Below are positions 1 through 64,000 of a stretch of DNA of 64,000 nt, in pieces (position 1 is the first letter of the stretch; each line of letters starts with the position of its first letter). A program made the position numbers and the translations under genes. Under the pieces are notes generated by a model. The model worked only from the letters and a program-made list of their open reading frames with translations. It was not told the origin of the DNA and did not search any database. The DNA is from Brevibacillus brevis. Its GTDB lineage: Bacteria > Bacillota > Bacilli > Brevibacillales > Brevibacillaceae. The stretch spans positions 3,237,501-3,301,500 of the forward strand of contig NZ_CP134050.1 of the NCBI RefSeq assembly GCF_031583145.1, in the 5' to 3' direction.

Positions 1-526
1 GCGGAATCAGGAAAGAGACAGACGTCAGCACGCTCGTTTCAGAAAGCGCGGTGACGAGCGGCCCTAGGAAGAACCCCTCGACCTCCATCGCCTCTTTGCC
101 GTCTTCGCCGTGGACTTCAACGATCGCCTCCAGGGCGAGAGCCACACCCGGAAGGTCTGCGGCGGAATCCGCGTGGGCGAGATTGCCGCCTACCGTTCCC
201 TTGTTGCGTACCTGCAAGTCCCCAATCGTGCGGGCAGCCTCCCCCAGGACCGGGATGTGAGCCTGAACCAAAGCGTCCTGATAAAGCGCCCGATGCGTCG
301 TCAAAGCTCCCACGACCAGCCGGTTTCCTTCTTTGCGAACGCCTCTCAGCTCGGTGATCTGGCTGATATCGATTAGCACGCCCGGATTGGTCAGACGAAA
401 CTTCATCAGCGGGAGCAGGCTATGTCCGCCGGCAAGAAACTTTCCTTCCCCATTGCTCTCGTGCATCAGATGAATGGCTTCCTCGATCGAACCTGCGCGA
501 ACGTAGTCAAACGAGCTGGGTATCAT
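1..526 (-). CDS. coxM: CoxM-type FAD-binding subunit of a molybdenum hydroxylase (C-terminus beyond the window)
   Basis: This is the medium flavoprotein subunit of a CO-dehydrogenase/xanthine-dehydrogenase-type complex. It passes electrons from the [2Fe-2S] small subunit to FAD. The ATG at 526 overlaps the coxL stop as ATGA, which supports translational coupling and fixes the start. About 175 residues are visible, against roughly 280-290 for the family, so the C-terminal part lies left of the window. Both FAD motifs are present: AGGHSLLPLMK near residue 32 and TVGGNLAHADSAADLP near residue 110. It is the last visible gene of coxG-S-L-M. The substrate of the complex cannot be read from this subunit. 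Confidence 0.9.
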   Translation of the reverse strand, partial: MIPSSFDYVRAGSIEEAIHLMHESNGEGKFLAGGHSLLPLMKFRLTNPGVLIDISQITELRGVRKEGNRLVVGALTTHRALYQDALVQAHIPVLGEAARTIGDLQVRNKGTVGGNLAHADSAADLPGVALALEAIVEVHGEDGKEAMEVEGFFLGPLVTALSETSVLTSVSFLIP

Positions 527-2871
527 GCATTCTCCCTCCTGCTTTGCATCGCTCTCCACACCTTTTCCGGCGTGAGCGGCATATCCAGATCCTTGATGCC
601 AAACGGACGCAGCGCATCCATCACCGCATTGACCACAGCCGGCGGCGCTCCCGTCGTGCCCGTCTCCCCGACTCCTTTTGCGCCAAGCGGGTTCACCGGG
701 GACGGATTCTCGGTAAAGCGGGATTCGATGGTGGGGAAAAACCTCGCTTTCGGCATGGCGTAGTCCATGAACGTGCCGGACAACAGCTGTCCGTTGTCGC
801 TGTAGACCGCGCCTTCCCACAGCGCCTGACCGATTCCCTGGGCGACCCCGCCGTGCACCTGGCCCTCCGCCAGCAGCGGATTGATGACGCGTCCGACGTC
901 ATCGACGGCGACGTACCGTTTCAATTCAATTTCGCCCGTCTGCCCATCCACTTCCACGACGCAGATGTGAGCGCCGAACGGATAGACGAAATTGGGTGGA
1001 TCAAAGAACGACTGCCCTTCCAGTGCCGGTTCCACGCCATCGGGAAGGTTCCAGGCAAAGTTGGCCGATTTGGCGATTTCCTGGAAGGTGCGGCTTCGTT
1101 CTGGAGCACCGATCACCCGGAATACGCCCTCGGAAAACTCCACATCCGTGGCTGAGGCTTCCAGTTCGTGCGCGGCAATCGTTTTCGCTTTCGCAACTAC
1201 GCGGTCGGCCGCGATGGCCACCGCCGCCCCTCCGACTGCCGTATTGCGGGACCCGTACGTCCCCCAGCCCATGGAGACGCTGCGTGTGTCGCCGGATATC
1301 AGCTCGATGTCGTCGATTGGGATGCCCAGCTTCTCCGCAACGACCTGGGCGAACGTAGTTGCGGTGCCCTGGCCGTGGGGGGAGGTTCCGGTGAAGACCG
1401 ACACCTTGCCGCTCGGATGGACCCGAACCGTGCTGTTTTCCCACACGCCGCCCATAAATCCGATGGCCCCCGCCACTTTCGACGGACCGAATCCGCAGAG
1501 CTCCACATACGTGGAAACGCCGATCCCCAGCCATTTGCCTTCCTGGCGCAAGCGCTCCTGCTGCTTGCGAAGACCCTCATAGTCGACGATCTCCAGCGCC
1601 TGACCCAGCGTATCTTGGTAATTGCCGCTGTCATAGGCCACGCCCATCGCCGTACTGTACGGGAACGCCTCATGCGGGATCAGGTTTTTGCGCCTGACCT
1701 CGACCGGATCCATTCCGATCTCCTGCGCGAACAGATCGACGATGCGCTCGATCTGGTAAGCCGCTTCCGGCTTGCCCGCTCCCCGGTACGCGTCGGTCGG
1801 AGTCGTGTTGGTGTAGACGCCGTACGTGACGACAGCTGCTTTCGGAATGGTGTAGGCGCCAGTCACCATCAGTCCAAAGTCGATCGTCGGACAGCCTCCG
1901 CCAAACGTGGACAGATACGCTCCCAGGTTGGCGGTATTTTTCACGCGGATCGCGGTAAACGTGCCATCCCGCTTCCCGGCCAGCTCTACCTCGATCACTT
2001 CGTCACGGGCATGCGTGGTCGCCATGAAATGCTCTTTCCGCTCTTCGATCCATTTGACCGGGCGCTTCAGATCGCGCGCGGCATGGCCGATGACGGCTTC
2101 CTCATTGTAGGTAGCGATTTTGGAGCCGAATCCCCCGCCTACGTCAGGAGACACCACGCGCAGCCTCGTTTCCGGAATCCCCAGCACATCCGCATACACC
2201 ATCCGGTGGATGTGCGGATTTTGCGAGGTGCACCAGATCGTCAGCTCGTCGCTGCCTGGATTGTACTGCGCGACCGCTCCCCGCGTTTCGATCGGATTGG
2301 GGATGACGCGCTGATTGTAGAGGCGCTGTTTGACGACCACCTCCGCCTCTGTGAATTCCTCGTCCGGCACCTCCCCTGCCTTCCACAGCAGGGCCAGATT
2401 GTTTTCCACATCATCGTGGACAAGCGGTGCTCCTTCTGCAAGCGCTGCTTCCTGGTGCACGACCGCAGACAATTCCTCGTACTCCACTTCGATCAAATCC
2501 ACGGCGTCCCGGGCGATGTATCGGTTTTCGGCAACGACCAGGGCGACGCACTCGCCGGCGTAGCGCACTTTGTCCACGGCCAGGGCGCTGCGGTCCTTCG
2601 CTTTCAAATTGGCACCCGTCACATACCACATCGTGGGCACCGCTTTCACTTTTCCGATCAGATCCTGCCCCGTATAAACGGCAACCACTCCGGGAAGCGC
2701 AAGCGCCCCGTCAGCGTCGATCGCTTTGATCCGCGCATGCGCATGGGGGCTGCGGACAAATGCACCGTACAGCATGCCCGGCAATTTGATGTCATCCGTA
2801 AAGCGCCCGTTCCCAGTGATCAGTTTGGGGTCTTCCTTCCGCTTGAGCGGAGCTCCGATCATCTTGGCCAT
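523..2871 (-). CDS. coxL: CoxL-type molybdopterin large subunit, form II
   Basis: This is the catalytic molybdenum-cofactor subunit (782 aa) of an aerobic CO-dehydrogenase-like hydroxylase. The ATG at 2871 lies 2 nt after the coxS stop with a GGGAGGGAC ribosome site; the open frame continues further upstream only as a shadow of coxS. Visible motifs are GGGFGSK near residue 247, the active-site loop AYRGAGKPEAAY near residue 360, and the conserved catalytic glutamate in KGVGETGTTGAPP near residue 733. Form I CO dehydrogenases carry AYRCSFR in the loop; AYRGAG is the form II signature, and form II enzymes mostly have unknown substrates. I therefore call the family with confidence but not CO oxidation. 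It overlaps coxM by 4 nt. Confidence 0.93.
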   Translation of the reverse strand: MAKMIGAPLKRKEDPKLITGNGRFTDDIKLPGMLYGAFVRSPHAHARIKAIDADGALALPGVVAVYTGQDLIGKVKAVPTMWYVTGANLKAKDRSALAVDKVRYAGECVALVVAENRYIARDAVDLIEVEYEELSAVVHQEAALAEGAPLVHDDVENNLALLWKAGEVPDEEFTEAEVVVKQRLYNQRVIPNPIETRGAVAQYNPGSDELTIWCTSQNPHIHRMVYADVLGIPETRLRVVSPDVGGGFGSKIATYNEEAVIGHAARDLKRPVKWIEERKEHFMATTHARDEVIEVELAGKRDGTFTAIRVKNTANLGAYLSTFGGGCPTIDFGLMVTGAYTIPKAAVVTYGVYTNTTPTDAYRGAGKPEAAYQIERIVDLFAQEIGMDPVEVRRKNLIPHEAFPYSTAMGVAYDSGNYQDTLGQALEIVDYEGLRKQQERLRQEGKWLGIGVSTYVELCGFGPSKVAGAIGFMGGVWENSTVRVHPSGKVSVFTGTSPHGQGTATTFAQVVAEKLGIPIDDIELISGDTRSVSMGWGTYGSRNTAVGGAAVAIAADRVVAKAKTIAAHELEASATDVEFSEGVFRVIGAPERSRTFQEIAKSANFAWNLPDGVEPALEGQSFFDPPNFVYPFGAHICVVEVDGQTGEIELKRYVAVDDVGRVINPLLAEGQVHGGVAQGIGQALWEGAVYSDNGQLLSGTFMDYAMPKARFFPTIESRFTENPSPVNPLGAKGVGETGTTGAPPAVVNAVMDALRPFGIKDLDMPLTPEKVWRAMQSRRENA

Positions 2872-2873
2872 TG

Positions 2874-3398
2874 TTAACGTCCCTCCCCTGCATTGGCCAT
2901 CGCTTGCTTCGTCTCCTCGGCCTCTCGGATCAGCTTCGCCGCGTGCTGCACCGCGCTGACGATAAATTGGTAGCCGGTGCACCGGCAAATAACCCCTTCC
3001 AGTCCGTCGCGGATCTCTTCCTCGGACGGATCGGGGTTCTCTTTGAGCAATCCGACCATCGCCATCATGACGCCGGGCGTGCAAAAGCCGCACTGCAGGC
3101 CATGCTTCTCCCAGAATCCCTGCTGGATCGGATGCATCGCATCCATCTGGCCAAGTCCTTCCACCGTGGTGACCGCAGCCCCGTCGGCCTGCACTGCGAG
3201 CATCGTGCAGGATTTGACCGCTTCGCCGTTGACCATGACTGTACAGGCTCCGCATTGGCTGGTGTCGCAGCCGATGTGAGTGCCCGTCAGATCAAGCACG
3301 TCTCGCAGAAAGTGGGCCAAAAGCAGACGCGGCTCCACCTCCGCTTGCCGCAGGGCGCCATTTACCGTTACCGAAATGTGTTTGGTGACCGTCACCAT
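2874..3398 (-). CDS. coxS: CoxS-type [2Fe-2S] small subunit
   Basis: This is the iron-sulfur subunit (174 aa) linking the Mo site of CoxL to the FAD of CoxM. The N-terminal plant-ferredoxin-type cluster is ligated by Cys44, Cys49 and Cys52 (GCDTSQCGAC) with Cys64. The C-terminal cluster uses QCGFCTPG and CRCTGY near residues 102-140. The ATG at 3398 follows an AAGGAGGTGC ribosome site; a TTG directly before it is a less likely start. Length and both cluster motifs match the family closely. The order coxG-S-L-M puts this gene second in the visible operon. Confidence 0.94.
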   Translation of the reverse strand: MVTVTKHISVTVNGALRQAEVEPRLLLAHFLRDVLDLTGTHIGCDTSQCGACTVMVNGEAVKSCTMLAVQADGAAVTTVEGLGQMDAMHPIQQGFWEKHGLQCGFCTPGVMMAMVGLLKENPDPSEEEIRDGLEGVICRCTGYQFIVSAVQHAAKLIREAEETKQAMANAGEGR

Positions 3399-3420
3399 CA
3401 AGCACCTCCTTGTTTCTTCC

Positions 3421-3879
3421 TCATTCGGAATGCGATGCTGCCAGCAGCTTCATTTCCTTGTCTGCCGCTTTGAAAAATTGGCCCACGATCATTTTGGCAA
3501 CGCCCCCCATCACCCGCTGTCCCACCGATGCGAGGACGCCCGTTACTTGCACGTCTGTTTTGCACGTCAGCAAGGTCCCTTGTTCCACTTCGTCCAGCTG
3601 CATATCAGCCACCGCGTCAATTTCCCCCGGCAGTCCTTTGCCGTGAACGAGCAGACGGTAGGAGGCCGGCTGCTGTTGGTCCACTTGTTGTACCTGGCCG
3701 GTAAACAAGCCTTTTACCGGGCCAACGCTGATGCCCATCTCCGCTCGGTAAATCCCCTCCTCCATCCGTGAAAACGATTTACATCCTGGAATGGACTTCC
3801 TCAGGACCTCTTCATCCTGAATCAGCTTCCAAACGATGTCTCTTGGTATGTCGAAGGTGTATGTATGCTCCAGCTTCAC
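3421..3879 (-). CDS. coxG: CoxG-family (SRPBCC fold) accessory protein
   Basis: This 152-residue protein belongs to the CoxG carbon monoxide dehydrogenase subunit G family (SRPBCC/START-like fold). Members commonly accompany Mo-hydroxylase operons and have been linked to membrane association of the enzyme. I chose the GTG at 3879 because GGGAGGG lies just upstream and the encoded protein starts with the usual beta-strand KLEHTYTFDIPRD. An in-frame extension to 4050 has lysine-rich, non-homologous sequence and no ribosome site. Family features seen are VGPVKGLFTG in the middle and the C-terminal helix region with SVGQRVMGGVAKM. It is the first gene of the visible cox operon, 22 nt ahead of coxS. 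Confidence 0.85.
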   Translation of the reverse strand: MKLEHTYTFDIPRDIVWKLIQDEEVLRKSIPGCKSFSRMEEGIYRAEMGISVGPVKGLFTGQVQQVDQQQPASYRLLVHGKGLPGEIDAVADMQLDEVEQGTLLTCKTDVQVTGVLASVGQRVMGGVAKMIVGQFFKAADKEMKLLAASHSE

Positions 3880-4397
3880 TATGCTCCCTCCCCGTTCGGA
3901 CTTGTGGTCTGGAGGTTTGAACATGCTGTCGCCTAGAAACAGAGCAACAATCGTGCCATTTGCATTTACCTGAATTTTCACTATTTTATCTGCGCGCTTT
4001 TTCATTTTTGAAACGTTGCCTTTCAGTTTTGAAAAGGCCTTGTCATGCAAAGCGGGGCCATCTCTTTGCGGTTATTCACCGCTTTGGGACAGCCCCTTTT
4101 ATTCTATCGCATCGCTGGCGGTGACGGAGCAAGACGCGCGGGAAGCGACAGGTGGTTGGAGAGTCCGCAGAGCAAAGTCGAGGCCCATTCGGTTGTTCCT
4201 CTTTCCGCAAATAAAAAGACAGCTGCTGCCATGGGCTTGAAAGTAACGTCCCAGGCTGCAGCTGCTTTTCCTCACAATCGAGCCTATTTATTGAGAGGCA
4301 CTCCCTCTCCCCGTCACGAATGATGGCGTCGATTCCTCCACCTATATCGCTGCCATGAAGCTCGTGTTCGCCTATTCTTGTGCCAAGGGTCAAAATG
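3880..4397. other. Intergenic region between coxG and the nik operon
   Basis: About 520 bp without a convincing gene. It should contain the coxG promoter, since coxG is the first gene of its operon, but I could not identify clear -35/-10 boxes. Open frames here lack ribosome sites and recognisable sequence. I see no hairpin followed by a T-run that would clearly end nikE. Confidence 0.5.
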
Positions 4398-5231
4398 CTA
4401 TCTCTCAGCCGTTTGCGTTTGAACACGATTGCATGAAAAGGCACGGTGACGAGGGTGCTCGGGAAGAATGGACGAAATCAGGCTTTTCACAGCAGGATGA
4501 GAAGAGGCAAAAATCCCATCTTTATCGTGGCACATCTCGACGACTTCCCCCTTTTCCATTACCGCTACCCGATCAGAGATAGTGTAGGCCGCTTTTATAT
4601 CATGAGTAATAAAGAGGTACGAAAGGCCAAATACCGACTTCAATTCGCCAAACAAGCGCAGGATGTGCATTTGATTCACCATGTCCAAGCTGCTTACGGA
4701 TTCATCCAGCACGATCAATTTCGGCTTCAAAGCAATGGCCCGAGCAATATTGATTCTCTGTAACTGTCCACCGCTAAATTGGCGAGGGTATTTCCGCATA
4801 TCCGCAGGAGTCAATCCCACCATTTCAAGCAGTTCCCCAATTCGTCGCTTTTGCTCGCTTATCGTCAACTTCTCATAGTTATCCAACGGTTCTCCGATGA
4901 TCTGTTCAGCGGACATTCGTGGATTTACTGCTGAGTAACAATCCTGGAAAACCACTTGAAGATCCCGGCGGAGTTCTTTGCGGGTACTGGAATCCGCTTT
5001 ATACAGATCTTTTCCTTGAAAAATAACCTGTCCTTGCCGGGGCCTCATCAATCCTAAGATCACTTTGCCCAGTGTACTTTTCCCGGCACCGCTCGTTCCC
5101 AGGAGTCCCAAACACATTCCTTGTTCGATCGTCAGAGAAACGTTTGAAAGAACCGGTTCGCTCCTGCCTGATCGATGAAACAGCCCTGTCTTCCCATAGG
5201 CATGGGTTACTCCTTTTACCTGAAGTAACAT
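4398..5231 (-). CDS. nikE: NikE-type nickel/metal ABC transporter ATP-binding protein
   Basis: This is the second ATPase (277 aa) of a nickel-peptide-type ABC importer and works on the cytoplasmic face with NikD. Motifs: Walker A GTSGAGKST near residue 46, Q-loop VVFQD, signature FSGGQLQR near residue 153, Walker B LIVLDE near 171, and the switch histidine in FITHD. The N-terminus LQVKGVTHAYGK and the overall sequence follow E. coli NikE more closely than DppF or OppF. It is the last gene of the nikABCDE operon and begins 57 nt after nikD. The metal is inferred from family resemblance; cobalt or a metallophore complex is possible. Confidence 0.85.
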   Translation of the reverse strand: MLLQVKGVTHAYGKTGLFHRSGRSEPVLSNVSLTIEQGMCLGLLGTSGAGKSTLGKVILGLMRPRQGQVIFQGKDLYKADSSTRKELRRDLQVVFQDCYSAVNPRMSAEQIIGEPLDNYEKLTISEQKRRIGELLEMVGLTPADMRKYPRQFSGGQLQRINIARAIALKPKLIVLDESVSSLDMVNQMHILRLFGELKSVFGLSYLFITHDIKAAYTISDRVAVMEKGEVVEMCHDKDGIFASSHPAVKSLISSILPEHPRHRAFSCNRVQTQTAER

Positions 5232-5288
5232 GTGCTCACCTCCACTTGCGAAAAGTCACGGGGTAGACTGTAGAATTTGAAAAAATAG

Positions 5289-6110
5289 TTAACGATCATT
5301 GTACTGCCTCAAAGGGAACGCAGGTCTGTGATTCAGCAATTCTTTCGTATACGAATGCTCGGGGTGGTCAAACAGGTGAAAGACATTCCCTTTTTCCACA
5401 ATACGTCCATGTCGCATGATGGCGACCTCGTCAGCCAATTCAGAAATGACACCCAGATCATGGGAAATCAACAGGATCGACGTACCGCATTCCGAGCGAA
5501 GCCGGTCAAGCTGTTTCAGCACCTGTTTCTGATTGGTTACATCCAACGCGGTAGTAGGTTCATCTGCAATGACAACGGATGGCCGCAGGCACATGGAAAT
5601 CGCGATCATTACTCGCTGCAGCATCCCGCCGCTCAACTGGAAGGGATACATTTTCATCAATTTGCATGGCTCCGGCAGGTTCATATCCGTCATCGAAAGA
5701 ACCGCCAACTCGCGGGCTTCCTTTTTAGTCAGCGAAGTATGGATGCGAATCGTTTCTATGAATTGGTTACCGATCGTATAGACCGGTGTAAAGGCATTCA
5801 TCGGATTTTGCATGATCAAAGCCATTTCCTTGCCGCGTATCCGCCTCATTTCCTCCGCTCCGATGCCGTTCAGCTCTCGACCATTCAATTGAATGCTGCC
5901 TTCTACTATGGTATTTTGGCGATCCAGCAGCTGCATGATGGAGTGACAGGTCACCGTTTTCCCGCAGCCGCTCTCCCCTACAAGACCTAGCACTTGACCA
6001 CGCTTCAAGTCAAACTCAACATCCTGAATCAAGGAGAACGTCCCTTGCTCCCCTTTTCCCTTTACGCACAGCCCGCTGACCTGCAGTACCTTATCTGCTT
6101 TTTCGTTCAT
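5289..6110 (-). CDS. nikD: NikD-type nickel/metal ABC transporter ATP-binding protein
   Basis: This is the first ATPase (273 aa) of the importer. Walker A is GESGCGKT near residue 43, the signature is LSGGMLQR, Walker B is SVVIADEPTTALD, and the switch histidine is in LISHDLG. SGGMLQR and IMQNPMNAF are typical of NikD. I chose the ATG at 6110; the open frame extends far upstream but only as a shadow of nikC, whose stop lies 14 nt before this ATG. The ribosome site is weak (GGGTTGAGAG), which is consistent with coupling to nikC. Confidence 0.86.
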   Translation of the reverse strand: MNEKADKVLQVSGLCVKGKGEQGTFSLIQDVEFDLKRGQVLGLVGESGCGKTVTCHSIMQLLDRQNTIVEGSIQLNGRELNGIGAEEMRRIRGKEMALIMQNPMNAFTPVYTIGNQFIETIRIHTSLTKKEARELAVLSMTDMNLPEPCKLMKMYPFQLSGGMLQRVMIAISMCLRPSVVIADEPTTALDVTNQKQVLKQLDRLRSECGTSILLISHDLGVISELADEVAIMRHGRIVEKGNVFHLFDHPEHSYTKELLNHRPAFPLRQYNDR

Positions 6111-6124
6111 TCTCTCAACCCTAT

Positions 6125-6970
6125 TCAAAAACGACGTTTGACTCCAAACCGCTCCGATAAAGCTTCTCCTAACAGATTGAAAGCAATGACGACAAACAAG
6201 ATCATCAATCCCGGATAAATCATTAATTCGGGGTGGCTTCGGATAAAGTTTTTTCCTTCGTGGATCATGCTCCCCCATTCGGGAGTGGGCGGCTGAATGC
6301 CCAGTCCCAAGAAAGACAGCGCAGAGATGTCCATGATCGCCCATCCCATTTCCAATGTTCCCATCACGAGAATCGGTGGCAGCACATTGGGAATCAAGTG
6401 CTGCCTGATGATCTTCCATGGGGAAGAGCCGCTGATTCTGGCGGCAGTTATAAAATTTTGCTCCATCAAGCTGACAACCATGCTGCGGAACATGCGAGCG
6501 TAGTATACCCATTGTACCATCATCAAAGCGAGAACTACCTGAATCAGCCCGGGGCCGAATATCCCCACAACCCCCAAAACAAGCACGAGATTCGGAAAAG
6601 CCATGATCCCTTCGCAGAACCGCATCAGTACGGCATCCACCCAGCCGCCTTTATATCCCGCGATGGTACCAACGATTAAGCCGATTCCGATTGCCGAAGA
6701 AAAAATCAGGAAGGCAAACCCTAGCGATATTCGGGTAGCATGCAATAGTCGAGAGAAAACGTCACGTCCCAAATGGTCGGTCCCCAGCAGATACTCGGAT
6801 GAAGGAGGCTTCAATTTCATCGCCAGATTGACTTTGATTGGATCGTGAGGGGAAATCCAGGGGGCAAACACGGCAATACCGGCAAACATGATCAATATGA
6901 TAGAGCAGATGGCAATGGTTTTCTGACTCTTGAGGATGGTCCCTATTCTCGCGATCACTGGTCGGTTCAT
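6125..6970 (-). CDS. nikC: NikC-type nickel/metal ABC transporter permease
   Basis: This is a membrane permease (281 aa) of the nickel/peptide ABC family. It has an N-terminal transmembrane helix (ICSIILIMFAGIAVFAPW), the periplasmic signature LLGTDHLGRDVFSR, and the EAA loop region ITAARISGSSPWKIIRQH that docks on the ATPases. The ATG at 6970 overlaps the nikB stop by 4 nt (ATGA), which fixes the start; the longer frame has no ribosome site. It pairs with NikB to form the channel. Confidence 0.88.
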   Translation of the reverse strand: MNRPVIARIGTILKSQKTIAICSIILIMFAGIAVFAPWISPHDPIKVNLAMKLKPPSSEYLLGTDHLGRDVFSRLLHATRISLGFAFLIFSSAIGIGLIVGTIAGYKGGWVDAVLMRFCEGIMAFPNLVLVLGVVGIFGPGLIQVVLALMMVQWVYYARMFRSMVVSLMEQNFITAARISGSSPWKIIRQHLIPNVLPPILVMGTLEMGWAIMDISALSFLGLGIQPPTPEWGSMIHEGKNFIRSHPELMIYPGLMILFVVIAFNLLGEALSERFGVKRRF

Positions 6971-7899
6971 CCTTTCACAGAAATTCGGGGGTCCATGTAT
7001 AGCTGCAAAATATCCACAATCAGGTTGCATAGGATGAATAAACAGGCAGCAAAAATAACATAGCTTTGGATGACCGGAATGTCCCGATTAAAAATCGCCT
7101 CGACAAAATAACGACCAAACCCTGGCCACGAAAACACTTGCTCCACAATAATCGTACCTGTCATCAATTTCCCCATGTTCATGCCCAGGCCTGTGATGAC
7201 CGGGGCAATGGCAATTTTCAACACATGCTTCAGCATGATCGATCTCTCTCGCAAGCCGCGCGTTCGCGCATACAAGACATACGACTCCTGCAATTGCTCC
7301 AGTACGCTCGCCCGCAGAAGCCGGGTGTAGATCGCGATCAGAGCCAAAGACAACGTCACGGACGGAAGCACCAAATGCTCCCAGGAACCCCTTCCTTCAA
7401 CCGGCAGCAAGTCCAGCTTGACCGAAAAGAAAAAGATCAGTAAGTATCCCAACCAAAATTGCGGAATCGAGGCTCCGAAAAAAGAAAGAAGTCTACTGAA
7501 TTTATCAATCAGGCTGTTTTTATAGACCGCAGACAAAAAACCGAGCGGGATGCTGATCAAAACGGCCAGCACGATACTGCTGACAGCCAGTTGCAACGTC
7601 GCAGGGATTCTCGCAGCAATTTCATCGATAACAGACTCATTCGTCAAATAAGATTTGCCGAAATCAAGTCGGCAAATCTTTATAACGGTTTGAAAATACT
7701 GAACGTACAGAGGTTGATCCAAGCCAAATTCATGCCTTTTCTGGGCCAGAAGCTCCTCTGTCGGATGAATATGGGCTGCTGTCAAATACGCCTCAGCCGG
7801 GTCTACCGGCGAAATGCGAATCAGCACAAAAGTAACGAAGATGGCGAAAAGCACGATGGGAATGACAGCAAGAATTCGCTTCCCGATATAGCTGACCAT
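6967..7899 (-). CDS. nikB: NikB-type nickel/metal ABC transporter permease
   Basis: This is the first permease (310 aa) of the importer. It starts at an ATG behind GCAAGGAGGAAC. It has an N-terminal helix (VIPIVLFAIFVTFVLIRI), the family block FGLDQPLYVQYFQ, an EAA-like loop with YARTRGL, and the C-terminal run FNRDIPVIQSYVIF that resembles E. coli NikB (FNRDYPVIQ). It overlaps nikC by 4 nt and begins 18 nt after nikA. Length is usual for the family. Confidence 0.9.
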   Translation of the reverse strand: MVSYIGKRILAVIPIVLFAIFVTFVLIRISPVDPAEAYLTAAHIHPTEELLAQKRHEFGLDQPLYVQYFQTVIKICRLDFGKSYLTNESVIDEIAARIPATLQLAVSSIVLAVLISIPLGFLSAVYKNSLIDKFSRLLSFFGASIPQFWLGYLLIFFFSVKLDLLPVEGRGSWEHLVLPSVTLSLALIAIYTRLLRASVLEQLQESYVLYARTRGLRERSIMLKHVLKIAIAPVITGLGMNMGKLMTGTIIVEQVFSWPGFGRYFVEAIFNRDIPVIQSYVIFAACLFILCNLIVDILQLYMDPRISVKG

Positions 7900-7917
7900 G
7901 AAGTTCCTCCTTGCTGT

Positions 7918-9543
7918 TTACTCCCCGAACTCAATCCCGTCAAATGGGTGTTCATCCCGATTCGCCGGGAAACGGAATGCTTTCACGTTTTTCTGGTAGA
8001 CCACGGTTTTCTTGATGTACGAGACTGGGACAATTGCCGACTGCTCTTGCAATGTCGTCAAAATCGAAGCATACAACTGCTGCCGCTTCGCCTCATCCGT
8101 AGAGGCCAGTGCTTCCCGTACCTTCTCGTCCAACTCCTGTTTCATCGGCAAGCGCGAGTGTGCCTCCGAAACTCCCCAACCTTTTTCCGCGACCACATTG
8201 ATGAAAGAGTGCGGATCGTAAGGAGCTCCGTAATTGTACCAGAAGTCAATGTCAAATTCGCCTGCTTTTCTACGCTTGATTTGAGCCGTTAATTCAAGGC
8301 CCGTAATGTTCAGCTTGACGCCAATTGCTCCCCATTCTGCTTGCAGCGTTTCTGCCATCGCTTTTTGAATCGGGTCCGTTTTATCGTAAATCAATTCAAG
8401 CTCCAGTGGCAGCCCGTCCTTTTCACGGACTGTTTTGCCTGCTGGCAGCTTCCATCCTGCTTCTTCCAGAGATGCTATCGCTTTGTCAACATTGTATTCA
8501 ACCGGCTTGCTCTCCACATTTGTATACGGGAAGTTCTTGGACAAAATATTGTCAGCCTTCTCTTCCAAGCCAAGCGTGATGCCTTCTACCATCGCCTGTT
8601 TGTTAAAGCCTTGTTGAAGCGCCATGCGTACCCTCAGGTCAGCAAGCTTTTCATTGGTGGTATTCAACAGCAAACTTCTTGTTCCGACTGGTTCCGAAAG
8701 TTCGGAACCATACTTGCCGGATTCTCTCAATTGATTGAAAGAATCCATGCTGATAACGCCTTCCCCATAAATCAGATCCAGCTCGCCTTTCTCAAAAGCC
8801 ATGACCCGCGTCTCGGCGTCAGGGATAATTTTCACGGTCACCTTATCGATCTTTGGACTTTCTCCCCAATAATTTGGGTTGCGGGTAAACACTGCATACT
8901 CATCTTTTTTGTAATCAGCCAGCAACCACGGGCCGGTTCCGACAGGTTTTTTTACTCCTTTGGAAGTGTCGCCGTCATCAGGAAAACCAGCTTCACCCAA
9001 AAAACGAACAGGACGGACCAGCGACAAATCCTGCAATGTCGGATAATAAGGTTTCTTCAGAATCATTTTGAAGGTGTGCTCGTCTACCACCTCTGTTTTG
9101 TCCAGAACGTTGATAACCCCAAGCCAGCTATGTAGTTTGGGATTGCTCATCACCGCATCAAAGTTCTTTTTCACAATGGCTGCAGTAAATGGCGTCCCAT
9201 CCGAAAATTTCACATTTTTGCGGAGGGTAAACGTATATTCTTTTCCATCCTTCGATATCGACCATGATTCGGCAAGAAGGGGTTCCAGCTTGCCTCCTTC
9301 TTTGTAGCTCACCAACGGTTCATAGATCATCGATTGGGCAAATAATTGGGAAGGGTTATATGTATGTGGGTTCATTTGCCCGATATCCCTTGGCCAAGAG
9401 ATTGTGACCCCCTTCTCAGCTGGAGAAGCTCCTTGTTCCACTGTTGTTGCATGTTCTTGTTTCGTGCAACCGATTAGAGCGGTCGATACGAGTAGGATGA
9501 TTCCTACCATCAACAAAAATGCCCTTTTGCCTCCATTAGACAT
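7918..9543 (-). CDS. nikA: NikA-type metal-binding lipoprotein of the ABC importer
   Basis: This is the extracellular solute-binding lipoprotein (541 aa) of the importer. The signal peptide ends in the lipobox LIGC, with the lipid-anchored Cys at about residue 26. Diagnostic stretches match NikA rather than generic oligopeptide binders: IGQMNPHTYNPSQLFAQS near residue 54, GTGPW, and NYGAPYDPHSF near residue 430. NikA binds nickel through a small chelator; the related CntA binds metal-metallophore complexes, and I cannot separate the two from sequence. The ATG at 9543 follows AAAGGGGAC. The operon is preceded by a promoter with two Fur-like boxes, suggesting control by iron or by a related metal-sensing Fur-family protein rather than by NikR. 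Confidence 0.88.
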   Translation of the reverse strand: MSNGGKRAFLLMVGIILLVSTALIGCTKQEHATTVEQGASPAEKGVTISWPRDIGQMNPHTYNPSQLFAQSMIYEPLVSYKEGGKLEPLLAESWSISKDGKEYTFTLRKNVKFSDGTPFTAAIVKKNFDAVMSNPKLHSWLGVINVLDKTEVVDEHTFKMILKKPYYPTLQDLSLVRPVRFLGEAGFPDDGDTSKGVKKPVGTGPWLLADYKKDEYAVFTRNPNYWGESPKIDKVTVKIIPDAETRVMAFEKGELDLIYGEGVISMDSFNQLRESGKYGSELSEPVGTRSLLLNTTNEKLADLRVRMALQQGFNKQAMVEGITLGLEEKADNILSKNFPYTNVESKPVEYNVDKAIASLEEAGWKLPAGKTVREKDGLPLELELIYDKTDPIQKAMAETLQAEWGAIGVKLNITGLELTAQIKRRKAGEFDIDFWYNYGAPYDPHSFINVVAEKGWGVSEAHSRLPMKQELDEKVREALASTDEAKRQQLYASILTTLQEQSAIVPVSYIKKTVVYQKNVKAFRFPANRDEHPFDGIEFGE

Positions 9544-9568
9544 AAAATAAAGTCCCCTTTTGACTAAT

Positions 9569-9583
9569 TAATAATGATTATCA
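9569..9583. promoter_or_regulatory. Fur box at the nik transcription start
   Basis: The minus strand reads TGATAATCATTATTA, which differs by one base from the Bacillus 7-1-7 Fur box TGATAATNATTATCA. It lies just downstream of the predicted -10 box, where bound repressor would block transcription. PerR and Zur boxes are related, so the exact regulator is an inference. Confidence 0.7.
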
Positions 9584-9592
9584 CTCCTGATA

Positions 9593-9621
9593 ATAATAAG
9601 TGAGAACGATTTTCACGTCAA
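9593..9621 (-). promoter_or_regulatory. Promoter of the nikABCDE operon
   Basis: On the minus strand a -35 box TTGACG (9621-9616) and a -10 box TATTAT (9598-9593) are separated by 17 nt. The start of transcription would fall near 9586, about 40 nt before the nikA ATG. A Fur-like palindrome fills the spacer. Confidence 0.75.
9601..9615. promoter_or_regulatory. Second Fur-like box between the -35 and -10 of nikA
   Basis: The minus strand reads TGAAAATCGTTCTCA, matching 11 of the 14 defined positions of the Fur 7-1-7 consensus. It occupies 15 of the 17 spacer bases of the nik promoter. Together with the box at 9569-9583 it gives two sites about 32 bp apart. Confidence 0.55.
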
Positions 9622-9802
9622 CTGAAATGATGGGTTTCTTTTCATTTTCTTATTGATCGCAAGTAGGCTGGAATTACACCCACAGAGAAGGAGTACTTCA
9701 CCAAGATAGTAAGCATTAAACGTATTTCTCTCTAGTAACGATGGCATTACAAAAGTCGGCGATTTTGGATTAACCTGATTGATAGCCTTTCAATTACACA
9801 AG

Positions 9803-10051
9803 GTTATTTGATCATCCGATAGAATGGGAATATATTTTAAAACATCTATTCGATGGCGTGAAACAACTGACAGCCCAAAAGAGGAAAATGAATAATCTGG
9901 ATGAAGAAGATGCTAAGGAAGCTATTGCAGCTCTTTACAGCGGGCCTGAGATATGGCGTGTTTACTTTCTGGGTTGTAAGTTGGGAGGTTTTCGACGCGG
10001 AGAGTTACTGGCAGTCGATTTGAGACATCCAATGATTTTGAGGTATTCTGT
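9803..10051 (+). pseudogene. Tyrosine recombinase (integrase) core remnant
   Basis: Translation gives the end of the core-binding domain (PIEWEYILKHLFDGVK) followed by the box-I region YFLGCKLGGFRRGELLAVDL, where RRGE contains the first catalytic arginine of tyrosine recombinases. Nothing of the C-terminal catalytic part follows: at 10052 the sequence runs straight into a truncated tRNA-Gly 3' half. No start codon with a ribosome site is visible. It looks like the right-hand end of an old integrative element, in the same integrase-then-tRNA order as at 57.2-57.7 kb. Confidence 0.65.
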
Positions 10052-10100
10052 ATCGAGCGGGTGATGGGGAGCGAACCCACGCTACTAGATTGGGAAACTA
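10052..10100 (-). repeat. Degenerate att-like copy of the tRNA-Gly 3' half (copy A)
   Basis: This 49-nt segment matches the 3' half of the intact tRNA-Gly at 57611-57684 with about five mismatches. It lacks the 5' half, so it cannot be a tRNA gene. The bases beyond it (to about 10205) resemble those beyond copy B at 11838-11942, including a CCCTTG hairpin. I read it as an old attachment-site scar. Confidence 0.75.
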
Positions 10101-10136
10101 CATTTTAGTACATATGATACCCGAGCAGATTGTAAG

Positions 10137-10160
10137 AACCCTTGAATTACAAGGGCTTTT
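10137..10160 (+). terminator. Hairpin with T-run beside att copy A
   Basis: CCCTTGAATTACAAGGG forms a 6-7 bp stem followed by CTTTTCTT. A near-identical hairpin lies at the same distance from att copy B, so it belongs to the element end. Confidence 0.5.
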
Positions 10161-10261
10161 CTTATTCGCATTCGTTTGTATCTATGCTGATTTTTGGGCT
10201 TCCAAGAAAAATGCCTATGCAGTCCAAACAAAATACCAGCCTTAGTGCAAGCTACCTTGCT

Positions 10262-10350
10262 TTATTCAAAACAAAGATCGATGAACACCGGTGAGCCCTG
10301 CATCCCACTATTCGTCCAGTTCCGGAATTTCACCGTTCCCGTCCAACTTG
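10262..10350 (-). pseudogene. Remnant of the C-terminus of an ATP-dependent DNA ligase
   Basis: The minus strand reads VKFRNWTNSGMQGSPVF and ends at a TAA, closely matching the C-terminus of the intact ligase at 12013-12882 ([17 protein letters not shown]). The rest of the gene is missing. Its position relative to att copy A is the same as that of the intact ligase to copy B, so it marks the left end of a second, gutted element. Confidence 0.6.
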
Positions 10351-10596
10351 TATTTCAAGTTCGATGTCGTGGATGGGAGATCACCCTTTCCCACTTCTAA
10401 AGAGAGGTTTATTGTATGAATCTAAGGCGGCTGCTAAAATACCCTATTACTAGTGAAAGATTTAGGAGGACAACTGATGTTCGAGTAAAACCTCCTTTCC
10501 TTTTATGCCTTTCTTTCATAGGGATGAAAGGACCAATACTGTCTGTAAGAAAGCCACTTCAACTTTACGCGCGAAGAGAGGAATAGGTGAAACATT

Positions 10597-11181
10597 TTGA
10601 AAGCGAATCGGATGGAAGCGTTTAGCGATGGCGTGTTGGCGATTATTATTACGATCATGGTCCTGGAACTTAAAGTGCCTGAAGGCCATGACTGGTATGC
10701 GCTGATCGAGCTTGGCCCCAAAATTTTAAGCTACATCTTCAGTTTTGTATATATCGGCATCTACTGGAACAATCATCATCATCTACTGCACATGGTTCGA
10801 ACGATGAACGGGCGTTTAATGTGGCTCAACTTGCTGCTTCTTTTCTGGTTATCCCTTGTGCCGTTCACAACAGCTTGGATGGGGGAAAGCTATTTTGCAG
10901 CCACACCAACGGCGCTGTACGGTATTATTTTGCTACTTGCGGCGTTCTCGTACTGGCTTCTTCAGCGCGCGATTATTAGCCAGCATCCCGGAGATTCCTC
11001 ATTTGTTCTGGCGATGGGCAGAAACTTGAAGGGGAAATTATCTCCCGTGCTCTACTTGATCGCGGCCTTGACCGCATATGTGAGTCCATGGATATCCGGC
11101 TTCTTTTTCCTCCTTGTTGCAGTAGTCTGGTTCTTACCGGATAAGCGAATCGAGCATGCCCTGCGAGGCCATCAAAATTGA
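10597..11181 (+). CDS. TMEM175/DUF1211-family potassium channel protein
   Basis: This 194-residue membrane protein carries the family signature FSDGVLAIIITIMVLELK at residues 9-26; bacterial TMEM175 homologues form tetrameric K+ channels. Further hydrophobic segments lie at about residues 42-58, 75-96, 105-125, 148-165 and 168-182, consistent with six helices. The TTG start at 10597 has AGGTG 7 nt upstream; the first ATG (10612) would remove the residues before the signature but has poorer spacing. It stands alone between two att scars, so it is probably a survivor of an otherwise deleted element. Confidence 0.85.
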   Translation: MKANRMEAFSDGVLAIIITIMVLELKVPEGHDWYALIELGPKILSYIFSFVYIGIYWNNHHHLLHMVRTMNGRLMWLNLLLLFWLSLVPFTTAWMGESYFAATPTALYGIILLLAAFSYWLLQRAIISQHPGDSSFVLAMGRNLKGKLSPVLYLIAALTAYVSPWISGFFFLLVAVVWFLPDKRIEHALRGHQN

Positions 11182-11788
11182 ACAAGTTGTTCGAGCCCCG
11201 AAGCAGTAACCTTTACGTTTTCCCCGACATTGTACTGTGTTTTATCTGTCTGAATACCCCCGATCGGTCGTTGGGTTGTGGTGAAATGTGCGACACCTGC
11301 ACGCCGATCCGGGCAGGACGGAAGGAATCGGAACACCCTTACCTCCTCACATTTCAGCGACCTTTGCCAGAAAATATCCCGTGTAGCGACAACGGTTCAC
11401 ATTACCACGCAAAATGCCGACGGAGACTTAAAGTGAAATATGAAATTGCTTGGCGATCTTTTCCCCTTCCTTAATGCCCAAAAAGTCCCTATGAAGATTG
11501 TAAGGAGCTAAGGCTTGTTCCCTACGACTCAAAGTGCCTGTTGTGCCGTAACGTGTCGTTGAAACTCCGTTAGGAAAGACTCCCGTTCTTGGAGGAATCC
11601 AACCTGAATCCACGGCATAGGCAACAAACCCCTTTAACAATAGACAAGCTGATAACCAAATCCGTTTGCGTTCCCGGTCGATTCGGTCGGAAATTCCCGA
11701 CTGGATACAGCCACATCGGGCCGGATCATCTCCTACGAAAGCACTAACAGAAAAAAATTGATTTCTCAAGGCTTTTTTCACTTTCTGT
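11182..11788. other. Non-coding stretch between the TMEM175 gene and att copy B
   Basis: About 600 bp without a supported gene. A minus-strand open frame (11428-11817) starts inside the tRNA scar and has no ribosome site; its residues are unfamiliar. At 11750-11777 a degraded copy of the tRNA-Gly terminator (TTGATTTCTCAAGGC) precedes att copy B, matching the terminator beside the intact tRNA at 57.57 kb. Confidence 0.45.
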
Positions 11789-11837
11789 ATGGAGCGGGTG
11801 ATGGGAATCGAACCCACGCTACTAGCTTGGGAAGCTA
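11789..11837 (-). repeat. att-like copy of the tRNA-Gly 3' half (copy B)
   Basis: These 49 nt are identical to 57610-57658, the 3' half of the intact tRNA-Gly including the CCA end. The 5' half is absent. Such exact 3'-end duplications are produced when a tyrosine-recombinase element integrates into a tRNA gene. Copies B and C are in direct orientation and enclose 45.8 kb. Confidence 0.85.
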
Positions 11838-11870
11838 AAATTTGGTGCTTATTATATCCGAGCCAATCTT

Positions 11871-11897
11871 AAAAACCCTTGATTATCAAGGGTTTTT
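11871..11897 (+). terminator. Rho-independent-type hairpin beside att copy B
   Basis: AAACCCTTGATTATCAAGGGTTT forms a stem of about 10 bp followed by TTC. An equivalent hairpin lies beside copy A. Confidence 0.6.
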
Positions 11898-12012
11898 CTC
11901 GTTCGCATCCGTTCGTATCCGTGTGAATTTTTGTGGTTCCAAGTAAAGCTCGTCCCCAAACCGTCCCCCGTCCGTCAGCGCTGGCCAAACAAAAAGCCCG
12001 CCTTGTGGCGAG

Positions 12013-12882
12013 CTAACTTGCTTTATGCAAGACAAAATCTACGAACACCGGCGACCGTAGCATCCCGCTCTTGGTCCAGTTCCGAAACTTCACCGTCGCC
12101 TGCAGCCTCGGCTCCAGGTAGACGAAGTTTTTATCCTCACCGCTCACCAACTGACTACACACTCGACGGAATGCCTGCTTGTGGATTGGAGGCACACCCA
12201 ATTCAATCACACCAGCCGGCCGGAGTCGCCCGTTCATACCCATCACGGAGGCGATCCAACCGAAGTCCTCTTTCCGATACCCGCTGATATACACGTCCGC
12301 ATACTGGTAATTGATCACCTTCACCCAGTCCGCCGATCGCTTCTCGATGTACGTACTTTCCTTCCGCTTGCAGACGATGCCCTCCTGGCCCTGCTGTTTG
12401 ATGGCCTCGAACAATGCGGTACCTTCTTTCTCGACGAATTGGATCTTGTCAATGTGTGGCGTATCCGGAACGACGGAGTCCAGGATCTCCTTTCGCTCCA
12501 GCAAGGGTAGCCCTCGCAGACCCTTGCCGTCGTAGTGCAGAATATCGAACACCATAAGGCCGACTGGTTGCCTTTTTGCCGCTGCTGCGATCCGCGAAGT
12601 TCCTTTGGTATGGAACCGGCTCATCATCAGTTCGAAGTCGATCTGATCGTTCTGATCGATGCAGTAGACCTCGCCATCCAGAATAACATCCTGGTTGATC
12701 GGCAGGATGTGCAGCTCTGGATACTGTGCTGAGCATTCGTTGTGATGCCGAGTGTACAGCGTAGTTGCTCTGCCCATCTTGCTCAAAATCAGCCTGTGCC
12801 CATCGATTTTGGGCTCGTATATGAATCGGCCGTCGTCAAACGGTGTTTCTTGTTGCTCCAATAGCATAGGTTCTAGGAACAT
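12013..12882 (-). CDS. ATP-dependent DNA ligase (phage/element type)
   Basis: This is a compact ATP-dependent DNA ligase (289 aa) that would seal nicks through a ligase-AMP intermediate. The adenylation motif I is EPKIDGHR near residue 25, with the nucleophilic Lys in KIDG. Motif III is VFDILHYDGKGL and motif IV is EGIVCKRKES; the OB-fold region follows. Housekeeping bacterial ligases use NAD, so this is an accessory gene resembling the SPbeta prophage ligase YoqV. The ATG at 12882 has AAGGTG 6 nt upstream; ATGs at 12888 and 12918 are alternatives. The last part of its coding sequence is duplicated at 57135-57204 and, more diverged, at 10262-10350. It sits just inside the left att site. Confidence 0.87.
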   Translation of the reverse strand: MFLEPMLLEQQETPFDDGRFIYEPKIDGHRLILSKMGRATTLYTRHHNECSAQYPELHILPINQDVILDGEVYCIDQNDQIDFELMMSRFHTKGTSRIAAAAKRQPVGLMVFDILHYDGKGLRGLPLLERKEILDSVVPDTPHIDKIQFVEKEGTALFEAIKQQGQEGIVCKRKESTYIEKRSADWVKVINYQYADVYISGYRKEDFGWIASVMGMNGRLRPAGVIELGVPPIHKQAFRRVCSQLVSGEDKNFVYLEPRLQATVKFRNWTKSGMLRSPVFVDFVLHKAS

Positions 12883-13418
12883 TAACATCACCTTATGCCA
12901 TTGTAGCAATCGATTCATCCTGCAAGGTTGGGAATGGCTGGGTGCCTGTTGAGCAAAATTTAAAGTGAGAATCTCTTACAAATTTTCCTACTCCAGAAAA
13001 TCCCACCCTGCTTCCGAGGCGGTATGAAGGAACCTTCCACGAAATTAATTACCTATCGCTCTTGGAACAGCGGTTGAAACCATTCCTCTCAAGGGGATCT
13101 CGCCCAACAAATCGGGCCCTCCAATTAAATTCATGATTGGGAAGGGTAAGCTTGTTTGCTTCGAATTCTACCGATTATCAACAGTAAAATAAAACTTTAC
13201 TCAAGATGAACGACTCTGAACTAAATGTCGTCCTCACCCTTATAGGAAAAATTAGCACCAATTTTACAAGCAGATTTGATAAATTTTGCAGAAAATTTTA
13301 TTTTTAAGTTGTGCCCACCGTTACTTCCAGTTTATAGAAAATGTATTATATTATGGTATTCGTTAGTGATCATACACCGTTTAATTTTGTTGTGAAATAG
13401 AAAAATGAGGTGATTATA
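12883..13418. other. Intergenic region upstream of the amidase cassette
   Basis: About 530 bp without a gene. It marks a shift from moderate G+C to strongly A+T-rich DNA near 13.15 kb. The divergent promoters of the ligase and of the small membrane-protein gene should lie here; I could not assign boxes with confidence. Confidence 0.4.
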
Positions 13419-13757
13419 TTGAAAAAGATTAGGAATTGGATCATTGGAGTTGCTCTTACTTCAATTGCATTGACCGTTTTTTTTCAATTCAAAGACTTAC
13501 CTGGCAATATGGGAGCGCTTCTTACAGTTAAAGAATTAATCAATAAACACAACAAAGAATCAAATGAACTGATAAATGAAGGCGCTGAAAACCATACCAA
13601 TATCCAGTTTGCAGAAGGTAAGTATTTTGTTGATGTTAATAAAAATGTCACTACAAGTGAAGGGAAAAAGCGCGTAAATCACTACGAATATGTTCTAGTA
13701 TACGAAGATTTGAAATGGAAAGTAATCAGCGAGAGATTAACATACACAGATGAATAA
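13419..13757 (+). CDS. Small membrane-anchored or secreted protein of unknown function
   Basis: The TTG at 13419 follows GAGGTGA with 6-7 nt spacing and gives a 112-residue protein. It starts with a basic N-terminus and one hydrophobic segment (WIIGVALTSIALTVFF, residues 6-21) that could be a signal anchor. The rest is hydrophilic and ends in a segment (EYVLVYEDLKWKVISERLTY) that reads like the last strands of an NTF2/DUF4878-like fold, although I cannot place the family. It precedes the amidase pair by 93 nt in the same direction and shares its A+T-rich composition, so the three may work together. Confidence 0.6.
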   Translation: MKKIRNWIIGVALTSIALTVFFQFKDLPGNMGALLTVKELINKHNKESNELINEGAENHTNIQFAEGKYFVDVNKNVTTSEGKKRVNHYEYVLVYEDLKWKVISERLTYTDE

Positions 13758-13850
13758 ACTATTATTGAAAATAAAATATTGTAATATTTTCCATATAGTT
13801 GCAATATAAAGTCGATTCAAATATATGGAAAATATAGGAGTGGATTTCTT

Positions 13851-14393
13851 GTGAAAAAAGCAAAGTTTGCCTTATTCGCTGCTCTGTCATTAACCATTGG
13901 TTTTAGTGCAGTCTCATCAGAAGCTCTAGCTGCAAAGGTTGAAATTAGTAATACCAAGACAAATTCAGAGATTAAAACCACATTAGACAATTACTTCAAA
14001 GAAAGGGAGAACTCAATTAATAATGGAGATATAACTAGTCTTCCTTTCGATAAAAATGATGAAACATATATTTACTTCAAGTATATAAGGGAAGTTGATA
14101 ATTTCGAAATCTCTGATTACAGGATATCATATGATATAAAAAAGATTACTGAGAATGAAAATGATATCGAGGTAGACATTTATCTTACTCAAGAATTTGT
14201 TATCAATGGCTCTATTGACTCGGGATTTGCAGATGATGTAACAATTACTCTTAAAAAATCAAGTACAGTCGGGAAAAGAGCTAGTTACTCTGCAAGTGAA
14301 TCCTCCGAAAATTTAATGATTGAAAAAATGTCATCTGAAACTTTGGAAACAGATTCAAGCAGTGATGATGTCATCAAAAAAGGAAAAAAATGA
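13851..14393 (+). CDS. Secreted N-terminal half of an amidase_6 protein
   Basis: The GTG at 13851 follows TAGGAGTGG. The 180-residue product has a clear signal peptide (MKKAKFALFAALSLTIGFSA) with a likely cut after EALAA near residue 28. A mixed alpha/beta region follows, containing NYFKERENSINNGD, the kind of N-terminal domain found before the catalytic domain in amidase_6 proteins. It ends in a Ser-rich linker at TGA 14391-14393. The next gene, in the -1 frame, encodes only the catalytic domain and starts at the overlapping ATG 14390. I infer an ancestral single gene split here, either by mutation or by a recoding site at the A7 run just before the stop. Confidence 0.7.
   Translation: MKKAKFALFAALSLTIGFSAVSSEALAAKVEISNTKTNSEIKTTLDNYFKERENSINNGDITSLPFDKNDETYIYFKYIREVDNFEISDYRISYDIKKITENENDIEVDIYLTQEFVINGSIDSGFADDVTITLKKSSTVGKRASYSASESSENLMIEKMSSETLETDSSSDDVIKKGKK
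14384..14390 (+). other. Possible -1 frameshift or slippage site (A AAA AAA before TGA)
   Basis: In the reading frame of the upstream gene the sequence is GGA AAA AAA TGA, so the heptamer A AAA AAA directly precedes the stop. A -1 slip, or one extra A from polymerase slippage, continues into the amidase frame and joins signal peptide and catalytic domain. Whether it is used is not known. Confidence 0.45.
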
Positions 14394-14953
14394 AAACTAA
14401 GTTAAACCAAAAAAATACAAAAAAGCAGCTCCAAAATAATGCACCCAAAGCTACACTGGCATCTTATTCATATGACGGATCAGATGCAGCTTCCTATGCT
14501 TTAGACTATGCTCTGACCCCAAATCCTGACTATTATTATTGGAACAACGATTGCACCAACTTCGTTTCACAGGCTTTAAATTATGGTGGAATACCTGAAA
14601 GGGGTACTACTTCTGGAAATTATAAGAAATGGTACTACCGTGATAGATGGGATGTATCTACAAGCTGGATTAATGTAGATGATTTCTACGATGTACTTAC
14701 AAACTCATATACAATCTTTGCCTCCGAAGTGGACTACGCTAGCGACCTTAGTTTAGGTGATGTCGTACAATATGACATTGATAGCGATGGAGACTGGAAT
14801 CATACTGCTATTGTAACGAAAATTTACAATAACGGTCGTTACGATACACCGCTTGTCTCCTATCATTCATCTAACAAAAAAAATGTTGCTTGGGATTATT
14901 TTGTTTCAAAATACGATGAATGTGATTACAGATTGATTGATGTTCATGAATAA
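14390..14953 (+). CDS. Amidase_6 catalytic domain protein
   Basis: This 187-residue product is a putative amidase domain of the amidase_6 family, a papain-like Cys/His fold found in extracellular proteins of spore formers. The probable catalytic Cys lies in NDCTNFVSQALNYGG near residue 55 and the His in DWNHTAIVT near residue 143. Read alone it has no signal peptide, which is odd because relatives are exported; the missing signal is in the overlapping upstream gene. ATG 14390 shares an ATGA with the upstream stop. A hairpin at 14997-15026 probably ends the transcript. Confidence 0.8.
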   Translation: MKTKLNQKNTKKQLQNNAPKATLASYSYDGSDAASYALDYALTPNPDYYYWNNDCTNFVSQALNYGGIPERGTTSGNYKKWYYRDRWDVSTSWINVDDFYDVLTNSYTIFASEVDYASDLSLGDVVQYDIDSDGDWNHTAIVTKIYNNGRYDTPLVSYHSSNKKNVAWDYFVSKYDECDYRLIDVHE

Positions 14954-14996
14954 TTCGTTACCAATAGGCTAACTTCATGGACAGATAGTAAAGTTA

Positions 14997-15026
14997 AACC
15001 CGTCTCTTTAATTAAAGGGACGGGTT
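14997..15026 (+). terminator. Hairpin downstream of the amidase gene
   Basis: AACCCGTCTCTTT pairs with AAAGGGACGGGTT (13 bp with one wobble) around an AATT loop. No long T-run follows, so it may be a weak or bidirectional terminator. Confidence 0.6.
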
Positions 15027-15106
15027 AGCTATTTGATGATTGCATACGAATAAAACATTTACCGCTGTTTTACTGCAAAAGGACAAAAAGAAAAGCGTCC
15101 CTTCGA

Positions 15107-16564
15107 GTCTGTAAAATAACTTGTGTAAACTCTCAACCTCTAAACTACAATTAGTATTAGAAAGGTTGGGAGATTTTTATGATGTCAAAAGAGCAGATCA
15201 AGCAGTGGATCAAGGAGAAAAACATGAAGTCAGTGGACGATGTTCAGTCAGCGTTAAAGGATCTATTCGCAGACACGATCCAGGAATGCTGGAAGCTGAA
15301 ATCGAGTCCTCTCTTGGATACGCTAAGCATGACATGAAAAACAAGCGGACAACCAACAGCCGAAATGGATACAGCAAGAAAACTGTCCGTTCCGAATACG
15401 GGGATGTTGACATCCAAGTCCCTCGAGATCTAGACGGTGATTTTGAGCCGAACATTGTAAAGAAACATCAATCCAATGTGACAGGGATCGAAGATCAGAT
15501 TCTTGCCCTCTATGCCAAAGGCGTATCCACACGCGATATCCACGACCATCTGCAGCAGTTCTATGGCATCGACGTCTCACCAACGCTCATATCGAATGTA
15601 ACGAATAAGATTGTGCCGATGATCAAAGAGTGGCAAAACCGCCCCTTGCAAGCGGTTTATGCTGTTGTTTTCCTTGACGCCATTCACTTTAAGGTAAAAC
15701 AGGACGGAGCTATCGTCAATAAAGCCGCCTATATGGTAATTGGTATTGACCTTGACGGTCATAAAGATGTGCTTGGGATATGGATTGGGGAGAACGAATC
15801 GGCGAAATTCTGGCTGCATGTACTCAATGAACTGAAAAATCGTGGGGTCCAGGATATTCTCATCACAAGCGTCGATAACCTTCGTGGTTTTACAGAAGCC
15901 ATTTCAGCATGTTATCCGAAGACGGAGATTCAGAAATGTGTCATCCATCAAATTCGAAATTCCATAAAGTACGTTTCCTATAAGGATCTAACAAAGATTA
16001 CGTCCGAGCTGAAACCCATTTATAAAGCTCCAACGGAGCAAGCCGCGTTAGAAGAGCTCGAGCAGTTTGAGCAAACCTGGGGCAGTAAATATCCCTTAAT
16101 GGTTCGTTCCTGGCGGAATAACTGGGACGAAATTGCCACCTTCTTTAAATATCCCCCAGAGATTCGAAAGCTGATCTATACAACCAACGTCATCGAGAGT
16201 TATCATCGACAGCTTCGAAAGGTGACAAAGGGAAAAACCATGTTTCCTACAGACGATGCTCTTATGAAGATGCTGTATCTCGTAACCATAGATGTTCTGC
16301 GAAAGTGGACGGGACGAGTCCAGAACTGGAGCCAGATTCTCTTACAGCTATCTGTTTTCTTTGAGGATCGTGTACAACCGTACATCCGCTAACCAATGAA
16401 AGGCTTCATCCCCATAGGGATTTTCTTTCTCTCCACCAATGCGTCCAGGGTTCGCTTCGCCTTACGCCCTTGACTCTATTGGCTTCGTAAAAGACGTCTC
16501 AATTAGGGGGAGGAAACCTTTTCATATATCGGTTGATTGAGTTTACACAAAAATCTTGACAGAC
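15107..16564 (+). mobile_element. IS256-family insertion sequence
   Basis: Imperfect 26-bp terminal inverted repeats start with GTCTGT and end with TTGTGTAAACTC (15107-15132 and, inverted, 16539-16564; about 21 of 26 match). One transposase gene lies inside, inactivated by a frameshift. I see no clear 8-9 bp target duplication. Its right end cuts a crotonase-like gene, leaving only a fragment. Confidence 0.85.
15179..16392 (+). pseudogene. IS256-family transposase with an N-terminal frameshift
   Basis: The start ATG at 15179 begins MMSKEQIKQWIKEKN and the frame stays homologous to IS256 transposases up to ADTIQE. At about 15285 the homology moves to the -1 frame with MLEAEIESSLGYAKHDM. Restoring one A (CAG GAA ATG CTG) would join them, so a single-base deletion is the likely cause. 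The downstream part is complete: VFLDAIHFKVKQDG holds the first acidic residue of the DDE triad, and the C-terminal block has TTNVIESYHRQLRKVTKGK. The element is probably not autonomous. Confidence 0.85.
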
Positions 16565-16789
16565 CCCCCCTTTTCGTCCGACCGAGCGGAACAGTACAGG
16601 CATCACGACTATCGCCCACAATTTACCAACCGTATCCCGGTAAATCCCAAGCGGCTTGTCTTTGTCTTCTTGGAGATCCCCTCCCGCGCAAAAATCGTCA
16701 CCTGTATGCGAAAGCAGGATCACCCGCGCTTCAGGATCGGCACCTCGCAGCCGGAAAGCGTTCAGGATGGATATTGTATTGTTCATCAA
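16565..16789 (-). pseudogene. Crotonase (enoyl-CoA hydratase family) fragment
   Basis: The minus strand encodes NAFRLRGADPEARVILLSH and DDFCAGGDLQ, the conserved first half of the crotonase oxyanion-hole region. The homology stops about 60 residues later at the IS256 end (16564), and no continuation is visible on the other side of the IS. The extreme N-terminus is also missing. It is a relic of an additional acyl-CoA gene next to the catabolic cluster. Confidence 0.7.
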
Positions 16790-16960
16790 ATCGAATGTAA
16801 GTTTACATCTGTAATGTAGAATGGTTGCCTCCTTTAGAATGCGTAACTGACGTTCTTGATCCTGTCTTTTCGGAACAACAAAAAAGAAGCTGTCATGGAC
16901 GACAACAGCTTCTAAAGGAACCTTGCATGCTCCTATTCACGTTATTACATATAGTCCTCC

Positions 16961-17506
16961 TTACAGATTTCTCTCCAAGAGTCTCCCCAGTTGCTCAGCC
17001 AAGACTTTATGATGAATGGGTCTTCCATTCGCAAACCACCATTCTACTAAGCCGACTTGTGCAGCTGCGATAAAATGAACGAGTACGTCTTTACGAAAAC
17101 CCTCGTTCTTTCCTTGTGAAACATCTACCTCTTTGGTAACCTCTTCAATCAAGTAATTCAAAAATCGTTTGTGAAAATAAGGAGCTCCCTTACTGGTTAA
17201 CATCAACGAAAAGAAGGAATAATGTTCTTCAAAGTATGCGGTCCAGATCTGAGTTGCCTCTATATATTCCAAGTCTGCTGTAACCTCACACACTTCCCGA
17301 AGCTGATTGATATGAGACTCGATCAGTTTGTCCAAGAGGTCATATTTATCCATATAATGAAGATAGATCGTTCCTCGGCTTACATTTGCTTTATCCGAGA
17401 TATCTTGAATGGTAATTTCGTCAAAGTTTTTATCAGACATTAGCTCAATCACCGCATTCCTTAGAGCCTCTTGTGTTTTTTGTATTCTTCTATCCACTTT
17501 TGTCAT
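16961..17506 (-). CDS. TetR/AcrR-family transcriptional regulator
   Basis: This 181-residue regulator has an N-terminal helix-turn-helix (ITIQDISDKANVSRGTIYLHY, residues about 31-51), preceded by RRIQKTQEALRNAVIEL. The C-terminal ligand domain resembles the TetR_C_7/YcfQ-like group (WWFANGRP near residue 157). The ATG at 17506 follows AAAGGGG. It is divergent from the broken hydrolase at 17749, which it may once have controlled. A GTTGATT-N4-AATCAAC palindrome (17628-17645) in the shared intergenic region is a candidate operator. It does not match the ACCGGTT-type sites of the main cluster. Confidence 0.85.
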   Translation of the reverse strand: MTKVDRRIQKTQEALRNAVIELMSDKNFDEITIQDISDKANVSRGTIYLHYMDKYDLLDKLIESHINQLREVCEVTADLEYIEATQIWTAYFEEHYSFFSLMLTSKGAPYFHKRFLNYLIEEVTKEVDVSQGKNEGFRKDVLVHFIAAAQVGLVEWWFANGRPIHHKVLAEQLGRLLERNL

Positions 17507-17627
17507 AAAGTTGGCCCCTTTCTTAGGAAGATAATAAACAACTAATACGAATTTGTTCAGTGTTGTACAAACGGCGTAATTCTAACCATAGAAGGTTTTC
17601 TGTATCTGCTTATAATAATAAACATAA

Positions 17628-17645
17628 GTTGATTAATGAATCAAC
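17628..17645. promoter_or_regulatory. Candidate operator palindrome between the TetR and hydrolase genes
   Basis: GTTGATTAATGAATCAAC has perfect 7-bp arms around 4 nt. It follows a TATAAT-like stretch at 17611 in the divergent intergenic region. The link to the adjacent TetR protein is an inference from position. Confidence 0.35.
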
Positions 17646-17748
17646 GTTAGTTATCTTTCTTGCTATCGTATTTCATCAAAAGAAGGAAATCATCAAGGGA
17701 ACGATTATGATGTGTGAAAAAAACAATAAAACGATAAGGAGAAGTAAG

Positions 17749-18080
17749 ATGAAAAAATCCATCACATTTCAAAATAGCTCTATTACAATGGCGGGAGATC
17801 TCTACTTGCCATAAGGATTTAATGAAAATAATCAGTATGCAGCAATCGTTACGGCCCATCCCGGCGGAGGTGTAATGGAACAAATTGCTGGCTTGTATGC
17901 CCAAAGCCTTGCCAACCAAGGATTTGTCGCTTTAGCATTTGATGCGTCTCATCAGGGAGAAAGTGGTGGGGAGCCCGTTTGCTTGAAGATCCTATCGCTC
18001 GAGTGGAGGATGTGCGGTGACCAAGCTAACAGAGTTCTTTGGAAAGCACGTATAAGAAGAAATGCCCTTAACAGCAAGTG
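17749..18080 (+). pseudogene. Broken alpha/beta hydrolase, paralogue of the gene at 49.8 kb
   Basis: The ATG at 17749 has AAGGAGAAG upstream. The product begins MKKSITFQNSSITMAGDLYL, close to the intact hydrolase at 49790-50713. A TAA at 17812 interrupts the frame after residue 21. The homologous frame then continues through [19 protein letters not shown] and [14 protein letters not shown] frameshift follows near 17980, after which [13 protein letters not shown] appears in another frame and ends at a TGA. The C-terminal two-thirds, including the nucleophile region, are missing. It is clearly a pseudogene. Confidence 0.85.
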
Positions 18081-18082
18081 AA

Positions 18083-18125
18083 GGAAAAAGCCGTTTTCCA
18101 GTTTAATAGGAAAACGGCTTTTTCC
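18083..18125. terminator. Strong bidirectional terminator hairpin
   Basis: GGAAAAAGCCGTTTTCC and GGAAAACGGCTTTTTCC are perfect 17-bp inverted repeats around a 9-nt loop, with A/T-rich stem ends. It lies at the end of the broken hydrolase gene. Confidence 0.8.
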
Positions 18126-18437
18126 ATGGATACCATATGCGATTATTGAACGGTTTGGTCCATCTATTGCAACATCCCATAGAAAACGACAGACGCTCGT
18201 TCGCGACTGCCGTCGTTATTTCAACTGCCTATCTCGTTGTTGAATCGATTTAGCAGCGTCCTCTCTAAACAGTTGCATTAGCTAGCAATTTACCTTTCTC
18301 CCCATTGCTTTTTCGCCTAGCCGTTGATGAATTCCAACTGGTTGGGATCGAGTCGGTCCCAAAGACAGAGCTTACTACAATGAAATCGAATTTTCCCCCG
18401 CTCTTAATCCTAGGAGTGTTCCCTTCCAAAATCTAAC
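18126..18437. other. Intergenic region at the left end of the catabolic cluster
   Basis: About 310 bp. I see no gene and no clear terminator for the 19253-18438 crotonase gene. Confidence 0.4.
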
Positions 18438-19253
18438 TTATTTAAAAATTGGTGTTCGCTTTTCGGAAATAGCCTTTATTCCTTCATGGTAATCATCCAA
18501 CTCGGTTACAATCCCCATAGCAGATGAGATATAATCGAGAGAACTCCGAAGGTCCATCCGTAATCCTTGATAAACGGCTCTTTTGATAAAGCGCATGACT
18601 TCCTGCGGCCCTTCCACCAATTTTTGGATATAACTCTCAACAAAATCATCTAGTTCCTTATCGGGAACCACATGAGTGACCAAGCCCAATTTTTTAGCCT
18701 CTTCCGCTGACACGAAATCTCCTGTCCAAAGCATTTCCAGAGCCTTATCCAAGCCGATCAGTCGGGGTAACAGAAAAGCGCCTCCATCCCCGGGAACAAT
18801 ACCTGCCTTTACATAGCTCTCCGCCATTTTGGTGCTCTGAGCAGCAATGCGGATATCGCAAGCAAGAGCCATGTCCAACCCTGCGCCAATGGCCAATCCA
18901 TGAATGACTGCGATTACGGGCTTATCAATCTCTTGGAGGATGAGAGGGATTCGCTGTACTCTCTTCCACAAGCTATTTTTGCGCGCCAAAGCGTTCGTAA
19001 CCAAGTCACCAGCATCTGTATTGTTATAGAGAAACCCTTCTCCATTGATCATCGATTTGACGTCCCCGCCGGAGCAAAAGGCGCGTCCATTCCCGTTTAA
19101 CAAAACAACCCGAATATCGTCTGAATCGCGAACCGTCTCCAGCGCATCAATCCACAAATCAATCATTTCCGTACTAAAGGCATTGAGCTTGTCCGGCCGA
19201 TTCAAGGTAATACGGGCTATCCCGTTCTCCACTGAAAAAAGCAGATCACTCAT
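18438..19253 (-). CDS. Crotonase-family enoyl-CoA hydratase/isomerase with atypical active site
   Basis: This 271-residue crotonase has oxyanion-hole motifs GRAFCSGGDV (near residue 60) and HGLAIGAGLDMALACD (near residue 117). In classical hydratases two glutamates occur in GGGCE and GQPE; here those positions are Asp (GAGLD) and Tyr (AESY). IVPGDGGAFLLPRLIG is closer to PaaG-type isomerases and related family members. It may therefore isomerise or add water to an unusual acyl-CoA. The ATG at 19253 has AAAGGAG 8 nt upstream. It is the last gene of the operon starting with the monooxygenase, 32 nt after an acyl-CoA dehydrogenase. Confidence 0.85.
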   Translation of the reverse strand: MSDLLFSVENGIARITLNRPDKLNAFSTEMIDLWIDALETVRDSDDIRVVLLNGNGRAFCSGGDVKSMINGEGFLYNNTDAGDLVTNALARKNSLWKRVQRIPLILQEIDKPVIAVIHGLAIGAGLDMALACDIRIAAQSTKMAESYVKAGIVPGDGGAFLLPRLIGLDKALEMLWTGDFVSAEEAKKLGLVTHVVPDKELDDFVESYIQKLVEGPQEVMRFIKRAVYQGLRMDLRSSLDYISSAMGIVTELDDYHEGIKAISEKRTPIFK

Positions 19254-19285
19254 CTCTTCCACTCCTTTTCATCAAAACCGCTAGC

Positions 19286-20350
19286 TTACGATCGAGTAAG
19301 GAAAGGCCATAGTCCATCGCGGCCGTTTTCCATGTATTCTTCTGCCAATTTTTCCGACCACTCGGTCTCTGTCCCAAATTCGTCTCTCCAAGACCATAGG
19401 CGACGGGTCGTTTGATGAAGGGTATGCTCATAAGTGAAACCAATCGCACCATGAATTTGATGAGCCATAGGCGATGCTGCCCCTACCGCTTCATTGATTT
19501 TGATCTTCGACATCGCAATTTCCTGTGATAAGAATCCGTTTTGAAAAGCTTGAACCGCGTAATCGGCGGCTGTGCTTGCAGCAGCTGATTCTCCTGCCAG
19601 CAAGGCGAGTTGATGCTGAACAGCCTGGAAACGGTGAAGCGGTTTGCCAAACTGGGTTCGTTCTGTCACATACGTCGCACATAATTCCAGCAACCGCTCA
19701 AGGGCACCCGCCATCATGACTATTCGAGCAACCGCTCCGCTGTATAAAAGCTTGTTGACGACCGTCTTCGCATCTACGGGAATCACCCGGCACTCCTTAA
19801 CCAACCGATCCTCAAAGATCACGTTATCTCTCGCTTCCCCAGCGAGATTTTTTCCGTGCTCAATTCTTCCCTGCTCGGGGGAGATCAGGACCAAAACATC
19901 CTCCGAGTCGGTTCTTCCTAGCATGATCATCCGTTTGGCAAATCGTGCCCATGGAACAAAATTCGCTTTCCCAGAGATCACCCAGCCGTCCTCTTGCTTC
20001 TGCAAATAAACCCCATTTTCACTGCCAGGATATGCGACCGTAATCGGTTCATCGAAAACCTGCTCGCCTAGATCCGCCAACAGCCAGTTACCCAAGAAGG
20101 TCTCTGCCAATGGCACAGGAGCGGAATATTTCCCTGCTAGGCGGAGAATGCTGAAAGCATCCAGGTAGCTGCAGCCATTGCCTCCCAACTCCTCCGGAAC
20201 GCCAACGGTTATCATCCCTGAGTCTGCAAGTGTACACCACAACTTAGCAGCCCAAATTCCTTGCTCTGATTCATTAACCAATTCTTTCGTACAAACATCC
20301 TTTAATATTTTCGTTGTAGATTGCATCAGCATTTGTGTGATGTCATTCAT
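19286..20350 (-). CDS. Acyl-CoA dehydrogenase, partner subunit
   Basis: This is a 354-residue flavin acyl-CoA dehydrogenase. It has the N-terminal helical region with VGVPEELGGNGCSYLDA, a shortened middle beta domain, and C-terminal ERTQFGKPLHRFQAVQH and QIHGAIGFTYEHTLH, which shape the FAD site. Its ATG overlaps the stop of the preceding dehydrogenase by 4 nt. Such back-to-back unequal dehydrogenase pairs form alpha2-beta2 enzymes in actinobacterial steroid catabolism; that this pair does so is an inference. Electrons would go to the EtfAB pair encoded upstream in the same operon. Confidence 0.88.
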   Translation of the reverse strand: MNDITQMLMQSTTKILKDVCTKELVNESEQGIWAAKLWCTLADSGMITVGVPEELGGNGCSYLDAFSILRLAGKYSAPVPLAETFLGNWLLADLGEQVFDEPITVAYPGSENGVYLQKQEDGWVISGKANFVPWARFAKRMIMLGRTDSEDVLVLISPEQGRIEHGKNLAGEARDNVIFEDRLVKECRVIPVDAKTVVNKLLYSGAVARIVMMAGALERLLELCATYVTERTQFGKPLHRFQAVQHQLALLAGESAAASTAADYAVQAFQNGFLSQEIAMSKIKINEAVGAASPMAHQIHGAIGFTYEHTLHQTTRRLWSWRDEFGTETEWSEKLAEEYMENGRDGLWPFLTRS

Positions 20351-21501
20351 TGTCCGATTACCCCCTTTGCCACAATACCACGAAGTATTTCAGTAGTACC
20401 TCCGCGTAGTGTAAATCCAGGGGAATGTAGAATCGATTCTGCCATAAATTTATCAAACTGAGAAGACGAAGTGATCGATGGAGAGCACGCCACCAACAGA
20501 CGGGCTACCTCAGCAACCTGCTGTTCAAATTTTGTCCCCATATCTTTTACCAAAGCGGCTACTAAATCTGGTGTTACTCCTTGTTCCAACATATTTGCAA
20601 TACCAATAGACATTTGACGCAAGGTCCATAGACGGGATAGCATGGGACTGACTTGGGCGATTAAGCGTTTGTCACCCTTTTCCCTGAGGGCCCTTAGCAA
20701 TTCTTCCAGCAAAGGAAATGTACTTAGAAAACGTTCAGGACCGCTGCGTTCGTAAGCCAGCTCAGCCATACCCTGTTTCCATCCATTTCCGATCTGGCCA
20801 ACAACCATCTCATCAGGAATAAACACGTTATCGAAGAATACCTCATTGAAATGATGTTCCCCGGTCATTAGTTCGATCGGGCGAATCGTAACTCCAGGAG
20901 CCGCTAAGTCCACCAATAGCTGACTCATTCCTTCATGCCGTTTTTCCGGATTCATCGGCGAAGTCCGGCAAAGGGTAATCATATAGTGAGCATGGTGGGC
21001 ACCACTGGTCCACGTTTTGCTTCCATTGAGAACCCAGCCGCCTTCTACTTTAACCGCCCTCGAACTTACGGCAGCCAGATCCGAACCGGCATTGGGTTCG
21101 CTTAGTCCAATGGCAAAGAAACATTCTCCTTTGGCGATTTGGGGAAGGAAGAACTCCTTCTGATGTTCCGTTCCAAATTTCAAGAGCAATGGGCCGGTTT
21201 GGCGATCCGCAATCCAATGGGCAGATACCGGGGCTCCCGCTGCCAATAATTCTTCAATGACGACATATCTTTCAATGGATGAACGTTCATGTCCACCATA
21301 ACGTTTCGGCCATGTCATCCCGATCCAACCGCGTTCCCCCAACATACGGGAAAATTCAGCCGAATATCCACTCAGCCAGCTGTCACATCTGGGTTGAATG
21401 GTTCCTTTCTCAAGCTCTTGAAAGATAAATTCCCGTATTTCCCTTCTTACTTTTCTGATTTCTTCAGAAAGTTCTACGACCGGTAATTGTAAACTTTTCA
21501 T
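20347..21501 (-). CDS. Acyl-CoA dehydrogenase
   Basis: This 384-residue acyl-CoA dehydrogenase carries WPKRYGGHERS, the FAD/substrate block FAIGLSEPNAGSDLAAVSS near residue 130, WVLNGSKTWTSGAHHA, and the C-terminal GGTTEILRGIVAKG that closes the FAD site. The family oxidises acyl-CoA to 2-enoyl-CoA. The ATG at 21501 is preceded by a GAAGCGAATG-type weak ribosome site. It is tightly linked to the next dehydrogenase (ATGA overlap), suggesting a hetero-oligomer. FadE-like members of this kind often act on bulky or branched acyl-CoAs. Confidence 0.9.
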   Translation of the reverse strand: MKSLQLPVVELSEEIRKVRREIREFIFQELEKGTIQPRCDSWLSGYSAEFSRMLGERGWIGMTWPKRYGGHERSSIERYVVIEELLAAGAPVSAHWIADRQTGPLLLKFGTEHQKEFFLPQIAKGECFFAIGLSEPNAGSDLAAVSSRAVKVEGGWVLNGSKTWTSGAHHAHYMITLCRTSPMNPEKRHEGMSQLLVDLAAPGVTIRPIELMTGEHHFNEVFFDNVFIPDEMVVGQIGNGWKQGMAELAYERSGPERFLSTFPLLEELLRALREKGDKRLIAQVSPMLSRLWTLRQMSIGIANMLEQGVTPDLVAALVKDMGTKFEQQVAEVARLLVACSPSITSSSQFDKFMAESILHSPGFTLRGGTTEILRGIVAKGVIGQ

Positions 21502-21579
21502 TCGCTTCTCACCCCACTTTGAATGGTTCCGTTAACATGGCTGGCATGAATCCTTCTTCCACTAGGAAGCTGCCTATTT

Positions 21580-21915
21580 TTATGCTTCAATCCCTTTGGA
21601 AAACATTTCCTTTGCAACCATAATGGCAGACATCGCCTTTGGCCATCCGGCGTAAAAAGCAAGATGAGTGATGACTTCAATCAGTTCTTCTTCGGAGAGA
21701 CTGTTTTCTTTCGCCAAATTCAAATGAAATTTCAGTTGCTCCGTATTGCCACCAGTTACCAAAGAAGCAATGGTAATTAAGCTGCGATCGCGGTTCGAAA
21801 GCTGCTCGCGCTCCCACAAATCTCCAAACAGAACATCATCGGTAAATCGTACTAGCTTTGGAGCGAAATCTCCTATCATTTTCTCGGCGGCAGAAGGTTC
21901 TTTTGTATTGGACAT
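21580..21915 (-). CDS. Carboxymuconolactone decarboxylase (CMD/AhpD)-family protein
   Basis: This is a 111-residue single-domain CMD-family protein, matching the usual length of gamma-carboxymuconolactone decarboxylase. It contains RDRSLITIASLVTGGNTEQLKFHLNLA and EVITHLAFYAGWPKAMSA, the family helices. There is no CxxC, so it is unlikely to be an AhpD-type reductase. The ATG follows AAGAAAGGAGG. It sits inside the operon between etfA and the dehydrogenases. The family includes decarboxylases and proteins of unknown function, so the reaction is not assigned. Confidence 0.82.
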   Translation of the reverse strand: MSNTKEPSAAEKMIGDFAPKLVRFTDDVLFGDLWEREQLSNRDRSLITIASLVTGGNTEQLKFHLNLAKENSLSEEELIEVITHLAFYAGWPKAMSAIMVAKEMFSKGIEA

Positions 21916-21993
21916 TTTTTTCCTCCTTTCTTCTTACCTGATAAATCAATTCGCACCAACTCATAGTTCCGGTGCACGAAGTAGTGGAGCCAT

Positions 21994-22977
21994 TTAGGAT
22001 GAAACAGCAGCTTCGCTCAAAACTTTTTTACATTCTTCCGTCAATAAAGGTACGACCTCAAACAAATCTCCGACAATCCCATAGTCCGCCAGCTGGAAAA
22101 TAGGTGCCTCAGGATCTTTGTTTATAGCGACGATTACTTTGGAGTTTGACATCCCTGCTACGTGCTGAATCGCACCTGAAATTCCGCAAGCAATGTACAA
22201 ATCAGGCGTGACCACTTTCCCCGTTTGTCCAATCTGCATGGAATAATCACAATATTCTGCATCGCATGCACCGCGAGATGCCCCTACCGCTCCACCTAAC
22301 ACATCAGCTAACGCTTGTAACGTTTGAAACCCCTCCGCACCTTTCACCCCGCGACCTCCAGAGACGACGACTTTCGCTTCACTTAAATCGACTCCGCCAA
22401 CCGCTTTGCGCACCACTTCTTTCACGATTGTCCGCAGGTCCTTAATCGTAGGTTGGAAGGATACGATTTCGGTTCGTACAGGTGACTCTTTCACTGCGAA
22501 GTTGTTCGCACGTAGGGTAGCAAAGAGTATACCTTTCTTGAAGCTCTTTTTTTGGAAGGCCTTCCCTGCGTAGATCGGACGGGTAAAGATGACATTCCCA
22601 TCCACGGATTCAACTCCCGTACAATCGGTAACTAGACCCGCTCCCAATCGGGCGGATGCTCTTGGAGCCAAATCTTTGCCGACACCTGTATGTCCCATTA
22701 AGACTACTTCGGCCCCTACCTCTTGAATCAATTGAACGAGCGCTTGGGTGTAAGCGTCTGTCGTATATACGGACAGGCTTGCCTCCGTACTGGTATACAG
22801 CTTATGTGCGCCGTACAGGGAAATCTCCGAAAGAATTTCTGTAGAATCATCCCCAAATAAAGCTGCGATAATCTCTTCTCCATCAGCAATCTGCTGGGCA
22901 ACGGATAAAGCTTCCAATGATACCTGGCGCAACTTTCCATCTTTCACTTCTGTCAAAATGAGTACTTTTCTCCCCAT
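21994..22977 (-). CDS. etfA: Electron transfer flavoprotein alpha subunit
   Basis: This 327-residue ETF alpha subunit binds FAD. The C-terminal FAD domain shows GGRGVKGAEGF, GASRGACDAEYCDYSMQIGQ near residue 243, and the block with CGISGAIQH and INKDPEAPIF. It accepts electrons from acyl-CoA dehydrogenases and passes them to the quinone pool. It starts 12 nt after etfB and precedes the dehydrogenase pair in the same operon, so it is probably dedicated to this pathway. Confidence 0.95.
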   Translation of the reverse strand: MGRKVLILTEVKDGKLRQVSLEALSVAQQIADGEEIIAALFGDDSTEILSEISLYGAHKLYTSTEASLSVYTTDAYTQALVQLIQEVGAEVVLMGHTGVGKDLAPRASARLGAGLVTDCTGVESVDGNVIFTRPIYAGKAFQKKSFKKGILFATLRANNFAVKESPVRTEIVSFQPTIKDLRTIVKEVVRKAVGGVDLSEAKVVVSGGRGVKGAEGFQTLQALADVLGGAVGASRGACDAEYCDYSMQIGQTGKVVTPDLYIACGISGAIQHVAGMSNSKVIVAINKDPEAPIFQLADYGIVGDLFEVVPLLTEECKKVLSEAAVSS

Positions 22978-22989
22978 TACTTTTCCCCC

Positions 22990-23757
22990 TTAGACCACTT
23001 TGGCTTCTGTACGTAGTAATTGGGCAAGCTCATAAACCTGCTGATTCAGGTCACCCTGCAATATGCGTCCTGCCTGTTTTTTTACGGGCAAATACTGATC
23101 GACGACCATCGTTCGCGACTGCGATTCTTCTTCAGATAAGCCAAGATCGGCGATTGAAATAATTTCCAATGGCATTTTCTTCGCTTTCATAATTCCGGGC
23201 AGGGACGGATAACGAGGTTCATTCAACCCTTGTTGGGCTGTAACTAACACCGGCAAGGAGACCTCAATCATTTCCAGATCCCCTTCTACGTCTCGTTCGA
23301 CGGCTGCCTTTCTATCCACGAGTACGAGTTTCGTTATGCTCGTGACATGGGCAATGTCCAATTCTTCTGCAACACGGACAGCTACTTGACCGGATCCCGA
23401 ATCCACCGCCATATTCCCTCCAAGGATCAGGTCAAACGGACGATTACGTATCGCTGCCGCTAACCATTTCGCGACAGAGAATTCATCGTATTCTCCGACT
23501 CCCGGCTCAATCCGCACAGCTTTATCCGCCCCCATCGCCAACGCCGTACGAAGTGCATTCTCAGAACGTGAAGGACCAACTGTTAAGACCGTAACCTCTC
23601 CACCGTTTTTTTCCTTTACTCTCACAGCTTCTTCGATGGCATATTCGTCATAGGGATTGATGACAAATTCTACACCTTCTTCACTGATTCTGCCATTTTG
23701 GATGGAAACTTTTTCCTCAGTATCAAACGTCTGTTTTGTCAAAACCAAAATATTCAT
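22990..23757 (-). CDS. etfB: Electron transfer flavoprotein beta subunit
   Basis: This 255-residue ETF beta subunit is the partner of EtfA. The ATG at 23757 follows AGAAGGTGAG and gives the usual N-terminus MNILVLTKQTFDTEEK; the longer open frame has no ribosome site. Family features are NPYDEYAIEEAVR near residue 34, VTVLTVGPSRSENALRTALA, and the C-terminal PSLPGIMKAKKMPL. It lies 75 nt after the monooxygenase. Confidence 0.94.
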   Translation of the reverse strand: MNILVLTKQTFDTEEKVSIQNGRISEEGVEFVINPYDEYAIEEAVRVKEKNGGEVTVLTVGPSRSENALRTALAMGADKAVRIEPGVGEYDEFSVAKWLAAAIRNRPFDLILGGNMAVDSGSGQVAVRVAEELDIAHVTSITKLVLVDRKAAVERDVEGDLEMIEVSLPVLVTAQQGLNEPRYPSLPGIMKAKKMPLEIISIADLGLSEEESQSRTMVVDQYLPVKKQAGRILQGDLNQQVYELAQLLRTEAKVV

Positions 23758-23832
23758 ACTACTCACCTTCTCTGGATAAATTTCACACAGACTCGATAAG
23801 CACCACATTTACAAAAATGGCAGCTGCAATTT

Positions 23833-25482
23833 TTAAACCTGGTGAGATTTGCTTACCAGATCGTATCCTTTGTAGCCCGCTTCCGCGACATTATCACAGA
23901 TCGCACGGTATTTTCCTAAACCCCCAACGTATGGCATAAACACTTTGGGTTTTCCGGGAATGTTCGTACCGCTATACCATGATGAAGCGAGAGAATACAG
24001 TGTCGCATTGGCCTCCTTGTTAACCTCTTCCACCCATGCATTTTCCGCTTCAAGTGTTGGCTCAATACGATCGATCTTATGCTCGTAAATGAATTTGATA
24101 CATGCTGTGATCCAGTCAACACCCTGTTCGATGGTAATCGGCAAATTAGCGAGCACGGACGGGCTGCCTGGCCCAGTGATAACAAACATATTTGGGAATT
24201 GATGGACTGTCATTCCGAGATAAGTAGATGGACCATTCTCCCATTTCTGTTTGAGAGTTATCCCGCCTCGGCCACGGATATCCATCCTGACGAGCGTACC
24301 GGTTATCGCGTCAAACCCGGTTGCAAATACAATGCTGTCCAGCTCGTATAGATCTTGTGTGGTTTGTATACCCTCTGGCGTTATCTTTACGATTGGCGAT
24401 TTTTTGATATCGACTAGGCTGACGTTCTCTCGGTTAAATGTCTCATAATAATCCCAATCCAGCAGGGGGCGCTTTGTACCGTAGGGATACTCTTTCGGGC
24501 AGAGCAGCTCGGCGACTTCAGGATCGCGTACAATTTGACGGATCTTGGAACGAATGAACTCGGACGCAGTATCATTCGCCTCTTTGTTATACAGCAGATC
24601 ACTGAAGCTATAGAGAAAATGATAGCCGCCTATTTTCCAAAGCTCCTCATAGATTTGATTTCTCTCTTCAGGTGTTACACCCAATGCATGCTTCGCCTTG
24701 GTCTCGTACGGAAAACCTGCATGTGCATTGCGCATTTTCTCAACCAATTTATCGTAGTTGGCTTTGATCTGCCGATCTTCTTCAGGAGTAATCGGACGGT
24801 TCTGCGCTGGACTCGCATAATGAGGTGTTCGTTGAAAGACGATGAGCCGCGCTGCGTCCTTGGCAATCTCAGGGATACACTGTAAGCCACTGGCACCTGT
24901 ACCAATCACCCCTACCTTTTGGCCCTGAAAATCAACTGGTTCATGTGGCCACTTGCTGGTATGGTACCAATTCCCCGCAAAGCTCTCGAGCCCCTCAAAT
25001 TTCGGTACATTTGCAGTGGAGAGGCAACCTACAGCATTGATGAAAAACTTCGCTGACATGCTGTCGCCACGATCAGTGCCCACCACCCATTTTCCTGATT
25101 CTTCATGAAAGACCGCTGAAGTAACACGCGTATTGAACTGGATGTCTTTCCGTAGGTCAAACCGGTCAGCAACATGTTTCAGATAACTCAGGATCTCTGG
25201 CTGAGTAGCGTAACGTTCACTCCAGCTCCACTCCTGGAGAAGTTCCTTGGAGAAAGAGAAGCAGTAATTATAGCTCTCACTGTCACAGCGAGCACCAGGA
25301 TAACGGTTCCAAAACCATGTACCACCCACGTCATCGGCGTTATCAAAGACACGGATCGAGAGTCCTAATTCACGCAAACGGTAGAGCATATACAACCCTG
25401 AAAAGCCTGCTCCGACGACAATCGCATCAAATTCCGACCTTTCGTCTGTAGCTTTTTCAGAGTTTTGATGAATAGATGTCAT
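23833..25482 (-). CDS. Baeyer-Villiger-type flavin monooxygenase
   Basis: This 549-residue FAD/NADPH monooxygenase is of the cyclohexanone-monooxygenase type. It has two Rossmann motifs, GAGFSG (24-29) for FAD and GTGASG (194-199) for NADPH, with the Baeyer-Villiger fingerprint FAGNWYHTSKWP at 168-178 between them. The DVGGTWFWNRYPGARCD stretch and the C-terminal SGTNIPGKPKVFMPYVGG are typical of cycloketone monooxygenases. These enzymes insert oxygen beside a ketone to give an ester or lactone. The ATG at 25482 has AAAGGAGG 8 nt upstream. It leads a seven-gene operon (to 18438), and an ACCGGTT-type operator lies at 25572-25589. Confidence 0.92.
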   Translation of the reverse strand: MTSIHQNSEKATDERSEFDAIVVGAGFSGLYMLYRLRELGLSIRVFDNADDVGGTWFWNRYPGARCDSESYNYCFSFSKELLQEWSWSERYATQPEILSYLKHVADRFDLRKDIQFNTRVTSAVFHEESGKWVVGTDRGDSMSAKFFINAVGCLSTANVPKFEGLESFAGNWYHTSKWPHEPVDFQGQKVGVIGTGASGLQCIPEIAKDAARLIVFQRTPHYASPAQNRPITPEEDRQIKANYDKLVEKMRNAHAGFPYETKAKHALGVTPEERNQIYEELWKIGGYHFLYSFSDLLYNKEANDTASEFIRSKIRQIVRDPEVAELLCPKEYPYGTKRPLLDWDYYETFNRENVSLVDIKKSPIVKITPEGIQTTQDLYELDSIVFATGFDAITGTLVRMDIRGRGGITLKQKWENGPSTYLGMTVHQFPNMFVITGPGSPSVLANLPITIEQGVDWITACIKFIYEHKIDRIEPTLEAENAWVEEVNKEANATLYSLASSWYSGTNIPGKPKVFMPYVGGLGKYRAICDNVAEAGYKGYDLVSKSHQV

Positions 25483-25571
25483 CTCTATTGCCTCCTTTTT
25501 AGACACATAATTTTATGTTCGACACTTTGCGACTTGGAGAAGAAATCAGTCGAATGGTGATCGATTTTATT

Positions 25572-25589
25572 ATACCGACCGGTTGGTAT
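25572..25589. promoter_or_regulatory. Operator 1 of the catabolic TetR regulon (monooxygenase promoter)
   Basis: ATACCGACCGGTTGGTAT is an 18-bp palindrome with one mismatch, 90 bp upstream of the monooxygenase ATG. On the minus strand it overlaps a TATAAT (25574-25569). It shares the ACCGGTT core with five other sites in the window. Confidence 0.75.
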
Positions 25590-25789
25590 TTTAATATTAT
25601 TCGGATAATTTTTTATTGTCAATATTCTGGAGATAAAAAAACAAGCTTGATCGTCAAGGGCTTATCATTTCCGTCTTCAACTTGCCAAGATATATGTCAA
25701 GCTCGCGTTTTTTATACAGTCACCTGGCGTAACATCCACGTAGCCGCTACTCCAATGACTACATGGTTAAATGGCAACCCTTTACTGCT

Positions 25790-26542
25790 TTATCCTCCCA
25801 TATACCACCCACCATTCACATGAATCACTTGTCCGGTAATAAAAGCCGCTTCCTCTGACAGTAAAAAGGAGACAGTCGCAGCAATTTCCTCTGGTCTTCC
25901 TGCCCTACCCACAGGTGTATTTTTTATCCAGTCATTTAGCGTCTCTTCCGTAAAATAGGATTTTAGCCCCTCATGAAAAATAAAGCCTGGCGCAATGCAA
26001 TTTGCAGTTACCCCCCGTGATGCCAAATCAAGAGCGATCGATCGTGTAAAACCAATGACTCCTGCTTTGGAAGCCGCGTACGGAGATTCCCCTTTATCAG
26101 GTGTATAAGCAAATTTAGAGGAAATGTTGATGATTCGACCGAATCCTTTTTCTGCCATTGATTGACTGAACGCTTTGGTTACATAAAAATTACTGTATAA
26201 ATTAACGCGCATCACTAAATCCCAAAGCTTCGGATCAAAATCCCATACGTTATTCGCGGCTTTAATCGCTGCATTATTAATTAAATAAGCGATGTCAATT
26301 CCTTTATTGGCGAGTTCTTTCTGCAATTGTATAACCTGATTTTGATCAGTTACATCCACTTGATAAAAGGAAAAATGATGAGAAATCTTTTCATTGTCTT
26401 CCTTTCGTACCCATTCTTCTAACCCTTCCTTGTTTCTGTCACACCCCACTACGTAATACCCGTTATCTACCAATCTCCGTATGATCGCTTTTCCCAAACC
26501 CCCGGAGGCACCCGTAATGAAGACAGCTCCTCTTTCAGACAT
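25790..26542 (-). CDS. Short-chain dehydrogenase/reductase
   Basis: This 250-residue classical SDR has the cofactor motif TGASGGLG near residue 10, NNAA near residue 89, the catalytic Ser in INISSKF and YAASK near residue 155, and C-terminal GQVIHVNGG. It would interconvert an alcohol and a ketone with NAD(P). It lies between two operators (26627-26644 upstream, and the monooxygenase promoter downstream). It may produce the ketone used by the monooxygenase, which is an inference from position. The ATG is preceded by AAGGAGGAG. Confidence 0.9.
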   Translation of the reverse strand: MSERGAVFITGASGGLGKAIIRRLVDNGYYVVGCDRNKEGLEEWVRKEDNEKISHHFSFYQVDVTDQNQVIQLQKELANKGIDIAYLINNAAIKAANNVWDFDPKLWDLVMRVNLYSNFYVTKAFSQSMAEKGFGRIINISSKFAYTPDKGESPYAASKAGVIGFTRSIALDLASRGVTANCIAPGFIFHEGLKSYFTEETLNDWIKNTPVGRAGRPEEIAATVSFLLSEEAAFITGQVIHVNGGWYMGG

Positions 26543-26626
26543 TTCCTATTCTCCTCCTTATCATCTTCATTCAAAACCTCGCTCCTAGCATGGATCAGAT
26601 ACTATACATTGTCATATCGCTGTAGT

Positions 26627-26644
26627 ATACCAACCGGTTCGTAT
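26627..26644. promoter_or_regulatory. Operator 2 of the catabolic TetR regulon (SDR promoter)
   Basis: ATACCAACCGGTTCGTAT is an 18-bp near-palindrome, 85 bp upstream of the SDR ATG. It overlaps a minus-strand TATACT (26629-26624). Confidence 0.75.
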
Positions 26645-26829
26645 AGAAATATTATACAGCAGCCCCCTCTGACGAGCCAACATAATTTTATGAATATTGC
26701 TGCAAATCAAAATACATAACCATTCATTATCGACGTGCTACATTGACTTTTTCTATAATATTATTTTATATAGAAATCTGAATTTTTGAAATTATATTGA
26801 TTACCCCTGAAAACAAAAGTAATATTATT

Positions 26830-26847
26830 ATACAAACCGGTTGGTTT
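26830..26847. promoter_or_regulatory. Operator 3 of the catabolic TetR regulon (racemase promoter)
   Basis: ATACAAACCGGTTGGTTT lies 23 bp upstream of the racemase start on the plus strand. Operators 2 and 3 share one divergent intergenic region, each next to its own gene. Confidence 0.75.
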
Positions 26848-26870
26848 AATGTGAAAATGGGGTGAGTCTA

Positions 26871-28061
26871 TTGACATTATTAAAAAATCTCAAAATACTA
26901 GATTTTTCGACATTGTTACCGGGACCGTACGCTTCGTTGATCCTTGCTGATTTAGGTGCAGACGTGCTGCGAATTGAAGCTCCAAACCGACCCGATATGG
27001 CGAGAATGGTCCCGCCTTTGGATGGTGACACTTCTGTCCTTCATCAATATGTAAACCGATCGAAACGCTCGTTAGCCCTGGATCTGAAAAAACCGGAAGC
27101 GGTACAAATCGTGAAACGATTAATCCAACAATATGACATCGTGTTGGAACAATTTAGACCTGGAGTTATGGATCGGTTAGGTTTGGGATATGAGGAGCTA
27201 AAGAAAGTCAATCCTCAGATCATCTACTGTTCACTTACCGGGTATGGGCAGACAGGGCCATACCGGGATCGTGCGGGACACGATATTAACTACCTTTCCA
27301 TTGCTGGTGCGGCCAATTATACAGGTCCTAAAGAAGTAGGGCCAAAATCTCCTGGTTTGCAAGTAGCCGATTTGGCGGGAGGATCCTTATATAGTGTCAT
27401 TGGAATTTTAGCTGCAGTCCTGCATCGAAATGAATTAGGCGAAGGGCAGGCCATTGATATTAGTATGTCGGATTCTACCTTTGCTTTGAATGCAGCAAAC
27501 GGAGCCGGTTTTTTAGCTGGCGGAGTAGAACCCGAACGAGAAAGCCTGCTGCTAAACGGCGGAACTTTTTACAATTACTATGAAACAAAAGATGGACGCT
27601 TTTTTTCGGTTGGCAGTATTGAGCCAAAATTCAAAAAGCAGCTCTGCGAAGGGATTGGTCGACCCGAATTATTTTCTATTGGAATGAGTGAAGATCCAGA
27701 AGATGTGTTCACTTTTAAAGAGGCTGTCCGTGAAGCTTTCCTTTCAAAAACATTTGACGAGTGGTTGAGTATTTTCAGCGATCTTGATGCCTGTGTAGAG
27801 CCTGTACTGAAGTTCAGTGAAGCTTGTATGCACCCCCATATCCAGGAACGAGAATTAATTGTTGAGGTCCCCAAACCAGACGGGACTTCACAGAAACAAT
27901 TGGCAAATCCCTTGAAATTTACCAGTTTTCAACCAGAGTATAAATATATCGGAAGAGAACTCGGTGCCGATACTACGCAGGTACTTAAAGAATTAGGCAT
28001 GAGCGATAAGGAAATCGAACAATTGCAAGAGATAGGTATATTCGGTACGCCAATGTCCTAA
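26871..28061 (+). CDS. mcr: Alpha-methylacyl-CoA racemase (CaiB/BaiF family)
   Basis: This is a 396-residue family III CoA-transferase-fold protein. Its catalytic set matches alpha-methylacyl-CoA racemases: His137 in RAGHDINY, Asp167 in VADLAGG, and Glu251 in GSIEPKF, with the same spacing as His126, Asp156 and Glu241 of the mycobacterial enzyme. Racemases epimerise 2-methylacyl-CoA so that the S form can enter beta-oxidation. I chose the TTG at 26871 because GGGGTG lies 6 nt upstream; a GTG at 26862 is possible. It forms a plus-strand operon with the downstream metallo-hydrolase. It implies methyl-branched intermediates in the pathway. Confidence 0.88.
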   Translation: MTLLKNLKILDFSTLLPGPYASLILADLGADVLRIEAPNRPDMARMVPPLDGDTSVLHQYVNRSKRSLALDLKKPEAVQIVKRLIQQYDIVLEQFRPGVMDRLGLGYEELKKVNPQIIYCSLTGYGQTGPYRDRAGHDINYLSIAGAANYTGPKEVGPKSPGLQVADLAGGSLYSVIGILAAVLHRNELGEGQAIDISMSDSTFALNAANGAGFLAGGVEPERESLLLNGGTFYNYYETKDGRFFSVGSIEPKFKKQLCEGIGRPELFSIGMSEDPEDVFTFKEAVREAFLSKTFDEWLSIFSDLDACVEPVLKFSEACMHPHIQERELIVEVPKPDGTSQKQLANPLKFTSFQPEYKYIGRELGADTTQVLKELGMSDKEIEQLQEIGIFGTPMS

Positions 28062-28106
28062 ACATGATCCCTCACTGCCAATTCTCACTTATAAGGAGGT
28101 TTTTCT

Positions 28107-29081
28107 ATGACAGAATGGATTAACGGAGTTGCCAAACTATCAATACCGACACCCTTTCCAGTTGGTGATGTAAATGTGTATCTTCTGAAAGGGGATCGAT
28201 TAACTCTTGTCGATACTGGACCGAATACGATCGATGCATGGGACTCGTTGCGTCAGCAGTTGAAATATCTAGGTGTAACAACGAGTGATATCGAGCAAAT
28301 CATTTTAACCCACCATCATCCGGATCATGCTGGCCTTTTGGAATTTTTTCCCGTTTCAACCGAAGTTTACGGCCATCCCTTAAACGATAGATGGTTATCG
28401 CAGTTTGATTCTTTTTTAGCCGAACAGGACCCTTTCTTTGTACAACTTTGCAAAGAATTTGGAGCACCTGTTGAATATCCAAGTCAACTTGTCCGTGAAA
28501 TAAAAAGGGATTATACCTATTCCAGTAATCGCGATCTTACCGGCCATTTGGTTACCGGAGCCACTCCACTCGGTCAAGGTGATTGGGTAGTGTTGGAAAC
28601 CCCAGGCCATGCACAAAGCCATATCTCCTTATACCGAGAGAAAGACGGGGTTTTCATTGGGGGGGATCACTTGCTTCACCATATTTCCCCTAATCCTTGT
28701 CTGGAGCCTCCGTTACCTGGGGAAACTGAACGCCCCCAATCGATCTTTCAATATAACCAATCACTCTATGAACTTCTCAAATTGCCCATCCGGCTCGTAT
28801 ACGCGGGTCATGGAAAGGAAATTTACGATACCAACCAAAGAATCCAGGATAGCTTTTTACATCAACAGGAACGGTCAAGCAGAATAATGAAATGGTTGGA
28901 AACAGAATCATTAACAGCGTTTGAAGTCTGTCAGCGTCTTTTCCCCCATAATTATCAGCACCAATTATACCTTTCGATGTCTGAAACGGTTGCGCAATTT
29001 GACTATTTAACGGTTTTAGAGGGAATTCGTGTGTTTAAAGAAGGAAGCGGAGAGTACCGTTATTCGGCTCATTCAGGATAA
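28107..29081 (+). CDS. Metallo-beta-lactamase-fold hydrolase
   Basis: This 324-residue MBL-fold hydrolase has the metal motif THHHPDHAG near residue 69, further His ligands in ETPGHAQSH and in YAGHGKEI, and the bridging Asp in GGDHLL. A C-terminal helical extension of about 80 residues is typical of the larger LACTB2-like group. The ATG follows AAGGAGGTT, 45 nt after the racemase gene. Possible roles are hydrolysis of a lactone made by the monooxygenase or of a thioester; sequence alone does not decide. A terminator at 29157-29197 ends the operon. Confidence 0.85.
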   Translation: MTEWINGVAKLSIPTPFPVGDVNVYLLKGDRLTLVDTGPNTIDAWDSLRQQLKYLGVTTSDIEQIILTHHHPDHAGLLEFFPVSTEVYGHPLNDRWLSQFDSFLAEQDPFFVQLCKEFGAPVEYPSQLVREIKRDYTYSSNRDLTGHLVTGATPLGQGDWVVLETPGHAQSHISLYREKDGVFIGGDHLLHHISPNPCLEPPLPGETERPQSIFQYNQSLYELLKLPIRLVYAGHGKEIYDTNQRIQDSFLHQQERSSRIMKWLETESLTAFEVCQRLFPHNYQHQLYLSMSETVAQFDYLTVLEGIRVFKEGSGEYRYSAHSG

Positions 29082-29156
29082 ACCAGCAATCACCAAAGAC
29101 CCTCTTTCAAGGATGGAATAAAATTTTCGAATGAAGTAGACATTTAGAGTGTGAGG

Positions 29157-29197
29157 CATAGGAAAAGGGGGCCTACGTAGAGGTCCCCTTTCCTATG
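29157..29197. terminator. Bidirectional terminator between convergent operons
   Basis: CATAGGAAAAGGGG pairs with CCCCTTTCCTATG, with one bulged A. It lies between the plus-strand MBL gene and the end of the minus-strand MaoC gene. Confidence 0.75.
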
Positions 29198-29222
29198 CAG
29201 TCGGCGCAAGATCTACTTTACT

Positions 29223-30089
29223 TTACCTCCATTCAATGAAACCTTTTTCGAGAGCTGGCTTACCGGTAGACAAGTCAACAAGCCTGAAATATGCTCTGTA
29301 TTCCGCAATTTTCCAAAGTTGAAGCTCCATTTCTGTTCCTGGAAAGAGTGGGTTTCTCATTTGCGCTCCAATGCGCTTCATTCTTTCCGGTTCTTTTGGA
29401 AAAAGAAAGTTTATCGACATTCGGCAGGCGTATCCCAAAGTACATAACCCTTGCATATTGGGTTTAGGAAAGCCTGCTTGAGCCGCTGTTTCGGAATCAA
29501 CATGAAGAAGATTCGTATCCCCGCTTAATCTGTATAACAGGTTTTGCGTACTTGGGATCAGATCTCTTTCCATAAAGTCGGGAGCCCTGTTAGGAAATAC
29601 AACCTCACTTCTTGGGTAGATCTCTGAATCAGGAGCAAAGTAATCGCGAAAATAGGTATCGCCAATATTTGTAAATACCTTTTCTCCATCCGTATCATAA
29701 GCGGTCAGTTCGCTTCTAATCACCGCACCTTTACCGCCTCGGTCAAAAATATCAGCAACCACATCATCGAAAGTAAAGGTGGCGCCCATCGGAGGTATCG
29801 GTTTATGAAGGATTAGTTCATGAGACATATGAAGGCTGCCTTCCAAATTAAGGTTCAGAGATATAACCACATTACGAGGAATTGCACGGTAAGGAGTGAT
29901 TCCAAATGTTCCCCAGTAAGGGACGGCACCAAAAGTAGGAATTGCCTTAAGGCTTTTTTCGTAAAGATACTCCATTTCATTCTCTTTCGCACCCACTCCA
30001 AGGGCATATAAGACCATGTCCCTCCACGTATATTCAAATGTGTGCTCGCCGATCGTGGTTCCGATAACTTCTCTACTAATGGGATGCAA
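29223..30089 (-). CDS. MaoC-like (R)-specific enoyl-CoA hydratase, double hot-dog
   Basis: This is a 288-residue two-hot-dog protein of the hydratase-2/MaoC family. The catalytic pair Asp191 and His196 lies in the motif YRLSGDTNLLHVD, followed by AAQAGFPKPNMQGLC. It hydrates 2-enoyl-CoA to (R)-3-hydroxyacyl-CoA. The N-terminal half starts REVIGTTIGEHTFEYTWRD. I chose the TTG at 30089 because AAAGGGGG lies 7 nt upstream; an extension to 30188 lacks a ribosome site. It is the last gene of the long operon starting at 43928. Confidence 0.88.
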   Translation of the reverse strand: MHPISREVIGTTIGEHTFEYTWRDMVLYALGVGAKENEMEYLYEKSLKAIPTFGAVPYWGTFGITPYRAIPRNVVISLNLNLEGSLHMSHELILHKPIPPMGATFTFDDVVADIFDRGGKGAVIRSELTAYDTDGEKVFTNIGDTYFRDYFAPDSEIYPRSEVVFPNRAPDFMERDLIPSTQNLLYRLSGDTNLLHVDSETAAQAGFPKPNMQGLCTLGYACRMSINFLFPKEPERMKRIGAQMRNPLFPGTEMELQLWKIAEYRAYFRLVDLSTGKPALEKGFIEWR

Positions 30090-30284
30090 ATTAATCGCCC
30101 CCTTTACTTGTAATATTATTCTGTGAAAATCCATCGAAAAAAGACAGTAGAATGCCCGGGCCATCCAATACCTGGATGCCTGTACCATTCCGTAAACAAG
30201 TTGGGAATAAGGAGGAAGTTTATGATGAAACGGTGCTTCCTAGACACGCATGTAGACAGGGCACATCGAAACCCGAGGTCACAC

Positions 30285-31037
30285 TCAATTCATGGTTATT
30301 CCGCCTGAGACGCTCAATGTTTGACCGGTAATATAATCTCCCTCATAAGAGGCAAATAAGCAGACAGTATTCGCAATATCTTCCGGCTCTGCAAGACGTC
30401 TCAAAGGAACGAGCTTTTCCAGCTTCGCAATTAGTCCCGGCTTACCCGATTCTAATTCATTTAATAAAGGAGTTTTGGTAACACCTGGGCTTATGGAATT
30501 GACGGTAATATTATGTCGTGCCATTTCTCTTGCCAAAGCCTTCGTAAAAGAAATGACTCCCCCCTTTGCTGCTGAATAAACCACCTTACTGGCAGCTCCC
30601 ACCACTCCAGCTTCGGAACTTATATTGATTACTTTTCCATATCCTTGTTTCATCATGATTGGTAAAACTGTTTTGCATGTATATAAAACTCCCTTTAGGT
30701 TTATATCGATCTCCTTATCCCATGTACTTTCATTACTTTCCAAGAATGATTCTACGGATGACCAGCCAGCATTGTTTACAAGAACATCGATTCGATCAAA
30801 AACGTTCTCCGCTTTCTGTACCATTTGCTTCACGTCTAAAAATTGCGTGACATCAACCTGAATGGGTACAGCTTCCCCGCCCTCAGATCGAATTTCATCC
30901 GATACCATTTCCGCTTTTTCTAATAGGAGGTCAGCTACGATGACTTTCGCACCCTCATTGGCAACTTTTTTACAGATAGCTTTCCCAATTCCACTACCAC
31001 CACCAGTAACAAGACAGACTCGATCCATTAGTCTCAA
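30285..31037 (-). CDS. Short-chain dehydrogenase/reductase (FabG-like)
   Basis: This 250-residue classical SDR has TGGGSGIGKAI near residue 11, NNAGWSS, catalytic ISSEAG and YSAAKGG, and a C-terminal GQTLSVSGG. It is a candidate (R)-3-hydroxyacyl-CoA dehydrogenase acting after the MaoC hydratase; this is an inference. The TTG at 31037 has AAGGAGG 8 nt upstream, while the ATG at 31028 is a possible internal start. It lies 47 nt after the MDR reductase and about 195 nt before the MaoC gene. Confidence 0.88.
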   Translation of the reverse strand: MRLMDRVCLVTGGGSGIGKAICKKVANEGAKVIVADLLLEKAEMVSDEIRSEGGEAVPIQVDVTQFLDVKQMVQKAENVFDRIDVLVNNAGWSSVESFLESNESTWDKEIDINLKGVLYTCKTVLPIMMKQGYGKVINISSEAGVVGAASKVVYSAAKGGVISFTKALAREMARHNITVNSISPGVTKTPLLNELESGKPGLIAKLEKLVPLRRLAEPEDIANTVCLFASYEGDYITGQTLSVSGGITMN

Positions 31038-31084
31038 GATAATCGCCTCCTTGACATCATTCATGCCTACATGGACACATGAAG

Positions 31085-32092
31085 CTATTGAGGAATTTCC
31101 AATGTGATTTTGCCGAAGTTTGCCCCTTTGTTCACATGCAGCAGTGCTTCTGTTGCGCACTCTAACGGAAAGGAACGGTCAATTACAGGGCGAATCTTAT
31201 AGTTATCAAAAAATTTTAACATCAACAAAAAATGTCGAGGGCTGCCCATCATCGCACCTCTAATGTCCATATTCTTGAAAAATATTCTAGGGAGAACAAA
31301 TTGATCTACCGGTCCGTTAGTTGCACCGTAGGTAACGATGCGTCCACCCTGTTTGGTTAAGTAGATAAAATCGTGAAAACTTGCTCCCCCGACCCCGTCT
31401 ATAATTAAGTCCGCCCCTCCCATCTTGCTGCGAAGCTGCTTTACCCAATCTGACGACCGATAATTCACCCCATCAATGGCTCCTAGTTGTTTTGCGCGGG
31501 CTAGTTTTTCTTCGTTTCCAGACGTCACATAAACGTTCGCCCCTTTTGCAACCGCTATTTGCAGGGCATACTGTGCCACACCGCCTCCAATGCCCGGGAT
31601 TAAAACCGTTTCCCCTTCTTTTACGTCACCCTTTATAACGGCAGCGCTAAAAGCGGTTACACCAGCAAGAGGAAGAGCTGCGGCTTCTTCCCATGAGAGA
31701 TATTCCGGCTTAGGAAAAAGATCCTCCTCCGAAACCACGATATATTGAGAAAATGTGCCGTTTTTAGGCATACCTAATGTATGATAGTCTGGACTTGTCT
31801 TTGTATCGTCTGGCCCCCAATTCATTGCTGGATTAATGATGACTTCACTACCCATCTGAAGTCCTTTCACTTCTCCACCGATAGCAATCACTTCTCCTGC
31901 CCCATCGGATCCTAGAATACAAGGAAGCATTATTTTCGGATACAATCCTTGGGTAATAAAAAGGTCTCTACGGTTTAAGCTAGCATATTTTAATTGAACG
32001 ACCACTTCATTTGCTTTCGGCTTCGGTGTCTCTACCTCTTCCAGACACAGATTCTCTGGACCTCCAATTTTGCGTAAGACGATCGCTTTCAT
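31085..32092 (-). CDS. Medium-chain dehydrogenase/reductase, quinone-oxidoreductase type
   Basis: This 335-residue MDR-superfamily enzyme shows the GroES-like N-terminal domain (ASLNRRDLFITQGLYP, LGSDGAGEVI) and a Rossmann domain with PGIGGGVAQYALQIA near residue 153. The structural-zinc Cys quartet of alcohol dehydrogenases is absent, so it is probably a zinc-independent enoyl or quinone reductase, or a crotonyl-CoA-reductase-like enzyme. The ATG at 32092 follows AAAGGCGGG. It sits after the interrupted acyl-CoA ligase in the same operon. Confidence 0.85.
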   Translation of the reverse strand: MKAIVLRKIGGPENLCLEEVETPKPKANEVVVQLKYASLNRRDLFITQGLYPKIMLPCILGSDGAGEVIAIGGEVKGLQMGSEVIINPAMNWGPDDTKTSPDYHTLGMPKNGTFSQYIVVSEEDLFPKPEYLSWEEAAALPLAGVTAFSAAVIKGDVKEGETVLIPGIGGGVAQYALQIAVAKGANVYVTSGNEEKLARAKQLGAIDGVNYRSSDWVKQLRSKMGGADLIIDGVGGASFHDFIYLTKQGGRIVTYGATNGPVDQFVLPRIFFKNMDIRGAMMGSPRHFLLMLKFFDNYKIRPVIDRSFPLECATEALLHVNKGANFGKITLEIPQ

Positions 32093-33535
32093 TTTATTGT
32101 CCCGCCTTTCTTGACATGGAACTCGTAACCGTTTACACCTGTGCATGACCCCAGTTCCCTAAACAACTTTCGGTGATTGTACGTCAGCACACCGTACGTT
32201 ATTGACTCGATAATGTCTCGGAGTTGGTGGCTTGCCACATTTTCAACAACTGTATCTTATCGAATTTCCCCATTAGATTCTTTGGAATTTCTTCAATAAA
32301 CACGACATGTTTTGGTTTTTTATAACTGGCAAGAAACTTCCGGCAATGCTCTACAATATCTTCTTTTATAAGAGTAGCCTGTTTTTCAGGTACAACATAT
32401 GCCAAAACAGACTGTCCCCATTTCTTATCTGGAACTCCTATAATCGCTACTTCTCTTACCGTACTAAGCCCTGCGATGACATTTTCGACTTCAGTTGGAT
32501 AGATGTTTTCCCCTCCGCTGACGATCATATCTTTTATTCGATCAACGACAAATAATTCTCCATCTTCATCAAAAAAACCGCAATCACCCGTCCGGAACCA
32601 ACCATCTACTATGGTCGCTTCCGTTAATTCCTTATTGTTGTAATATCCGTTCATCAGAACAGGCCCTCTCACAGCAATTTCTCCAACCTGTCCTCGTTGT
32701 ACTTCCTTTCCATTTTCATCGGCGATCCGAATTTCCATGGAAGGCGTTAATTTTCCAGCCGATTTGCTTTTCCTAACAGTTGGATTCGCATTCAAAGTAG
32801 CCCCAGGCGATTCCGTTAAACCATAGCTGCCTCCAACTGGTACTGGAAAGCCCCGCAATTCAAGTTGAGAGACTGTCCATTCCGGGATCGTCATTCCTCC
32901 CCATAGGGCATGCTTCATGTGAGAAAGGTCATATTTGCTGAAATCTTCTACATAGTCTAGCAGTATATCCCATGCTGTTGATGCTAATAGGGTATGTGTA
33001 ATTTGTTCATTCACAAGAAGCCTCATGCACTCCTCTGCATGGAAATCTTTTAGTAAAACAACTTTTCCCCCTACTAGAAAAGCAGAAATAGCTAAACCAT
33101 AAAAGGAAGAGCTACTAATAGGAAGTGTATAAAGCCAATTGCAAGTATGATTGGGAAAGATATGTAAGAGAAATGCAAATTCAATAGCCATTGCCATATT
33201 ACTTGCGTGTGTTCTCATAACACCCTTAGGTGTCCCGGTTGTCCCCGAGGTAAAATAGATCGAGTGGATATCTTCGTCTTCCATATCTGAATCCGGTTCG
33301 GAAGTCGTTCTCGATTCGATGAAAGATTCATAGGAAACATATTCCGTTTCTTTCTTCGGCTGAATACATACGGCCAATTTTATACTATCTACTTCCTGGA
33401 GGATTCGTTGTACGGAATCCAGATAGTTATCATCAAAAAAGAGTGCTGATATTGGTATTATCCCCTTAAGGTAGACAGTGAAAAAAGAGTTCATGCTATC
33501 ATGAATTCATCACTGTTGACCGGAGGGGATTTTTC

Positions 33536-33874
33536 ATGCCACCAAAGAAAGGGCAAACATTTAATCGTTATGACGAGGTGACCAAGAAAGAAGCCGTTCG
33601 CCTGCGTTTGGAAGAACAGTGGAGCTATCCGATGATACGGGGAAAACTCGGGATTAAAAGTGATGCACAAATTATCAGTTGGGTACGGAAGCACCAGAAT
33701 GGTGAATCATTTGAGGATTACCGTGGGCGTTGGAATAAGAAACATTTTAGCAGCATGGAAGAGGAAAATGCTTACTTGAAAGCGCAGGTAGAATACCTAA
33801 AAAAGCTCAATCCGAATCTGCACGGGGAGGGAAGTTGGATCAGCAAGCCCGGTATCGAACCATCGAAAAAATGA
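33536..33874 (+). CDS. IS3-family transposase OrfA
   Basis: This 112-residue OrfA has the N-terminal helix-turn-helix KKEAVRLRLEEQWSYPMIRG and AQIISWVRKHQNG, followed by a coiled-coil/leucine-zipper region (MEEENAYLKAQVEYLKKL). The ATG follows GGAGGGGATT. At 33799-33805 the slippery heptamer A AAA AAG lies in frame (CTA AAA AAG). A -1 shift there yields the OrfAB transposase. Confidence 0.88.
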   Translation: MPPKKGQTFNRYDEVTKKEAVRLRLEEQWSYPMIRGKLGIKSDAQIISWVRKHQNGESFEDYRGRWNKKHFSSMEEENAYLKAQVEYLKKLNPNLHGEGSWISKPGIEPSKK

Positions 33875-34686
33875 GCAAGAACCATCCAATCGTCATGTTG
33901 TGCAAGATCGCTGAAGTATCCCGGGCTGGTTTCTATAAGTGGAAGGCCACTATGGGATGCCGCGAAGCTCGCATCGAAAAAGACAGCGATCTCAAAGAAC
34001 ATCTTTTAGCGATTCATCGTATCAGACCATATTTCGGCTACAAACGTATGCGTACCGCTCTGTACAAAGAAGGGTTTCATGTGAATCACAAGAAAGTGCG
34101 ACGACTCATGCGAGAGCTGGGAATTCGCTCCGTGATCCGCAAGAAACGACCGTTTGCGGGTTGTAAACCATCCGTAGTCTTTCCTAATGTTCTTAACCGC
34201 GAATTTACCGCAGAAGTGGTCTTGCACAAATTTGTAACGGACATTACCTATGTTCGGGTCGGACACGATTTTGTTTATTTATCGGTTGTGTTAGACCTGT
34301 ACAATAACGAAGTCGTAGCCTGGGAGCTATCTGCGCGCAACGATTTGCAGTTGGTATTGGATACGGTAAAACAATTGAAGGCAAAAGGCGCCATTCTCCA
34401 TTCAGACCAAGGATTTCAATACACAACGAAATCATACAGCAATCTTTTGGAGGAAAAAGAACTGATTGGAAGCCATTCCAGACGTGGAAATTGCTTTGAT
34501 AACGCATGTATCGAGTCGTTCTTTTCCCACCTGAAAACCGAAAAGCTTTACCTTGAAAAGCCAGGATGTGAGGCTACTGCGCGCAAATTGATTACAGATT
34601 ATATCGATTACTACAACAACGAACGTTTCCAGAAAAAACTGGGCGATCTCTCCCCGGTGGAATACCGAGCAGCGATCGCCGCATAG
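33835..34686 (+). CDS. IS3-family transposase OrfB (DDE integrase domain)
   Basis: This 283-residue frame encodes the catalytic domain. HTH_21 features include RIRPYFGYKRMRTAL. The DDE triad is visible as Asp in FVTDITYVR, Asp in ILHSDQGFQYT, and Glu in NACIESFFSHLKTE. It is probably made as an OrfAB fusion through the upstream slippery site, so the ATG at 33835 may not be used much. The end DYIDYYNNERFQKKL is typical of the IS150/IS2-like groups. Confidence 0.9.
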   Translation: MDQQARYRTIEKMSKNHPIVMLCKIAEVSRAGFYKWKATMGCREARIEKDSDLKEHLLAIHRIRPYFGYKRMRTALYKEGFHVNHKKVRRLMRELGIRSVIRKKRPFAGCKPSVVFPNVLNREFTAEVVLHKFVTDITYVRVGHDFVYLSVVLDLYNNEVVAWELSARNDLQLVLDTVKQLKAKGAILHSDQGFQYTTKSYSNLLEEKELIGSHSRRGNCFDNACIESFFSHLKTEKLYLEKPGCEATARKLITDYIDYYNNERFQKKLGDLSPVEYRAAIAA

Positions 34687-35199
34687 GAAAACCTTCTTTT
34701 CTTACTGTCTACTTGACGGGGCTATGACCATATCTCCGCTTCCTTATAGACTCTTATTAACTCCACGGGGGACAATCTTCTATTGGACGGCAAAACAATG
34801 ATGCCTACTTTACCCGCACCGAAAAGGATTTCTACCGTCTCATTCGTGTTATAGCAAATAAACGCAATGCGATCGCCTTTTTGAATACCAGACTCCAAAA
34901 GCGAATGAGCAAATTGATTGCATCTATTGTTAAACTCTTCGTACGTGTATCTGCGATTTTGACTGACCAATGCGACCCGATTGCCAAACTTTGAAGCTCC
35001 CCTTCTAGCCAAATCTCCCAAAGTCATCTGCCTCATGAATTTTCCCCCTCGCATCGTATTTCGGAAGGCAAGGTTTATGCCTCGATCCATTTCATAGCGG
35101 CCTGTCAAGGTCAAACAAATTCATTTCACCTTGACAGACCGGTTTCGCGCAGGCTCATCCCGGTGGGTCCATCCCTGAATCCCTACCGGAAAAGGACGG

Positions 35200-35907
35200 C
35201 TAGAAAAGATCCCACAACGAGTCGCTTTTCATTAATTGAGAAGAATGTCCATTGTAAATCATTTTTCCTCGTTTAATGACAATCGCACGATCCGTTACCC
35301 TCAATGCTTCCCGGACATTCTGTTCGACCAAAACAACGGAGGTTCCCATTTCTTCATTAATCATTTTTATGCTATCCAGTACTTGTTTTACCAAGATTGG
35401 GGCAAGGCCGGTAGAAGGTTCATCTAAAAGCAACAATTTTGGTTTCGACATCAAACTAATGCCGATTGCCAGCATTTGTTGTTGACCACCACTCATCGTT
35501 CCTGCGATTTGTTTCGATCTTTCGCGAAGAATGGGGAATAACTGATAAATGGATTCAATACGATTTTCCTTCTCTTCTTTCGAAATATTCCTTATTTGGT
35601 ACACACCTAAAGATAAATTTTCTTTTACCGTTAATGTGGGGAAAACATTATGTCCTTGTGCCACGTATGCCATTCCAAGGTTCACATTTTGGGCAGCTGT
35701 ATTTTTGATGACATCCTTTTCCTTGAAATAAATATTTCCTTCAGCTAAATGATGCAGACCAAAAATGGAACGAACTAATGTTGTTTTCCCTGCCCCATTG
35801 TGACCAATAATTGCCAAATTCTCCTTTTCCCCCAGAGAAAAAGAGATATCCTCAATTACTGGCCGCTTGACATATTTTGCAGATAAGTTCTGAACAGCTA
35901 GTAACAT
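35200..35907 (-). CDS. livF: LivF-type ABC transporter ATP-binding protein
   Basis: This 235-residue ATPase belongs to the branched-chain amino-acid/HAAT family. It has Walker A GHNGAGKTT near residue 35, Q-loop VAQGHNVFP, signature MSGGQQQMLAIG near residue 139 and Walker B LLLLDEPSTGLAP. It pairs with LivG, LivM, LivH and the LivK-type binding protein encoded upstream. Because it sits in an acyl-CoA catabolic operon, the substrate is more likely an organic acid than an amino acid; this is an inference. Transport is presumably blocked by the IS in livG. Confidence 0.9.
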   Translation of the reverse strand: MLLAVQNLSAKYVKRPVIEDISFSLGEKENLAIIGHNGAGKTTLVRSIFGLHHLAEGNIYFKEKDVIKNTAAQNVNLGMAYVAQGHNVFPTLTVKENLSLGVYQIRNISKEEKENRIESIYQLFPILRERSKQIAGTMSGGQQQMLAIGISLMSKPKLLLLDEPSTGLAPILVKQVLDSIKMINEEMGTSVVLVEQNVREALRVTDRAIVIKRGKMIYNGHSSQLMKSDSLWDLF

Positions 35908-36322
35908 AGCTTCAACTCCTTTCTGCGTAATCGATCAGGTACCAAAATAAAGATTCGTCAGTTCTTCATTCTTCATGATTTCTTCCGGGGACCCTTCGGC
36001 TATAACCTGCCCACCGTCCAAAAACATGACGACATCACATGTTTCAGCGATAAAATCAATGTTATGCTCAATGATACAAATCGCCTTCTTTTCTTCCATT
36101 GCAAGCGTTTTTAATAAATTCTTTGTTTTTAATAGGGTTATTTCATCCATTCCGGACAATGGTTCATCCAACAATTGTTTATGGCAGGATAAAAGTGCAG
36201 AGAATTGCGGCGGAAAACTGCAGAGTTCCACCGCAATTCTGAGGCCATGAAAAAGGCACTTGCCAACATCCCCCTACAAAATCTACCCTTGGATTTGGCG
36301 AAAATCTGAGGGAGTGAGAGGA

Positions 36323-38553
<2,231 letters not shown>

Positions 38554-39155
38554 ATTCTTTTGTATTGATGTTGGCAGTGTTCTGCATAAATTGGCCGCCA
38601 AACTCTGCATTTTTGAGTTGCAAAATACAAACAATAAGCATTCTGATTCTGCGATTAGCCCAATTCCTAAAACTAATAGCTTTTGTTCTGCATAGGACAA
38701 GTCAGCTGCAATTACATGAGCCTTTTTGTGCAACTCGATGAATTGCAGGACTTTTCTTGCCTTTTCTTTGTTTTCTGCTTCTTTTATTCGGGTCAAGCCT
38801 GGTAGAAAAAGGGTGTTCACTAAGCTTTCGCCCGGTTGATCTTGGCAAGCGATCAACAAATTTTCCTCAACGGTCATTCCCATAAACAACCGCAGATTTT
38901 GCCACGTTCGCCTCACACCCATTCTGGCAATTCGGTGTGGAGCCATTGCTGTAATGCTATTTCCCTTATACGTGATGGAACCGCTGTCGGGCTTTAAATG
39001 GCCCGTAATCAAATTAAAGGCTGTTGTTTTTCCGGCACCATTGGGTCCAATTAAACCAATAATTTTTGCCGGATACAGCTTTAAATTTAGCTCTTTCGTG
39101 GCTTGAATCCCGCCAAAGCTTTTTTTCACATTCTTGCATTCAAGGATTGGTTGAT

Positions 39156-40079
39156 TCATCGTATCACGACACCTTCTTCTGTACTTTCCAGCTTCGTTTG
39201 TTCTCCGCTCTCCTTACATTTGCTTTTAACCCCAATAATCCCATTAGGTCGTAGATAGATGAATAATAATACAATGACGACGAACAAGATTTGTTGCAGA
39301 GGGCCAATCATGTTTGGTGGAAGAGTCAAAAACCGGAGTAATTCCGGTAAGCCCATAAGAATAAAAGCACCGATAACAGGACCCCACAGTGTGCCGATGC
39401 CGCCAATCACAACCATGCAAATGATCGTAATGGTGTTTGACAGTCCAAAACCATCCGGACTTAAGAAGCGGAAATAGTGAGCATACAGACCACCCGCCAA
39501 ACCTGCTAACGCAGAAGCCATTACAAACACGCTTATCCGAATGAGGAATACATTTTTTCCCAATCCCATCGTAGCTGTCTCGTCTTCGCGGATTCCTCTC
39601 AATAATCGTCCAAAAGGGGACTTCGCAATCCAATTGATTAATGCTAGAACAAGAGCTGCTATCCCCCCTGTAAAAACAGCAAACATCCAACTCTCAGTAA
39701 ATCCCCAACCAAATATCTCAATTTTTTTAATCCCGGTTAAACCTGCCGAACCACCGGTAAATTCGAAGTTTGACAGCATATCAATAAGTACGATCGAGAA
39801 TCCTAGGCTGGCAATCGCTAAATAATCCCCTGATACGCGTAAAGTGGGTATGGCCAGTAAAAGGGAAAACATCCCGGTAAGGATCATGGACAACAACATC
39901 GCAAGTAACACTGGCATTTCCGTGTGGGCAACCAACAAGGCGGAAAAATAAGCTCCCAGGCCGTAAAAGATAGAATGAGCTATTGAAAATAAACCGCCCA
40001 ATCCTAGCAATAGGTTAAAACTTGAAGCAAGTATGATAAAAATAAAACTAAATATGAAGATTTCCATGATATAGTTCAT
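39156..40079 (-). CDS. livM: LivM-type ABC transporter permease
   Basis: This 307-residue permease has about eight to nine hydrophobic segments. Family blocks are LLLGLGGLFSIAHSIFYGLGAY near the N-terminus (the GLGGLFSIAH loop), SPFGRLLRGIREDETATMGLG near residue 165, and the C-terminal LRPNGIIG. It overlaps livG by 4 nt and begins 3 nt after livH. It forms the membrane channel with LivH. Confidence 0.92.
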   Translation of the reverse strand: MNYIMEIFIFSFIFIILASSFNLLLGLGGLFSIAHSIFYGLGAYFSALLVAHTEMPVLLAMLLSMILTGMFSLLLAIPTLRVSGDYLAIASLGFSIVLIDMLSNFEFTGGSAGLTGIKKIEIFGWGFTESWMFAVFTGGIAALVLALINWIAKSPFGRLLRGIREDETATMGLGKNVFLIRISVFVMASALAGLAGGLYAHYFRFLSPDGFGLSNTITIICMVVIGGIGTLWGPVIGAFILMGLPELLRFLTLPPNMIGPLQQILFVVIVLLFIYLRPNGIIGVKSKCKESGEQTKLESTEEGVVIR

Positions 40080-40082
40080 GTT

Positions 40083-40952
40083 TTAACCTCCTGTCCTTTG
40101 CCCCATAAGTCCTCGTGGACGAAAAATGATGCATAAAAATAAAATTCCGAACACAATGGAATGCTGCCATTGGGAAGAGATCTGCCAAATCCCTATATTT
40201 TCAACGATCGCTATGAGGAACCCAGCTATCATGGCACCGGTATAATTGCCGACACCGCCAACCACCGTGGCAACGATTGAGGTCAGTAACACTCCAAATC
40301 CCATCGTGGGCTCAATACCGGATTTTTGCCCGACCAAAAATGTTGCAGGTACAGCCATAACCGAGGCAATAATGACTGCTGTGGCGTAGATGCTTTTCGT
40401 ATTGATCCCGACGGTTTCAGCCATCTCTGGATTCGTTGCCACTGCGTTAAGTGCATGCCCAATTTTCGTCCACCTGATCATAGCAAGGAAAGCCGCGATC
40501 AAGATCCCACAAACAATAATGACTCTGAGATCCCAGCTGGTAAGATTGACAAATCCTAAATCATAACGCTCCTCGTCCTCTAAAGAAAAGGTTTGGGTCT
40601 GATTACCAAAAAAGATTGAAATCAAATTCTCAAATAAGGTTGTAAGCATAAGGGAAACAATAAAAAATATGAGCACTCCCGACTTTCTTTTCCTTAATGG
40701 TTGATAACCAAATCGATCAATCATGAACCCTACAGCGATCATGATCATCAGAGTTAGTGAAAATGAGAGCCAGAGTGGAAGTTGAAGCATATTGTAAAAT
40801 AAGTAGATCATATAAGCCGATACGCTCATGACACCCGCATGGGCAAAGTGCCATACTTTGCAAACGGATAAAACGACTGCAAACGAGAGGGCCAACAATC
40901 CATATAAAAAGCCAGTAACAATTCCATTCGTAATCAATTGTAAGAATAACAA
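40083..40952 (-). CDS. livH: LivH-type ABC transporter permease
   Basis: This 289-residue permease has the family N-terminus LITNGIVTGFLYGLLALSFA, the loop KIGHALNAVATNPEMAETVG near residue 172, and GVLLTSIVATVVGGVGNYTG. The C-terminal FRPRGLMGQ is also typical. The start is a TTG at 40952 with AAAGGA about 11 nt upstream. It lies about 120 nt after the binding-protein gene. Confidence 0.9.
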   Translation of the reverse strand: MLFLQLITNGIVTGFLYGLLALSFAVVLSVCKVWHFAHAGVMSVSAYMIYLFYNMLQLPLWLSFSLTLMIMIAVGFMIDRFGYQPLRKRKSGVLIFFIVSLMLTTLFENLISIFFGNQTQTFSLEDEERYDLGFVNLTSWDLRVIIVCGILIAAFLAMIRWTKIGHALNAVATNPEMAETVGINTKSIYATAVIIASVMAVPATFLVGQKSGIEPTMGFGVLLTSIVATVVGGVGNYTGAMIAGFLIAIVENIGIWQISSQWQHSIVFGILFLCIIFRPRGLMGQRTGG

Positions 40953-41070
40953 GACGTATCACATCCTTTACTTCTCTCGTCCAGAGTGATTGATTTCCTT
41001 GTCCTTGTGGTAAACTTTGTGTTATATTTAAATTAATTTCCTTTTCTATTTCAAGACAAGGAAGAGCAGG

Positions 41071-42282
41071 TTAATCCTGCTCAGGTTCTATGACATCAAT
41101 CGTCGTAAGATTTCCGTTTTTTACTTGTTTGATATAACCTGTAGATGTAACGGATCGATCCTCTTTAAATATAGTTGTACCAACAATTGGTGTACTAAAT
41201 TTTTTAATTTGCAAAAGGGCATCCAAAGCGTTTGCACCTGAAATTTCTTTGTTTTCACTGGTCATTTTTTTGATCATATCACTTGCCATGTAAACGACAT
41301 CATTGTAGGCTGCAATCAAGGTTAAAGTAGCTGGTTTTCTTCCGTAAGTAGTGCTAAATAATTCCTCCAACTCTTTAATTTTTGGATTCGATAAATCATT
41401 TGTATTTTGTGTTACGATGATTCCCTCAGCATCAGCTCCCGCTTGTTTTACAACAGCTTCCCCGATCAGTGTAGCGGCAGTTGTAATTTGCGCATTAATT
41501 CCTAATTGGCGGGCTTGTTTTATTGCAAAAGCCTGTTCGCCTGGCTGCGCTTGGATATGCAGGATGTCAGGATTTGCAGACTTAATTTTTATGAGCTGGG
41601 CGGAAAAATCTTTTGTTTGCGGTGGATATGACTCAAAAGCAACCACTTCACCACCGTTTTTGGTTATCGTATCTTTAAAGACTTGTGCCGGATAAGTTCC
41701 GGAGTCATTGTTGATATACAAAACCGCGCCTCTTTTGACTCCAAATTTTTTCGTAACATATTCAATCGTTTTTTCAACATCAAAATCTGTCAAAATCGTT
41801 GACGTACGTGTAAAGTTCCCTAATTTTTTCGTATTCGGGGATCCAGCTCCGGTACTGAGTACCAATACTTTATCTTCTTCGGCAAGTGGTGCGATAGCAC
41901 TGACAACGGAGCTCCAACCTGAAATGATAATGGGCACTTTATCAATATCAACAAGTTTTCTGTATGCTGTAATCGCACGTTTCGGATCGGCAGCAGAATC
42001 TTCAAAAACAGGTTCTAATGGGACCCCGTTCACTCCCCCATTGTCGTTAATTGATTTTACTGCCAACTTTACAGCATCTCTTAAATCCTCCCCAATAAAG
42101 GCTTCTTGACCTGTCAATGCGACTAATACTCCAAATTTATACGACTTGGCTGCGCCAGTTCCCTGATTATCCTTTGGCGATGAACCACTAGACTGGTTTG
42201 AATTTGCACAACCGACCATTGTAACCACCATAAGGAGTGTCAACAAAAAGATGAATATTTTTTTCCAATAGAGAAAATTCAT
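41071..42282 (-). CDS. livK: LivK-type substrate-binding lipoprotein
   Basis: This 403-residue periplasmic-binding-type lipoprotein has a signal peptide ending in the lipobox MVGC (Cys at about residue 25) and then a Ser/Gly-rich linker. The Peripla_BP_6 fold follows: FGVLVALTGQEAFIGEDLRD, SAADPKRAITAYRKLVD, and VLVLSTGAGSPNTKK. It would deliver the substrate to LivHMGF. Its ATG overlaps the stop of the acyl-CoA ligase by 4 nt. This coupling of uptake and CoA activation suggests that the substrate is a carboxylic acid. Confidence 0.9.
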   Translation of the reverse strand: MNFLYWKKIFIFLLTLLMVVTMVGCANSNQSSGSSPKDNQGTGAAKSYKFGVLVALTGQEAFIGEDLRDAVKLAVKSINDNGGVNGVPLEPVFEDSAADPKRAITAYRKLVDIDKVPIIISGWSSVVSAIAPLAEEDKVLVLSTGAGSPNTKKLGNFTRTSTILTDFDVEKTIEYVTKKFGVKRGAVLYINNDSGTYPAQVFKDTITKNGGEVVAFESYPPQTKDFSAQLIKIKSANPDILHIQAQPGEQAFAIKQARQLGINAQITTAATLIGEAVVKQAGADAEGIIVTQNTNDLSNPKIKELEELFSTTYGRKPATLTLIAAYNDVVYMASDMIKKMTSENKEISGANALDALLQIKKFSTPIVGTTIFKEDRSVTSTGYIKQVKNGNLTTIDVIEPEQD

Positions 42283-43928
42283 GCTAATTCCCCCTTCATC
42301 ACATTGTTTTTCCCATCTTTTAATTGCAATGCCATTTGACGCAATTCTACTTTTCGAATTTTCCCTGAAGGCGTCATCGGAAACTCGTCAGAAAAAACAA
42401 TGTGTCTCGGAATTTTAAAGCTGGCAATTTTCCCTTGGCAATATTCGATTAACTCCTGTTCTTCAACCTTTTGGCCCTTCGCCAGTTGTACGAAAGCAAA
42501 GCAAACTTCACTCAATCTCGGATCCGGGTAAGCAACAACGCTGCAACGATAGACTGCAGGATGCGTTGTTAAATAGGCCTCGACTTCAACTGGATCAACA
42601 TTCTCCCCTCCAACTCTAATCATATCTTTCACTCTTCCTACGATATGGTAATATCCCTCATCGTCTACGTATCCTAAGTCTCCTGTATGGAACCACCCCT
42701 CCGAATCGATTGCTTTTGCCGTTTCTTCTGGATTTTTGTAATAACCTTGCATCACTGTGAAAGCCTTGATGCAAATTTCCCCGTGCTGATTGGTTGGCAG
42801 TTCTGCCTGTGTTTCCGGATCTACAATCTTCATTGAGATATCTGGAAGAGGTCTGCCACAGGAGGTCATCCGCTTTTCTACCGGATCTTCAATGGAAGAC
42901 AAAGTCGCTATGGCTGCAACCTCAGTCGAGCCATATGCATTGAATACAGGCATCATGTTTTCCTGTATCATTCGTGCAGCGTATTCCGGTACCGCACATA
43001 TTCCAAATCGAAGGGAATCAATGGAGTATTTATTGAAATGAGGGTGTTGTATCATGTCCAGGATCATCGCTTCAAAGGAAGATGCACTGGTGGCTTTTTC
43101 TTGATCCATTAACTGTAGTGCTTTTTCGGCCTCAAAGTGTTCCATGAGAATGATTTTGGCGCCCTTGGTATGCGCAGTTGTCATGACCGTTATCAGCGCA
43201 TACGCATGGAACAGCGGAAGATACAACATGATTCGGTCATCACTCGTGACACGCAGTCTTTCGGCTACGCTTTTGATATTCTTTAAAAAACGGTGACAAT
43301 GCATAACCCCTTTTGGAAAGCCTGTCGTCCCAGACGTATACATGATCATGAAAGTATCGTCAACGTTTACACTGGCTTCTCTACTAACCAAAACTTCATC
43401 GTCCACATACCTCCCACGTTCAATCAGTTCATCAAAAGTGTAGGTTCCTGGACGTTCTACTTCGTTAATGGTAAGCACGGTTCTCAATTTAGGGATTCGT
43501 TCGGAATGTAAATTTCCAGGTTCCGCCTGCATAATTTCCGGGCATAACGTTAACAATCTGTCAAAATAACTGATATCTTTGAAATTAGGTTTCCCGACGA
43601 TGAGAAAACCTAGATCGGATTGGTTCAAAATGTACTCCAAGTCTTTCTCTCGAAATCTGGTATTGATGGGAAGGAGTATCGCGCCAACTTTTGCAATTGC
43701 ATAATGTAAAAAGATCCATTCAGGCGAATTAGAGAGCCATACACCAACCTTATGCCCTTTTTCTATCCCAAAAGCGATTAACCCCTTTGCCACCTCATCT
43801 ACTCGTTCTTTCAGTTGACTCCATGTATAGCGTCTGCCATCCTCGTAGAGCAATGCTTCCTGATCCCTATTTTCTGCTGCAATCCTATTGAAAAGTTCGC
43901 CAAACGTTTCGTTATGAATAGGATACAT
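42279..43928 (-). CDS. Long/medium-chain-type acyl-CoA synthetase (AMP-forming)
   Basis: This 549-residue adenylate-forming ligase converts a carboxylic acid, ATP and CoA into acyl-CoA. It has P-loop-like YTSGTTGFPKGVMHCH near residue 194, the A5 motif NAYGSTEVAA, hinge GWFHTGDLGYVD near residue 425, and the C-terminal catalytic Lys in PSGKIRKVEL. The ATG follows AAAGGGGT with 8 nt spacing. It leads the long operon (ligase, livKHMGF, second ligase, MDR, SDR, MaoC) and has a clear promoter at 44109-44137 with an operator just downstream. With the second ligase broken, it may be the only activating enzyme left. Confidence 0.92.
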   Translation of the reverse strand: MYPIHNETFGELFNRIAAENRDQEALLYEDGRRYTWSQLKERVDEVAKGLIAFGIEKGHKVGVWLSNSPEWIFLHYAIAKVGAILLPINTRFREKDLEYILNQSDLGFLIVGKPNFKDISYFDRLLTLCPEIMQAEPGNLHSERIPKLRTVLTINEVERPGTYTFDELIERGRYVDDEVLVSREASVNVDDTFMIMYTSGTTGFPKGVMHCHRFLKNIKSVAERLRVTSDDRIMLYLPLFHAYALITVMTTAHTKGAKIILMEHFEAEKALQLMDQEKATSASSFEAMILDMIQHPHFNKYSIDSLRFGICAVPEYAARMIQENMMPVFNAYGSTEVAAIATLSSIEDPVEKRMTSCGRPLPDISMKIVDPETQAELPTNQHGEICIKAFTVMQGYYKNPEETAKAIDSEGWFHTGDLGYVDDEGYYHIVGRVKDMIRVGGENVDPVEVEAYLTTHPAVYRCSVVAYPDPRLSEVCFAFVQLAKGQKVEEQELIEYCQGKIASFKIPRHIVFSDEFPMTPSGKIRKVELRQMALQLKDGKNNVMKGELA

Positions 43929-44090
43929 ACAGATACCCCTTTCAAATTTGACCTCTTACAGTTATTGGTTACGACTATGACAATTCTCCTAACTTCAACT
44001 ACATTTGGAGACAATAGAAGTGACATGAGCTCAAAAGTAAAGCGGTTTCATAATAGAAATGTAAGGATTCGGTTTTCATCCAGTCGCTTT

Positions 44091-44108
44091 TTACCAACCG
44101 GTTTGTAT
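44091..44108. promoter_or_regulatory. Operator 4 of the catabolic TetR regulon (ligase-liv operon)
   Basis: TTACCAACCGGTTTGTAT has the shared ACCGGTT core and near-symmetric arms. It lies immediately downstream of the predicted -10 box. Confidence 0.78.
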
Positions 44109-44137
44109 AGTATACACGATAGGTATTTTTCAGTAAA
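44109..44137 (-). promoter_or_regulatory. Promoter of the ligase-liv-MaoC operon
   Basis: On the minus strand TTTACT (44137-44132) and TATACT (44114-44109) are spaced by 17 nt. Operator 4 directly follows the -10 box, so a bound repressor would block initiation. Confidence 0.65.
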
Positions 44138-44172
44138 TTGTAAATATTCCAATTACATTTGTCCTGCTAAGG

Positions 44173-44967
44173 TTATAGATCAAAAACTTGTTTCATCCTC
44201 TCATAATCTTTAGATCTAGGCATTTGATATTTCATCGCACGGCTTACTGGTGGCAAACCCAGGCTATTTTTCAGTTTCACCCGAAACTCCGCAGCCTTAA
44301 GGCCAATCGATACAGGATCTAAGATGGGTACCTTCGTGCCCTCTACTTCTTTTAGCCCAGCCAAAGAAGCTAAAGGGCCTAGTCCAGCGCAACCGATGAT
44401 GATCATATCTGCTCCATATTTGACTCCAATTTTAGCCGCCTTTTCGATTTCTGCAGCAATAACCTCTACATTATTTATTCCATTTTTCATCCATTCAATC
44501 GAAGGCAGGTCAATGGGAATGATCCTCTTCGTCCAGTCATTACACCCACATGAGTTCTTTTTCATAACATGTTCCAACTGGAGATTTATTTTGGGTTCAT
44601 GTAAACCGACAATCGCACATCTCTCACCCATTTGAGCTGCCAAGCTTAATGAAAATTCATTGATCCCAACAACAGGGATGTCCACCATTTCTCTTGCTTC
44701 CTGGACCCCTGTGTCAAAAAAACAACCGACAACTACGGCATCAAAGCCTTCTTTTTCCGCCTCGATAATAGCATGAATGACTTGTACTTTATTCAATAAT
44801 TCAAAGTAAGAAGTTGAAAAGTCTGTCGCGCGATTACAACCTACTTTAGGAAATCTGAAACCAATTTGCGTTCCTTCATCCTTAATCGGATCAAGAGTCT
44901 TTTCTAGTACTTTTACAAAGTCTCCCGATACAGACTCAGGGTTAACATTCATAAAACAAATTTTCAT
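44173..44967 (-). CDS. Asp/Glu/hydantoin racemase-family protein
   Basis: This 264-residue protein belongs to the aspartate/glutamate racemase superfamily (hydantoin racemase, maleate isomerase and arylmalonate decarboxylase relatives). Two cysteines at the expected catalytic positions are visible, in VVVGCFFDTG near residue 80 and IIIGCAGLGPLA near residue 193. The N-terminus MKICFMNVNPES resembles hydantoin racemases. Both cysteines suggest a racemase or isomerase rather than a decarboxylase, which usually has one. It follows the TetR and an SDR in the same direction, so it is probably co-regulated. Its substrate is unknown. Confidence 0.8.
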   Translation of the reverse strand: MKICFMNVNPESVSGDFVKVLEKTLDPIKDEGTQIGFRFPKVGCNRATDFSTSYFELLNKVQVIHAIIEAEKEGFDAVVVGCFFDTGVQEAREMVDIPVVGINEFSLSLAAQMGERCAIVGLHEPKINLQLEHVMKKNSCGCNDWTKRIIPIDLPSIEWMKNGINNVEVIAAEIEKAAKIGVKYGADMIIIGCAGLGPLASLAGLKEVEGTKVPILDPVSIGLKAAEFRVKLKNSLGLPPVSRAMKYQMPRSKDYERMKQVFDL

Positions 44968-44993
44968 AGAAAGTTTCCCCTTTTTTTATCTTT

Positions 44994-45773
44994 CTAAAAA
45001 TGGACCCATCCACCGTCTACAAAAATGGTTTGTCCTGTTATATGTTTAGCCCGTGAAGAAGCTAGAAAAACTACCGCCTCTGCAATATCCCTAGCTTCTC
45101 CAAACTTTCTTAATGAAATATCATGCTTCATCGTTTCTCTGACGGAAGCAGTAAAGCCTTCTTCCAACATTCTCGTCCCAATACCAGCCTCAATCATACC
45201 TGGACCTACACAATTTGCTCGTATGCCAAATTTCCCCTCCTCCCTTGATACTGCCTTCGTAAGCATTTCTACAGCAGCTTTCGGAACCGCAGAAAGTGAG
45301 TCTCTCGCTGGATATTTATGAACGGCTGCTGTAATCACACTTATATAGGTGCCAGCTCTGTTGTCTCTTAAATGCGGCAGTGTTGCATGGATAACATTAA
45401 AAAACCCATTCACATCTGTATCTATGACTCGTCTCCATTCATCATGTGTAACTTGATTAATATAACCCAATGCAATATCTGGTCCAGAAGTATATACAAC
45501 TGTATGAATACTGCCGAAATTTGCTATTACGTTATTCACGAGCTCCTGTACCGAGTTGACATCCTCTATTTTCATTTGTTCAAACATGCTCTTTCGTCCC
45601 ATTTCTTCTACCATGGACGAAATTTTTGCCGCTTCCTCTTTATTTTGCCGATAAGTTAACGCAACATTGGAACCGCTTTCAGCCATCAGGCAAGAGATTT
45701 CTTTACCCAAACCACCGGTCCCACCAATGATCAATGCTACACCCTCACTTGGGAACATTGAATGTCGAGTCAT
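44994..45773 (-). CDS. SDR-family protein lacking the catalytic tyrosine
   Basis: This 259-residue protein has the SDR fold: cofactor loop IGGTGGLGKEI near residue 15 and the C-terminal GQTIFVDGGWVHF. At the active site the usual YxxxK is replaced by SAVPK (in LSAVPKAAVE), so the position of Tyr holds Ser; NAG is replaced by TSG. A normal dehydrogenase mechanism is therefore doubtful. The ATG at 45773 has GAAGGTGA upstream; a GTG at 45785 is possible. It lies between the TetR gene and the racemase-family gene. Confidence 0.82.
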   Translation of the reverse strand: MTRHSMFPSEGVALIIGGTGGLGKEISCLMAESGSNVALTYRQNKEEAAKISSMVEEMGRKSMFEQMKIEDVNSVQELVNNVIANFGSIHTVVYTSGPDIALGYINQVTHDEWRRVIDTDVNGFFNVIHATLPHLRDNRAGTYISVITAAVHKYPARDSLSAVPKAAVEMLTKAVSREEGKFGIRANCVGPGMIEAGIGTRMLEEGFTASVRETMKHDISLRKFGEARDIAEAVVFLASSRAKHITGQTIFVDGGWVHF

Positions 45774-45813
45774 CCAAAAAATCACCTTCCATTCATTTAT
45801 AAGAAAGCTGGGA

Positions 45814-46407
45814 TTAATGATTTTCTATCCCATTTAAAATCATGTCCAGATATATTTTGTTAATCTCTTTTACGGATAATGGGCCATCTTTCCGATACCA
45901 TTGGGTTCCCCAACCGGTTAGCCCAACGATTCCAAAAGAGATAATTTTCGGGTCTGTATTTGACTTGAATTCTCCCGCTTTTATCCCATCTTCGATTACT
46001 TGGGTGATAATATTTGCAAATTGATCCCTTTTCTCCCGAATGACTTGAAATTTATCATCGGCTGCGATGTATTTGTACTCTTGAATAAATATCGTGAAAT
46101 TATCCTTATATTTGTACAAGCTGTCCCAGAGCAAAGAGACTAACTGACTCAACTTTTCCTTATTCGTTGTGTTCTTACTATTAAAAATCTCCTGGGAATC
46201 ATACAGTAAATTTTCTATAAACGACTCATGAATGAGATATAATAGATCTTCTTTAGACTGAAAGAAGTAATAGAAAGAACCCTTAGTTAATTCAGCTTCA
46301 TTTAAAATGTCATTTACGGAAGTGCCAGAGTAACCATTTTTTTCAAACAGGGACAACGCTGAATTTAATATTTTTGTTTTCGAATCTACCGTGTTGGAAT
46401 TTCGCAA
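45814..46407 (-). CDS. TetR-family regulator of the catabolic cluster
   Basis: This 197-residue TetR regulator has an N-terminal helix-turn-helix with TSVNDILNEAELTKGSFYYF (residues about 29-48) and a C-terminal ligand-binding domain resembling the FadR/PaaR-like group (TGWGTQWYRKDGPLS near residue 164). The start is a TTG at 46407 behind AAAGGGGT. An ACCGTTTTGT-type operator lies 45 bp upstream, implying autoregulation. The same palindrome occurs at five other promoters of the cluster. An acyl-CoA intermediate is the likely inducer, by analogy with FadR-type TetR proteins. Confidence 0.88.
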   Translation of the reverse strand: MRNSNTVDSKTKILNSALSLFEKNGYSGTSVNDILNEAELTKGSFYYFFQSKEDLLYLIHESFIENLLYDSQEIFNSKNTTNKEKLSQLVSLLWDSLYKYKDNFTIFIQEYKYIAADDKFQVIREKRDQFANIITQVIEDGIKAGEFKSNTDPKIISFGIVGLTGWGTQWYRKDGPLSVKEINKIYLDMILNGIENH

Positions 46408-46451
46408 ATGTAACTACCCCTTTTAGTGAATTATTTTCCAAAACTTTTGTT

Positions 46452-46469
46452 TTACCAACCGTTTTGTAT
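46452..46469. promoter_or_regulatory. Operator 5 of the catabolic TetR regulon (autoregulation)
   Basis: TTACCAACCGTTTTGTAT is the most diverged of the six palindromes, with one base changed in the right half of the core. A weaker site at its own gene would suit autoregulation. Confidence 0.7.
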
Positions 46470-46562
46470 ATTCAATTAAATAAAATAATTCCAAAAGGGT
46501 CAACTATATTTCTTTCCCTTATCCCTCATCCTTTATGCGTTAGGGAATTCCAGTTGAATACC

Positions 46563-47693
46563 TTAATGATACTTTTTCCAAACCGTAGCCGTCGCCATCC
46601 CATGAGCAGCGCACATTGTCTGTAGTCCGTAAGCCGCATTCGAATCCTCCATGATGTTGAGCAACGTAGCTGTTATTCTCGCGCCACTTGCCCCGGTGGG
46701 ATGACCCAAGGCAATGGCTCCTCCTCGTAAATTCACTCTATCCTCAGGAATTCCCAGCTCTTTCATCCAAGCCAGCACAACGGATGCAAATGCTTCATTA
46801 ATTTCAAAAACATCAATCTCTTCAAGTGTTACATTTGCCCTATTGATCGCTTTTAAGGTAGCCGGGATCACACCCGTTAACATTTCTTTAGGATTTACAC
46901 CGACAGTGACTTGGCTCACGACCTCTCCTTTCGGTTTAAAGCCAAGTCTGATAGCGGTCTCTTTTTCCATTAAAACCAGGCCGGAAGCACCGTCAGATAT
47001 TTGGCTTGAATTTGCGGCAGTGACCTTACCGTTTTCCATGAAGGCAGGTTTCAATTGAGCCATTTTTTCGAGCGATACGTTCGCTCGAACCCCTTCATCC
47101 CGATTAAAAACCGCACCCCCAATCTCAATATCTACGATTTCTCTGGAAAACTCCCCTGCTTCTGTCGCTTTAGCTGCCTTTACATGACTCATATACGAAA
47201 ATCGGTCAAGTTCCTCACGGGAAATGTTCCACATTTCCGCTATGAGTTCGGCGGAATTTCCTTGATGAACCATTTCATACTGCTCAAGCAGCTTTGGACT
47301 ATATTCTATGCGGTCAATGGCCGAGGGTACTAGAGACATATTTTCAACACCACCAACGACGATAATATCCGCATATCCAGTCATGATCTTTTGGGTTGCA
47401 ATGTGAAGAGCCTGTTCACTAGAGGAGCATTTTTGGTTCAGCACAAACGCAGGAACACTGTCTGGAATCCCTGCCATCAACGAAGCTAACCGACCGATAC
47501 AATTTCCTTGGGAGTTCACTTGTGTCGTACAGCCAACAATAACCTCATCAATTAGGCTTTTATCAAAATTCGTACGATTCAATAATGCCTCTAACACAAG
47601 GGCTAACAACTCATCGGAGCGATAGCTGCAAAGCGAGCCATTACGTTTCCCAATGGCAGTCCTGACGCCCTCTACCAATACGACTTTTCGCAT
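46563..47693 (-). CDS. Acetyl-CoA acyltransferase (thiolase)
   Basis: This 376-residue thiolase has the nucleophilic Cys89 in LNQKCSSSEQAL, the NEAFA motif, GGAIALGHPTGASG with the catalytic His, and a second Cys in TMCAAHGMATATV, which differs from the usual CxGGGMG. It would perform the last thiolytic step of beta-oxidation. It is the last gene of the hbd-crotonase-thiolase operon, 24 nt after the crotonase. At 376 residues it is slightly shorter than typical thiolases. Confidence 0.92.
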   Translation of the reverse strand: MRKVVLVEGVRTAIGKRNGSLCSYRSDELLALVLEALLNRTNFDKSLIDEVIVGCTTQVNSQGNCIGRLASLMAGIPDSVPAFVLNQKCSSSEQALHIATQKIMTGYADIIVVGGVENMSLVPSAIDRIEYSPKLLEQYEMVHQGNSAELIAEMWNISREELDRFSYMSHVKAAKATEAGEFSREIVDIEIGGAVFNRDEGVRANVSLEKMAQLKPAFMENGKVTAANSSQISDGASGLVLMEKETAIRLGFKPKGEVVSQVTVGVNPKEMLTGVIPATLKAINRANVTLEEIDVFEINEAFASVVLAWMKELGIPEDRVNLRGGAIALGHPTGASGARITATLLNIMEDSNAAYGLQTMCAAHGMATATVWKKYH

Positions 47694-47716
47694 GGTTTCT
47701 TCTTCTCTCCTCTCCG

Positions 47717-48511
47717 TTATTCGCCTTTAAAATTCGGCTTTCTTTTTTCCAGAAAAGCAGAGATTCCCTCTTTTGTATCCTCACTGTTCATCAAATGTCC
47801 CTGATACAATTTCTCAAGCAAGTATCCTCTGTTGTCATATGTAATGGTAGAATTCATGATCGTTTTCGCATATTCGACCGCAAGCGGGCCATTTTTCAAG
47901 ATACTTGCCGCTTTCTTTTCTGTTTCCTGCTCAAGCTCTTCAAATTCACAGAGTTGGGAAATCAATCCGATTCGCAGTGCTTCCTCCCCGTCAATCACTC
48001 TTCCGGTAAAAATTAAATCTTTCGCCATACTTTCACCGATGATTCGTGGCAAGCGCTGCGTCCCGCCACCGGCCGGAATTAAAGATAACAACACTTCCGG
48101 CTGACCAAATTTAGCGTTTTTACTGGCGATGCGTATATCGCACGCCAGGGCCACTTCACATCCTCCACCGAGTGCAACCCCGTTTATAGAAGCAATGTAT
48201 ACGATTCGGGATTGCTCCATTTTCATTAATACCCTTGGGGCGTTGGAAGATAAAATATCTTTCGCTGTCCTTTTTTGCATCGCTTTCAGGTCGGCTCCAG
48301 CCGCAAATGATTTATTCCCCGCTCCGGTAACAATGGCAACCTTTATATTAGGATCATCCTCAAAATCGTCTATCGCCCACTCCAGCTCTTTCCAGGTATT
48401 TGGACTGATCGCATTTCTTTGCGCTTCACGATTAATAATAATTTTCCCAATACCGGATTCCTTTTTTACGATCAAGTCTGTGTATGCCAGATTTTTGCTA
48501 CTCATAGTCAT
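47717..48511 (-). CDS. Enoyl-CoA hydratase
   Basis: This 264-residue crotonase keeps both catalytic glutamates of classical hydratases, in LGGGCEVALACD near residue 117 and FGQPEVLLS near residue 137. The oxyanion-hole motif FAAGADLKAM is also present. It hydrates 2-enoyl-CoA to (S)-3-hydroxyacyl-CoA. The ATG at 48511 overlaps the end of the dehydrogenase gene by 14 nt; ATG 48505 is an alternative. It contrasts with the crotonase at 18.4 kb, which lacks both glutamates. Confidence 0.92.
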   Translation of the reverse strand: MTMSSKNLAYTDLIVKKESGIGKIIINREAQRNAISPNTWKELEWAIDDFEDDPNIKVAIVTGAGNKSFAAGADLKAMQKRTAKDILSSNAPRVLMKMEQSRIVYIASINGVALGGGCEVALACDIRIASKNAKFGQPEVLLSLIPAGGGTQRLPRIIGESMAKDLIFTGRVIDGEEALRIGLISQLCEFEELEQETEKKAASILKNGPLAVEYAKTIMNSTITYDNRGYLLEKLYQGHLMNSEDTKEGISAFLEKRKPNFKGE

Positions 48512-49340
48512 ACCAGCCTTTGCCGGTTTTTCTTCCTAAACGATTGGCATTCACCATGTTTTCCAAGAGTTGAGGCACTTTGAATCTTTCTCCGTATACC
48601 TCTTCCATCGATTTAAATGCTTTATACCCCAGATCTAACCCATTAAAGTCATTTAATTCAAAAGGACCCATTGGATGATTAAAACCCAACCGACAGGCTT
48701 TATCGATGTCTTCAACCGTACCTACGCCTTCCTCAAGCATTCGAATGGCTTCTGCTCGGAATGCCAGAATCAATCGGGAAGTTAAGAAACCGTTTCGATC
48801 CTTTTTGCAAACAACTGTTTCCTTATTCACCATTTTGCTGAACTCCTGTACTTTTTGCAGTGTTTCGTCGGTTGTTTCCAATCCTCTTATAATTTCAATT
48901 AAATTCATCATCGGCGCAGGATTAAAGAAGTGAATGCCAATTACGCGACCCGGATTTTTTACGACGGAAGCGATAGAAGTGATACTGACTTGTGAAGTGT
49001 TGGTGCCTAAAACGACATCATCGCTTGTAAGCCCATCTAGTTCGCGAAATATATTCTGTTTCACCTTCAAATCCTCCACAGCTGCTTCAATCACCAGGCT
49101 GCTGCCTTGTACAGCTTCTTTTAGAGAAACCGAAATGTTGATCCGATCCATTATCGTTTCAATACTTTCAGAAAGCCTTCCCTTTTTCTCAAACCTACCC
49201 AGACTTGTTTTCATAGTTACCAGTGCTTTTTCGATTTGTTCTTCATTAATATCAAAGATGGAAACAGATAACTTCTCCATGGCACAAACTTGAGCAATGC
49301 CACTCCCCATGATTCCTGAACCTATTACAGTAACCTTCAT
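48498..49340 (-). CDS. 3-hydroxyacyl-CoA dehydrogenase (Hbd/PaaH type)
   Basis: This 280-residue NAD-dependent dehydrogenase has the Rossmann motif GSGIMGSGIAQ near residue 7, the catalytic His in GIHFFNPAPMM near residue 139, and the C-terminal FNHPMGPFELNDFNGLD. It oxidises (S)-3-hydroxyacyl-CoA to 3-ketoacyl-CoA. The ATG at 49340 follows GGGAGGG. It leads the operon with the classical hydratase and the thiolase, behind a strong promoter (49494-49523) and an operator (49470-49487). Confidence 0.93.
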   Translation of the reverse strand: MKVTVIGSGIMGSGIAQVCAMEKLSVSIFDINEEQIEKALVTMKTSLGRFEKKGRLSESIETIMDRINISVSLKEAVQGSSLVIEAAVEDLKVKQNIFRELDGLTSDDVVLGTNTSQVSITSIASVVKNPGRVIGIHFFNPAPMMNLIEIIRGLETTDETLQKVQEFSKMVNKETVVCKKDRNGFLTSRLILAFRAEAIRMLEEGVGTVEDIDKACRLGFNHPMGPFELNDFNGLDLGYKAFKSMEEVYGERFKVPQLLENMVNANRLGRKTGKGWYDYE

Positions 49341-49469
49341 CTTCGAAACCCTCCCATCAAACAAAATGATTCAATGGCTTTATCGACAACTTCTTTTACA
49401 CTTTTAGTCAAAGTTGGTGAACAAGTTCAATGCTGGCATTACAGGTGCAAATTCCCAATAACCGACAAT

Positions 49470-49487
49470 ATACCAACCGGTTTGTAT
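49470..49487. promoter_or_regulatory. Operator 6 of the catabolic TetR regulon (hbd operon)
   Basis: ATACCAACCGGTTTGTAT is a near-perfect palindrome and closest to the consensus. It lies 6 bp downstream of the -10 box of the hbd promoter. Confidence 0.8.
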
Positions 49488-49493
49488 ATAAGC

Positions 49494-49523
49494 ATTATAC
49501 AAAGGCGTTGTCTCCCCTGTCAA
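49494..49523 (-). promoter_or_regulatory. Strong sigma-A-type promoter of the hbd operon
   Basis: On the minus strand TTGACA (49523-49518) and TATAAT (49499-49494), both consensus, are spaced by 18 nt. Operator 6 covers the start region, giving a classical repressed promoter. Confidence 0.85.
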
Positions 49524-49789
49524 TTAGATATCAGAATATTTATTACTGTTTGAATATATCGTCAACACGCAACTTGTCAGCGAAAATGCCACTACGGTAC
49601 AGGAGAAACTAACATTTCCCGAAAGGATACCACACTCTGGACCGAAGAATTCCTCGGCTGAAAGAAATATACCGGCAGAGGTAAGAACGAACACTCGTCA
49701 CGTGAGACAGTAGATAAAAAAGGATGACAACAATTGCTGCCACCCTTTTTGTTTCTCATTCATGTTTTGTTTTGTACTAAACAGTGTCT

Positions 49790-50713
49790 TTATAGGTTTC
49801 CATTATAGAAAGCTTCCAGTTTTTCAACTGCCTGACTTACATACTCTGGTTTGTCGTACAAATCATAGTGACTTGCACCTTCAATAACTAAAATATCCTT
49901 TTTATCGGAAGCTGCTCTCTTATAGAGTTCATGCCCATCTTTATAGGAACCGAATCCACCTTGGACACTTCCGACAATGATCTGTAAAGGCTGCGTTAGC
50001 AGCTTCTCTACCAAGTGGAAAGCATCAAAACCGACAACAGATCCTACGCTCGTAAATTTCAGCTTATTAGGTGAATTAGAGCACTGTCCTCTAGGTGTTG
50101 TGTAATATTCAACAGCTTCTACTATATCGATATCCGTAATACCGGCCTTTTCCCTTTCTTCACAACTATTAGGTATCCAGTTCGTAATCAGTGGTTCCGC
50201 TCCACGGGCTTCCGCAGTACGTTGTTTCGCAACCGCCTCCAGTGTTTGAATCGCTGCATCAGGAGAACCATCACCTTCCCGATATAGCCTGCCGATATTG
50301 GCTCCAACGACTGTACCAACTGCTTTGATTCTGCGTTCTGTCATTGCAGCATTTACCGCATACCCCCCTCCTGCACAAACGCCTAATACACCGATACGAT
50401 TTTCATCTACAAAATCGAGTGTAGTCAGGTAATCCACCGCACAACGCACATCCTCAACGCGTGCAGCTGGCTCCTCAATATATCGAGGTTCACCTTCACT
50501 TTCGCCTTGATAGGACGCATCATAGGCAAGGGTTACATATCCTCTTTCAGCAAGGTTTTCAGCATAGATGCCCGCGGTTTGATCTTTACAACTACTCCCC
50601 GGATGAACGCTGACAATGGCAGGGTATTTTTTATTCTCATCAAATCCCTCTGGCAAATAAAGATGACCAGCCATTTTTAAAGTACCATTTTTAAATGCGA
50701 CAGATTTTTTCAC
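49790..50713 (-). CDS. Alpha/beta hydrolase with a Cys nucleophile (dienelactone-hydrolase-like)
   Basis: This 307-residue alpha/beta hydrolase has the nucleophile elbow GVCAGGGYAVN near residue 124, with Cys where most family members have Ser. Dienelactone hydrolase also uses Cys. The His is in GASHYDLYD near residue 281. The N-terminus MKKSVAFKNGTLKMAGHLYL resembles YcjY/DUF-type hydrolases. The start is a GTG at 50713 behind ATAAGGAGAA. A broken paralogue lies at 17749 on the other side of the cluster. I see no ACCGGTT-type operator here, so it may be controlled separately. Confidence 0.83.
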   Translation of the reverse strand: MKKSVAFKNGTLKMAGHLYLPEGFDENKKYPAIVSVHPGSSCKDQTAGIYAENLAERGYVTLAYDASYQGESEGEPRYIEEPAARVEDVRCAVDYLTTLDFVDENRIGVLGVCAGGGYAVNAAMTERRIKAVGTVVGANIGRLYREGDGSPDAAIQTLEAVAKQRTAEARGAEPLITNWIPNSCEEREKAGITDIDIVEAVEYYTTPRGQCSNSPNKLKFTSVGSVVGFDAFHLVEKLLTQPLQIIVGSVQGGFGSYKDGHELYKRAASDKKDILVIEGASHYDLYDKPEYVSQAVEKLEAFYNGNL

Positions 50714-51133
50714 GTTATTTTCTCCTTATTTTTTTATTGTCTGTTACAATTTGACTATTTATTTCGTATCCGACCCATCTATACAGTATCTCCTTTAAGC
50801 AAGTATTATCCTCCTTCCATCATTACTGGCGAAGTAGAGTGGAGCGAAATAATAGACATGATTTGATTAATGTCCTTTCGTTCATTATTATAAATGAATA
50901 TATAAAAATCACCATGATCAGATTTGCACTAAAAGTATAGTAATAAACAGTACTATGCCATTTGTTTATTATAAAACGTGAGTGAAATGAAGAAGCATCT
51001 ACTTCCGTCTCTTATCAGATGGAAATAGATGCGTCCCTTTAAGTTATATGGTATAACTTAAAATTTTCGTTAACTTGTGTACCCGTAAGCTACTCCCATT
51101 CTTATCCACCAATGCGCGGCAAGATATTGTTAC
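50714..51133. other. Intergenic region with a hairpin
   Basis: About 420 bp between the hydrolase start and the end of the MFS gene. CATCTACTTCC and GGAAATAGATG (50997-51032) form a stem that could end the MFS transcript. No gene is visible. Confidence 0.45.
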
Positions 51134-52489
51134 TTATTCACTGGCCGTTTCTAGCGCACTTAAGTCCTTCCCTCGCGTTTCTGGTGCCCATGCTATCGTT
51201 ACGATTGCACCAAGAACACACGCGAATGAAATCATGAGAATAACAGCACTTACCCCGTACCCAGATTGTACGATTGGGACCAAAAACGAACCGATAACCG
51301 AACCAACTCTACTTAGTGCAGTAGAAAGACCCTTTCCCGCCCCCCGCAGATTCGTTGGATACATTTCAACTGGATAAATATTGGTAAGTGCTCCTCCTGC
51401 ATAGGAAGAAAATTGAGCGGCTATATAAAGGATGATAATGAGAATAGGTGGCAGCATATCTGTCCATATACCTATAATGATAAGAGGAATTGCCATAAAC
51501 GTCAGAGAGAAAATAGCAAGGGTCCTACGCTTAAACTTGTCTGTAATCGCGGCTGCAACGGTGCTAAAAATGATGTTGCAGAAATAGGTAAGAACGGTTG
51601 CTCCAAATGCAGCAGTACCGGAAAAACCCATGCTCATAAAGATAATCGGCAGAAACGGACCAAGCGCGAAGCTCGGCAGTACACTAATCATGTAATAGAT
51701 GCCGATGAAGAGTGTTGACTTCCAGTATTTTTGACTGAATAGCTGGCGGATTCCCGAAAGTTCTTGACCAGGAGCTTGCGTGGCCAACTTTTGGTCCTCA
51801 ATGAGATTATCGATGCTCACCTCAGGTCCAATGTACTTCCTTACCACCTCTCGCGCTTCATCTATTCGCCCTTGGCTAATGAGCCATCTTGGGGATTCGG
51901 GAGCACCTGCTCGAAAAAACATCGTAATGATCCCTAGCACTCCGCTGCTAGCTAAAATCCATCTCCAGGCATCGGGACTCATGTCGATCGTAAAATAACT
52001 GACGAGTCCACCTATCGTAGACCCTATGGCAAAAGTAGAGAGATTCAGTCCTAGAAAAAGCGAGCGTGCTTTCGTTGGTGTGAATTCGGCAAGAAGAGTC
52101 ACCCCGACCGCATATTCGGCCCCAATGGATATTCCCAGGATCAGTCTCAGAACAAACAACAGAGCTGCGTCGTTTACGAAAAACTGCAGAAATGAGGCAA
52201 CAATCAATACAACAAAATGCCACGTATATATTTTCTGCCTGCCGATTGTATCGCATAATTTTCCGAAGATCAGACTCCCTAGGAAAATACCAATCAAAGG
52301 CGAGCTACCAATTAATCCTTGCCAAAGCGGGCTCATATTCAATGCGGGAATAATTTTTACCATAATAAACGACATCATAGCAATGATATAACCGTCAATC
52401 GAATGGCCAATCAATGTATACGCTGCCATTTTATAATGAAATTTATTAAGTGGCGCGTTGTCCATTGTTACTGCTTGTGCATTTCTCAT
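51134..52489 (-). CDS. MFS transporter (sugar/aromatic-acid porter type)
   Basis: This 451-residue major-facilitator protein has about 12 transmembrane segments. The loop 2-3 motif is GKLCDTIGRQKIY near residue 82, and LRLILGISIGAEYAVG, PESPRWLISQG and PVEMYPTNLRGAGKG are typical of the sugar-porter/AAHS group. The ATG overlaps the lyase stop by one base (TAATG), with GAAGGGAG upstream. Its partner genes suggest that it moves an amino-acid-type compound; the direction is not known. Confidence 0.88.
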   Translation of the reverse strand: MRNAQAVTMDNAPLNKFHYKMAAYTLIGHSIDGYIIAMMSFIMVKIIPALNMSPLWQGLIGSSPLIGIFLGSLIFGKLCDTIGRQKIYTWHFVVLIVASFLQFFVNDAALLFVLRLILGISIGAEYAVGVTLLAEFTPTKARSLFLGLNLSTFAIGSTIGGLVSYFTIDMSPDAWRWILASSGVLGIITMFFRAGAPESPRWLISQGRIDEAREVVRKYIGPEVSIDNLIEDQKLATQAPGQELSGIRQLFSQKYWKSTLFIGIYYMISVLPSFALGPFLPIIFMSMGFSGTAAFGATVLTYFCNIIFSTVAAAITDKFKRRTLAIFSLTFMAIPLIIIGIWTDMLPPILIIILYIAAQFSSYAGGALTNIYPVEMYPTNLRGAGKGLSTALSRVGSVIGSFLVPIVQSGYGVSAVILMISFACVLGAIVTIAWAPETRGKDLSALETASE

Positions 52490-53952
52490 TAAGTATGGCT
52501 CCCTTCACTCTTGTTGATTCTTTCATACGCGCTGTTAACTTGCTGTTTTGCAGCGGCTAACCATTTTGTCTCCTCCTCTAAAACAGAACGATTTTTCGTA
52601 AGCATTTTTTGTGAATCCGCTGGTTTTGGTGTGCCTCCAGTTACTTTTCCTTGTAAACAGTAGAGGGGATCCATCATACTTGCAACTTCTTCGTCTGTCA
52701 TCATAATTTCAATCCCCATTGTTTCCTTGGCGACTTCAGACAGTAGGGCTCCGGTCATATTCTTCACATCAAGGGATCCTTGATTCATTAACCTTCTGAT
52801 CATTCCGCCAATGACATGGTGGCTATCTTCAAAAGGAATGTCATACTTTTGGGAAAGAATTTCTGCCATGGTGGCCGCACTTGTAAAGTTGTTTTTCGTT
52901 CTTTCATAGGATTGCTCTTTTCGTACTTCAGAGTAGTTCAAAACATCTTCAAAAATAGCCAACACCCGAGTTGCTTCGCTGATCCCATTCCAGAACGTCG
53001 ACCTGGCTTCCAATGAATCATAATTCGGGAACATGCTGGTATTGCGATTTGCCATCAAACCATCCATCAGGACCCCCGCGCAATGCGCAGATTTGGAGCG
53101 AATAAGCTCGAGCGCGACTGGATTTTTTTTCTGCGGCATGATACTGCTTCCATCGGAAACTTCAAATCCGCATTCTAATGTACGGCATTCGTCCGTAGCC
53201 CAAAAAAAATGATCCGATGCGGCCTTGCTGATGTTGCTCATCAGTAAGGAAAGCGCCATTTCTATTTCTAGTAAATAGTCTGTGCTTCCGATCGAATCCA
53301 TACTGTTTTCGATAACGCTGTCAAAACCCAGCAGGTCACAAACAAATTGCCTGTCAAGGGGGTAGCTTGTCCCTATCCCCGCGGCAGCTCCCATGGGAGA
53401 ACGGTTCGTGTTTAAATAGGCGGCTTTCAGTCGTGTAAAGTCCCGTGACAGCGCATCAAAGAGCATCAGATAATAGTGAGCGATAGTACCTGGCTGTGCA
53501 GGCTGACCAAACGTATAAAAGGTAATAACCGTATCAAGATTTTCCTCCGCTTTTTTAAGGAGAGTACGTTTGAGTGACAATAAATGCTCCATTACCTGCC
53601 AAAGAGCTCTTCTCGTCTCCATTCGATAAACAGCGCCCAACATATCATTGCGGCTTCTGCCTAAATGGATTTGACAGCCGACCTTCTCCCCGACGAATTG
53701 GTACATCGCCAATTGAAGGTTAAAATAAAGGTCTCCTTTCTGTCCATCCAGATCTTCTGCCCGAAAAGAATTCAACACTTTATCCAGTCCATCGGCAATC
53801 TTTCGATACGATTGTTTATCCAGAAGGCCCTGCTTGACCAGCATGAGCCCATGAGCCTTATTCATCATCGTCATTTCATAGCGATGAGAATGAAAATCCA
53901 TCATCAATGTAGGGACTACCCCTTCGTTTACAAACACTTCTGATAGTCTCAT
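52489..53952 (-). CDS. Argininosuccinate-lyase-like C-N lyase
   Basis: This 487-residue protein belongs to the fumarase/aspartase superfamily and is closest in pattern to ArgH. Features are HLGRSRNDM near residue 98, the GSSIMPQKKNP signature near residue 270 with the catalytic Ser, and the T/H region TFGQPAQPGTIAHYY. No other arginine genes are nearby. It sits between an MFS transporter and an exported asparaginase, under an RpiR regulator. A catabolic lyase splitting an aspartyl or succinyl C-N bond to release fumarate, like EDDS lyase, is a possible role. I chose the ATG at 53952 with GAGGG upstream; 53994 is an alternative. Confidence 0.8.
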   Translation of the reverse strand: MRLSEVFVNEGVVPTLMMDFHSHRYEMTMMNKAHGLMLVKQGLLDKQSYRKIADGLDKVLNSFRAEDLDGQKGDLYFNLQLAMYQFVGEKVGCQIHLGRSRNDMLGAVYRMETRRALWQVMEHLLSLKRTLLKKAEENLDTVITFYTFGQPAQPGTIAHYYLMLFDALSRDFTRLKAAYLNTNRSPMGAAAGIGTSYPLDRQFVCDLLGFDSVIENSMDSIGSTDYLLEIEMALSLLMSNISKAASDHFFWATDECRTLECGFEVSDGSSIMPQKKNPVALELIRSKSAHCAGVLMDGLMANRNTSMFPNYDSLEARSTFWNGISEATRVLAIFEDVLNYSEVRKEQSYERTKNNFTSAATMAEILSQKYDIPFEDSHHVIGGMIRRLMNQGSLDVKNMTGALLSEVAKETMGIEIMMTDEEVASMMDPLYCLQGKVTGGTPKPADSQKMLTKNRSVLEEETKWLAAAKQQVNSAYERINKSEGSHT

Positions 53953-54103
53953 CCGTGAACCCTCTTCCCTAATAATAGAACGATAGCTTGACATGTTTCT
54001 CTTCTATACAATTATCAAGCCGCTTGTCCTTGTTCGCATGGTATTCCATATCGATTTTGTTTATTCTGTTGCAGCCTCTGCATGTCTTACCCCTGACAGA
54101 GCT

Positions 54104-55174
54104 TTAGTATTCATTAAAATATTGCTGGATCTTTTTCGGATCTGTTGTTTTGGTAAGCGCCAGTTGAAGAAGAATTCTTGCTTTTTGGGGATTGAGTGAG
54201 TTACTCTCTACGAAAGAATCTTGCTCATAAAGTGTTTGCCCAGTTGCTTGGTAAAAGGATTTGACTAATACCACGCCCCGCAAGTTCCCCATTTTTTCAT
54301 CTGCCGACGATGCTGCCCACCCGCCAAGAACCACTCCTTTTGCCCCGCTTTGAATGGCTGCATTCAACAACGCGAGATCGTTGCTTCCATAAGATTCGGC
54401 AAGGATATCGACTTTTGGCAGCATAGCAAGGTTTGCGATATCAAACTCCGTCTGGTACGTATGCTTGGTCAACGGTTGTTGATAGAACCTAACTTTCCCG
54501 CCAACAATATCCCCCAAAAACCCCTGCTCTAACGATTTAAAGGAATCTGTCGTCCAATTGCTTGTTTTGCTTATAAATCGAGCGGAACCAATCCGATCAT
54601 TGAGAACAATGAGGACTCCTTTTCCCTGCGATTGTCGGTCACCCGCTACTTTGACTGCGTTGTAAAAATTTATCGGTCCATCAGTGCTAATTGCCGAAGC
54701 CGGTCTCATGGAACCAACCAGAACTACCGGTTTGTCGCTTTTCACGACCAGATTTAGGAAATAGGCTGTTTGTTCCAGAGTTTCCGTTCCGTGAGTGACG
54801 ACAACGCCATTCACATCATCTTTTGCTAGAAGCTCGTTCACGCGTTTACCTAATGCAAGTCTGTCATCATCGCTTATATCTTGGCTGCTTACATTGATTA
54901 CCTGCTCTCCGGTGACAGTAGCTATGTTTTTTACTTCTGGAACAGCGTTTATAAGCTCGTTCACTCCATTGGTAACTTGGTAGTTTGAAGAGTCAGTATT
55001 TGATTCTGCTGTGGAAGCGATCGTCCCTCCCGTTGCCAGAACCATTACATGAGGCAGATTCTTCTTCACCGCTGTCTCTTCCGCATGTACCCTTACCAAA
55101 GACCCGTTTGTGGAATAACAGAACGCCATACCAGTGGCAATAAGAAGGAAAAGCCATTTTTGTTTCATTCTCAT
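54104..55174 (-). CDS. ansB: Exported type II L-asparaginase
   Basis: This 356-residue protein has an N-terminal signal peptide (WLFLLIATGMAFCYS) with a likely cut near VHAEE at about residue 31. Catalytic Thr residues lie in ATGGTIAST near residue 47 and VTHGTETLEQTAYFL near residue 123; DGPINFYNAV is a further family block. Type II enzymes hydrolyse extracellular asparagine to aspartate and ammonia with high affinity. The ATG at 55174 follows AGAGAGGGG. It heads the minus-strand group with the lyase and MFS genes, divergent from the RpiR gene. Confidence 0.92.
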   Translation of the reverse strand: MRMKQKWLFLLIATGMAFCYSTNGSLVRVHAEETAVKKNLPHVMVLATGGTIASTAESNTDSSNYQVTNGVNELINAVPEVKNIATVTGEQVINVSSQDISDDDRLALGKRVNELLAKDDVNGVVVTHGTETLEQTAYFLNLVVKSDKPVVLVGSMRPASAISTDGPINFYNAVKVAGDRQSQGKGVLIVLNDRIGSARFISKTSNWTTDSFKSLEQGFLGDIVGGKVRFYQQPLTKHTYQTEFDIANLAMLPKVDILAESYGSNDLALLNAAIQSGAKGVVLGGWAASSADEKMGNLRGVVLVKSFYQATGQTLYEQDSFVESNSLNPQKARILLQLALTKTTDPKKIQQYFNEY

Positions 55175-55401
55175 GTATACCCCTCTCTGATTTAGGCTTT
55201 GATCCGATAATCATCGCGATGCAAAATCGCGTGCCACCCTTATGTCCGTCAAACGGAACGGTCATTCGTCTGCAACACGCTCCGAATCATTCGTTTTTTG
55301 CGTCCCTCCTTCTCCTTATAAAGGCTGTGCCATGTCATTCCAGCAAGCTGATCAACTGATTATGCCAAAATCTTCAGATGTCTCTCAGCTATTAAGCACA
55401 T

Positions 55402-55466
55402 AATAAGGAATAAAATATACCGTGTCAATCGATTTATCTATTATACGGTATATTTTATTCCTTATT
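55402..55466. promoter_or_regulatory. Large inverted repeat, candidate RpiR operator
   Basis: Two perfect 21-bp arms (55402-55422 and 55446-55466), each containing GGAATAAAATATACC, are separated by 23 nt. They lie between the divergent asparaginase and RpiR genes. Paired sites of this kind suit a dimeric or tetrameric RpiR-family regulator. The stem could also act as a terminator-like structure, but there is no gene end here. Confidence 0.6.
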
Positions 55467-55498
55467 TTGAAATAAAAAAAACCGTTTTTCCTCATAAA

Positions 55499-55527
55499 TT
55501 GAAAAAAGAAATAAAGCGGTTTATAAT
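55499..55527 (+). promoter_or_regulatory. Promoter of the RpiR-family gene
   Basis: TTGAAA (55499-55504) and TATAAT (55522-55527) are spaced by 17 nt, and the -10 ends 40 bp before the ATG at 55568. The inverted repeat at 55402-55466 lies just upstream. Confidence 0.8.
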
Positions 55528-55567
55528 ATTCCGTAACACTACCTAGTTGTACGATGGAGGGCTTCAA

Positions 55568-56446
55568 ATGGGAGACAATTTAATCGACCGCATCCGCTCC
55601 GCGAGTACGATGCTTCCCAAAAAACAAAGGCAAATTTGTCAATACATCAATGCCAATCTATTTGAAGCCAGCTCTCTTACCGTTGCGGAGCTGGCTCAAA
55701 AAGTCGGGACTGGAACCACAACAGTGATGAGACTGGTTGAGTCGTTGGGTTACACCAGCTACAGCAACTTTAAACGAGACCTGCGTCATGCTGTTGTCTC
55801 CAGTGCAGGAGAGTCCTACTCCACATTTTGGGAACTGCAGCAAAAAAGACTTAGTGTCAACTTGGAGAGTGGTAGCTCCCGCTTTGCTGGCGTGCTGTTT
55901 GAGGGTGAAGCACTATTTCGAAATCTCAACAATCCACATTTTTTTGCTCAGCTCGAGGCAGGGATTGAAGCTATCCTTTCGGCAAAAAGGGTCTATGTTC
56001 TTGGTTTGCGCACCTCGAAGCCATTTGCGCTCAATCTTGAGTATCTACTCAAGCACCATATGGACAATGTCTATCAACTGAGTGACGAATCGGAGTTTAT
56101 GATTGAAACGATCGCAAGGATGAAGCAACAAGATCTTGTCATTGTCTTTGCCGTTCGTCCTATAATTAAAAAAACAGGGGAAATGGTAAGACTTTGCCAC
56201 AAACTAGGGATTCCAGTGATGCTTATCACTACTGGCAACCAAGATCAGCACCCTTTGACCAGTCTATCTCGCGTGGTGATCACTGCCGGTGAAATCGACA
56301 GTTTGCTCTCATGCGTGCCGCTCATTTTGATTAATGAATTGTTGGCACACGAAAGCGGCCGCAGGTTGGAAGGACAGGCCAAACAAGACTTCCAGCGGCT
56401 TGAACGGATCCTAGAAGAAAACAATCTCACCATATGGGAACAATAG
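55568..56446 (+). CDS. RpiR/MurR-family transcriptional regulator with SIS domain
   Basis: This 292-residue regulator has an N-terminal HTH_6 domain (LPKKQRQICQYINAN, SLTVAELAQKVGTGTTTVMRLVESLG). The C-terminal SIS domain contains SAKRVYVLGLRTSKPFALN near residue 142 and QDLVIVFAVRP, which in this family binds a phosphosugar or another small ligand. The ATG at 55568 has GGAGG upstream. It is divergent from the asparaginase-lyase-MFS genes and is their likely regulator. RpiR proteins mostly sense sugars; control of amino-acid genes would be less usual. Confidence 0.87.
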   Translation: MGDNLIDRIRSASTMLPKKQRQICQYINANLFEASSLTVAELAQKVGTGTTTVMRLVESLGYTSYSNFKRDLRHAVVSSAGESYSTFWELQQKRLSVNLESGSSRFAGVLFEGEALFRNLNNPHFFAQLEAGIEAILSAKRVYVLGLRTSKPFALNLEYLLKHHMDNVYQLSDESEFMIETIARMKQQDLVIVFAVRPIIKKTGEMVRLCHKLGIPVMLITTGNQDQHPLTSLSRVVITAGEIDSLLSCVPLILINELLAHESGRRLEGQAKQDFQRLERILEENNLTIWEQ

Positions 56447-56622
56447 CATGTGTAACACCGAAGCGGGATTATCATCACAAGAGCTGGGGGTAGAACAGCT
56501 AAACCCACAGGATGTCTCAAACCTCGGATCTCTACTATTGGAAACTATGTTTATGGTCGTTGCTGCCACTCATATCGCCATGTATGATTTACCAGCCTTG
56601 TTTTCTTTAACAAGACGGATGG

Positions 56623-57029
56623 TCAAGCTAAGTGCGACAGTTCATCCATGAAGGCTTCGTAAGCTGATTTCCAGCCAAGGCATTTTCGAGGTCTGTGGTT
56701 GATGAGGCGAACAGCCTCTGCCAGTTCCTCATCTGACACCGTGGCGAAATCTGCTCGAGTGACCAGGTCAGCTCTAGCTTCTCCTGCAATTCCTTGGCTG
56801 CTCAGGTGTGAACTTACCTGTCGGCACGCAGGAGGCTCTCCGCTGCTGATACGCTTCCTGTGCGGGCGCAGCTTCATAACACGAATCTATTCGCCCTCTA
56901 TTAAGTTCTCGGGCGATGGAGGAGTGATGGGCGACCGAGATGCTGGCCAATGGCTCTCGTGGACCAGCCAAGCCGGTGCAACGTCTCTAGTTGTCCACGT
57001 TCCATTATGCTAAGATGGGAGTAGCTCAT
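56623..57029 (-). pseudogene. IS30-family transposase remnant
   Basis: The start at ATG 57029 behind GGAGGA encodes SYSHLSIMERGQLETLHRLG and RAIGQHLGR. The homology continues in another frame with HHSSIARELNRG and CYEAAPAQEAYQQRR. After a large internal deletion the C-terminus follows: INHRPRKCLGWKSAYEAF. At least one frameshift and the missing catalytic core make it inactive. Confidence 0.8.
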
Positions 57030-57134
57030 GATGGGTCCTCCTGTAGAAAATGGTTGTGTGGTAACTTCCATTTTACACGAATCCATTCATGGGCTTCCTT
57101 TTTTCTAGCTGTCGCACTTCATATTACAATCCGT

Positions 57135-57204
57135 CAATACAAAATCAACGAACACCGGCGACCGTAGCATCCCGCTCTTGGTCCAGTTCCGAAACTTCAC
57201 CGTC
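57135..57204 (-). repeat. Copy of the DNA-ligase 3' end fused to the integrase fragment
   Basis: These 70 nt match 12028-12097, the end of the DNA-ligase coding sequence, with about two mismatches. The match stops sharply at 57204, where integrase sequence begins. It is a recombination or deletion junction between the two ends of an element of this family. Confidence 0.8.
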
Positions 57205-57492
57205 TCCTTCTACAATGAATCAGGTGGCCCCTATTATTACACTACTCCTACGTCGACATGGAGAAAATTTCTAAAACGAAACGGCTTTGAACATATCCGG
57301 CATCACGATCTACGGCATACTGCGGCTACCCTACTGATCGAAGCTGGCGCTGATCTGAAAGCCGTACAAGAACGGCTGGGGCACTCAAAGTATCAAACCA
57401 CTGCAGACCTGCATGCGCACGTTACGAAAAAGATGAGCCAAGAGACAGCTAAGAAGCTAGAAAAATTTGATCCTCGAAAAAGCACCCTGTGA
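57205..57492 (+). pseudogene. Tyrosine recombinase C-terminal fragment
   Basis: The fragment covers about the last 95 residues of an integrase. [16 protein letters not shown] holds the second catalytic Arg, and LGHSKYQTT holds the conserved His. The nucleophilic Tyr is replaced by His (TADLHAHVT; the usual form is DxYxHV). The N-terminal two-thirds are missing, and the sequence joins a ligase 3' end at 57204. It lies 118 bp from the intact tRNA-Gly, the normal place for an element integrase. Confidence 0.85.
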
Positions 57493-57566
57493 ATTTCGTC
57501 CCCAATCCGTCCCCACTAGATGATTGCCCCTCGCTTTATCCCCCACCTTACACGAAGCCATAAATA

Positions 57567-57595
57567 CAAAAAAACCTTGATTTCTCAAGGTTTCT
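57567..57595 (-). terminator. Terminator of tRNA-Gly
   Basis: On the minus strand AAACCTTGA-GAAA-TCAAGGTTT is followed by a run of T. It lies 16 nt past the tRNA 3' end. A degraded copy lies beside att copy B. Confidence 0.8.
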
Positions 57596-57609
57596 ACGTA
57601 CTAAAAACG

Positions 57610-57658
57610 ATGGAGCGGGTGATGGGAATCGAACCCACGCTACTAGCTTGGGAAGCTA
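57610..57658 (-). repeat. att-like repeat within tRNA-Gly (copy C)
   Basis: These 49 nt at the tRNA 3' end are identical to 11789-11837 and in the same orientation. With copy B they bound the 45.8-kb putative island. Confidence 0.85.
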
Positions 57659-57684
57659 GAGTTCTACCATTGAACTACACCCGC
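57611..57684 (-). tRNA. tRNA-Gly (anticodon CCC)
   Basis: The 74-nt cloverleaf has acceptor GCGGGTG/CACCCGC, D-stem GTTC/GAAC, anticodon stem CTAGC/GCTAG with loop TTCCCAA (anticodon CCC), T-arm GTGGG/CCCAT with TTCGATT, and an encoded CCA end. It reads GGG codons. Its 3' half is the integration target whose copies lie at 11789 and 10052. Confidence 0.95.
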
Positions 57685-58035
57685 ATGAATGTATAGTGTT
57701 TGAAAAGTATTTTCACTTCGTAATGGTCCTGTTTCACCGCGAAGCAATTGTTCCATCTGCTTACAATTATATAACGTTCGATTAAACTTGTCTAGTGGCT
57801 CAGGAATTTTATGTCTTTTTGTATTTCCTTGATTTCATCTTAATGACGATGTCACATGAATCTGTTCCTTTATTATGTAAATAAGTGCGATGTCCATAAA
57901 TATCATCAATCCGGCAAGAAGTGTACAGCTCATCTCCCCCATCGCCTGTACCTCCAGTCATATCTATGCGGTTGAGCGACGAATGAGATCAGGAAGCCCG
58001 CCGGACGAGTCCGACGGGCCATCACCTGCAGATCG
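57685..58035. other. Intergenic region right of tRNA-Gly
   Basis: About 350 bp without a gene. It holds the tRNA-Gly promoter and, at 57996-58019, the hairpin GCCCGCCGGAC-GAG-TCCGACGGGC that may end the DinB transcript. Confidence 0.5.
57996..58019 (-). terminator. G+C-rich hairpin after the DinB gene
   Basis: The stem has 10 bp with one mismatch around GAG. The following bases are CTTCCTGATCTC on the minus strand, so the T-run is poor. Confidence 0.5.
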
Positions 58036-58536
58036 CTACTTGCCTAGTTCGTCGGCGGTCGGGCCGTAAACGCCAGGGACCGGCTGGTCGAGCAGACGCA
58101 AGTATACGCCGAGCTGCGCGCGGTGGTGAATCATGTGGCTCATGCCGATCGTACGGAACGCCATCGCCTTCGGCTGAACGGCCATGATCGTATCGCCGCG
58201 ACGGAGCGTCCAGTCCGAAGCCAGCGCCGCTTCGTCGATGGCGTCCAGCGTCCGCTCGAGCTCCACAATGTTCGCGTCGAATTCATCCAGCAACGCCTGG
58301 CGACTCGTTAACGCTTCCCTTCGAGTAGCCGCGATCGCCAGGTCAATCCCCGTATCACGAAGAATGCCCAGTTGCCAATTTACTAGGTTGACGACATGCG
58401 TCGCCAATTCCCCGAGCGTGAAAGACTTCTCGTGCGGCTTCCAACCGAGATGCTCGTCCGGCAAACTTGCCAACAGTCGGCGTGTCCCCGCCCACTCGTG
58501 CATGACATCCCCGATCAGCAATGCTTTGTTCAACAC
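58036..58536 (-). CDS. DinB-family (YfiT/DinB metal-binding) protein
   Basis: This 166-residue four-helix-bundle protein has the His triad of the DinB superfamily: His in LATHVVNLVNW near residue 47 and HMIHHRAQLGVYLRLL near residue 135. Members bind a divalent metal and include thiol transferases such as BstA; this one is not assigned a reaction. The GTG at 58536 follows GGAGGGAC. Its G+C content is visibly higher than that of its neighbours, suggesting a separate origin. Confidence 0.85.
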   Translation of the reverse strand: MLNKALLIGDVMHEWAGTRRLLASLPDEHLGWKPHEKSFTLGELATHVVNLVNWQLGILRDTGIDLAIAATRREALTSRQALLDEFDANIVELERTLDAIDEAALASDWTLRRGDTIMAVQPKAMAFRTIGMSHMIHHRAQLGVYLRLLDQPVPGVYGPTADELGK

Positions 58537-58787
58537 CGGCTTGTCCCTCCTCGCGCGAGCAAGACATCTCGCCCTGCGCCTCTGGTATAATTTCCCGATA
58601 CAAGCTTAATCGGAGCTACTATTTTTGTAAAGCATCGTGTAACAGTTGAACAAGACCCGCTTCTGCAAGTAAACGAGCGCCCACAAAACGTTTGACATTC
58701 CCCGTCAAAATGAAGATTCCGCTTGCATTCATTAACCTCTTGTCGTACATTTATTCCATTTTCATCTCGAATCAATCGCTGCGCTAA

Positions 58788-58949
58788 CTATTCTTGATCA
58801 TCATGGAAAACCTCTTCTATCATTTTACGTACAATCTCTCTTTCAAATTTCGCTACTCCACTTCCCATTACACACTGACAATTCACCTGGTGTCCAATGA
58901 TATCTTCTGTCGCTTGAAGCAAGTCACCATTTACGATTTTTACAGCCAT
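58788..58949 (-). pseudogene. Truncated macro-domain protein
   Basis: The ATG at 58949 follows a good ribosome site (GGAGGGCGGAAG). The 53 residues read VKIVNGDLLQATEDIIGHQV and NCQCVMGSGVAKFERE, the ADP-ribose-binding start of a macro domain. It then diverges and stops at a TAG, whereas macro domains need about 150 residues. I take it as a gene relic. Confidence 0.65.
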
Positions 58950-58977
58950 CTTCCGCCCTCCGATCAACTATGCCGTT

Positions 58978-59172
58978 TTAATTTTTAAATCTCGATGGAT
59001 TTTCAACATAACTCTCGATCACATACCCGCAATTTGTACAGATTCTATGAAAGATAGCCGAACCAAGAGCAAACACTTTATGTAAGGGGTGCACGGCCGC
59101 ATACCCAGATTGTCTCCCTTTTCCGATCTCTTGGCTTCCACATTTCGGACACTGCTCTTTTTGATTTTCCAT
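58978..59172 (-). CDS. Small zinc-ribbon protein
   Basis: This 64-residue protein has CPKCGSQEI near residue 8 and CTNCGYVIESY near residue 47, a four-Cys zinc ribbon. The ATG at 59172 has GCGAGGGC upstream; a longer frame has no ribosome site. Homologues of this size occur in Bacillales as hypothetical nucleic-acid-binding-type proteins. No function can be assigned. Confidence 0.75.
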   Translation of the reverse strand: MENQKEQCPKCGSQEIGKGRQSGYAAVHPLHKVFALGSAIFHRICTNCGYVIESYVENPSRFKN

Positions 59173-59898
59173 TTGCCCTCGCCTCTCTCCATTCCTATTT
59201 CCATTCTGTGGATCCATATGGTTATAGATCGATTGCCTTACCAATTATGCAGTATGGTTCATGTTCATAACGGAAAGAAGACACAGAATCCACTGGCGGC
59301 GCAACTCTGCAAATTCCTATTCGAAGTAGATTGTCGACTGCTCCTATGATTTTTCAGATATGAGGCTTTCTTTACTGTGAGGGAGCCTTTCCGTCAATCA
59401 TTCGTACTTTACATCCGATAAAAGATAGATAAAAAATATGAATGTTAGGATTACTCATCGTTATCTAGCAGATTAATACTACCATAATTTTCATCTTTTA
59501 TCGATAATGCCTAGACTGTTTGTACGCTAAAGGACCATATGGAAAAGTACACCGTCCATGTATTTGTTAAGCACAATGGTTAGCGTGCCGGTTATTCAAC
59601 ATACGATTTTCAATGTACACATAATGTTTTTAATCATCACCATAATTTTCAAGTCAAGGTGGGGTTTTACTTTGGGGTGTCGCCCGCAGGAAGCCAATTA
59701 TCTAAAGGGTGTTTCCCTTGATCTCGGTTTGAGCCGGTTGAGCTTGCCGTCCATGACGAAACGACACCCAATCGATCAACCGTTTGCGATCGCAAGCGCA
59801 GACGGAAGACGACAAATCGTATTCCATTCGGAATCGATTCGGGCTCCTGATACCCCCCAATACTCTGCTTCACCAAGGCAAGTTGAGAAGGGGAAGTG
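59173..59898. other. Long intergenic region without a supported gene
   Basis: About 720 bp. Open frames on both strands (for example near 59558-59992) lack ribosome sites and known motifs. The stretch 59690-59870 is richer in G+C and may be an old gene relic, but I do not recognise it. Confidence 0.4.
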
Positions 59899-60093
59899 TT
59901 ATTCCGGGTCCGAAAAGTCTCTCTCAGTTGCTGCTTCCACCTGCTTGATACGAAAAGAAATCGCAAGACTCACGAAGACGAAAAGCATTTGAAGAGCCAA
60001 AGCCGACAGAATCCCACCTTCAGGAAGGGCGACTATCAGCATGACCGCTGCCACTCCGAAAAGGATCCGGATGAACCCTGCGGTTTTCAACAA
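59899..60093 (-). CDS. Possible small membrane protein
   Basis: The frame encodes two hydrophobic segments (TAGFIRILFGVAAVMLIVAL and ILSALALQMLFVFVSLAISF) and a charged tail ending at a TAA. It looks like a two-helix membrane protein of about 65 residues. The start is uncertain: TTG codons at 60093 and 60090 have no ribosome site and lie in the terminator of tRNA-Leu. It could be read through from the tRNA or be spurious. Confidence 0.35.
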   Translation of the reverse strand: MLKTAGFIRILFGVAAVMLIVALPEGGILSALALQMLFVFVSLAISFRIKQVEAATERDFSDPE

Positions 60094-60130
60094 AAAAAGC
60101 TCTTCAGGACGATTCGCCCAAAGAGCTTCG
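60092..60130 (-). terminator. Terminator of tRNA-Leu
   Basis: On the minus strand AAGCTCTT and AAGAGCTT form an 8-bp stem followed by TTTTTTG, about 10 nt after the tRNA 3' end. Confidence 0.7.
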
Positions 60131-60140
60131 TTGACATATA

Positions 60141-60222
60141 TGGTGCCGGTGAAGGGACTTGAACCCCCACGGTTTCCCTCACGATTTTGAGTCGCGCGCG
60201 TCTGCCATTCCGCCACACCGGC
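60141..60222 (-). tRNA. tRNA-Leu (anticodon CAA)
   Basis: The 82-nt class II tRNA has acceptor GCCGGTG/CACCGGC, anticodon loop CTCAAAA (CAA, reading UUG), a long variable arm, T-loop TTCAAGT and an encoded CCA. The long variable arm is typical of leucine tRNAs. Confidence 0.93.
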
Positions 60223-60287
60223 GAGTGAAAACTGTATGGCTATGATAGCACGACCATTCCGTAAATGCAATGGCATGTGGAAGAGCT

Positions 60288-60605
60288 CTACGACTTTTCA
60301 ATCTGTTGCAAAATCTCCTCCGCCCACTGATGAAAGACAGACAGTCCTTCTTCCACATTCGGAAAAAGCCGCTCAGCCTCGCAAACAAAATCCGGAAATT
60401 CCGTGATTCGATTCTTCCGGATACGTACCCCCTCCGCCTCGCAGCGAATATCCAGGAAATAGGGAACAGACTCGTCTACCCCGTAGCTGTTTTCCAAAAA
60501 CTCGTAGGTCCTGACCCATTCCAGAATACGCACCTCAGATGGTTTCAGTCTCAATACTTGCTCCAAAGACATGATTGTCTCATTTCCGTAGTAATGCACT
60601 TCCAT
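60288..60605 (-). CDS. Hypothetical protein
   Basis: This 105-residue acidic soluble protein has no membrane segment and no motif I recognise. Features are EVRILEWVRTYEFLENSYGV in the middle and a helical C-terminus (LSVFHQWAEEILQQIEKS). The ATG follows AAAGGTTGA. It stands between tRNA-Leu and the thioredoxin-like gene on the same strand. Length, ribosome site and codon use look real. Confidence 0.65.
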   Translation of the reverse strand: MEVHYYGNETIMSLEQVLRLKPSEVRILEWVRTYEFLENSYGVDESVPYFLDIRCEAEGVRIRKNRITEFPDFVCEAERLFPNVEEGLSVFHQWAEEILQQIEKS

Positions 60606-60673
60606 TCAACCTTTCCCTGGTTTGTTCAGGTCCACAGGCGGAGATACCCCCGCCTGCTTCCATCAAAAAACCG

Positions 60674-61240
60674 TTATATCGACGACAGCAGCTCTCGCAG
60701 TTCCTTTACGATAACCGTCTGGTAGCCAGTCCCCTCACCGTATTGCTCCAGCATTTGCGCCCGAGCGATTTTGATGTTGTCGTCGTAGTCGGGAGCATTG
60801 CGATCCGGGTTTTGCTGTTTGAAAGCGACCATCACATCCTGAACATGCTTCGGACGTGGCCCCCATTTGGCCAGCACGTGCCCGCCGGTATCAGCGAAGA
60901 GAACCACAGGAATGGAGCGCCCGCCCATGGTAAGAAACTCGTCCATCAAATCGAGGTGCTCTTCCATGATCATGATCTCCGTGGGAATCTCGGTGTCCTT
61001 CAGTGCTTCGAGAACCACTGGCACGTTGCGGACCACATCGCCGCACCAATCGGCCGCGATAATCAGGCAGCGCAAATCGTCCCGATGTGCCAGCGAAGCG
61101 AAAAACTCGCGGTCTTCCTCGCTCGGCCACACAAAGGCGGCTTTCCATTCCTGGAATTTCTCCTGGTTTTTGGTCATCCCGTCGATAAACGCCTGTGGTT
61201 TGATCCCCGTCCGAAACTTATGAGCAATATTTGTTGCCAT
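60674..61240 (-). CDS. Thioredoxin-family protein with a single active-site Cys
   Basis: This 188-residue thioredoxin-fold protein has AADWCGDVVRNVP near residue 72, where WCGD replaces the usual WCxxC, so only one Cys remains at the site. The cis-Pro region is RSIPVVLFAD near residue 112. Similar bacillar proteins are annotated as thioredoxin family of unknown function; they may act as monothiol enzymes. I chose the ATG at 61240, which has AAAGGGGG about 10 nt upstream; ATG 61249 is too close to it. Confidence 0.82.
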   Translation of the reverse strand: MATNIAHKFRTGIKPQAFIDGMTKNQEKFQEWKAAFVWPSEEDREFFASLAHRDDLRCLIIAADWCGDVVRNVPVVLEALKDTEIPTEIMIMEEHLDLMDEFLTMGGRSIPVVLFADTGGHVLAKWGPRPKHVQDVMVAFKQQNPDRNAPDYDDNIKIARAQMLEQYGEGTGYQTVIVKELRELLSSI

Positions 61241-61320
61241 ATCCCGCATCCCCCTTTTATGTATGTGGGGAAGAGACACATCCTTCCCCATCGTAGAACC
61301 CTGCTTATATGTAACCCCGC

Positions 61321-61476
61321 TTACTCTTCTTTCTTGTTCTCCTCTTCCTGCTTGGCCAGCTCCATCATTTTTTGCAGCAGGATGTGCTGCGGCATGTGCA
61401 TGAGCTGTTCCAGTGGAACCTTCAGCTTTTCAGCCAGCTTGACCGCGGTTTCAGGCGATATTTGCAAAGGGCGCAC
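61321..61476 (-). CDS. YycC-like small protein
   Basis: This 51-residue protein starts at a GTG (61476) behind AAAGGAGAGGG. The sequence MRPLQISPETAVKLAEKL, then LEQLMHMPQHILLQKM and an acidic-basic tail, matches the YycC family of Bacillales. The function is unknown. A longer open frame upstream has no ribosome site. Confidence 0.75.
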   Translation of the reverse strand: MRPLQISPETAVKLAEKLKVPLEQLMHMPQHILLQKMMELAKQEEENKKEE

Positions 61477-61596
61477 GAGCTCCCTCTCCTTTCGTAGACA
61501 TGGTGGAAGTCTCTTTAGTATAGCACGCGAAGCGGCCCTGCCATAGAACGGATTGGAAATCCTTGTTCTCTTAGCGACCTGGAATTGCGGCAGGGA

Positions 61597-61640
61597 AAAA
61601 AACGAGATCATCCTGCCAGCTATCCTAGCGGGATGATCTC
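61597..61640 (-). terminator. Terminator after the small Cys-containing gene
   Basis: On the minus strand GAGATCATCC and GGATGATCTC form a 10-bp stem followed by GTTTTTTT. It lies 27 nt after the stop at 61667. Confidence 0.8.
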
Positions 61641-61666
61641 CCCACAGATGCAATCCTGTCCATTCA

Positions 61667-61864
61667 TCAAGGCTGTCGCTTGGTCAAAATGCACGGGACA
61701 CCGAATCCGATCGCGCCGGGCTGGGACATTTGCTCCAGATATGCCAACCCCCGGGCGCATTGCTGCTTGCAGACCTGACAGGTGGAAGATGTTACGATTT
61801 TCAAGTTCAGCTGATTCGGGTGTTGCCGGGAATTTTTCTTCTTTACCTTTTTCGCCTTGGCCAT
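61667..61864 (-). CDS. Small Cys-containing basic protein
   Basis: This 65-residue protein has a lysine-rich N-terminus (MAKAKKVKKKNSRQ), then SSTCQVCKQQCARGLAYLEQ and PCILTKRQ. Four Cys could bind a metal. The ATG follows GGGGGAGAG, and a terminator follows the gene. I do not recognise a function. Confidence 0.7.
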   Translation of the reverse strand: MAKAKKVKKKNSRQHPNQLNLKIVTSSTCQVCKQQCARGLAYLEQMSQPGAIGFGVPCILTKRQP

Positions 61865-61978
61865 CCGCTCTCCCCCTTAGCCCTGGATCACTCCAGTCTA
61901 TGAAGGAGAACAACCCTACTCCTTAGGCAAGGGCACAAAACCGGTCAGATTGCCGCAAAATGGGCCATGCGCTCCCGC

Positions 61979-62006
61979 AAAAAAACGCCGTGCCCAGGCA
62001 CAGCGC
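61979..62006 (-). terminator. Terminator of the ccdA-resA operon
   Basis: On the minus strand CGCTGTGCC and GGCACGGCG pair with one wobble and are followed by TTTTTTT. It lies 18 nt after the resA stop. Confidence 0.8.
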
Positions 62007-62023
62007 TTCTCTAAAGAAACCTC

Positions 62024-62557
62024 TTATGGCTTTTCCCCCAAAACCTGCTTCAATTCCTGCTCCAGGGTGTAGGAATCGATCATGCCGATTATTTTTTTCC
62101 GGACGATGCCTTGCGTGTCCACCACATAGGTCGTCGGGAAAGCCTGGACCAAATAGCGGTTGGAAACGGTACCGGCGACATCCATCGGAATCGGAAAGGT
62201 GAGCTTGTACGCTTCGACGAAGGCCTTTGCCGCCTCCGGACTGTCGCTAGTGGTAACGTTTACCCCGTAAAAGTCGACCTTGCCGCCGTATTTTTCGTAG
62301 AGCTTTTGCAGATCCGGCGCCTCCATGCGGCACGGCCCGCACCATGATGCCCAAAAGTTGAGTACCACGGGTTTGGACCTCTTCCCTTCGACCTTGTATA
62401 CCTGATTGTCTAAGCCTGTCAACGTGAAATGAGGGGCCTGAAATCCCACTTGCGGCTTTTGTACCTCCGTCACTACGGCGGCAGATTCCTTGGGCTCTTG
62501 CCAGACGGCAAAGCCGACACCCACAGTCACCAGCAGCGCCAGGGCCAGCTTTTTCAT
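62024..62557 (-). CDS. resA: ResA/TlpA-type membrane-anchored thiol-disulfide oxidoreductase
   Basis: This 177-residue protein has an N-terminal signal anchor (KKLALALLVTVGVGFAVW) and an extracytoplasmic thioredoxin domain with NFWASWCGPCRMEAP near residue 68. The cis-Pro is in VQAFPTTYVVD. ResA-type proteins reduce apocytochrome c cysteines for heme attachment, using electrons from CcdA. Here ccdA lies directly upstream (25 nt) in the same operon, supporting this role. No cytochrome-maturation genes are visible. Confidence 0.87.
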   Translation of the reverse strand: MKKLALALLVTVGVGFAVWQEPKESAAVVTEVQKPQVGFQAPHFTLTGLDNQVYKVEGKRSKPVVLNFWASWCGPCRMEAPDLQKLYEKYGGKVDFYGVNVTTSDSPEAAKAFVEAYKLTFPIPMDVAGTVSNRYLVQAFPTTYVVDTQGIVRKKIIGMIDSYTLEQELKQVLGEKP

Positions 62558-62581
62558 GTTGTCACCTCTGCTTATGCTCGA

Positions 62582-63292
62582 TCAAAATCCTGTAAAGCCG
62601 CCGAACAATTGAATCAGGACACGCGTAATATCCGTCAACTTGTCTGTGTACAAAAGCACCCCGAACAAAATCATGACGCCTCCGCCCACTTTCATAAACT
62701 GATCGGAGTATTTGACGATGGCGCTCACCTTACTGATAAAGAATGTCATCACAAAAAACGGGATGGCAAACCCGAGCGTGTAGGCGATGGTGTAGGTCAA
62801 GGCACGGGAGGGGTCCGACACTCCCATGACGATGATCCCGGACAAAATGGGGCCAACACACGGCGTCCAGCCCGCAGCGTATGTCATTCCTACCAGTATG
62901 GACCCAGTATACCCGATTGGGCGGGATTTTAAATCAATCTTGAACGATCGCATCATCCAGTCCATCTTGAATACTTGGAGCATGACAAGGCCGATGACGA
63001 CGAGCAAAATGCCGCCAAGCTGGCGAATCAAGTCCTTTTGGTTGACGAAGAGACTTCCGATCCAGGAGGTAGACAGACCTAACGCAATGAAAATAATGGA
63101 AAAACCGATGATAAAGAACAACGTGTGCAGCAAAGCCTGTTTCTGGAATACCGTCCGCCCTCTCTTCACTTCATCGACGGTAATCCCCGTTATGTATGAT
63201 AAAAAAGACGGATAAAGGGGCAAGCAGCAAGGCGAAATGAACGACAGAAAGCCCGCGCCAAAAGCCAGCAAAATGGAAATGTTTCCAGTCAT
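62582..63292 (-). CDS. ccdA: CcdA cytochrome c biogenesis membrane protein
   Basis: This 236-residue protein has six hydrophobic segments. The redox Cys pairs of CcdA are visible in FISPCCLPLYPSFL near residue 22 and GWTPCVGPILSG near residue 142. It carries electrons from cytoplasmic thioredoxin across the membrane to ResA. The ATG at 63292 follows GGAGGTATG; an extension to 63316 is not needed. It is followed by resA. Confidence 0.92.
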   Translation of the reverse strand: MTGNISILLAFGAGFLSFISPCCLPLYPSFLSYITGITVDEVKRGRTVFQKQALLHTLFFIIGFSIIFIALGLSTSWIGSLFVNQKDLIRQLGGILLVVIGLVMLQVFKMDWMMRSFKIDLKSRPIGYTGSILVGMTYAAGWTPCVGPILSGIIVMGVSDPSRALTYTIAYTLGFAIPFFVMTFFISKVSAIVKYSDQFMKVGGGVMILFGVLLYTDKLTDITRVLIQLFGGFTGF

Positions 63293-63489
63293 ACATACCT
63301 CCGAAGGTTGTTTCATCCACTATATTCCTTATTGTAGCGAAACTTGCCCCTTGCCAAAAGTGGAACGGACACTTTGCCTTAAATCCGTGACATTGTGTTT
63401 ACGGAATATTTATTATGTCACCTTAATGAAGCTACTGCTGCTGCGACTAACCGTCTTGCCACTGAGGGAACAACCGTATGCTTTCTTCA

Positions 63490-63523
63490 CAAAAAAAAAG
63501 AGGCGGATACGATACCGCCTCTT
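63490..63523 (-). terminator. Terminator of the efflux-adaptor gene
   Basis: On the minus strand AAAGAGGCGG-TATCGTAT-CCGCCTCTTT is followed by a long T-run. It lies 14 nt after the adaptor stop. Confidence 0.88.
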
Positions 63524-63536
63524 TCTCCTGTGTCTA

Positions 63537-64000
63537 TTACTTCTGGATGGTCACTTTTCCGCCGTCTTGCAGCAGCGTCTGACCCTTCACCACGACTGTA
63601 TCTCCAGCGGCCAGACCGGAGACAATCTCGATGGTATCGCTGGATGCTGCCCCTGTCGTCACTTCCACCTGTTTGGCGACATCGCCTTCCAGCTTGAAAA
63701 CGTATTGTTTACCCGAGCGCTCGAAAACGGCTTTGCGGGAGATAATCAAGCTGTTCGATTTTCCGCCCGTGCTATTCGGGAACGTCACGTTCACGACCAT
63801 GTCCGATTTCAAAGCATTGTCCGGATTCGGAATGGTGATTTCAACCGGATACGCTTTGAGCTGCGAATCCATGACGGGGCTGATTGCCGTGACTTTGGCA
63901 TCGATTGTTTTTCCTGTCGATTGCACATTCACTTTGACAGGCGTGCCCACCTTCACTTTGGTAACATCTGCTTCGGACAGGTTTGCTTTCACCAACAGCG
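63537..64000 (-). CDS. RND/MacA-type efflux periplasmic adaptor (N-terminus beyond the window)
   Basis: The C-terminal 154 residues of a membrane-fusion protein are visible. They show a beta-barrel domain (ADVTKVKVGTPVKVNVQSTG, VTAISPVMDSQLKAYPVEI) and the membrane-proximal domain ending DTIEIVSGLAAGDTVVVKGQ. The frame is open to the window edge, so the start, lipoyl domain and hairpin are outside. Such adaptors pair with an ABC (MacB-like) or RND pump encoded nearby; here it is the last gene before a terminator. Confidence 0.85.
   Translation of the reverse strand, partial: LLVKANLSEADVTKVKVGTPVKVNVQSTGKTIDAKVTAISPVMDSQLKAYPVEITIPNPDNALKSDMVVNVTFPNSTGGKSNSLIISRKAVFERSGKQYVFKLEGDVAKQVEVTTGAASSDTIEIVSGLAAGDTVVVKGQTLLQDGGKVTIQK

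Follow-up and report, generated by a model that had tools for sequence, protein, structure and literature searches.

Remnants of prophage-like ends at a tRNA-Gly(CCC) gene of Brevibacillus brevis point to serial integration and decay

The window, a stretch of 64 kb from a Brevibacillus brevis genome, contains an intact tRNA-Gly(CCC) gene and two copies of its 3' half, which lie on one strand and in direct order (10053, 11790 and 57611; Table 1). The identity of these attachment copies falls outward, from 100% for the intact gene to 98% and then 88%. At 10.05 and at 11.79 kb, the same hairpin tract and then a ligase end come after the tRNA half, and regions 10046-10336 and 11783-12096 could be aligned with 73% identity over 315 columns. 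An integrase remnant runs into the degraded half, the ligase is reduced to a C-terminal scar in the first tract and whole in the second, and, at 57.2 kb, the intact tRNA is preceded by an integrase C-terminus. This arrangement, described in an earlier note from the DNA letters, was confirmed in each of these points by the comparisons listed in Table 1.

Table 1. Features of the window and the comparisons by which they were recognised.
Feature	Position	Strand	Basis
Right part of the xanthine-dehydrogenase/CoxL-like and CoxG cluster (cox)	523-4050	-	Pfam
Nickel/peptide-type ABC transporter operon (nik)	4398-9543	-	Pfam
Integrase remnant of the putative oldest element, pointing at the tRNA half	9822-10019	+	blastx 55%, E 2e-21, residues 162-227 of G017 integrase
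Degraded tRNA-Gly 3' half, putative left attachment site of second element	10053-10101	-	88% over 49 nt
Degraded putative arm tract with hairpin, without paired GTCCCC motif	10102-10260	.	Alignment
Ligase C-terminal scar, residues 274-298	10265-10339	-	64% aa, E 6e-5
TMEM175-family channel gene, putative cargo of gutted element	10597-11181	+	Pfam PF06736
Terminator-like hairpin beside tRNA 3' end, putative right end of second element	11746-11789	.	Comparison with G017
tRNA-Gly 3' half, putative left attachment site of third element	11790-11838	-	98% over 49 nt, ungapped
Putative attP-arm tract, hairpin and paired motif GTCCCC-N4-CGTCCCC (at 11952)	11850-11968	.	80.7% to Paenibacillus phages; motif scan
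Whole ATP-dependent ligase, related to SPbeta LigB	12013-12918	-	Pfam; 38% to SPBc2 yoqV
Mutator-family transposase	15121-16392	+	Pfam
Metabolic cargo	18438-56446	.	Pfam: acyl-CoA dehydrogenases, ETF, thiolase, AMP-binding (CoA-ligase-type) enzymes
Short insertion-sequence-like remnant, 27-nt inverted ends	56614-57135	.	
Third ligase C-terminal scar, residues 273-297, fused to integrase	57135-57209	-	92% aa; 96% DNA
Integrase C-terminal remnant of the putative youngest element	57232-57492	+	Pfam PF00589; 78% to G007 remnant, 64% to G017 integrase
Second paired motif GTCCCC-N4-CGTCCCC	57498-57514	+	Motif scan
Intact tRNA-Gly(CCC), target site	57611-57684	-	ARAGORN

No further site with at least 60% identity to the tRNA 3' half was found in the 144 kb that comprise the window, 60 kb to its left and 20 kb to its right; 20 mononucleotide shuffles peaked at no more than 59%. 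The fourth half that the earlier note had envisaged left of the window was thus missing from the 60 kb scanned there at 60% or more over 49 nt; other 24-nt tRNA matches in these 60 kb peak at 71%, whereas shuffles reach 75%. A search of the whole genome with the tRNA returned both truncated copies, some short or weak hits and three further matches over the whole length (92-94%), presumably other tRNA-Gly genes.

At 10.05 kb, the integrase codons and the tRNA letters overlap briefly (GAGCGGGTGATGG within the half), an overlap which may represent a deletion joint. The TMEM175 gene located between the two halves is 92-93% identical in DNA to genomes G002, G009 and G023, and the match is limited to the gene alone. 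No integrase remnant was found in the 11.15-11.80 kb region, so that the second element is without a recognised integrase. The region 11746-11833, tRNA half included, is 93% identical to the sequence left of and at attL in genome G017; the hairpin left of 11.79 kb, being similar to the one found outside that attL, may be native rather than phage-borne.

Besides the enzymes of Table 1, the cargo of the 45.8-kb island between 11.79 and 57.61 kb includes a branched-chain-type ABC transporter, a lyase, an asparaginase and integrase-core (rve) transposases at 33.8 kb and, below the Pfam cut-off, at 36.3 kb; its 41071-47693 part matched the other 25 genomes of the genus in short pieces only. The remnant at 56614-57135, possibly of IS30 type, contains an 84-aa ORF without Pfam match. 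A Pfam scan of 32 proteins, the larger ones encoded in 11.79-57.6 kb, detected neither phage structural genes nor relaxase, coupling protein or mating-pair genes, and a PHROG scan of three of the 32 also gave no phage structural gene. Judged from this gene content, the island is not a prophage now and appears only to be framed by prophage ends. The paired GTCCCC motif is present in just two copies in 144 kb (11952 and 57498); 50 shuffles together gave one hit. The ligase scar at 57135-57209 was missing from the features listed in the earlier note.

The 11850-11968 tract matches 28 listed Paenibacillus phage records with 80.7% identity over 119 bp (E 1e-22), and 31 of the 38 records matched in this search are from Paenibacillus. 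In Paenibacillus phage Bob, the matching stretch comes after the integrase gene, where attP is expected, suggesting that the hairpin tract is an attP arm. The Bob integrase is also the best match (56%) to the G017 integrase among 2828 matching records, and the paired motif is present at the end of its gene. The window thus resembles the Bob/Vegas group of Paenibacillus larvae phages in arm tract (81% over 119 bp), integrase and, for Bob, motif; phage Bob differs in that no tRNA-Gly half occurs in the 11.2 kb examined and that the next annotated gene past the integrase is not a ligase.

The same target is occupied in genome G017, where a second tRNA half lies 57 kb from tRNA-Gly and where terminase, portal, head protease, sheath and endolysin genes are found between them, with an open integrase frame of 402 codons beside the tRNA. 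G017 apparently carries, on this gene content, a complete 57-kb tailed prophage at the same tRNA-Gly. The paired motif is found near both its ends, as in the window island. Integrase, target and motif are common to both; the arm tract itself gave no match at the G017 attL and a tail sheath gene is present, which argues against the same kind of phage throughout. Taken together, the match of the hairpin tract to a phage stretch beside an integrase gene and the apparently complete G017 prophage at the same tRNA suggest that the element ends of the window are those of temperate prophages.

The arm also marks gutted elements at tRNA-Val and tRNA-Ala genes in other genomes. At locus L205 of G009, two halves, both at 98% identity, accompany an intact tRNA-Ala(GGC), and the middle copy adjoins the C-terminal remnant of an integrase; from its layout, this locus reads as an independent tandem pair with the same arm. 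In seven of the 12 other arm loci, no half of the three tRNAs tested was found beside the arm. A tRNA-Ala inversion considered in locus L203 was dropped, the nearby gene being another tRNA-Ala isogene. Around tRNA-Gly itself, the distance from a chromosomal marker to the tRNA varies from 7.7 to 179 kb across the 11 genomes with both on one contig, and is 81 kb here. Genome G006 lacks at this place a 71-kb segment that begins 13.45 kb outside the left edge of the window and extends to 57.6 kb; in this near-empty site, the last common stretch stops about 200 bp from tRNA-Gly, and the tRNA itself is inverted.

These results are very probably explained by serial integration and decay, at tRNA-Gly(CCC), of prophages with related integration modules. 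Temperate phages whose tyrosine integrases and attP modules are related would have used the gene as a long-lived integration site, the module being also that of phages Bob and Vegas. The attP of an incoming phage would recombine with the tRNA 3' half, the integrase side restoring the tRNA and the old 3' half staying on the far side, adjoining the phage attP arm. The prophage would then decay by deletion and insertion sequences, parts of its ends being kept, and the next phage would enter at the tRNA and displace the older element outward. In the window, the oldest element would end at 10.05 kb and be followed, up to 11.79 kb, by the gutted 1.74-kb TMEM175 element; the metabolic island would be framed by the ends of one or two younger elements. 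The order of events, taken from divergence, the number of insertions and the entry route of the metabolic genes are what we infer from these remains. At least three insertions are called for, and probably four, the third ligase scar at 57.1 kb making four likelier than three. The earlier proposal of three successive elements is therefore retained for the succession of related elements at one tRNA, the gutted TMEM175 element and the large island, and amended for the count.

The origin of the cox and nik operons, which lie inside the segment absent from this place in G006, is a separate matter. Their arrival with the first element, put forward in the earlier note, is compatible with our data. 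The synteny of both operons in strains without an insertion at tRNA-Gly, named in that note as refuting it, did not occur: no coxL match (E 1e-150 or better) was found in the marker-to-tRNA-Gly interval of the 11 genomes, and the six other genomes with nikA at 50% or more, among the matches listed, are all outside those 11. That they came instead by chromosomal rearrangement or with another mobile element has an even chance. The conserved cox block, which begins about 10.4 kb before the window, reaches 3.9 kb into it and is collinear in G017, G002 and G009 (with a 2-3 kb gap in two of them), behaves as a discrete unit with other neighbours elsewhere: it lies far from tRNA-Gly in both G017 and G007 and, in G011, on a different contig (tRNA-Gly(CCC) was not located in G002 and G009). 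The nik operon, 78.6% identical in DNA to that of G013, is there away from tRNA genes, none occurring in the 80 kb examined. In addition, the left side of cox/nik is without a bounding tRNA half, and a stretch that resembles a group II intron end lies between chromosome and cox block, about 12 kb outside the window on its left. The integrase remnant located exactly between the operons and the first tRNA half, and the absence of the whole 71-kb segment from G006, with common sequence stopping about 200 bp from tRNA-Gly, argue on the contrary for arrival with the oldest prophage-like element.

The 10.05 kb tract might also be an old segmental copy of the 11.79 kb tract within one large, internally duplicated island, as the two align over their full length, ligase end included, and the 11.15-11.80 kb region is devoid of integrase remnant. 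We consider this improbable, since the 10.05 kb tract is ordered and oriented like an attL, its outer side is directly flanked by an integrase remnant, as for the right end of a previous element, and separate small elements with this arm occur at other tRNAs, a tandem pair included. A single integrase gene split into the 9.8 and 57.2 kb pieces by insertion of everything between, in agreement with their non-overlapping residues (162-227 and 291-392 of the G017 integrase), is very improbable because the two pieces are directed at different tRNA 3' ends, loss of the remaining integrase is common (C-terminal remnants lie beside tRNA-Gly in G007, G010 and, weakly, G015, and beside tRNA-Ala in G009) and divergence is unequal (55% against 64-78%, in compared regions that differ too).

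Serial integration and decay is a kind of event already known as tandem accretion, and the window is a clear but ordinary island pile-up at one tRNA. Tandem accretion is described for ICESt1-related elements of Streptococcus thermophilus (Pavlovic et al. 2004, as cited in PMC5704250 and PMC4891358), with, in the accounts cited, the same site-specific integration, decay keeping attL and attR and entry of a new element beside the old one at the same site; unlike these conjugative elements, the window presents putative prophage ends at a tRNA gene. The composite genomic islands at the asn tDNAs of Klebsiella are likewise ascribed to tandem accretion (PMC4891358), and in that account elements, hosts and cargo differ from ours. 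The present locus suggests that a single tRNA site can build a 71-kb variable segment through repeated phage insertion and decay. It also calls for caution, as metabolic islands between tRNA halves need not be conjugative and their ends may stem from vanished prophages. Since a 98% core bounds the 45.8-kb island on the left, the intact tRNA bounds it on the right and a copy of the paired motif lies close to either end, its excision in trans is conceivable; it is rather unlikely, though, that the island is a trans-mobilisable unit without integrase of its own, which the integrase of a related phage of the G017 type, on entry of that phage into the cell, could excise with restoration of tRNA-Gly, and that gutted prophage ends would be cargo-capturing frames across the genus, as for the TMEM175 gene.

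The window ligase is ATP-dependent like the SPbeta-type LigB (yoqV), to which it is 38% identical over 93% of the length; it sits at the left end of its element. The ligase does not seem to be part of the general module, as it was found in none of five virus records with a related integrase (records which may be fragments) and as a fragment, about 6 kb away, at one of the 12 arm loci. It was also discarded as a general mark of element ends: ARAGORN found no tRNA at 49 loci with ligase-related sequence and, by eye, the sequences downstream of the ligase end at places outside the window look unrelated to the corresponding one in the window, so that the half-hairpin-ligase order would be peculiar to this site and only the hairpin tract general. 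The shared breakpoints of the ligase scars near the VKFRNWT codons are suggestive, with a possible detection bias, short fragments being found only if they hold that conserved stretch. The arm tract, for its part, provides a short DNA marker by which such scars can be detected at three tRNA genes within one genus.

The window (G000:C1:3237501-3301500, within a genome of 6.23 Mb) was analyzed for tRNA-Gly(CCC) and partial copies of its 3' half, which are collected with the neighboring features in the table. Over 144 kb of the contig, no further tRNA-Gly half was found at ≥60%, the maxima in 20 mononucleotide shuffles being ≤59%. Genome-wide, the same two partial copies were prominent along with three full-length matches (92-94%), the remainder being short or weak. 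An earlier note had read the order tRNA half, hairpin tract and ligase end at both 10.05 and 11.79 kb, and this was confirmed by the alignment of 10046-10336 with 11783-12096 (73% over 315 columns). The integrase said to run into the half at 10.05 kb and the integrase C-terminus said to precede the intact tRNA at 57.2 kb were also recovered: at the former, integrase codons enter the half via a short shared stretch, and the latter matches at 64% the integrase of G017, another genome of the genus.

Features at the tRNA-Gly(CCC) site and in the adjoining island (window positions)
Feature	Position	Strand	Remarks
tRNA-Gly(CCC), intact	57611-57684	minus	ARAGORN, single one found
tRNA-Gly 3' half copy	11790-11838	same as intact tRNA	left of intact tRNA; 98% over 49 nt
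tRNA-Gly 3' half copy	10053-10101	same as intact tRNA	left of intact tRNA; 88%
Integrase remnant	9822-10019		55% to G017 integrase residues 162-227
TMEM175 gene	10561-11190
Ligase piece	57135-57209		fused to integrase C-terminus; 96% DNA, 92% aa to window's ligase
Short insertion-sequence-like remnant	56614-57135		27-nt inverted ends; abuts ligase scar
Transposase gene	15.1 kb
Transposase gene	33.8 kb
Transposase gene	36.3 kb		below Pfam cut-off

The hairpin tract beside the half at 11.79 kb resembles phage DNA. Positions 11850-11968 matched 38 records, 31 of them Paenibacillus; the match to the 28 Paenibacillus phage records among those listed, some being duplicates of one phage, was 80.7% over 119 bp (E 1e-22), and the tract bears no annotation in 23 of these 28 and a hypothetical protein in 5. 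In phage Bob, the matching tract follows the integrase gene, where attP is expected, and the Bob integrase matches that of G017 at 56%, the best of 2828 matching records. The paired motif GTCCCC-N2..6-CGTCCCC, a putative arm-type site of the integrase, occurs exactly twice in 144 kb, at 11952 and 57498 (one occurrence across 50 shuffles combined), and is also present near both G017 prophage ends and at the end of the Bob integrase gene. From the phage-like tract and the placement of this motif, the sites at 11.79 kb and 57.6 kb have the appearance of a left end and a right end, respectively, of the same type of element.

The tRNA-half pattern (≤3 mismatches; the copy at 10.05 kb is too degraded to register) was matched in 12 of the 26 genus genomes, the window's own included, and twice only in the window's genome and in G017, where the two matches lie 57 kb apart. 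Thirteen of the 15 proteins scanned from this interval (integrase included) matched PHROGs, one solely to unknown-function families, and the matches include terminase small and large subunits, portal, head maturation protease, tail sheath and endolysin. The G017 integrase is an open frame of 402 codons that adjoins the tRNA. The likeness to the window is incomplete, since the window arm tract found no match at the G017 attL and the paired motif alone is in common. C-terminal integrase remnants also lie at tRNA-Gly in G007 (72%), G010 (56%) and G015 (33%, weak).

With tRNA-targeting tyrosine integrases, integration restores the tRNA next to the integrase and leaves the 3' half that it displaces beside the attP arm. 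At this site, the integrase would have recombined attP with the tRNA-Gly 3' half, rebuilding the tRNA on its own side, while the displaced half would have stayed on the far side beside the attP arm. Most of the prophage would then have been lost by deletions, and the next phage would have entered the rebuilt tRNA, moving the older scar outward. The short stretch shared by integrase and tRNA half at 10.05 kb and the joining of ligase end to integrase end at 57.2 kb are probably such deletions. The presence of three left ends (10.05, 11.79 and 57.1 kb, the last by a ligase scar absent from the earlier list) and three right ends (10.05, 11.79 and 57.6 kb) implies at least three insertions. The succession of elements proposed earlier is supported as serial insertion, and the ligase scars, read most simply, point to four insertions.

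PMC5704250 describes accretion as integration, decay to an element keeping attL and attR and second integration, and PMC4891358 attributes composite tDNA islands to accretion; both cite Pavlovic et al. 2004. The tRNA-Gly site is a further case of tandem accretion, with prophage ends, and no published description of it was found among the titles and abstract openings searched, whose coverage is partial.

The arm tract (11838-12013) was also searched in the 26 genus genomes, and the best 12 of 49 non-self matches were retained (E 3e-14 or better), the others being mostly short hairpin matches. When halves of tRNA-Ala-GGC, Val-GAC and Gly-CCC were sought, five of these 12 loci had one next to the arm, of tRNA-Val in L194 and L204 and of tRNA-Ala in L202, L203 and L205. 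In L204, the intact tRNA-Val lies 2.2 kb away. In L205 (G009, tRNA-Ala(GGC)), the intact tRNA is followed after 1.4 kb by one half and after another 2.0 kb by a second; both halves match at 98%, and an integrase C-terminal remnant lies just past the middle one of the three copies. L205 thus holds two gutted elements in tandem (1615-5071), independent of those in the window, in which a SET-domain gene and a gene of the beta-lactamase family survive; in size and kind they are matched by the window's 1.74-kb TMEM175 element. Among the other seven loci, a weaker match to a tRNA-Ala half lies 4 kb away in L195, and in L196, L197, L198 and L200 the arm adjoins a common non-tRNA stretch (ACATGCCCC, T or G, TATGCGG), perhaps another integration target, which we guess to be the end of a zinc-ribbon gene.

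To the left of the window, at a distance of 23.6-26.1 kb from its start, lies a chromosomal marker that shares a contig with tRNA-Gly in 11 of 14 relatives searched (separate contigs in G015, G025 and G030). The distance between them is 81 kb in the window's genome, compared with 7.7 kb in G010, 7.8 in G011, 8.9 in G020, 13.9 in G021, 14.7 in G031, 15.6 in G022, 18.2 in G008, 22.3 in G006, 33 in G033, 49 in G007 and 179 in G017. The last stretch shared with G006 stops 13.45 kb short of the window on its left side and, in G006, ~200 bp from tRNA-Gly, so that ~71 kb (-13.45 to 57.61 kb) are extra here, a comparison calling for caution as tRNA-Gly(CCC) is inverted relative to the chromosomal flanks in G006 (L115), G021 (L118) and G020 (L120). 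No second tRNA-Gly half was detected at ≥68% over the whole marker-to-tRNA interval of 10 other genomes, nor any half in the >100 kb scanned beyond the 57-kb prophage in G017:C1:3138987-3317817. A ~130-bp stretch ~12 kb left of the window start (locus L096, 7997-8137), which we take to resemble the end of a group II intron, is found again close to tRNA-Gly in G007 (three copies), in G015 and in G030, as well as within the prophage interval of G017.

The cox-type cluster forms a block, from ~10.43 kb outside the left edge of the window to position 3.9 kb, that is collinear in G017; in G002 and G009 the block is collinear but contains 2-3 kb more, and in G007 and G011 the collinearity is looser. 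Its right-hand neighbors differ among G017, G007, G011 and G002 and are common to G002 and G009. In G017 and G007 the block lies at a great distance from tRNA-Gly and in G011 on a separate contig; no position was found for tRNA-Gly(CCC) in G002 and G009. The earlier note had suggested that the cox and nik operons belong to the first element, which their synteny in strains lacking a tRNA-Gly insertion would contradict. Such synteny did not occur in the 11 measured genomes: their marker-to-tRNA intervals contain no coxL match that reaches E 1e-150, and none of the six further genomes in which nikA matched at ≥50% (among the matches listed) is one of them. The further half envisaged left of the operons was absent from the 144-kb scan, leaving the block unbounded by a half. 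This, together with the stretch resembling the end of a group II intron between block and chromosome, leaves more than one vehicle possible. The CoxL-like ORF (523-3255) has 910 aa here, and several relatives have an in-frame stop and a ~783-aa frame at the same stretch; in the window, a fusion of this gene to the one upstream of it is possible.

The ligase resembles LigB of SPbeta (window 12013-12918, with scars at 10265-10339 and 57135-57209; L076-L092), and scars of its C-terminus are common in genus genomes, no intact tRNA being present within the stretches examined around them. Several break near the same codons (VKFRNWT), which may reflect detection bias. In the island, 41071-47693 gave only short matches (66-90% identity, ≤417 bp) to the other 25 genus genomes. 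The transposase genes and the remnant at 56.6 kb suggest that the metabolic genes between the prophage ends may have arrived by transposition. The TMEM175 gene shares 92-93% DNA identity with G002, G009 and G023 over the gene alone, its flanks having no match in the 16 kb examined from each, and looks like a single-gene transfer.
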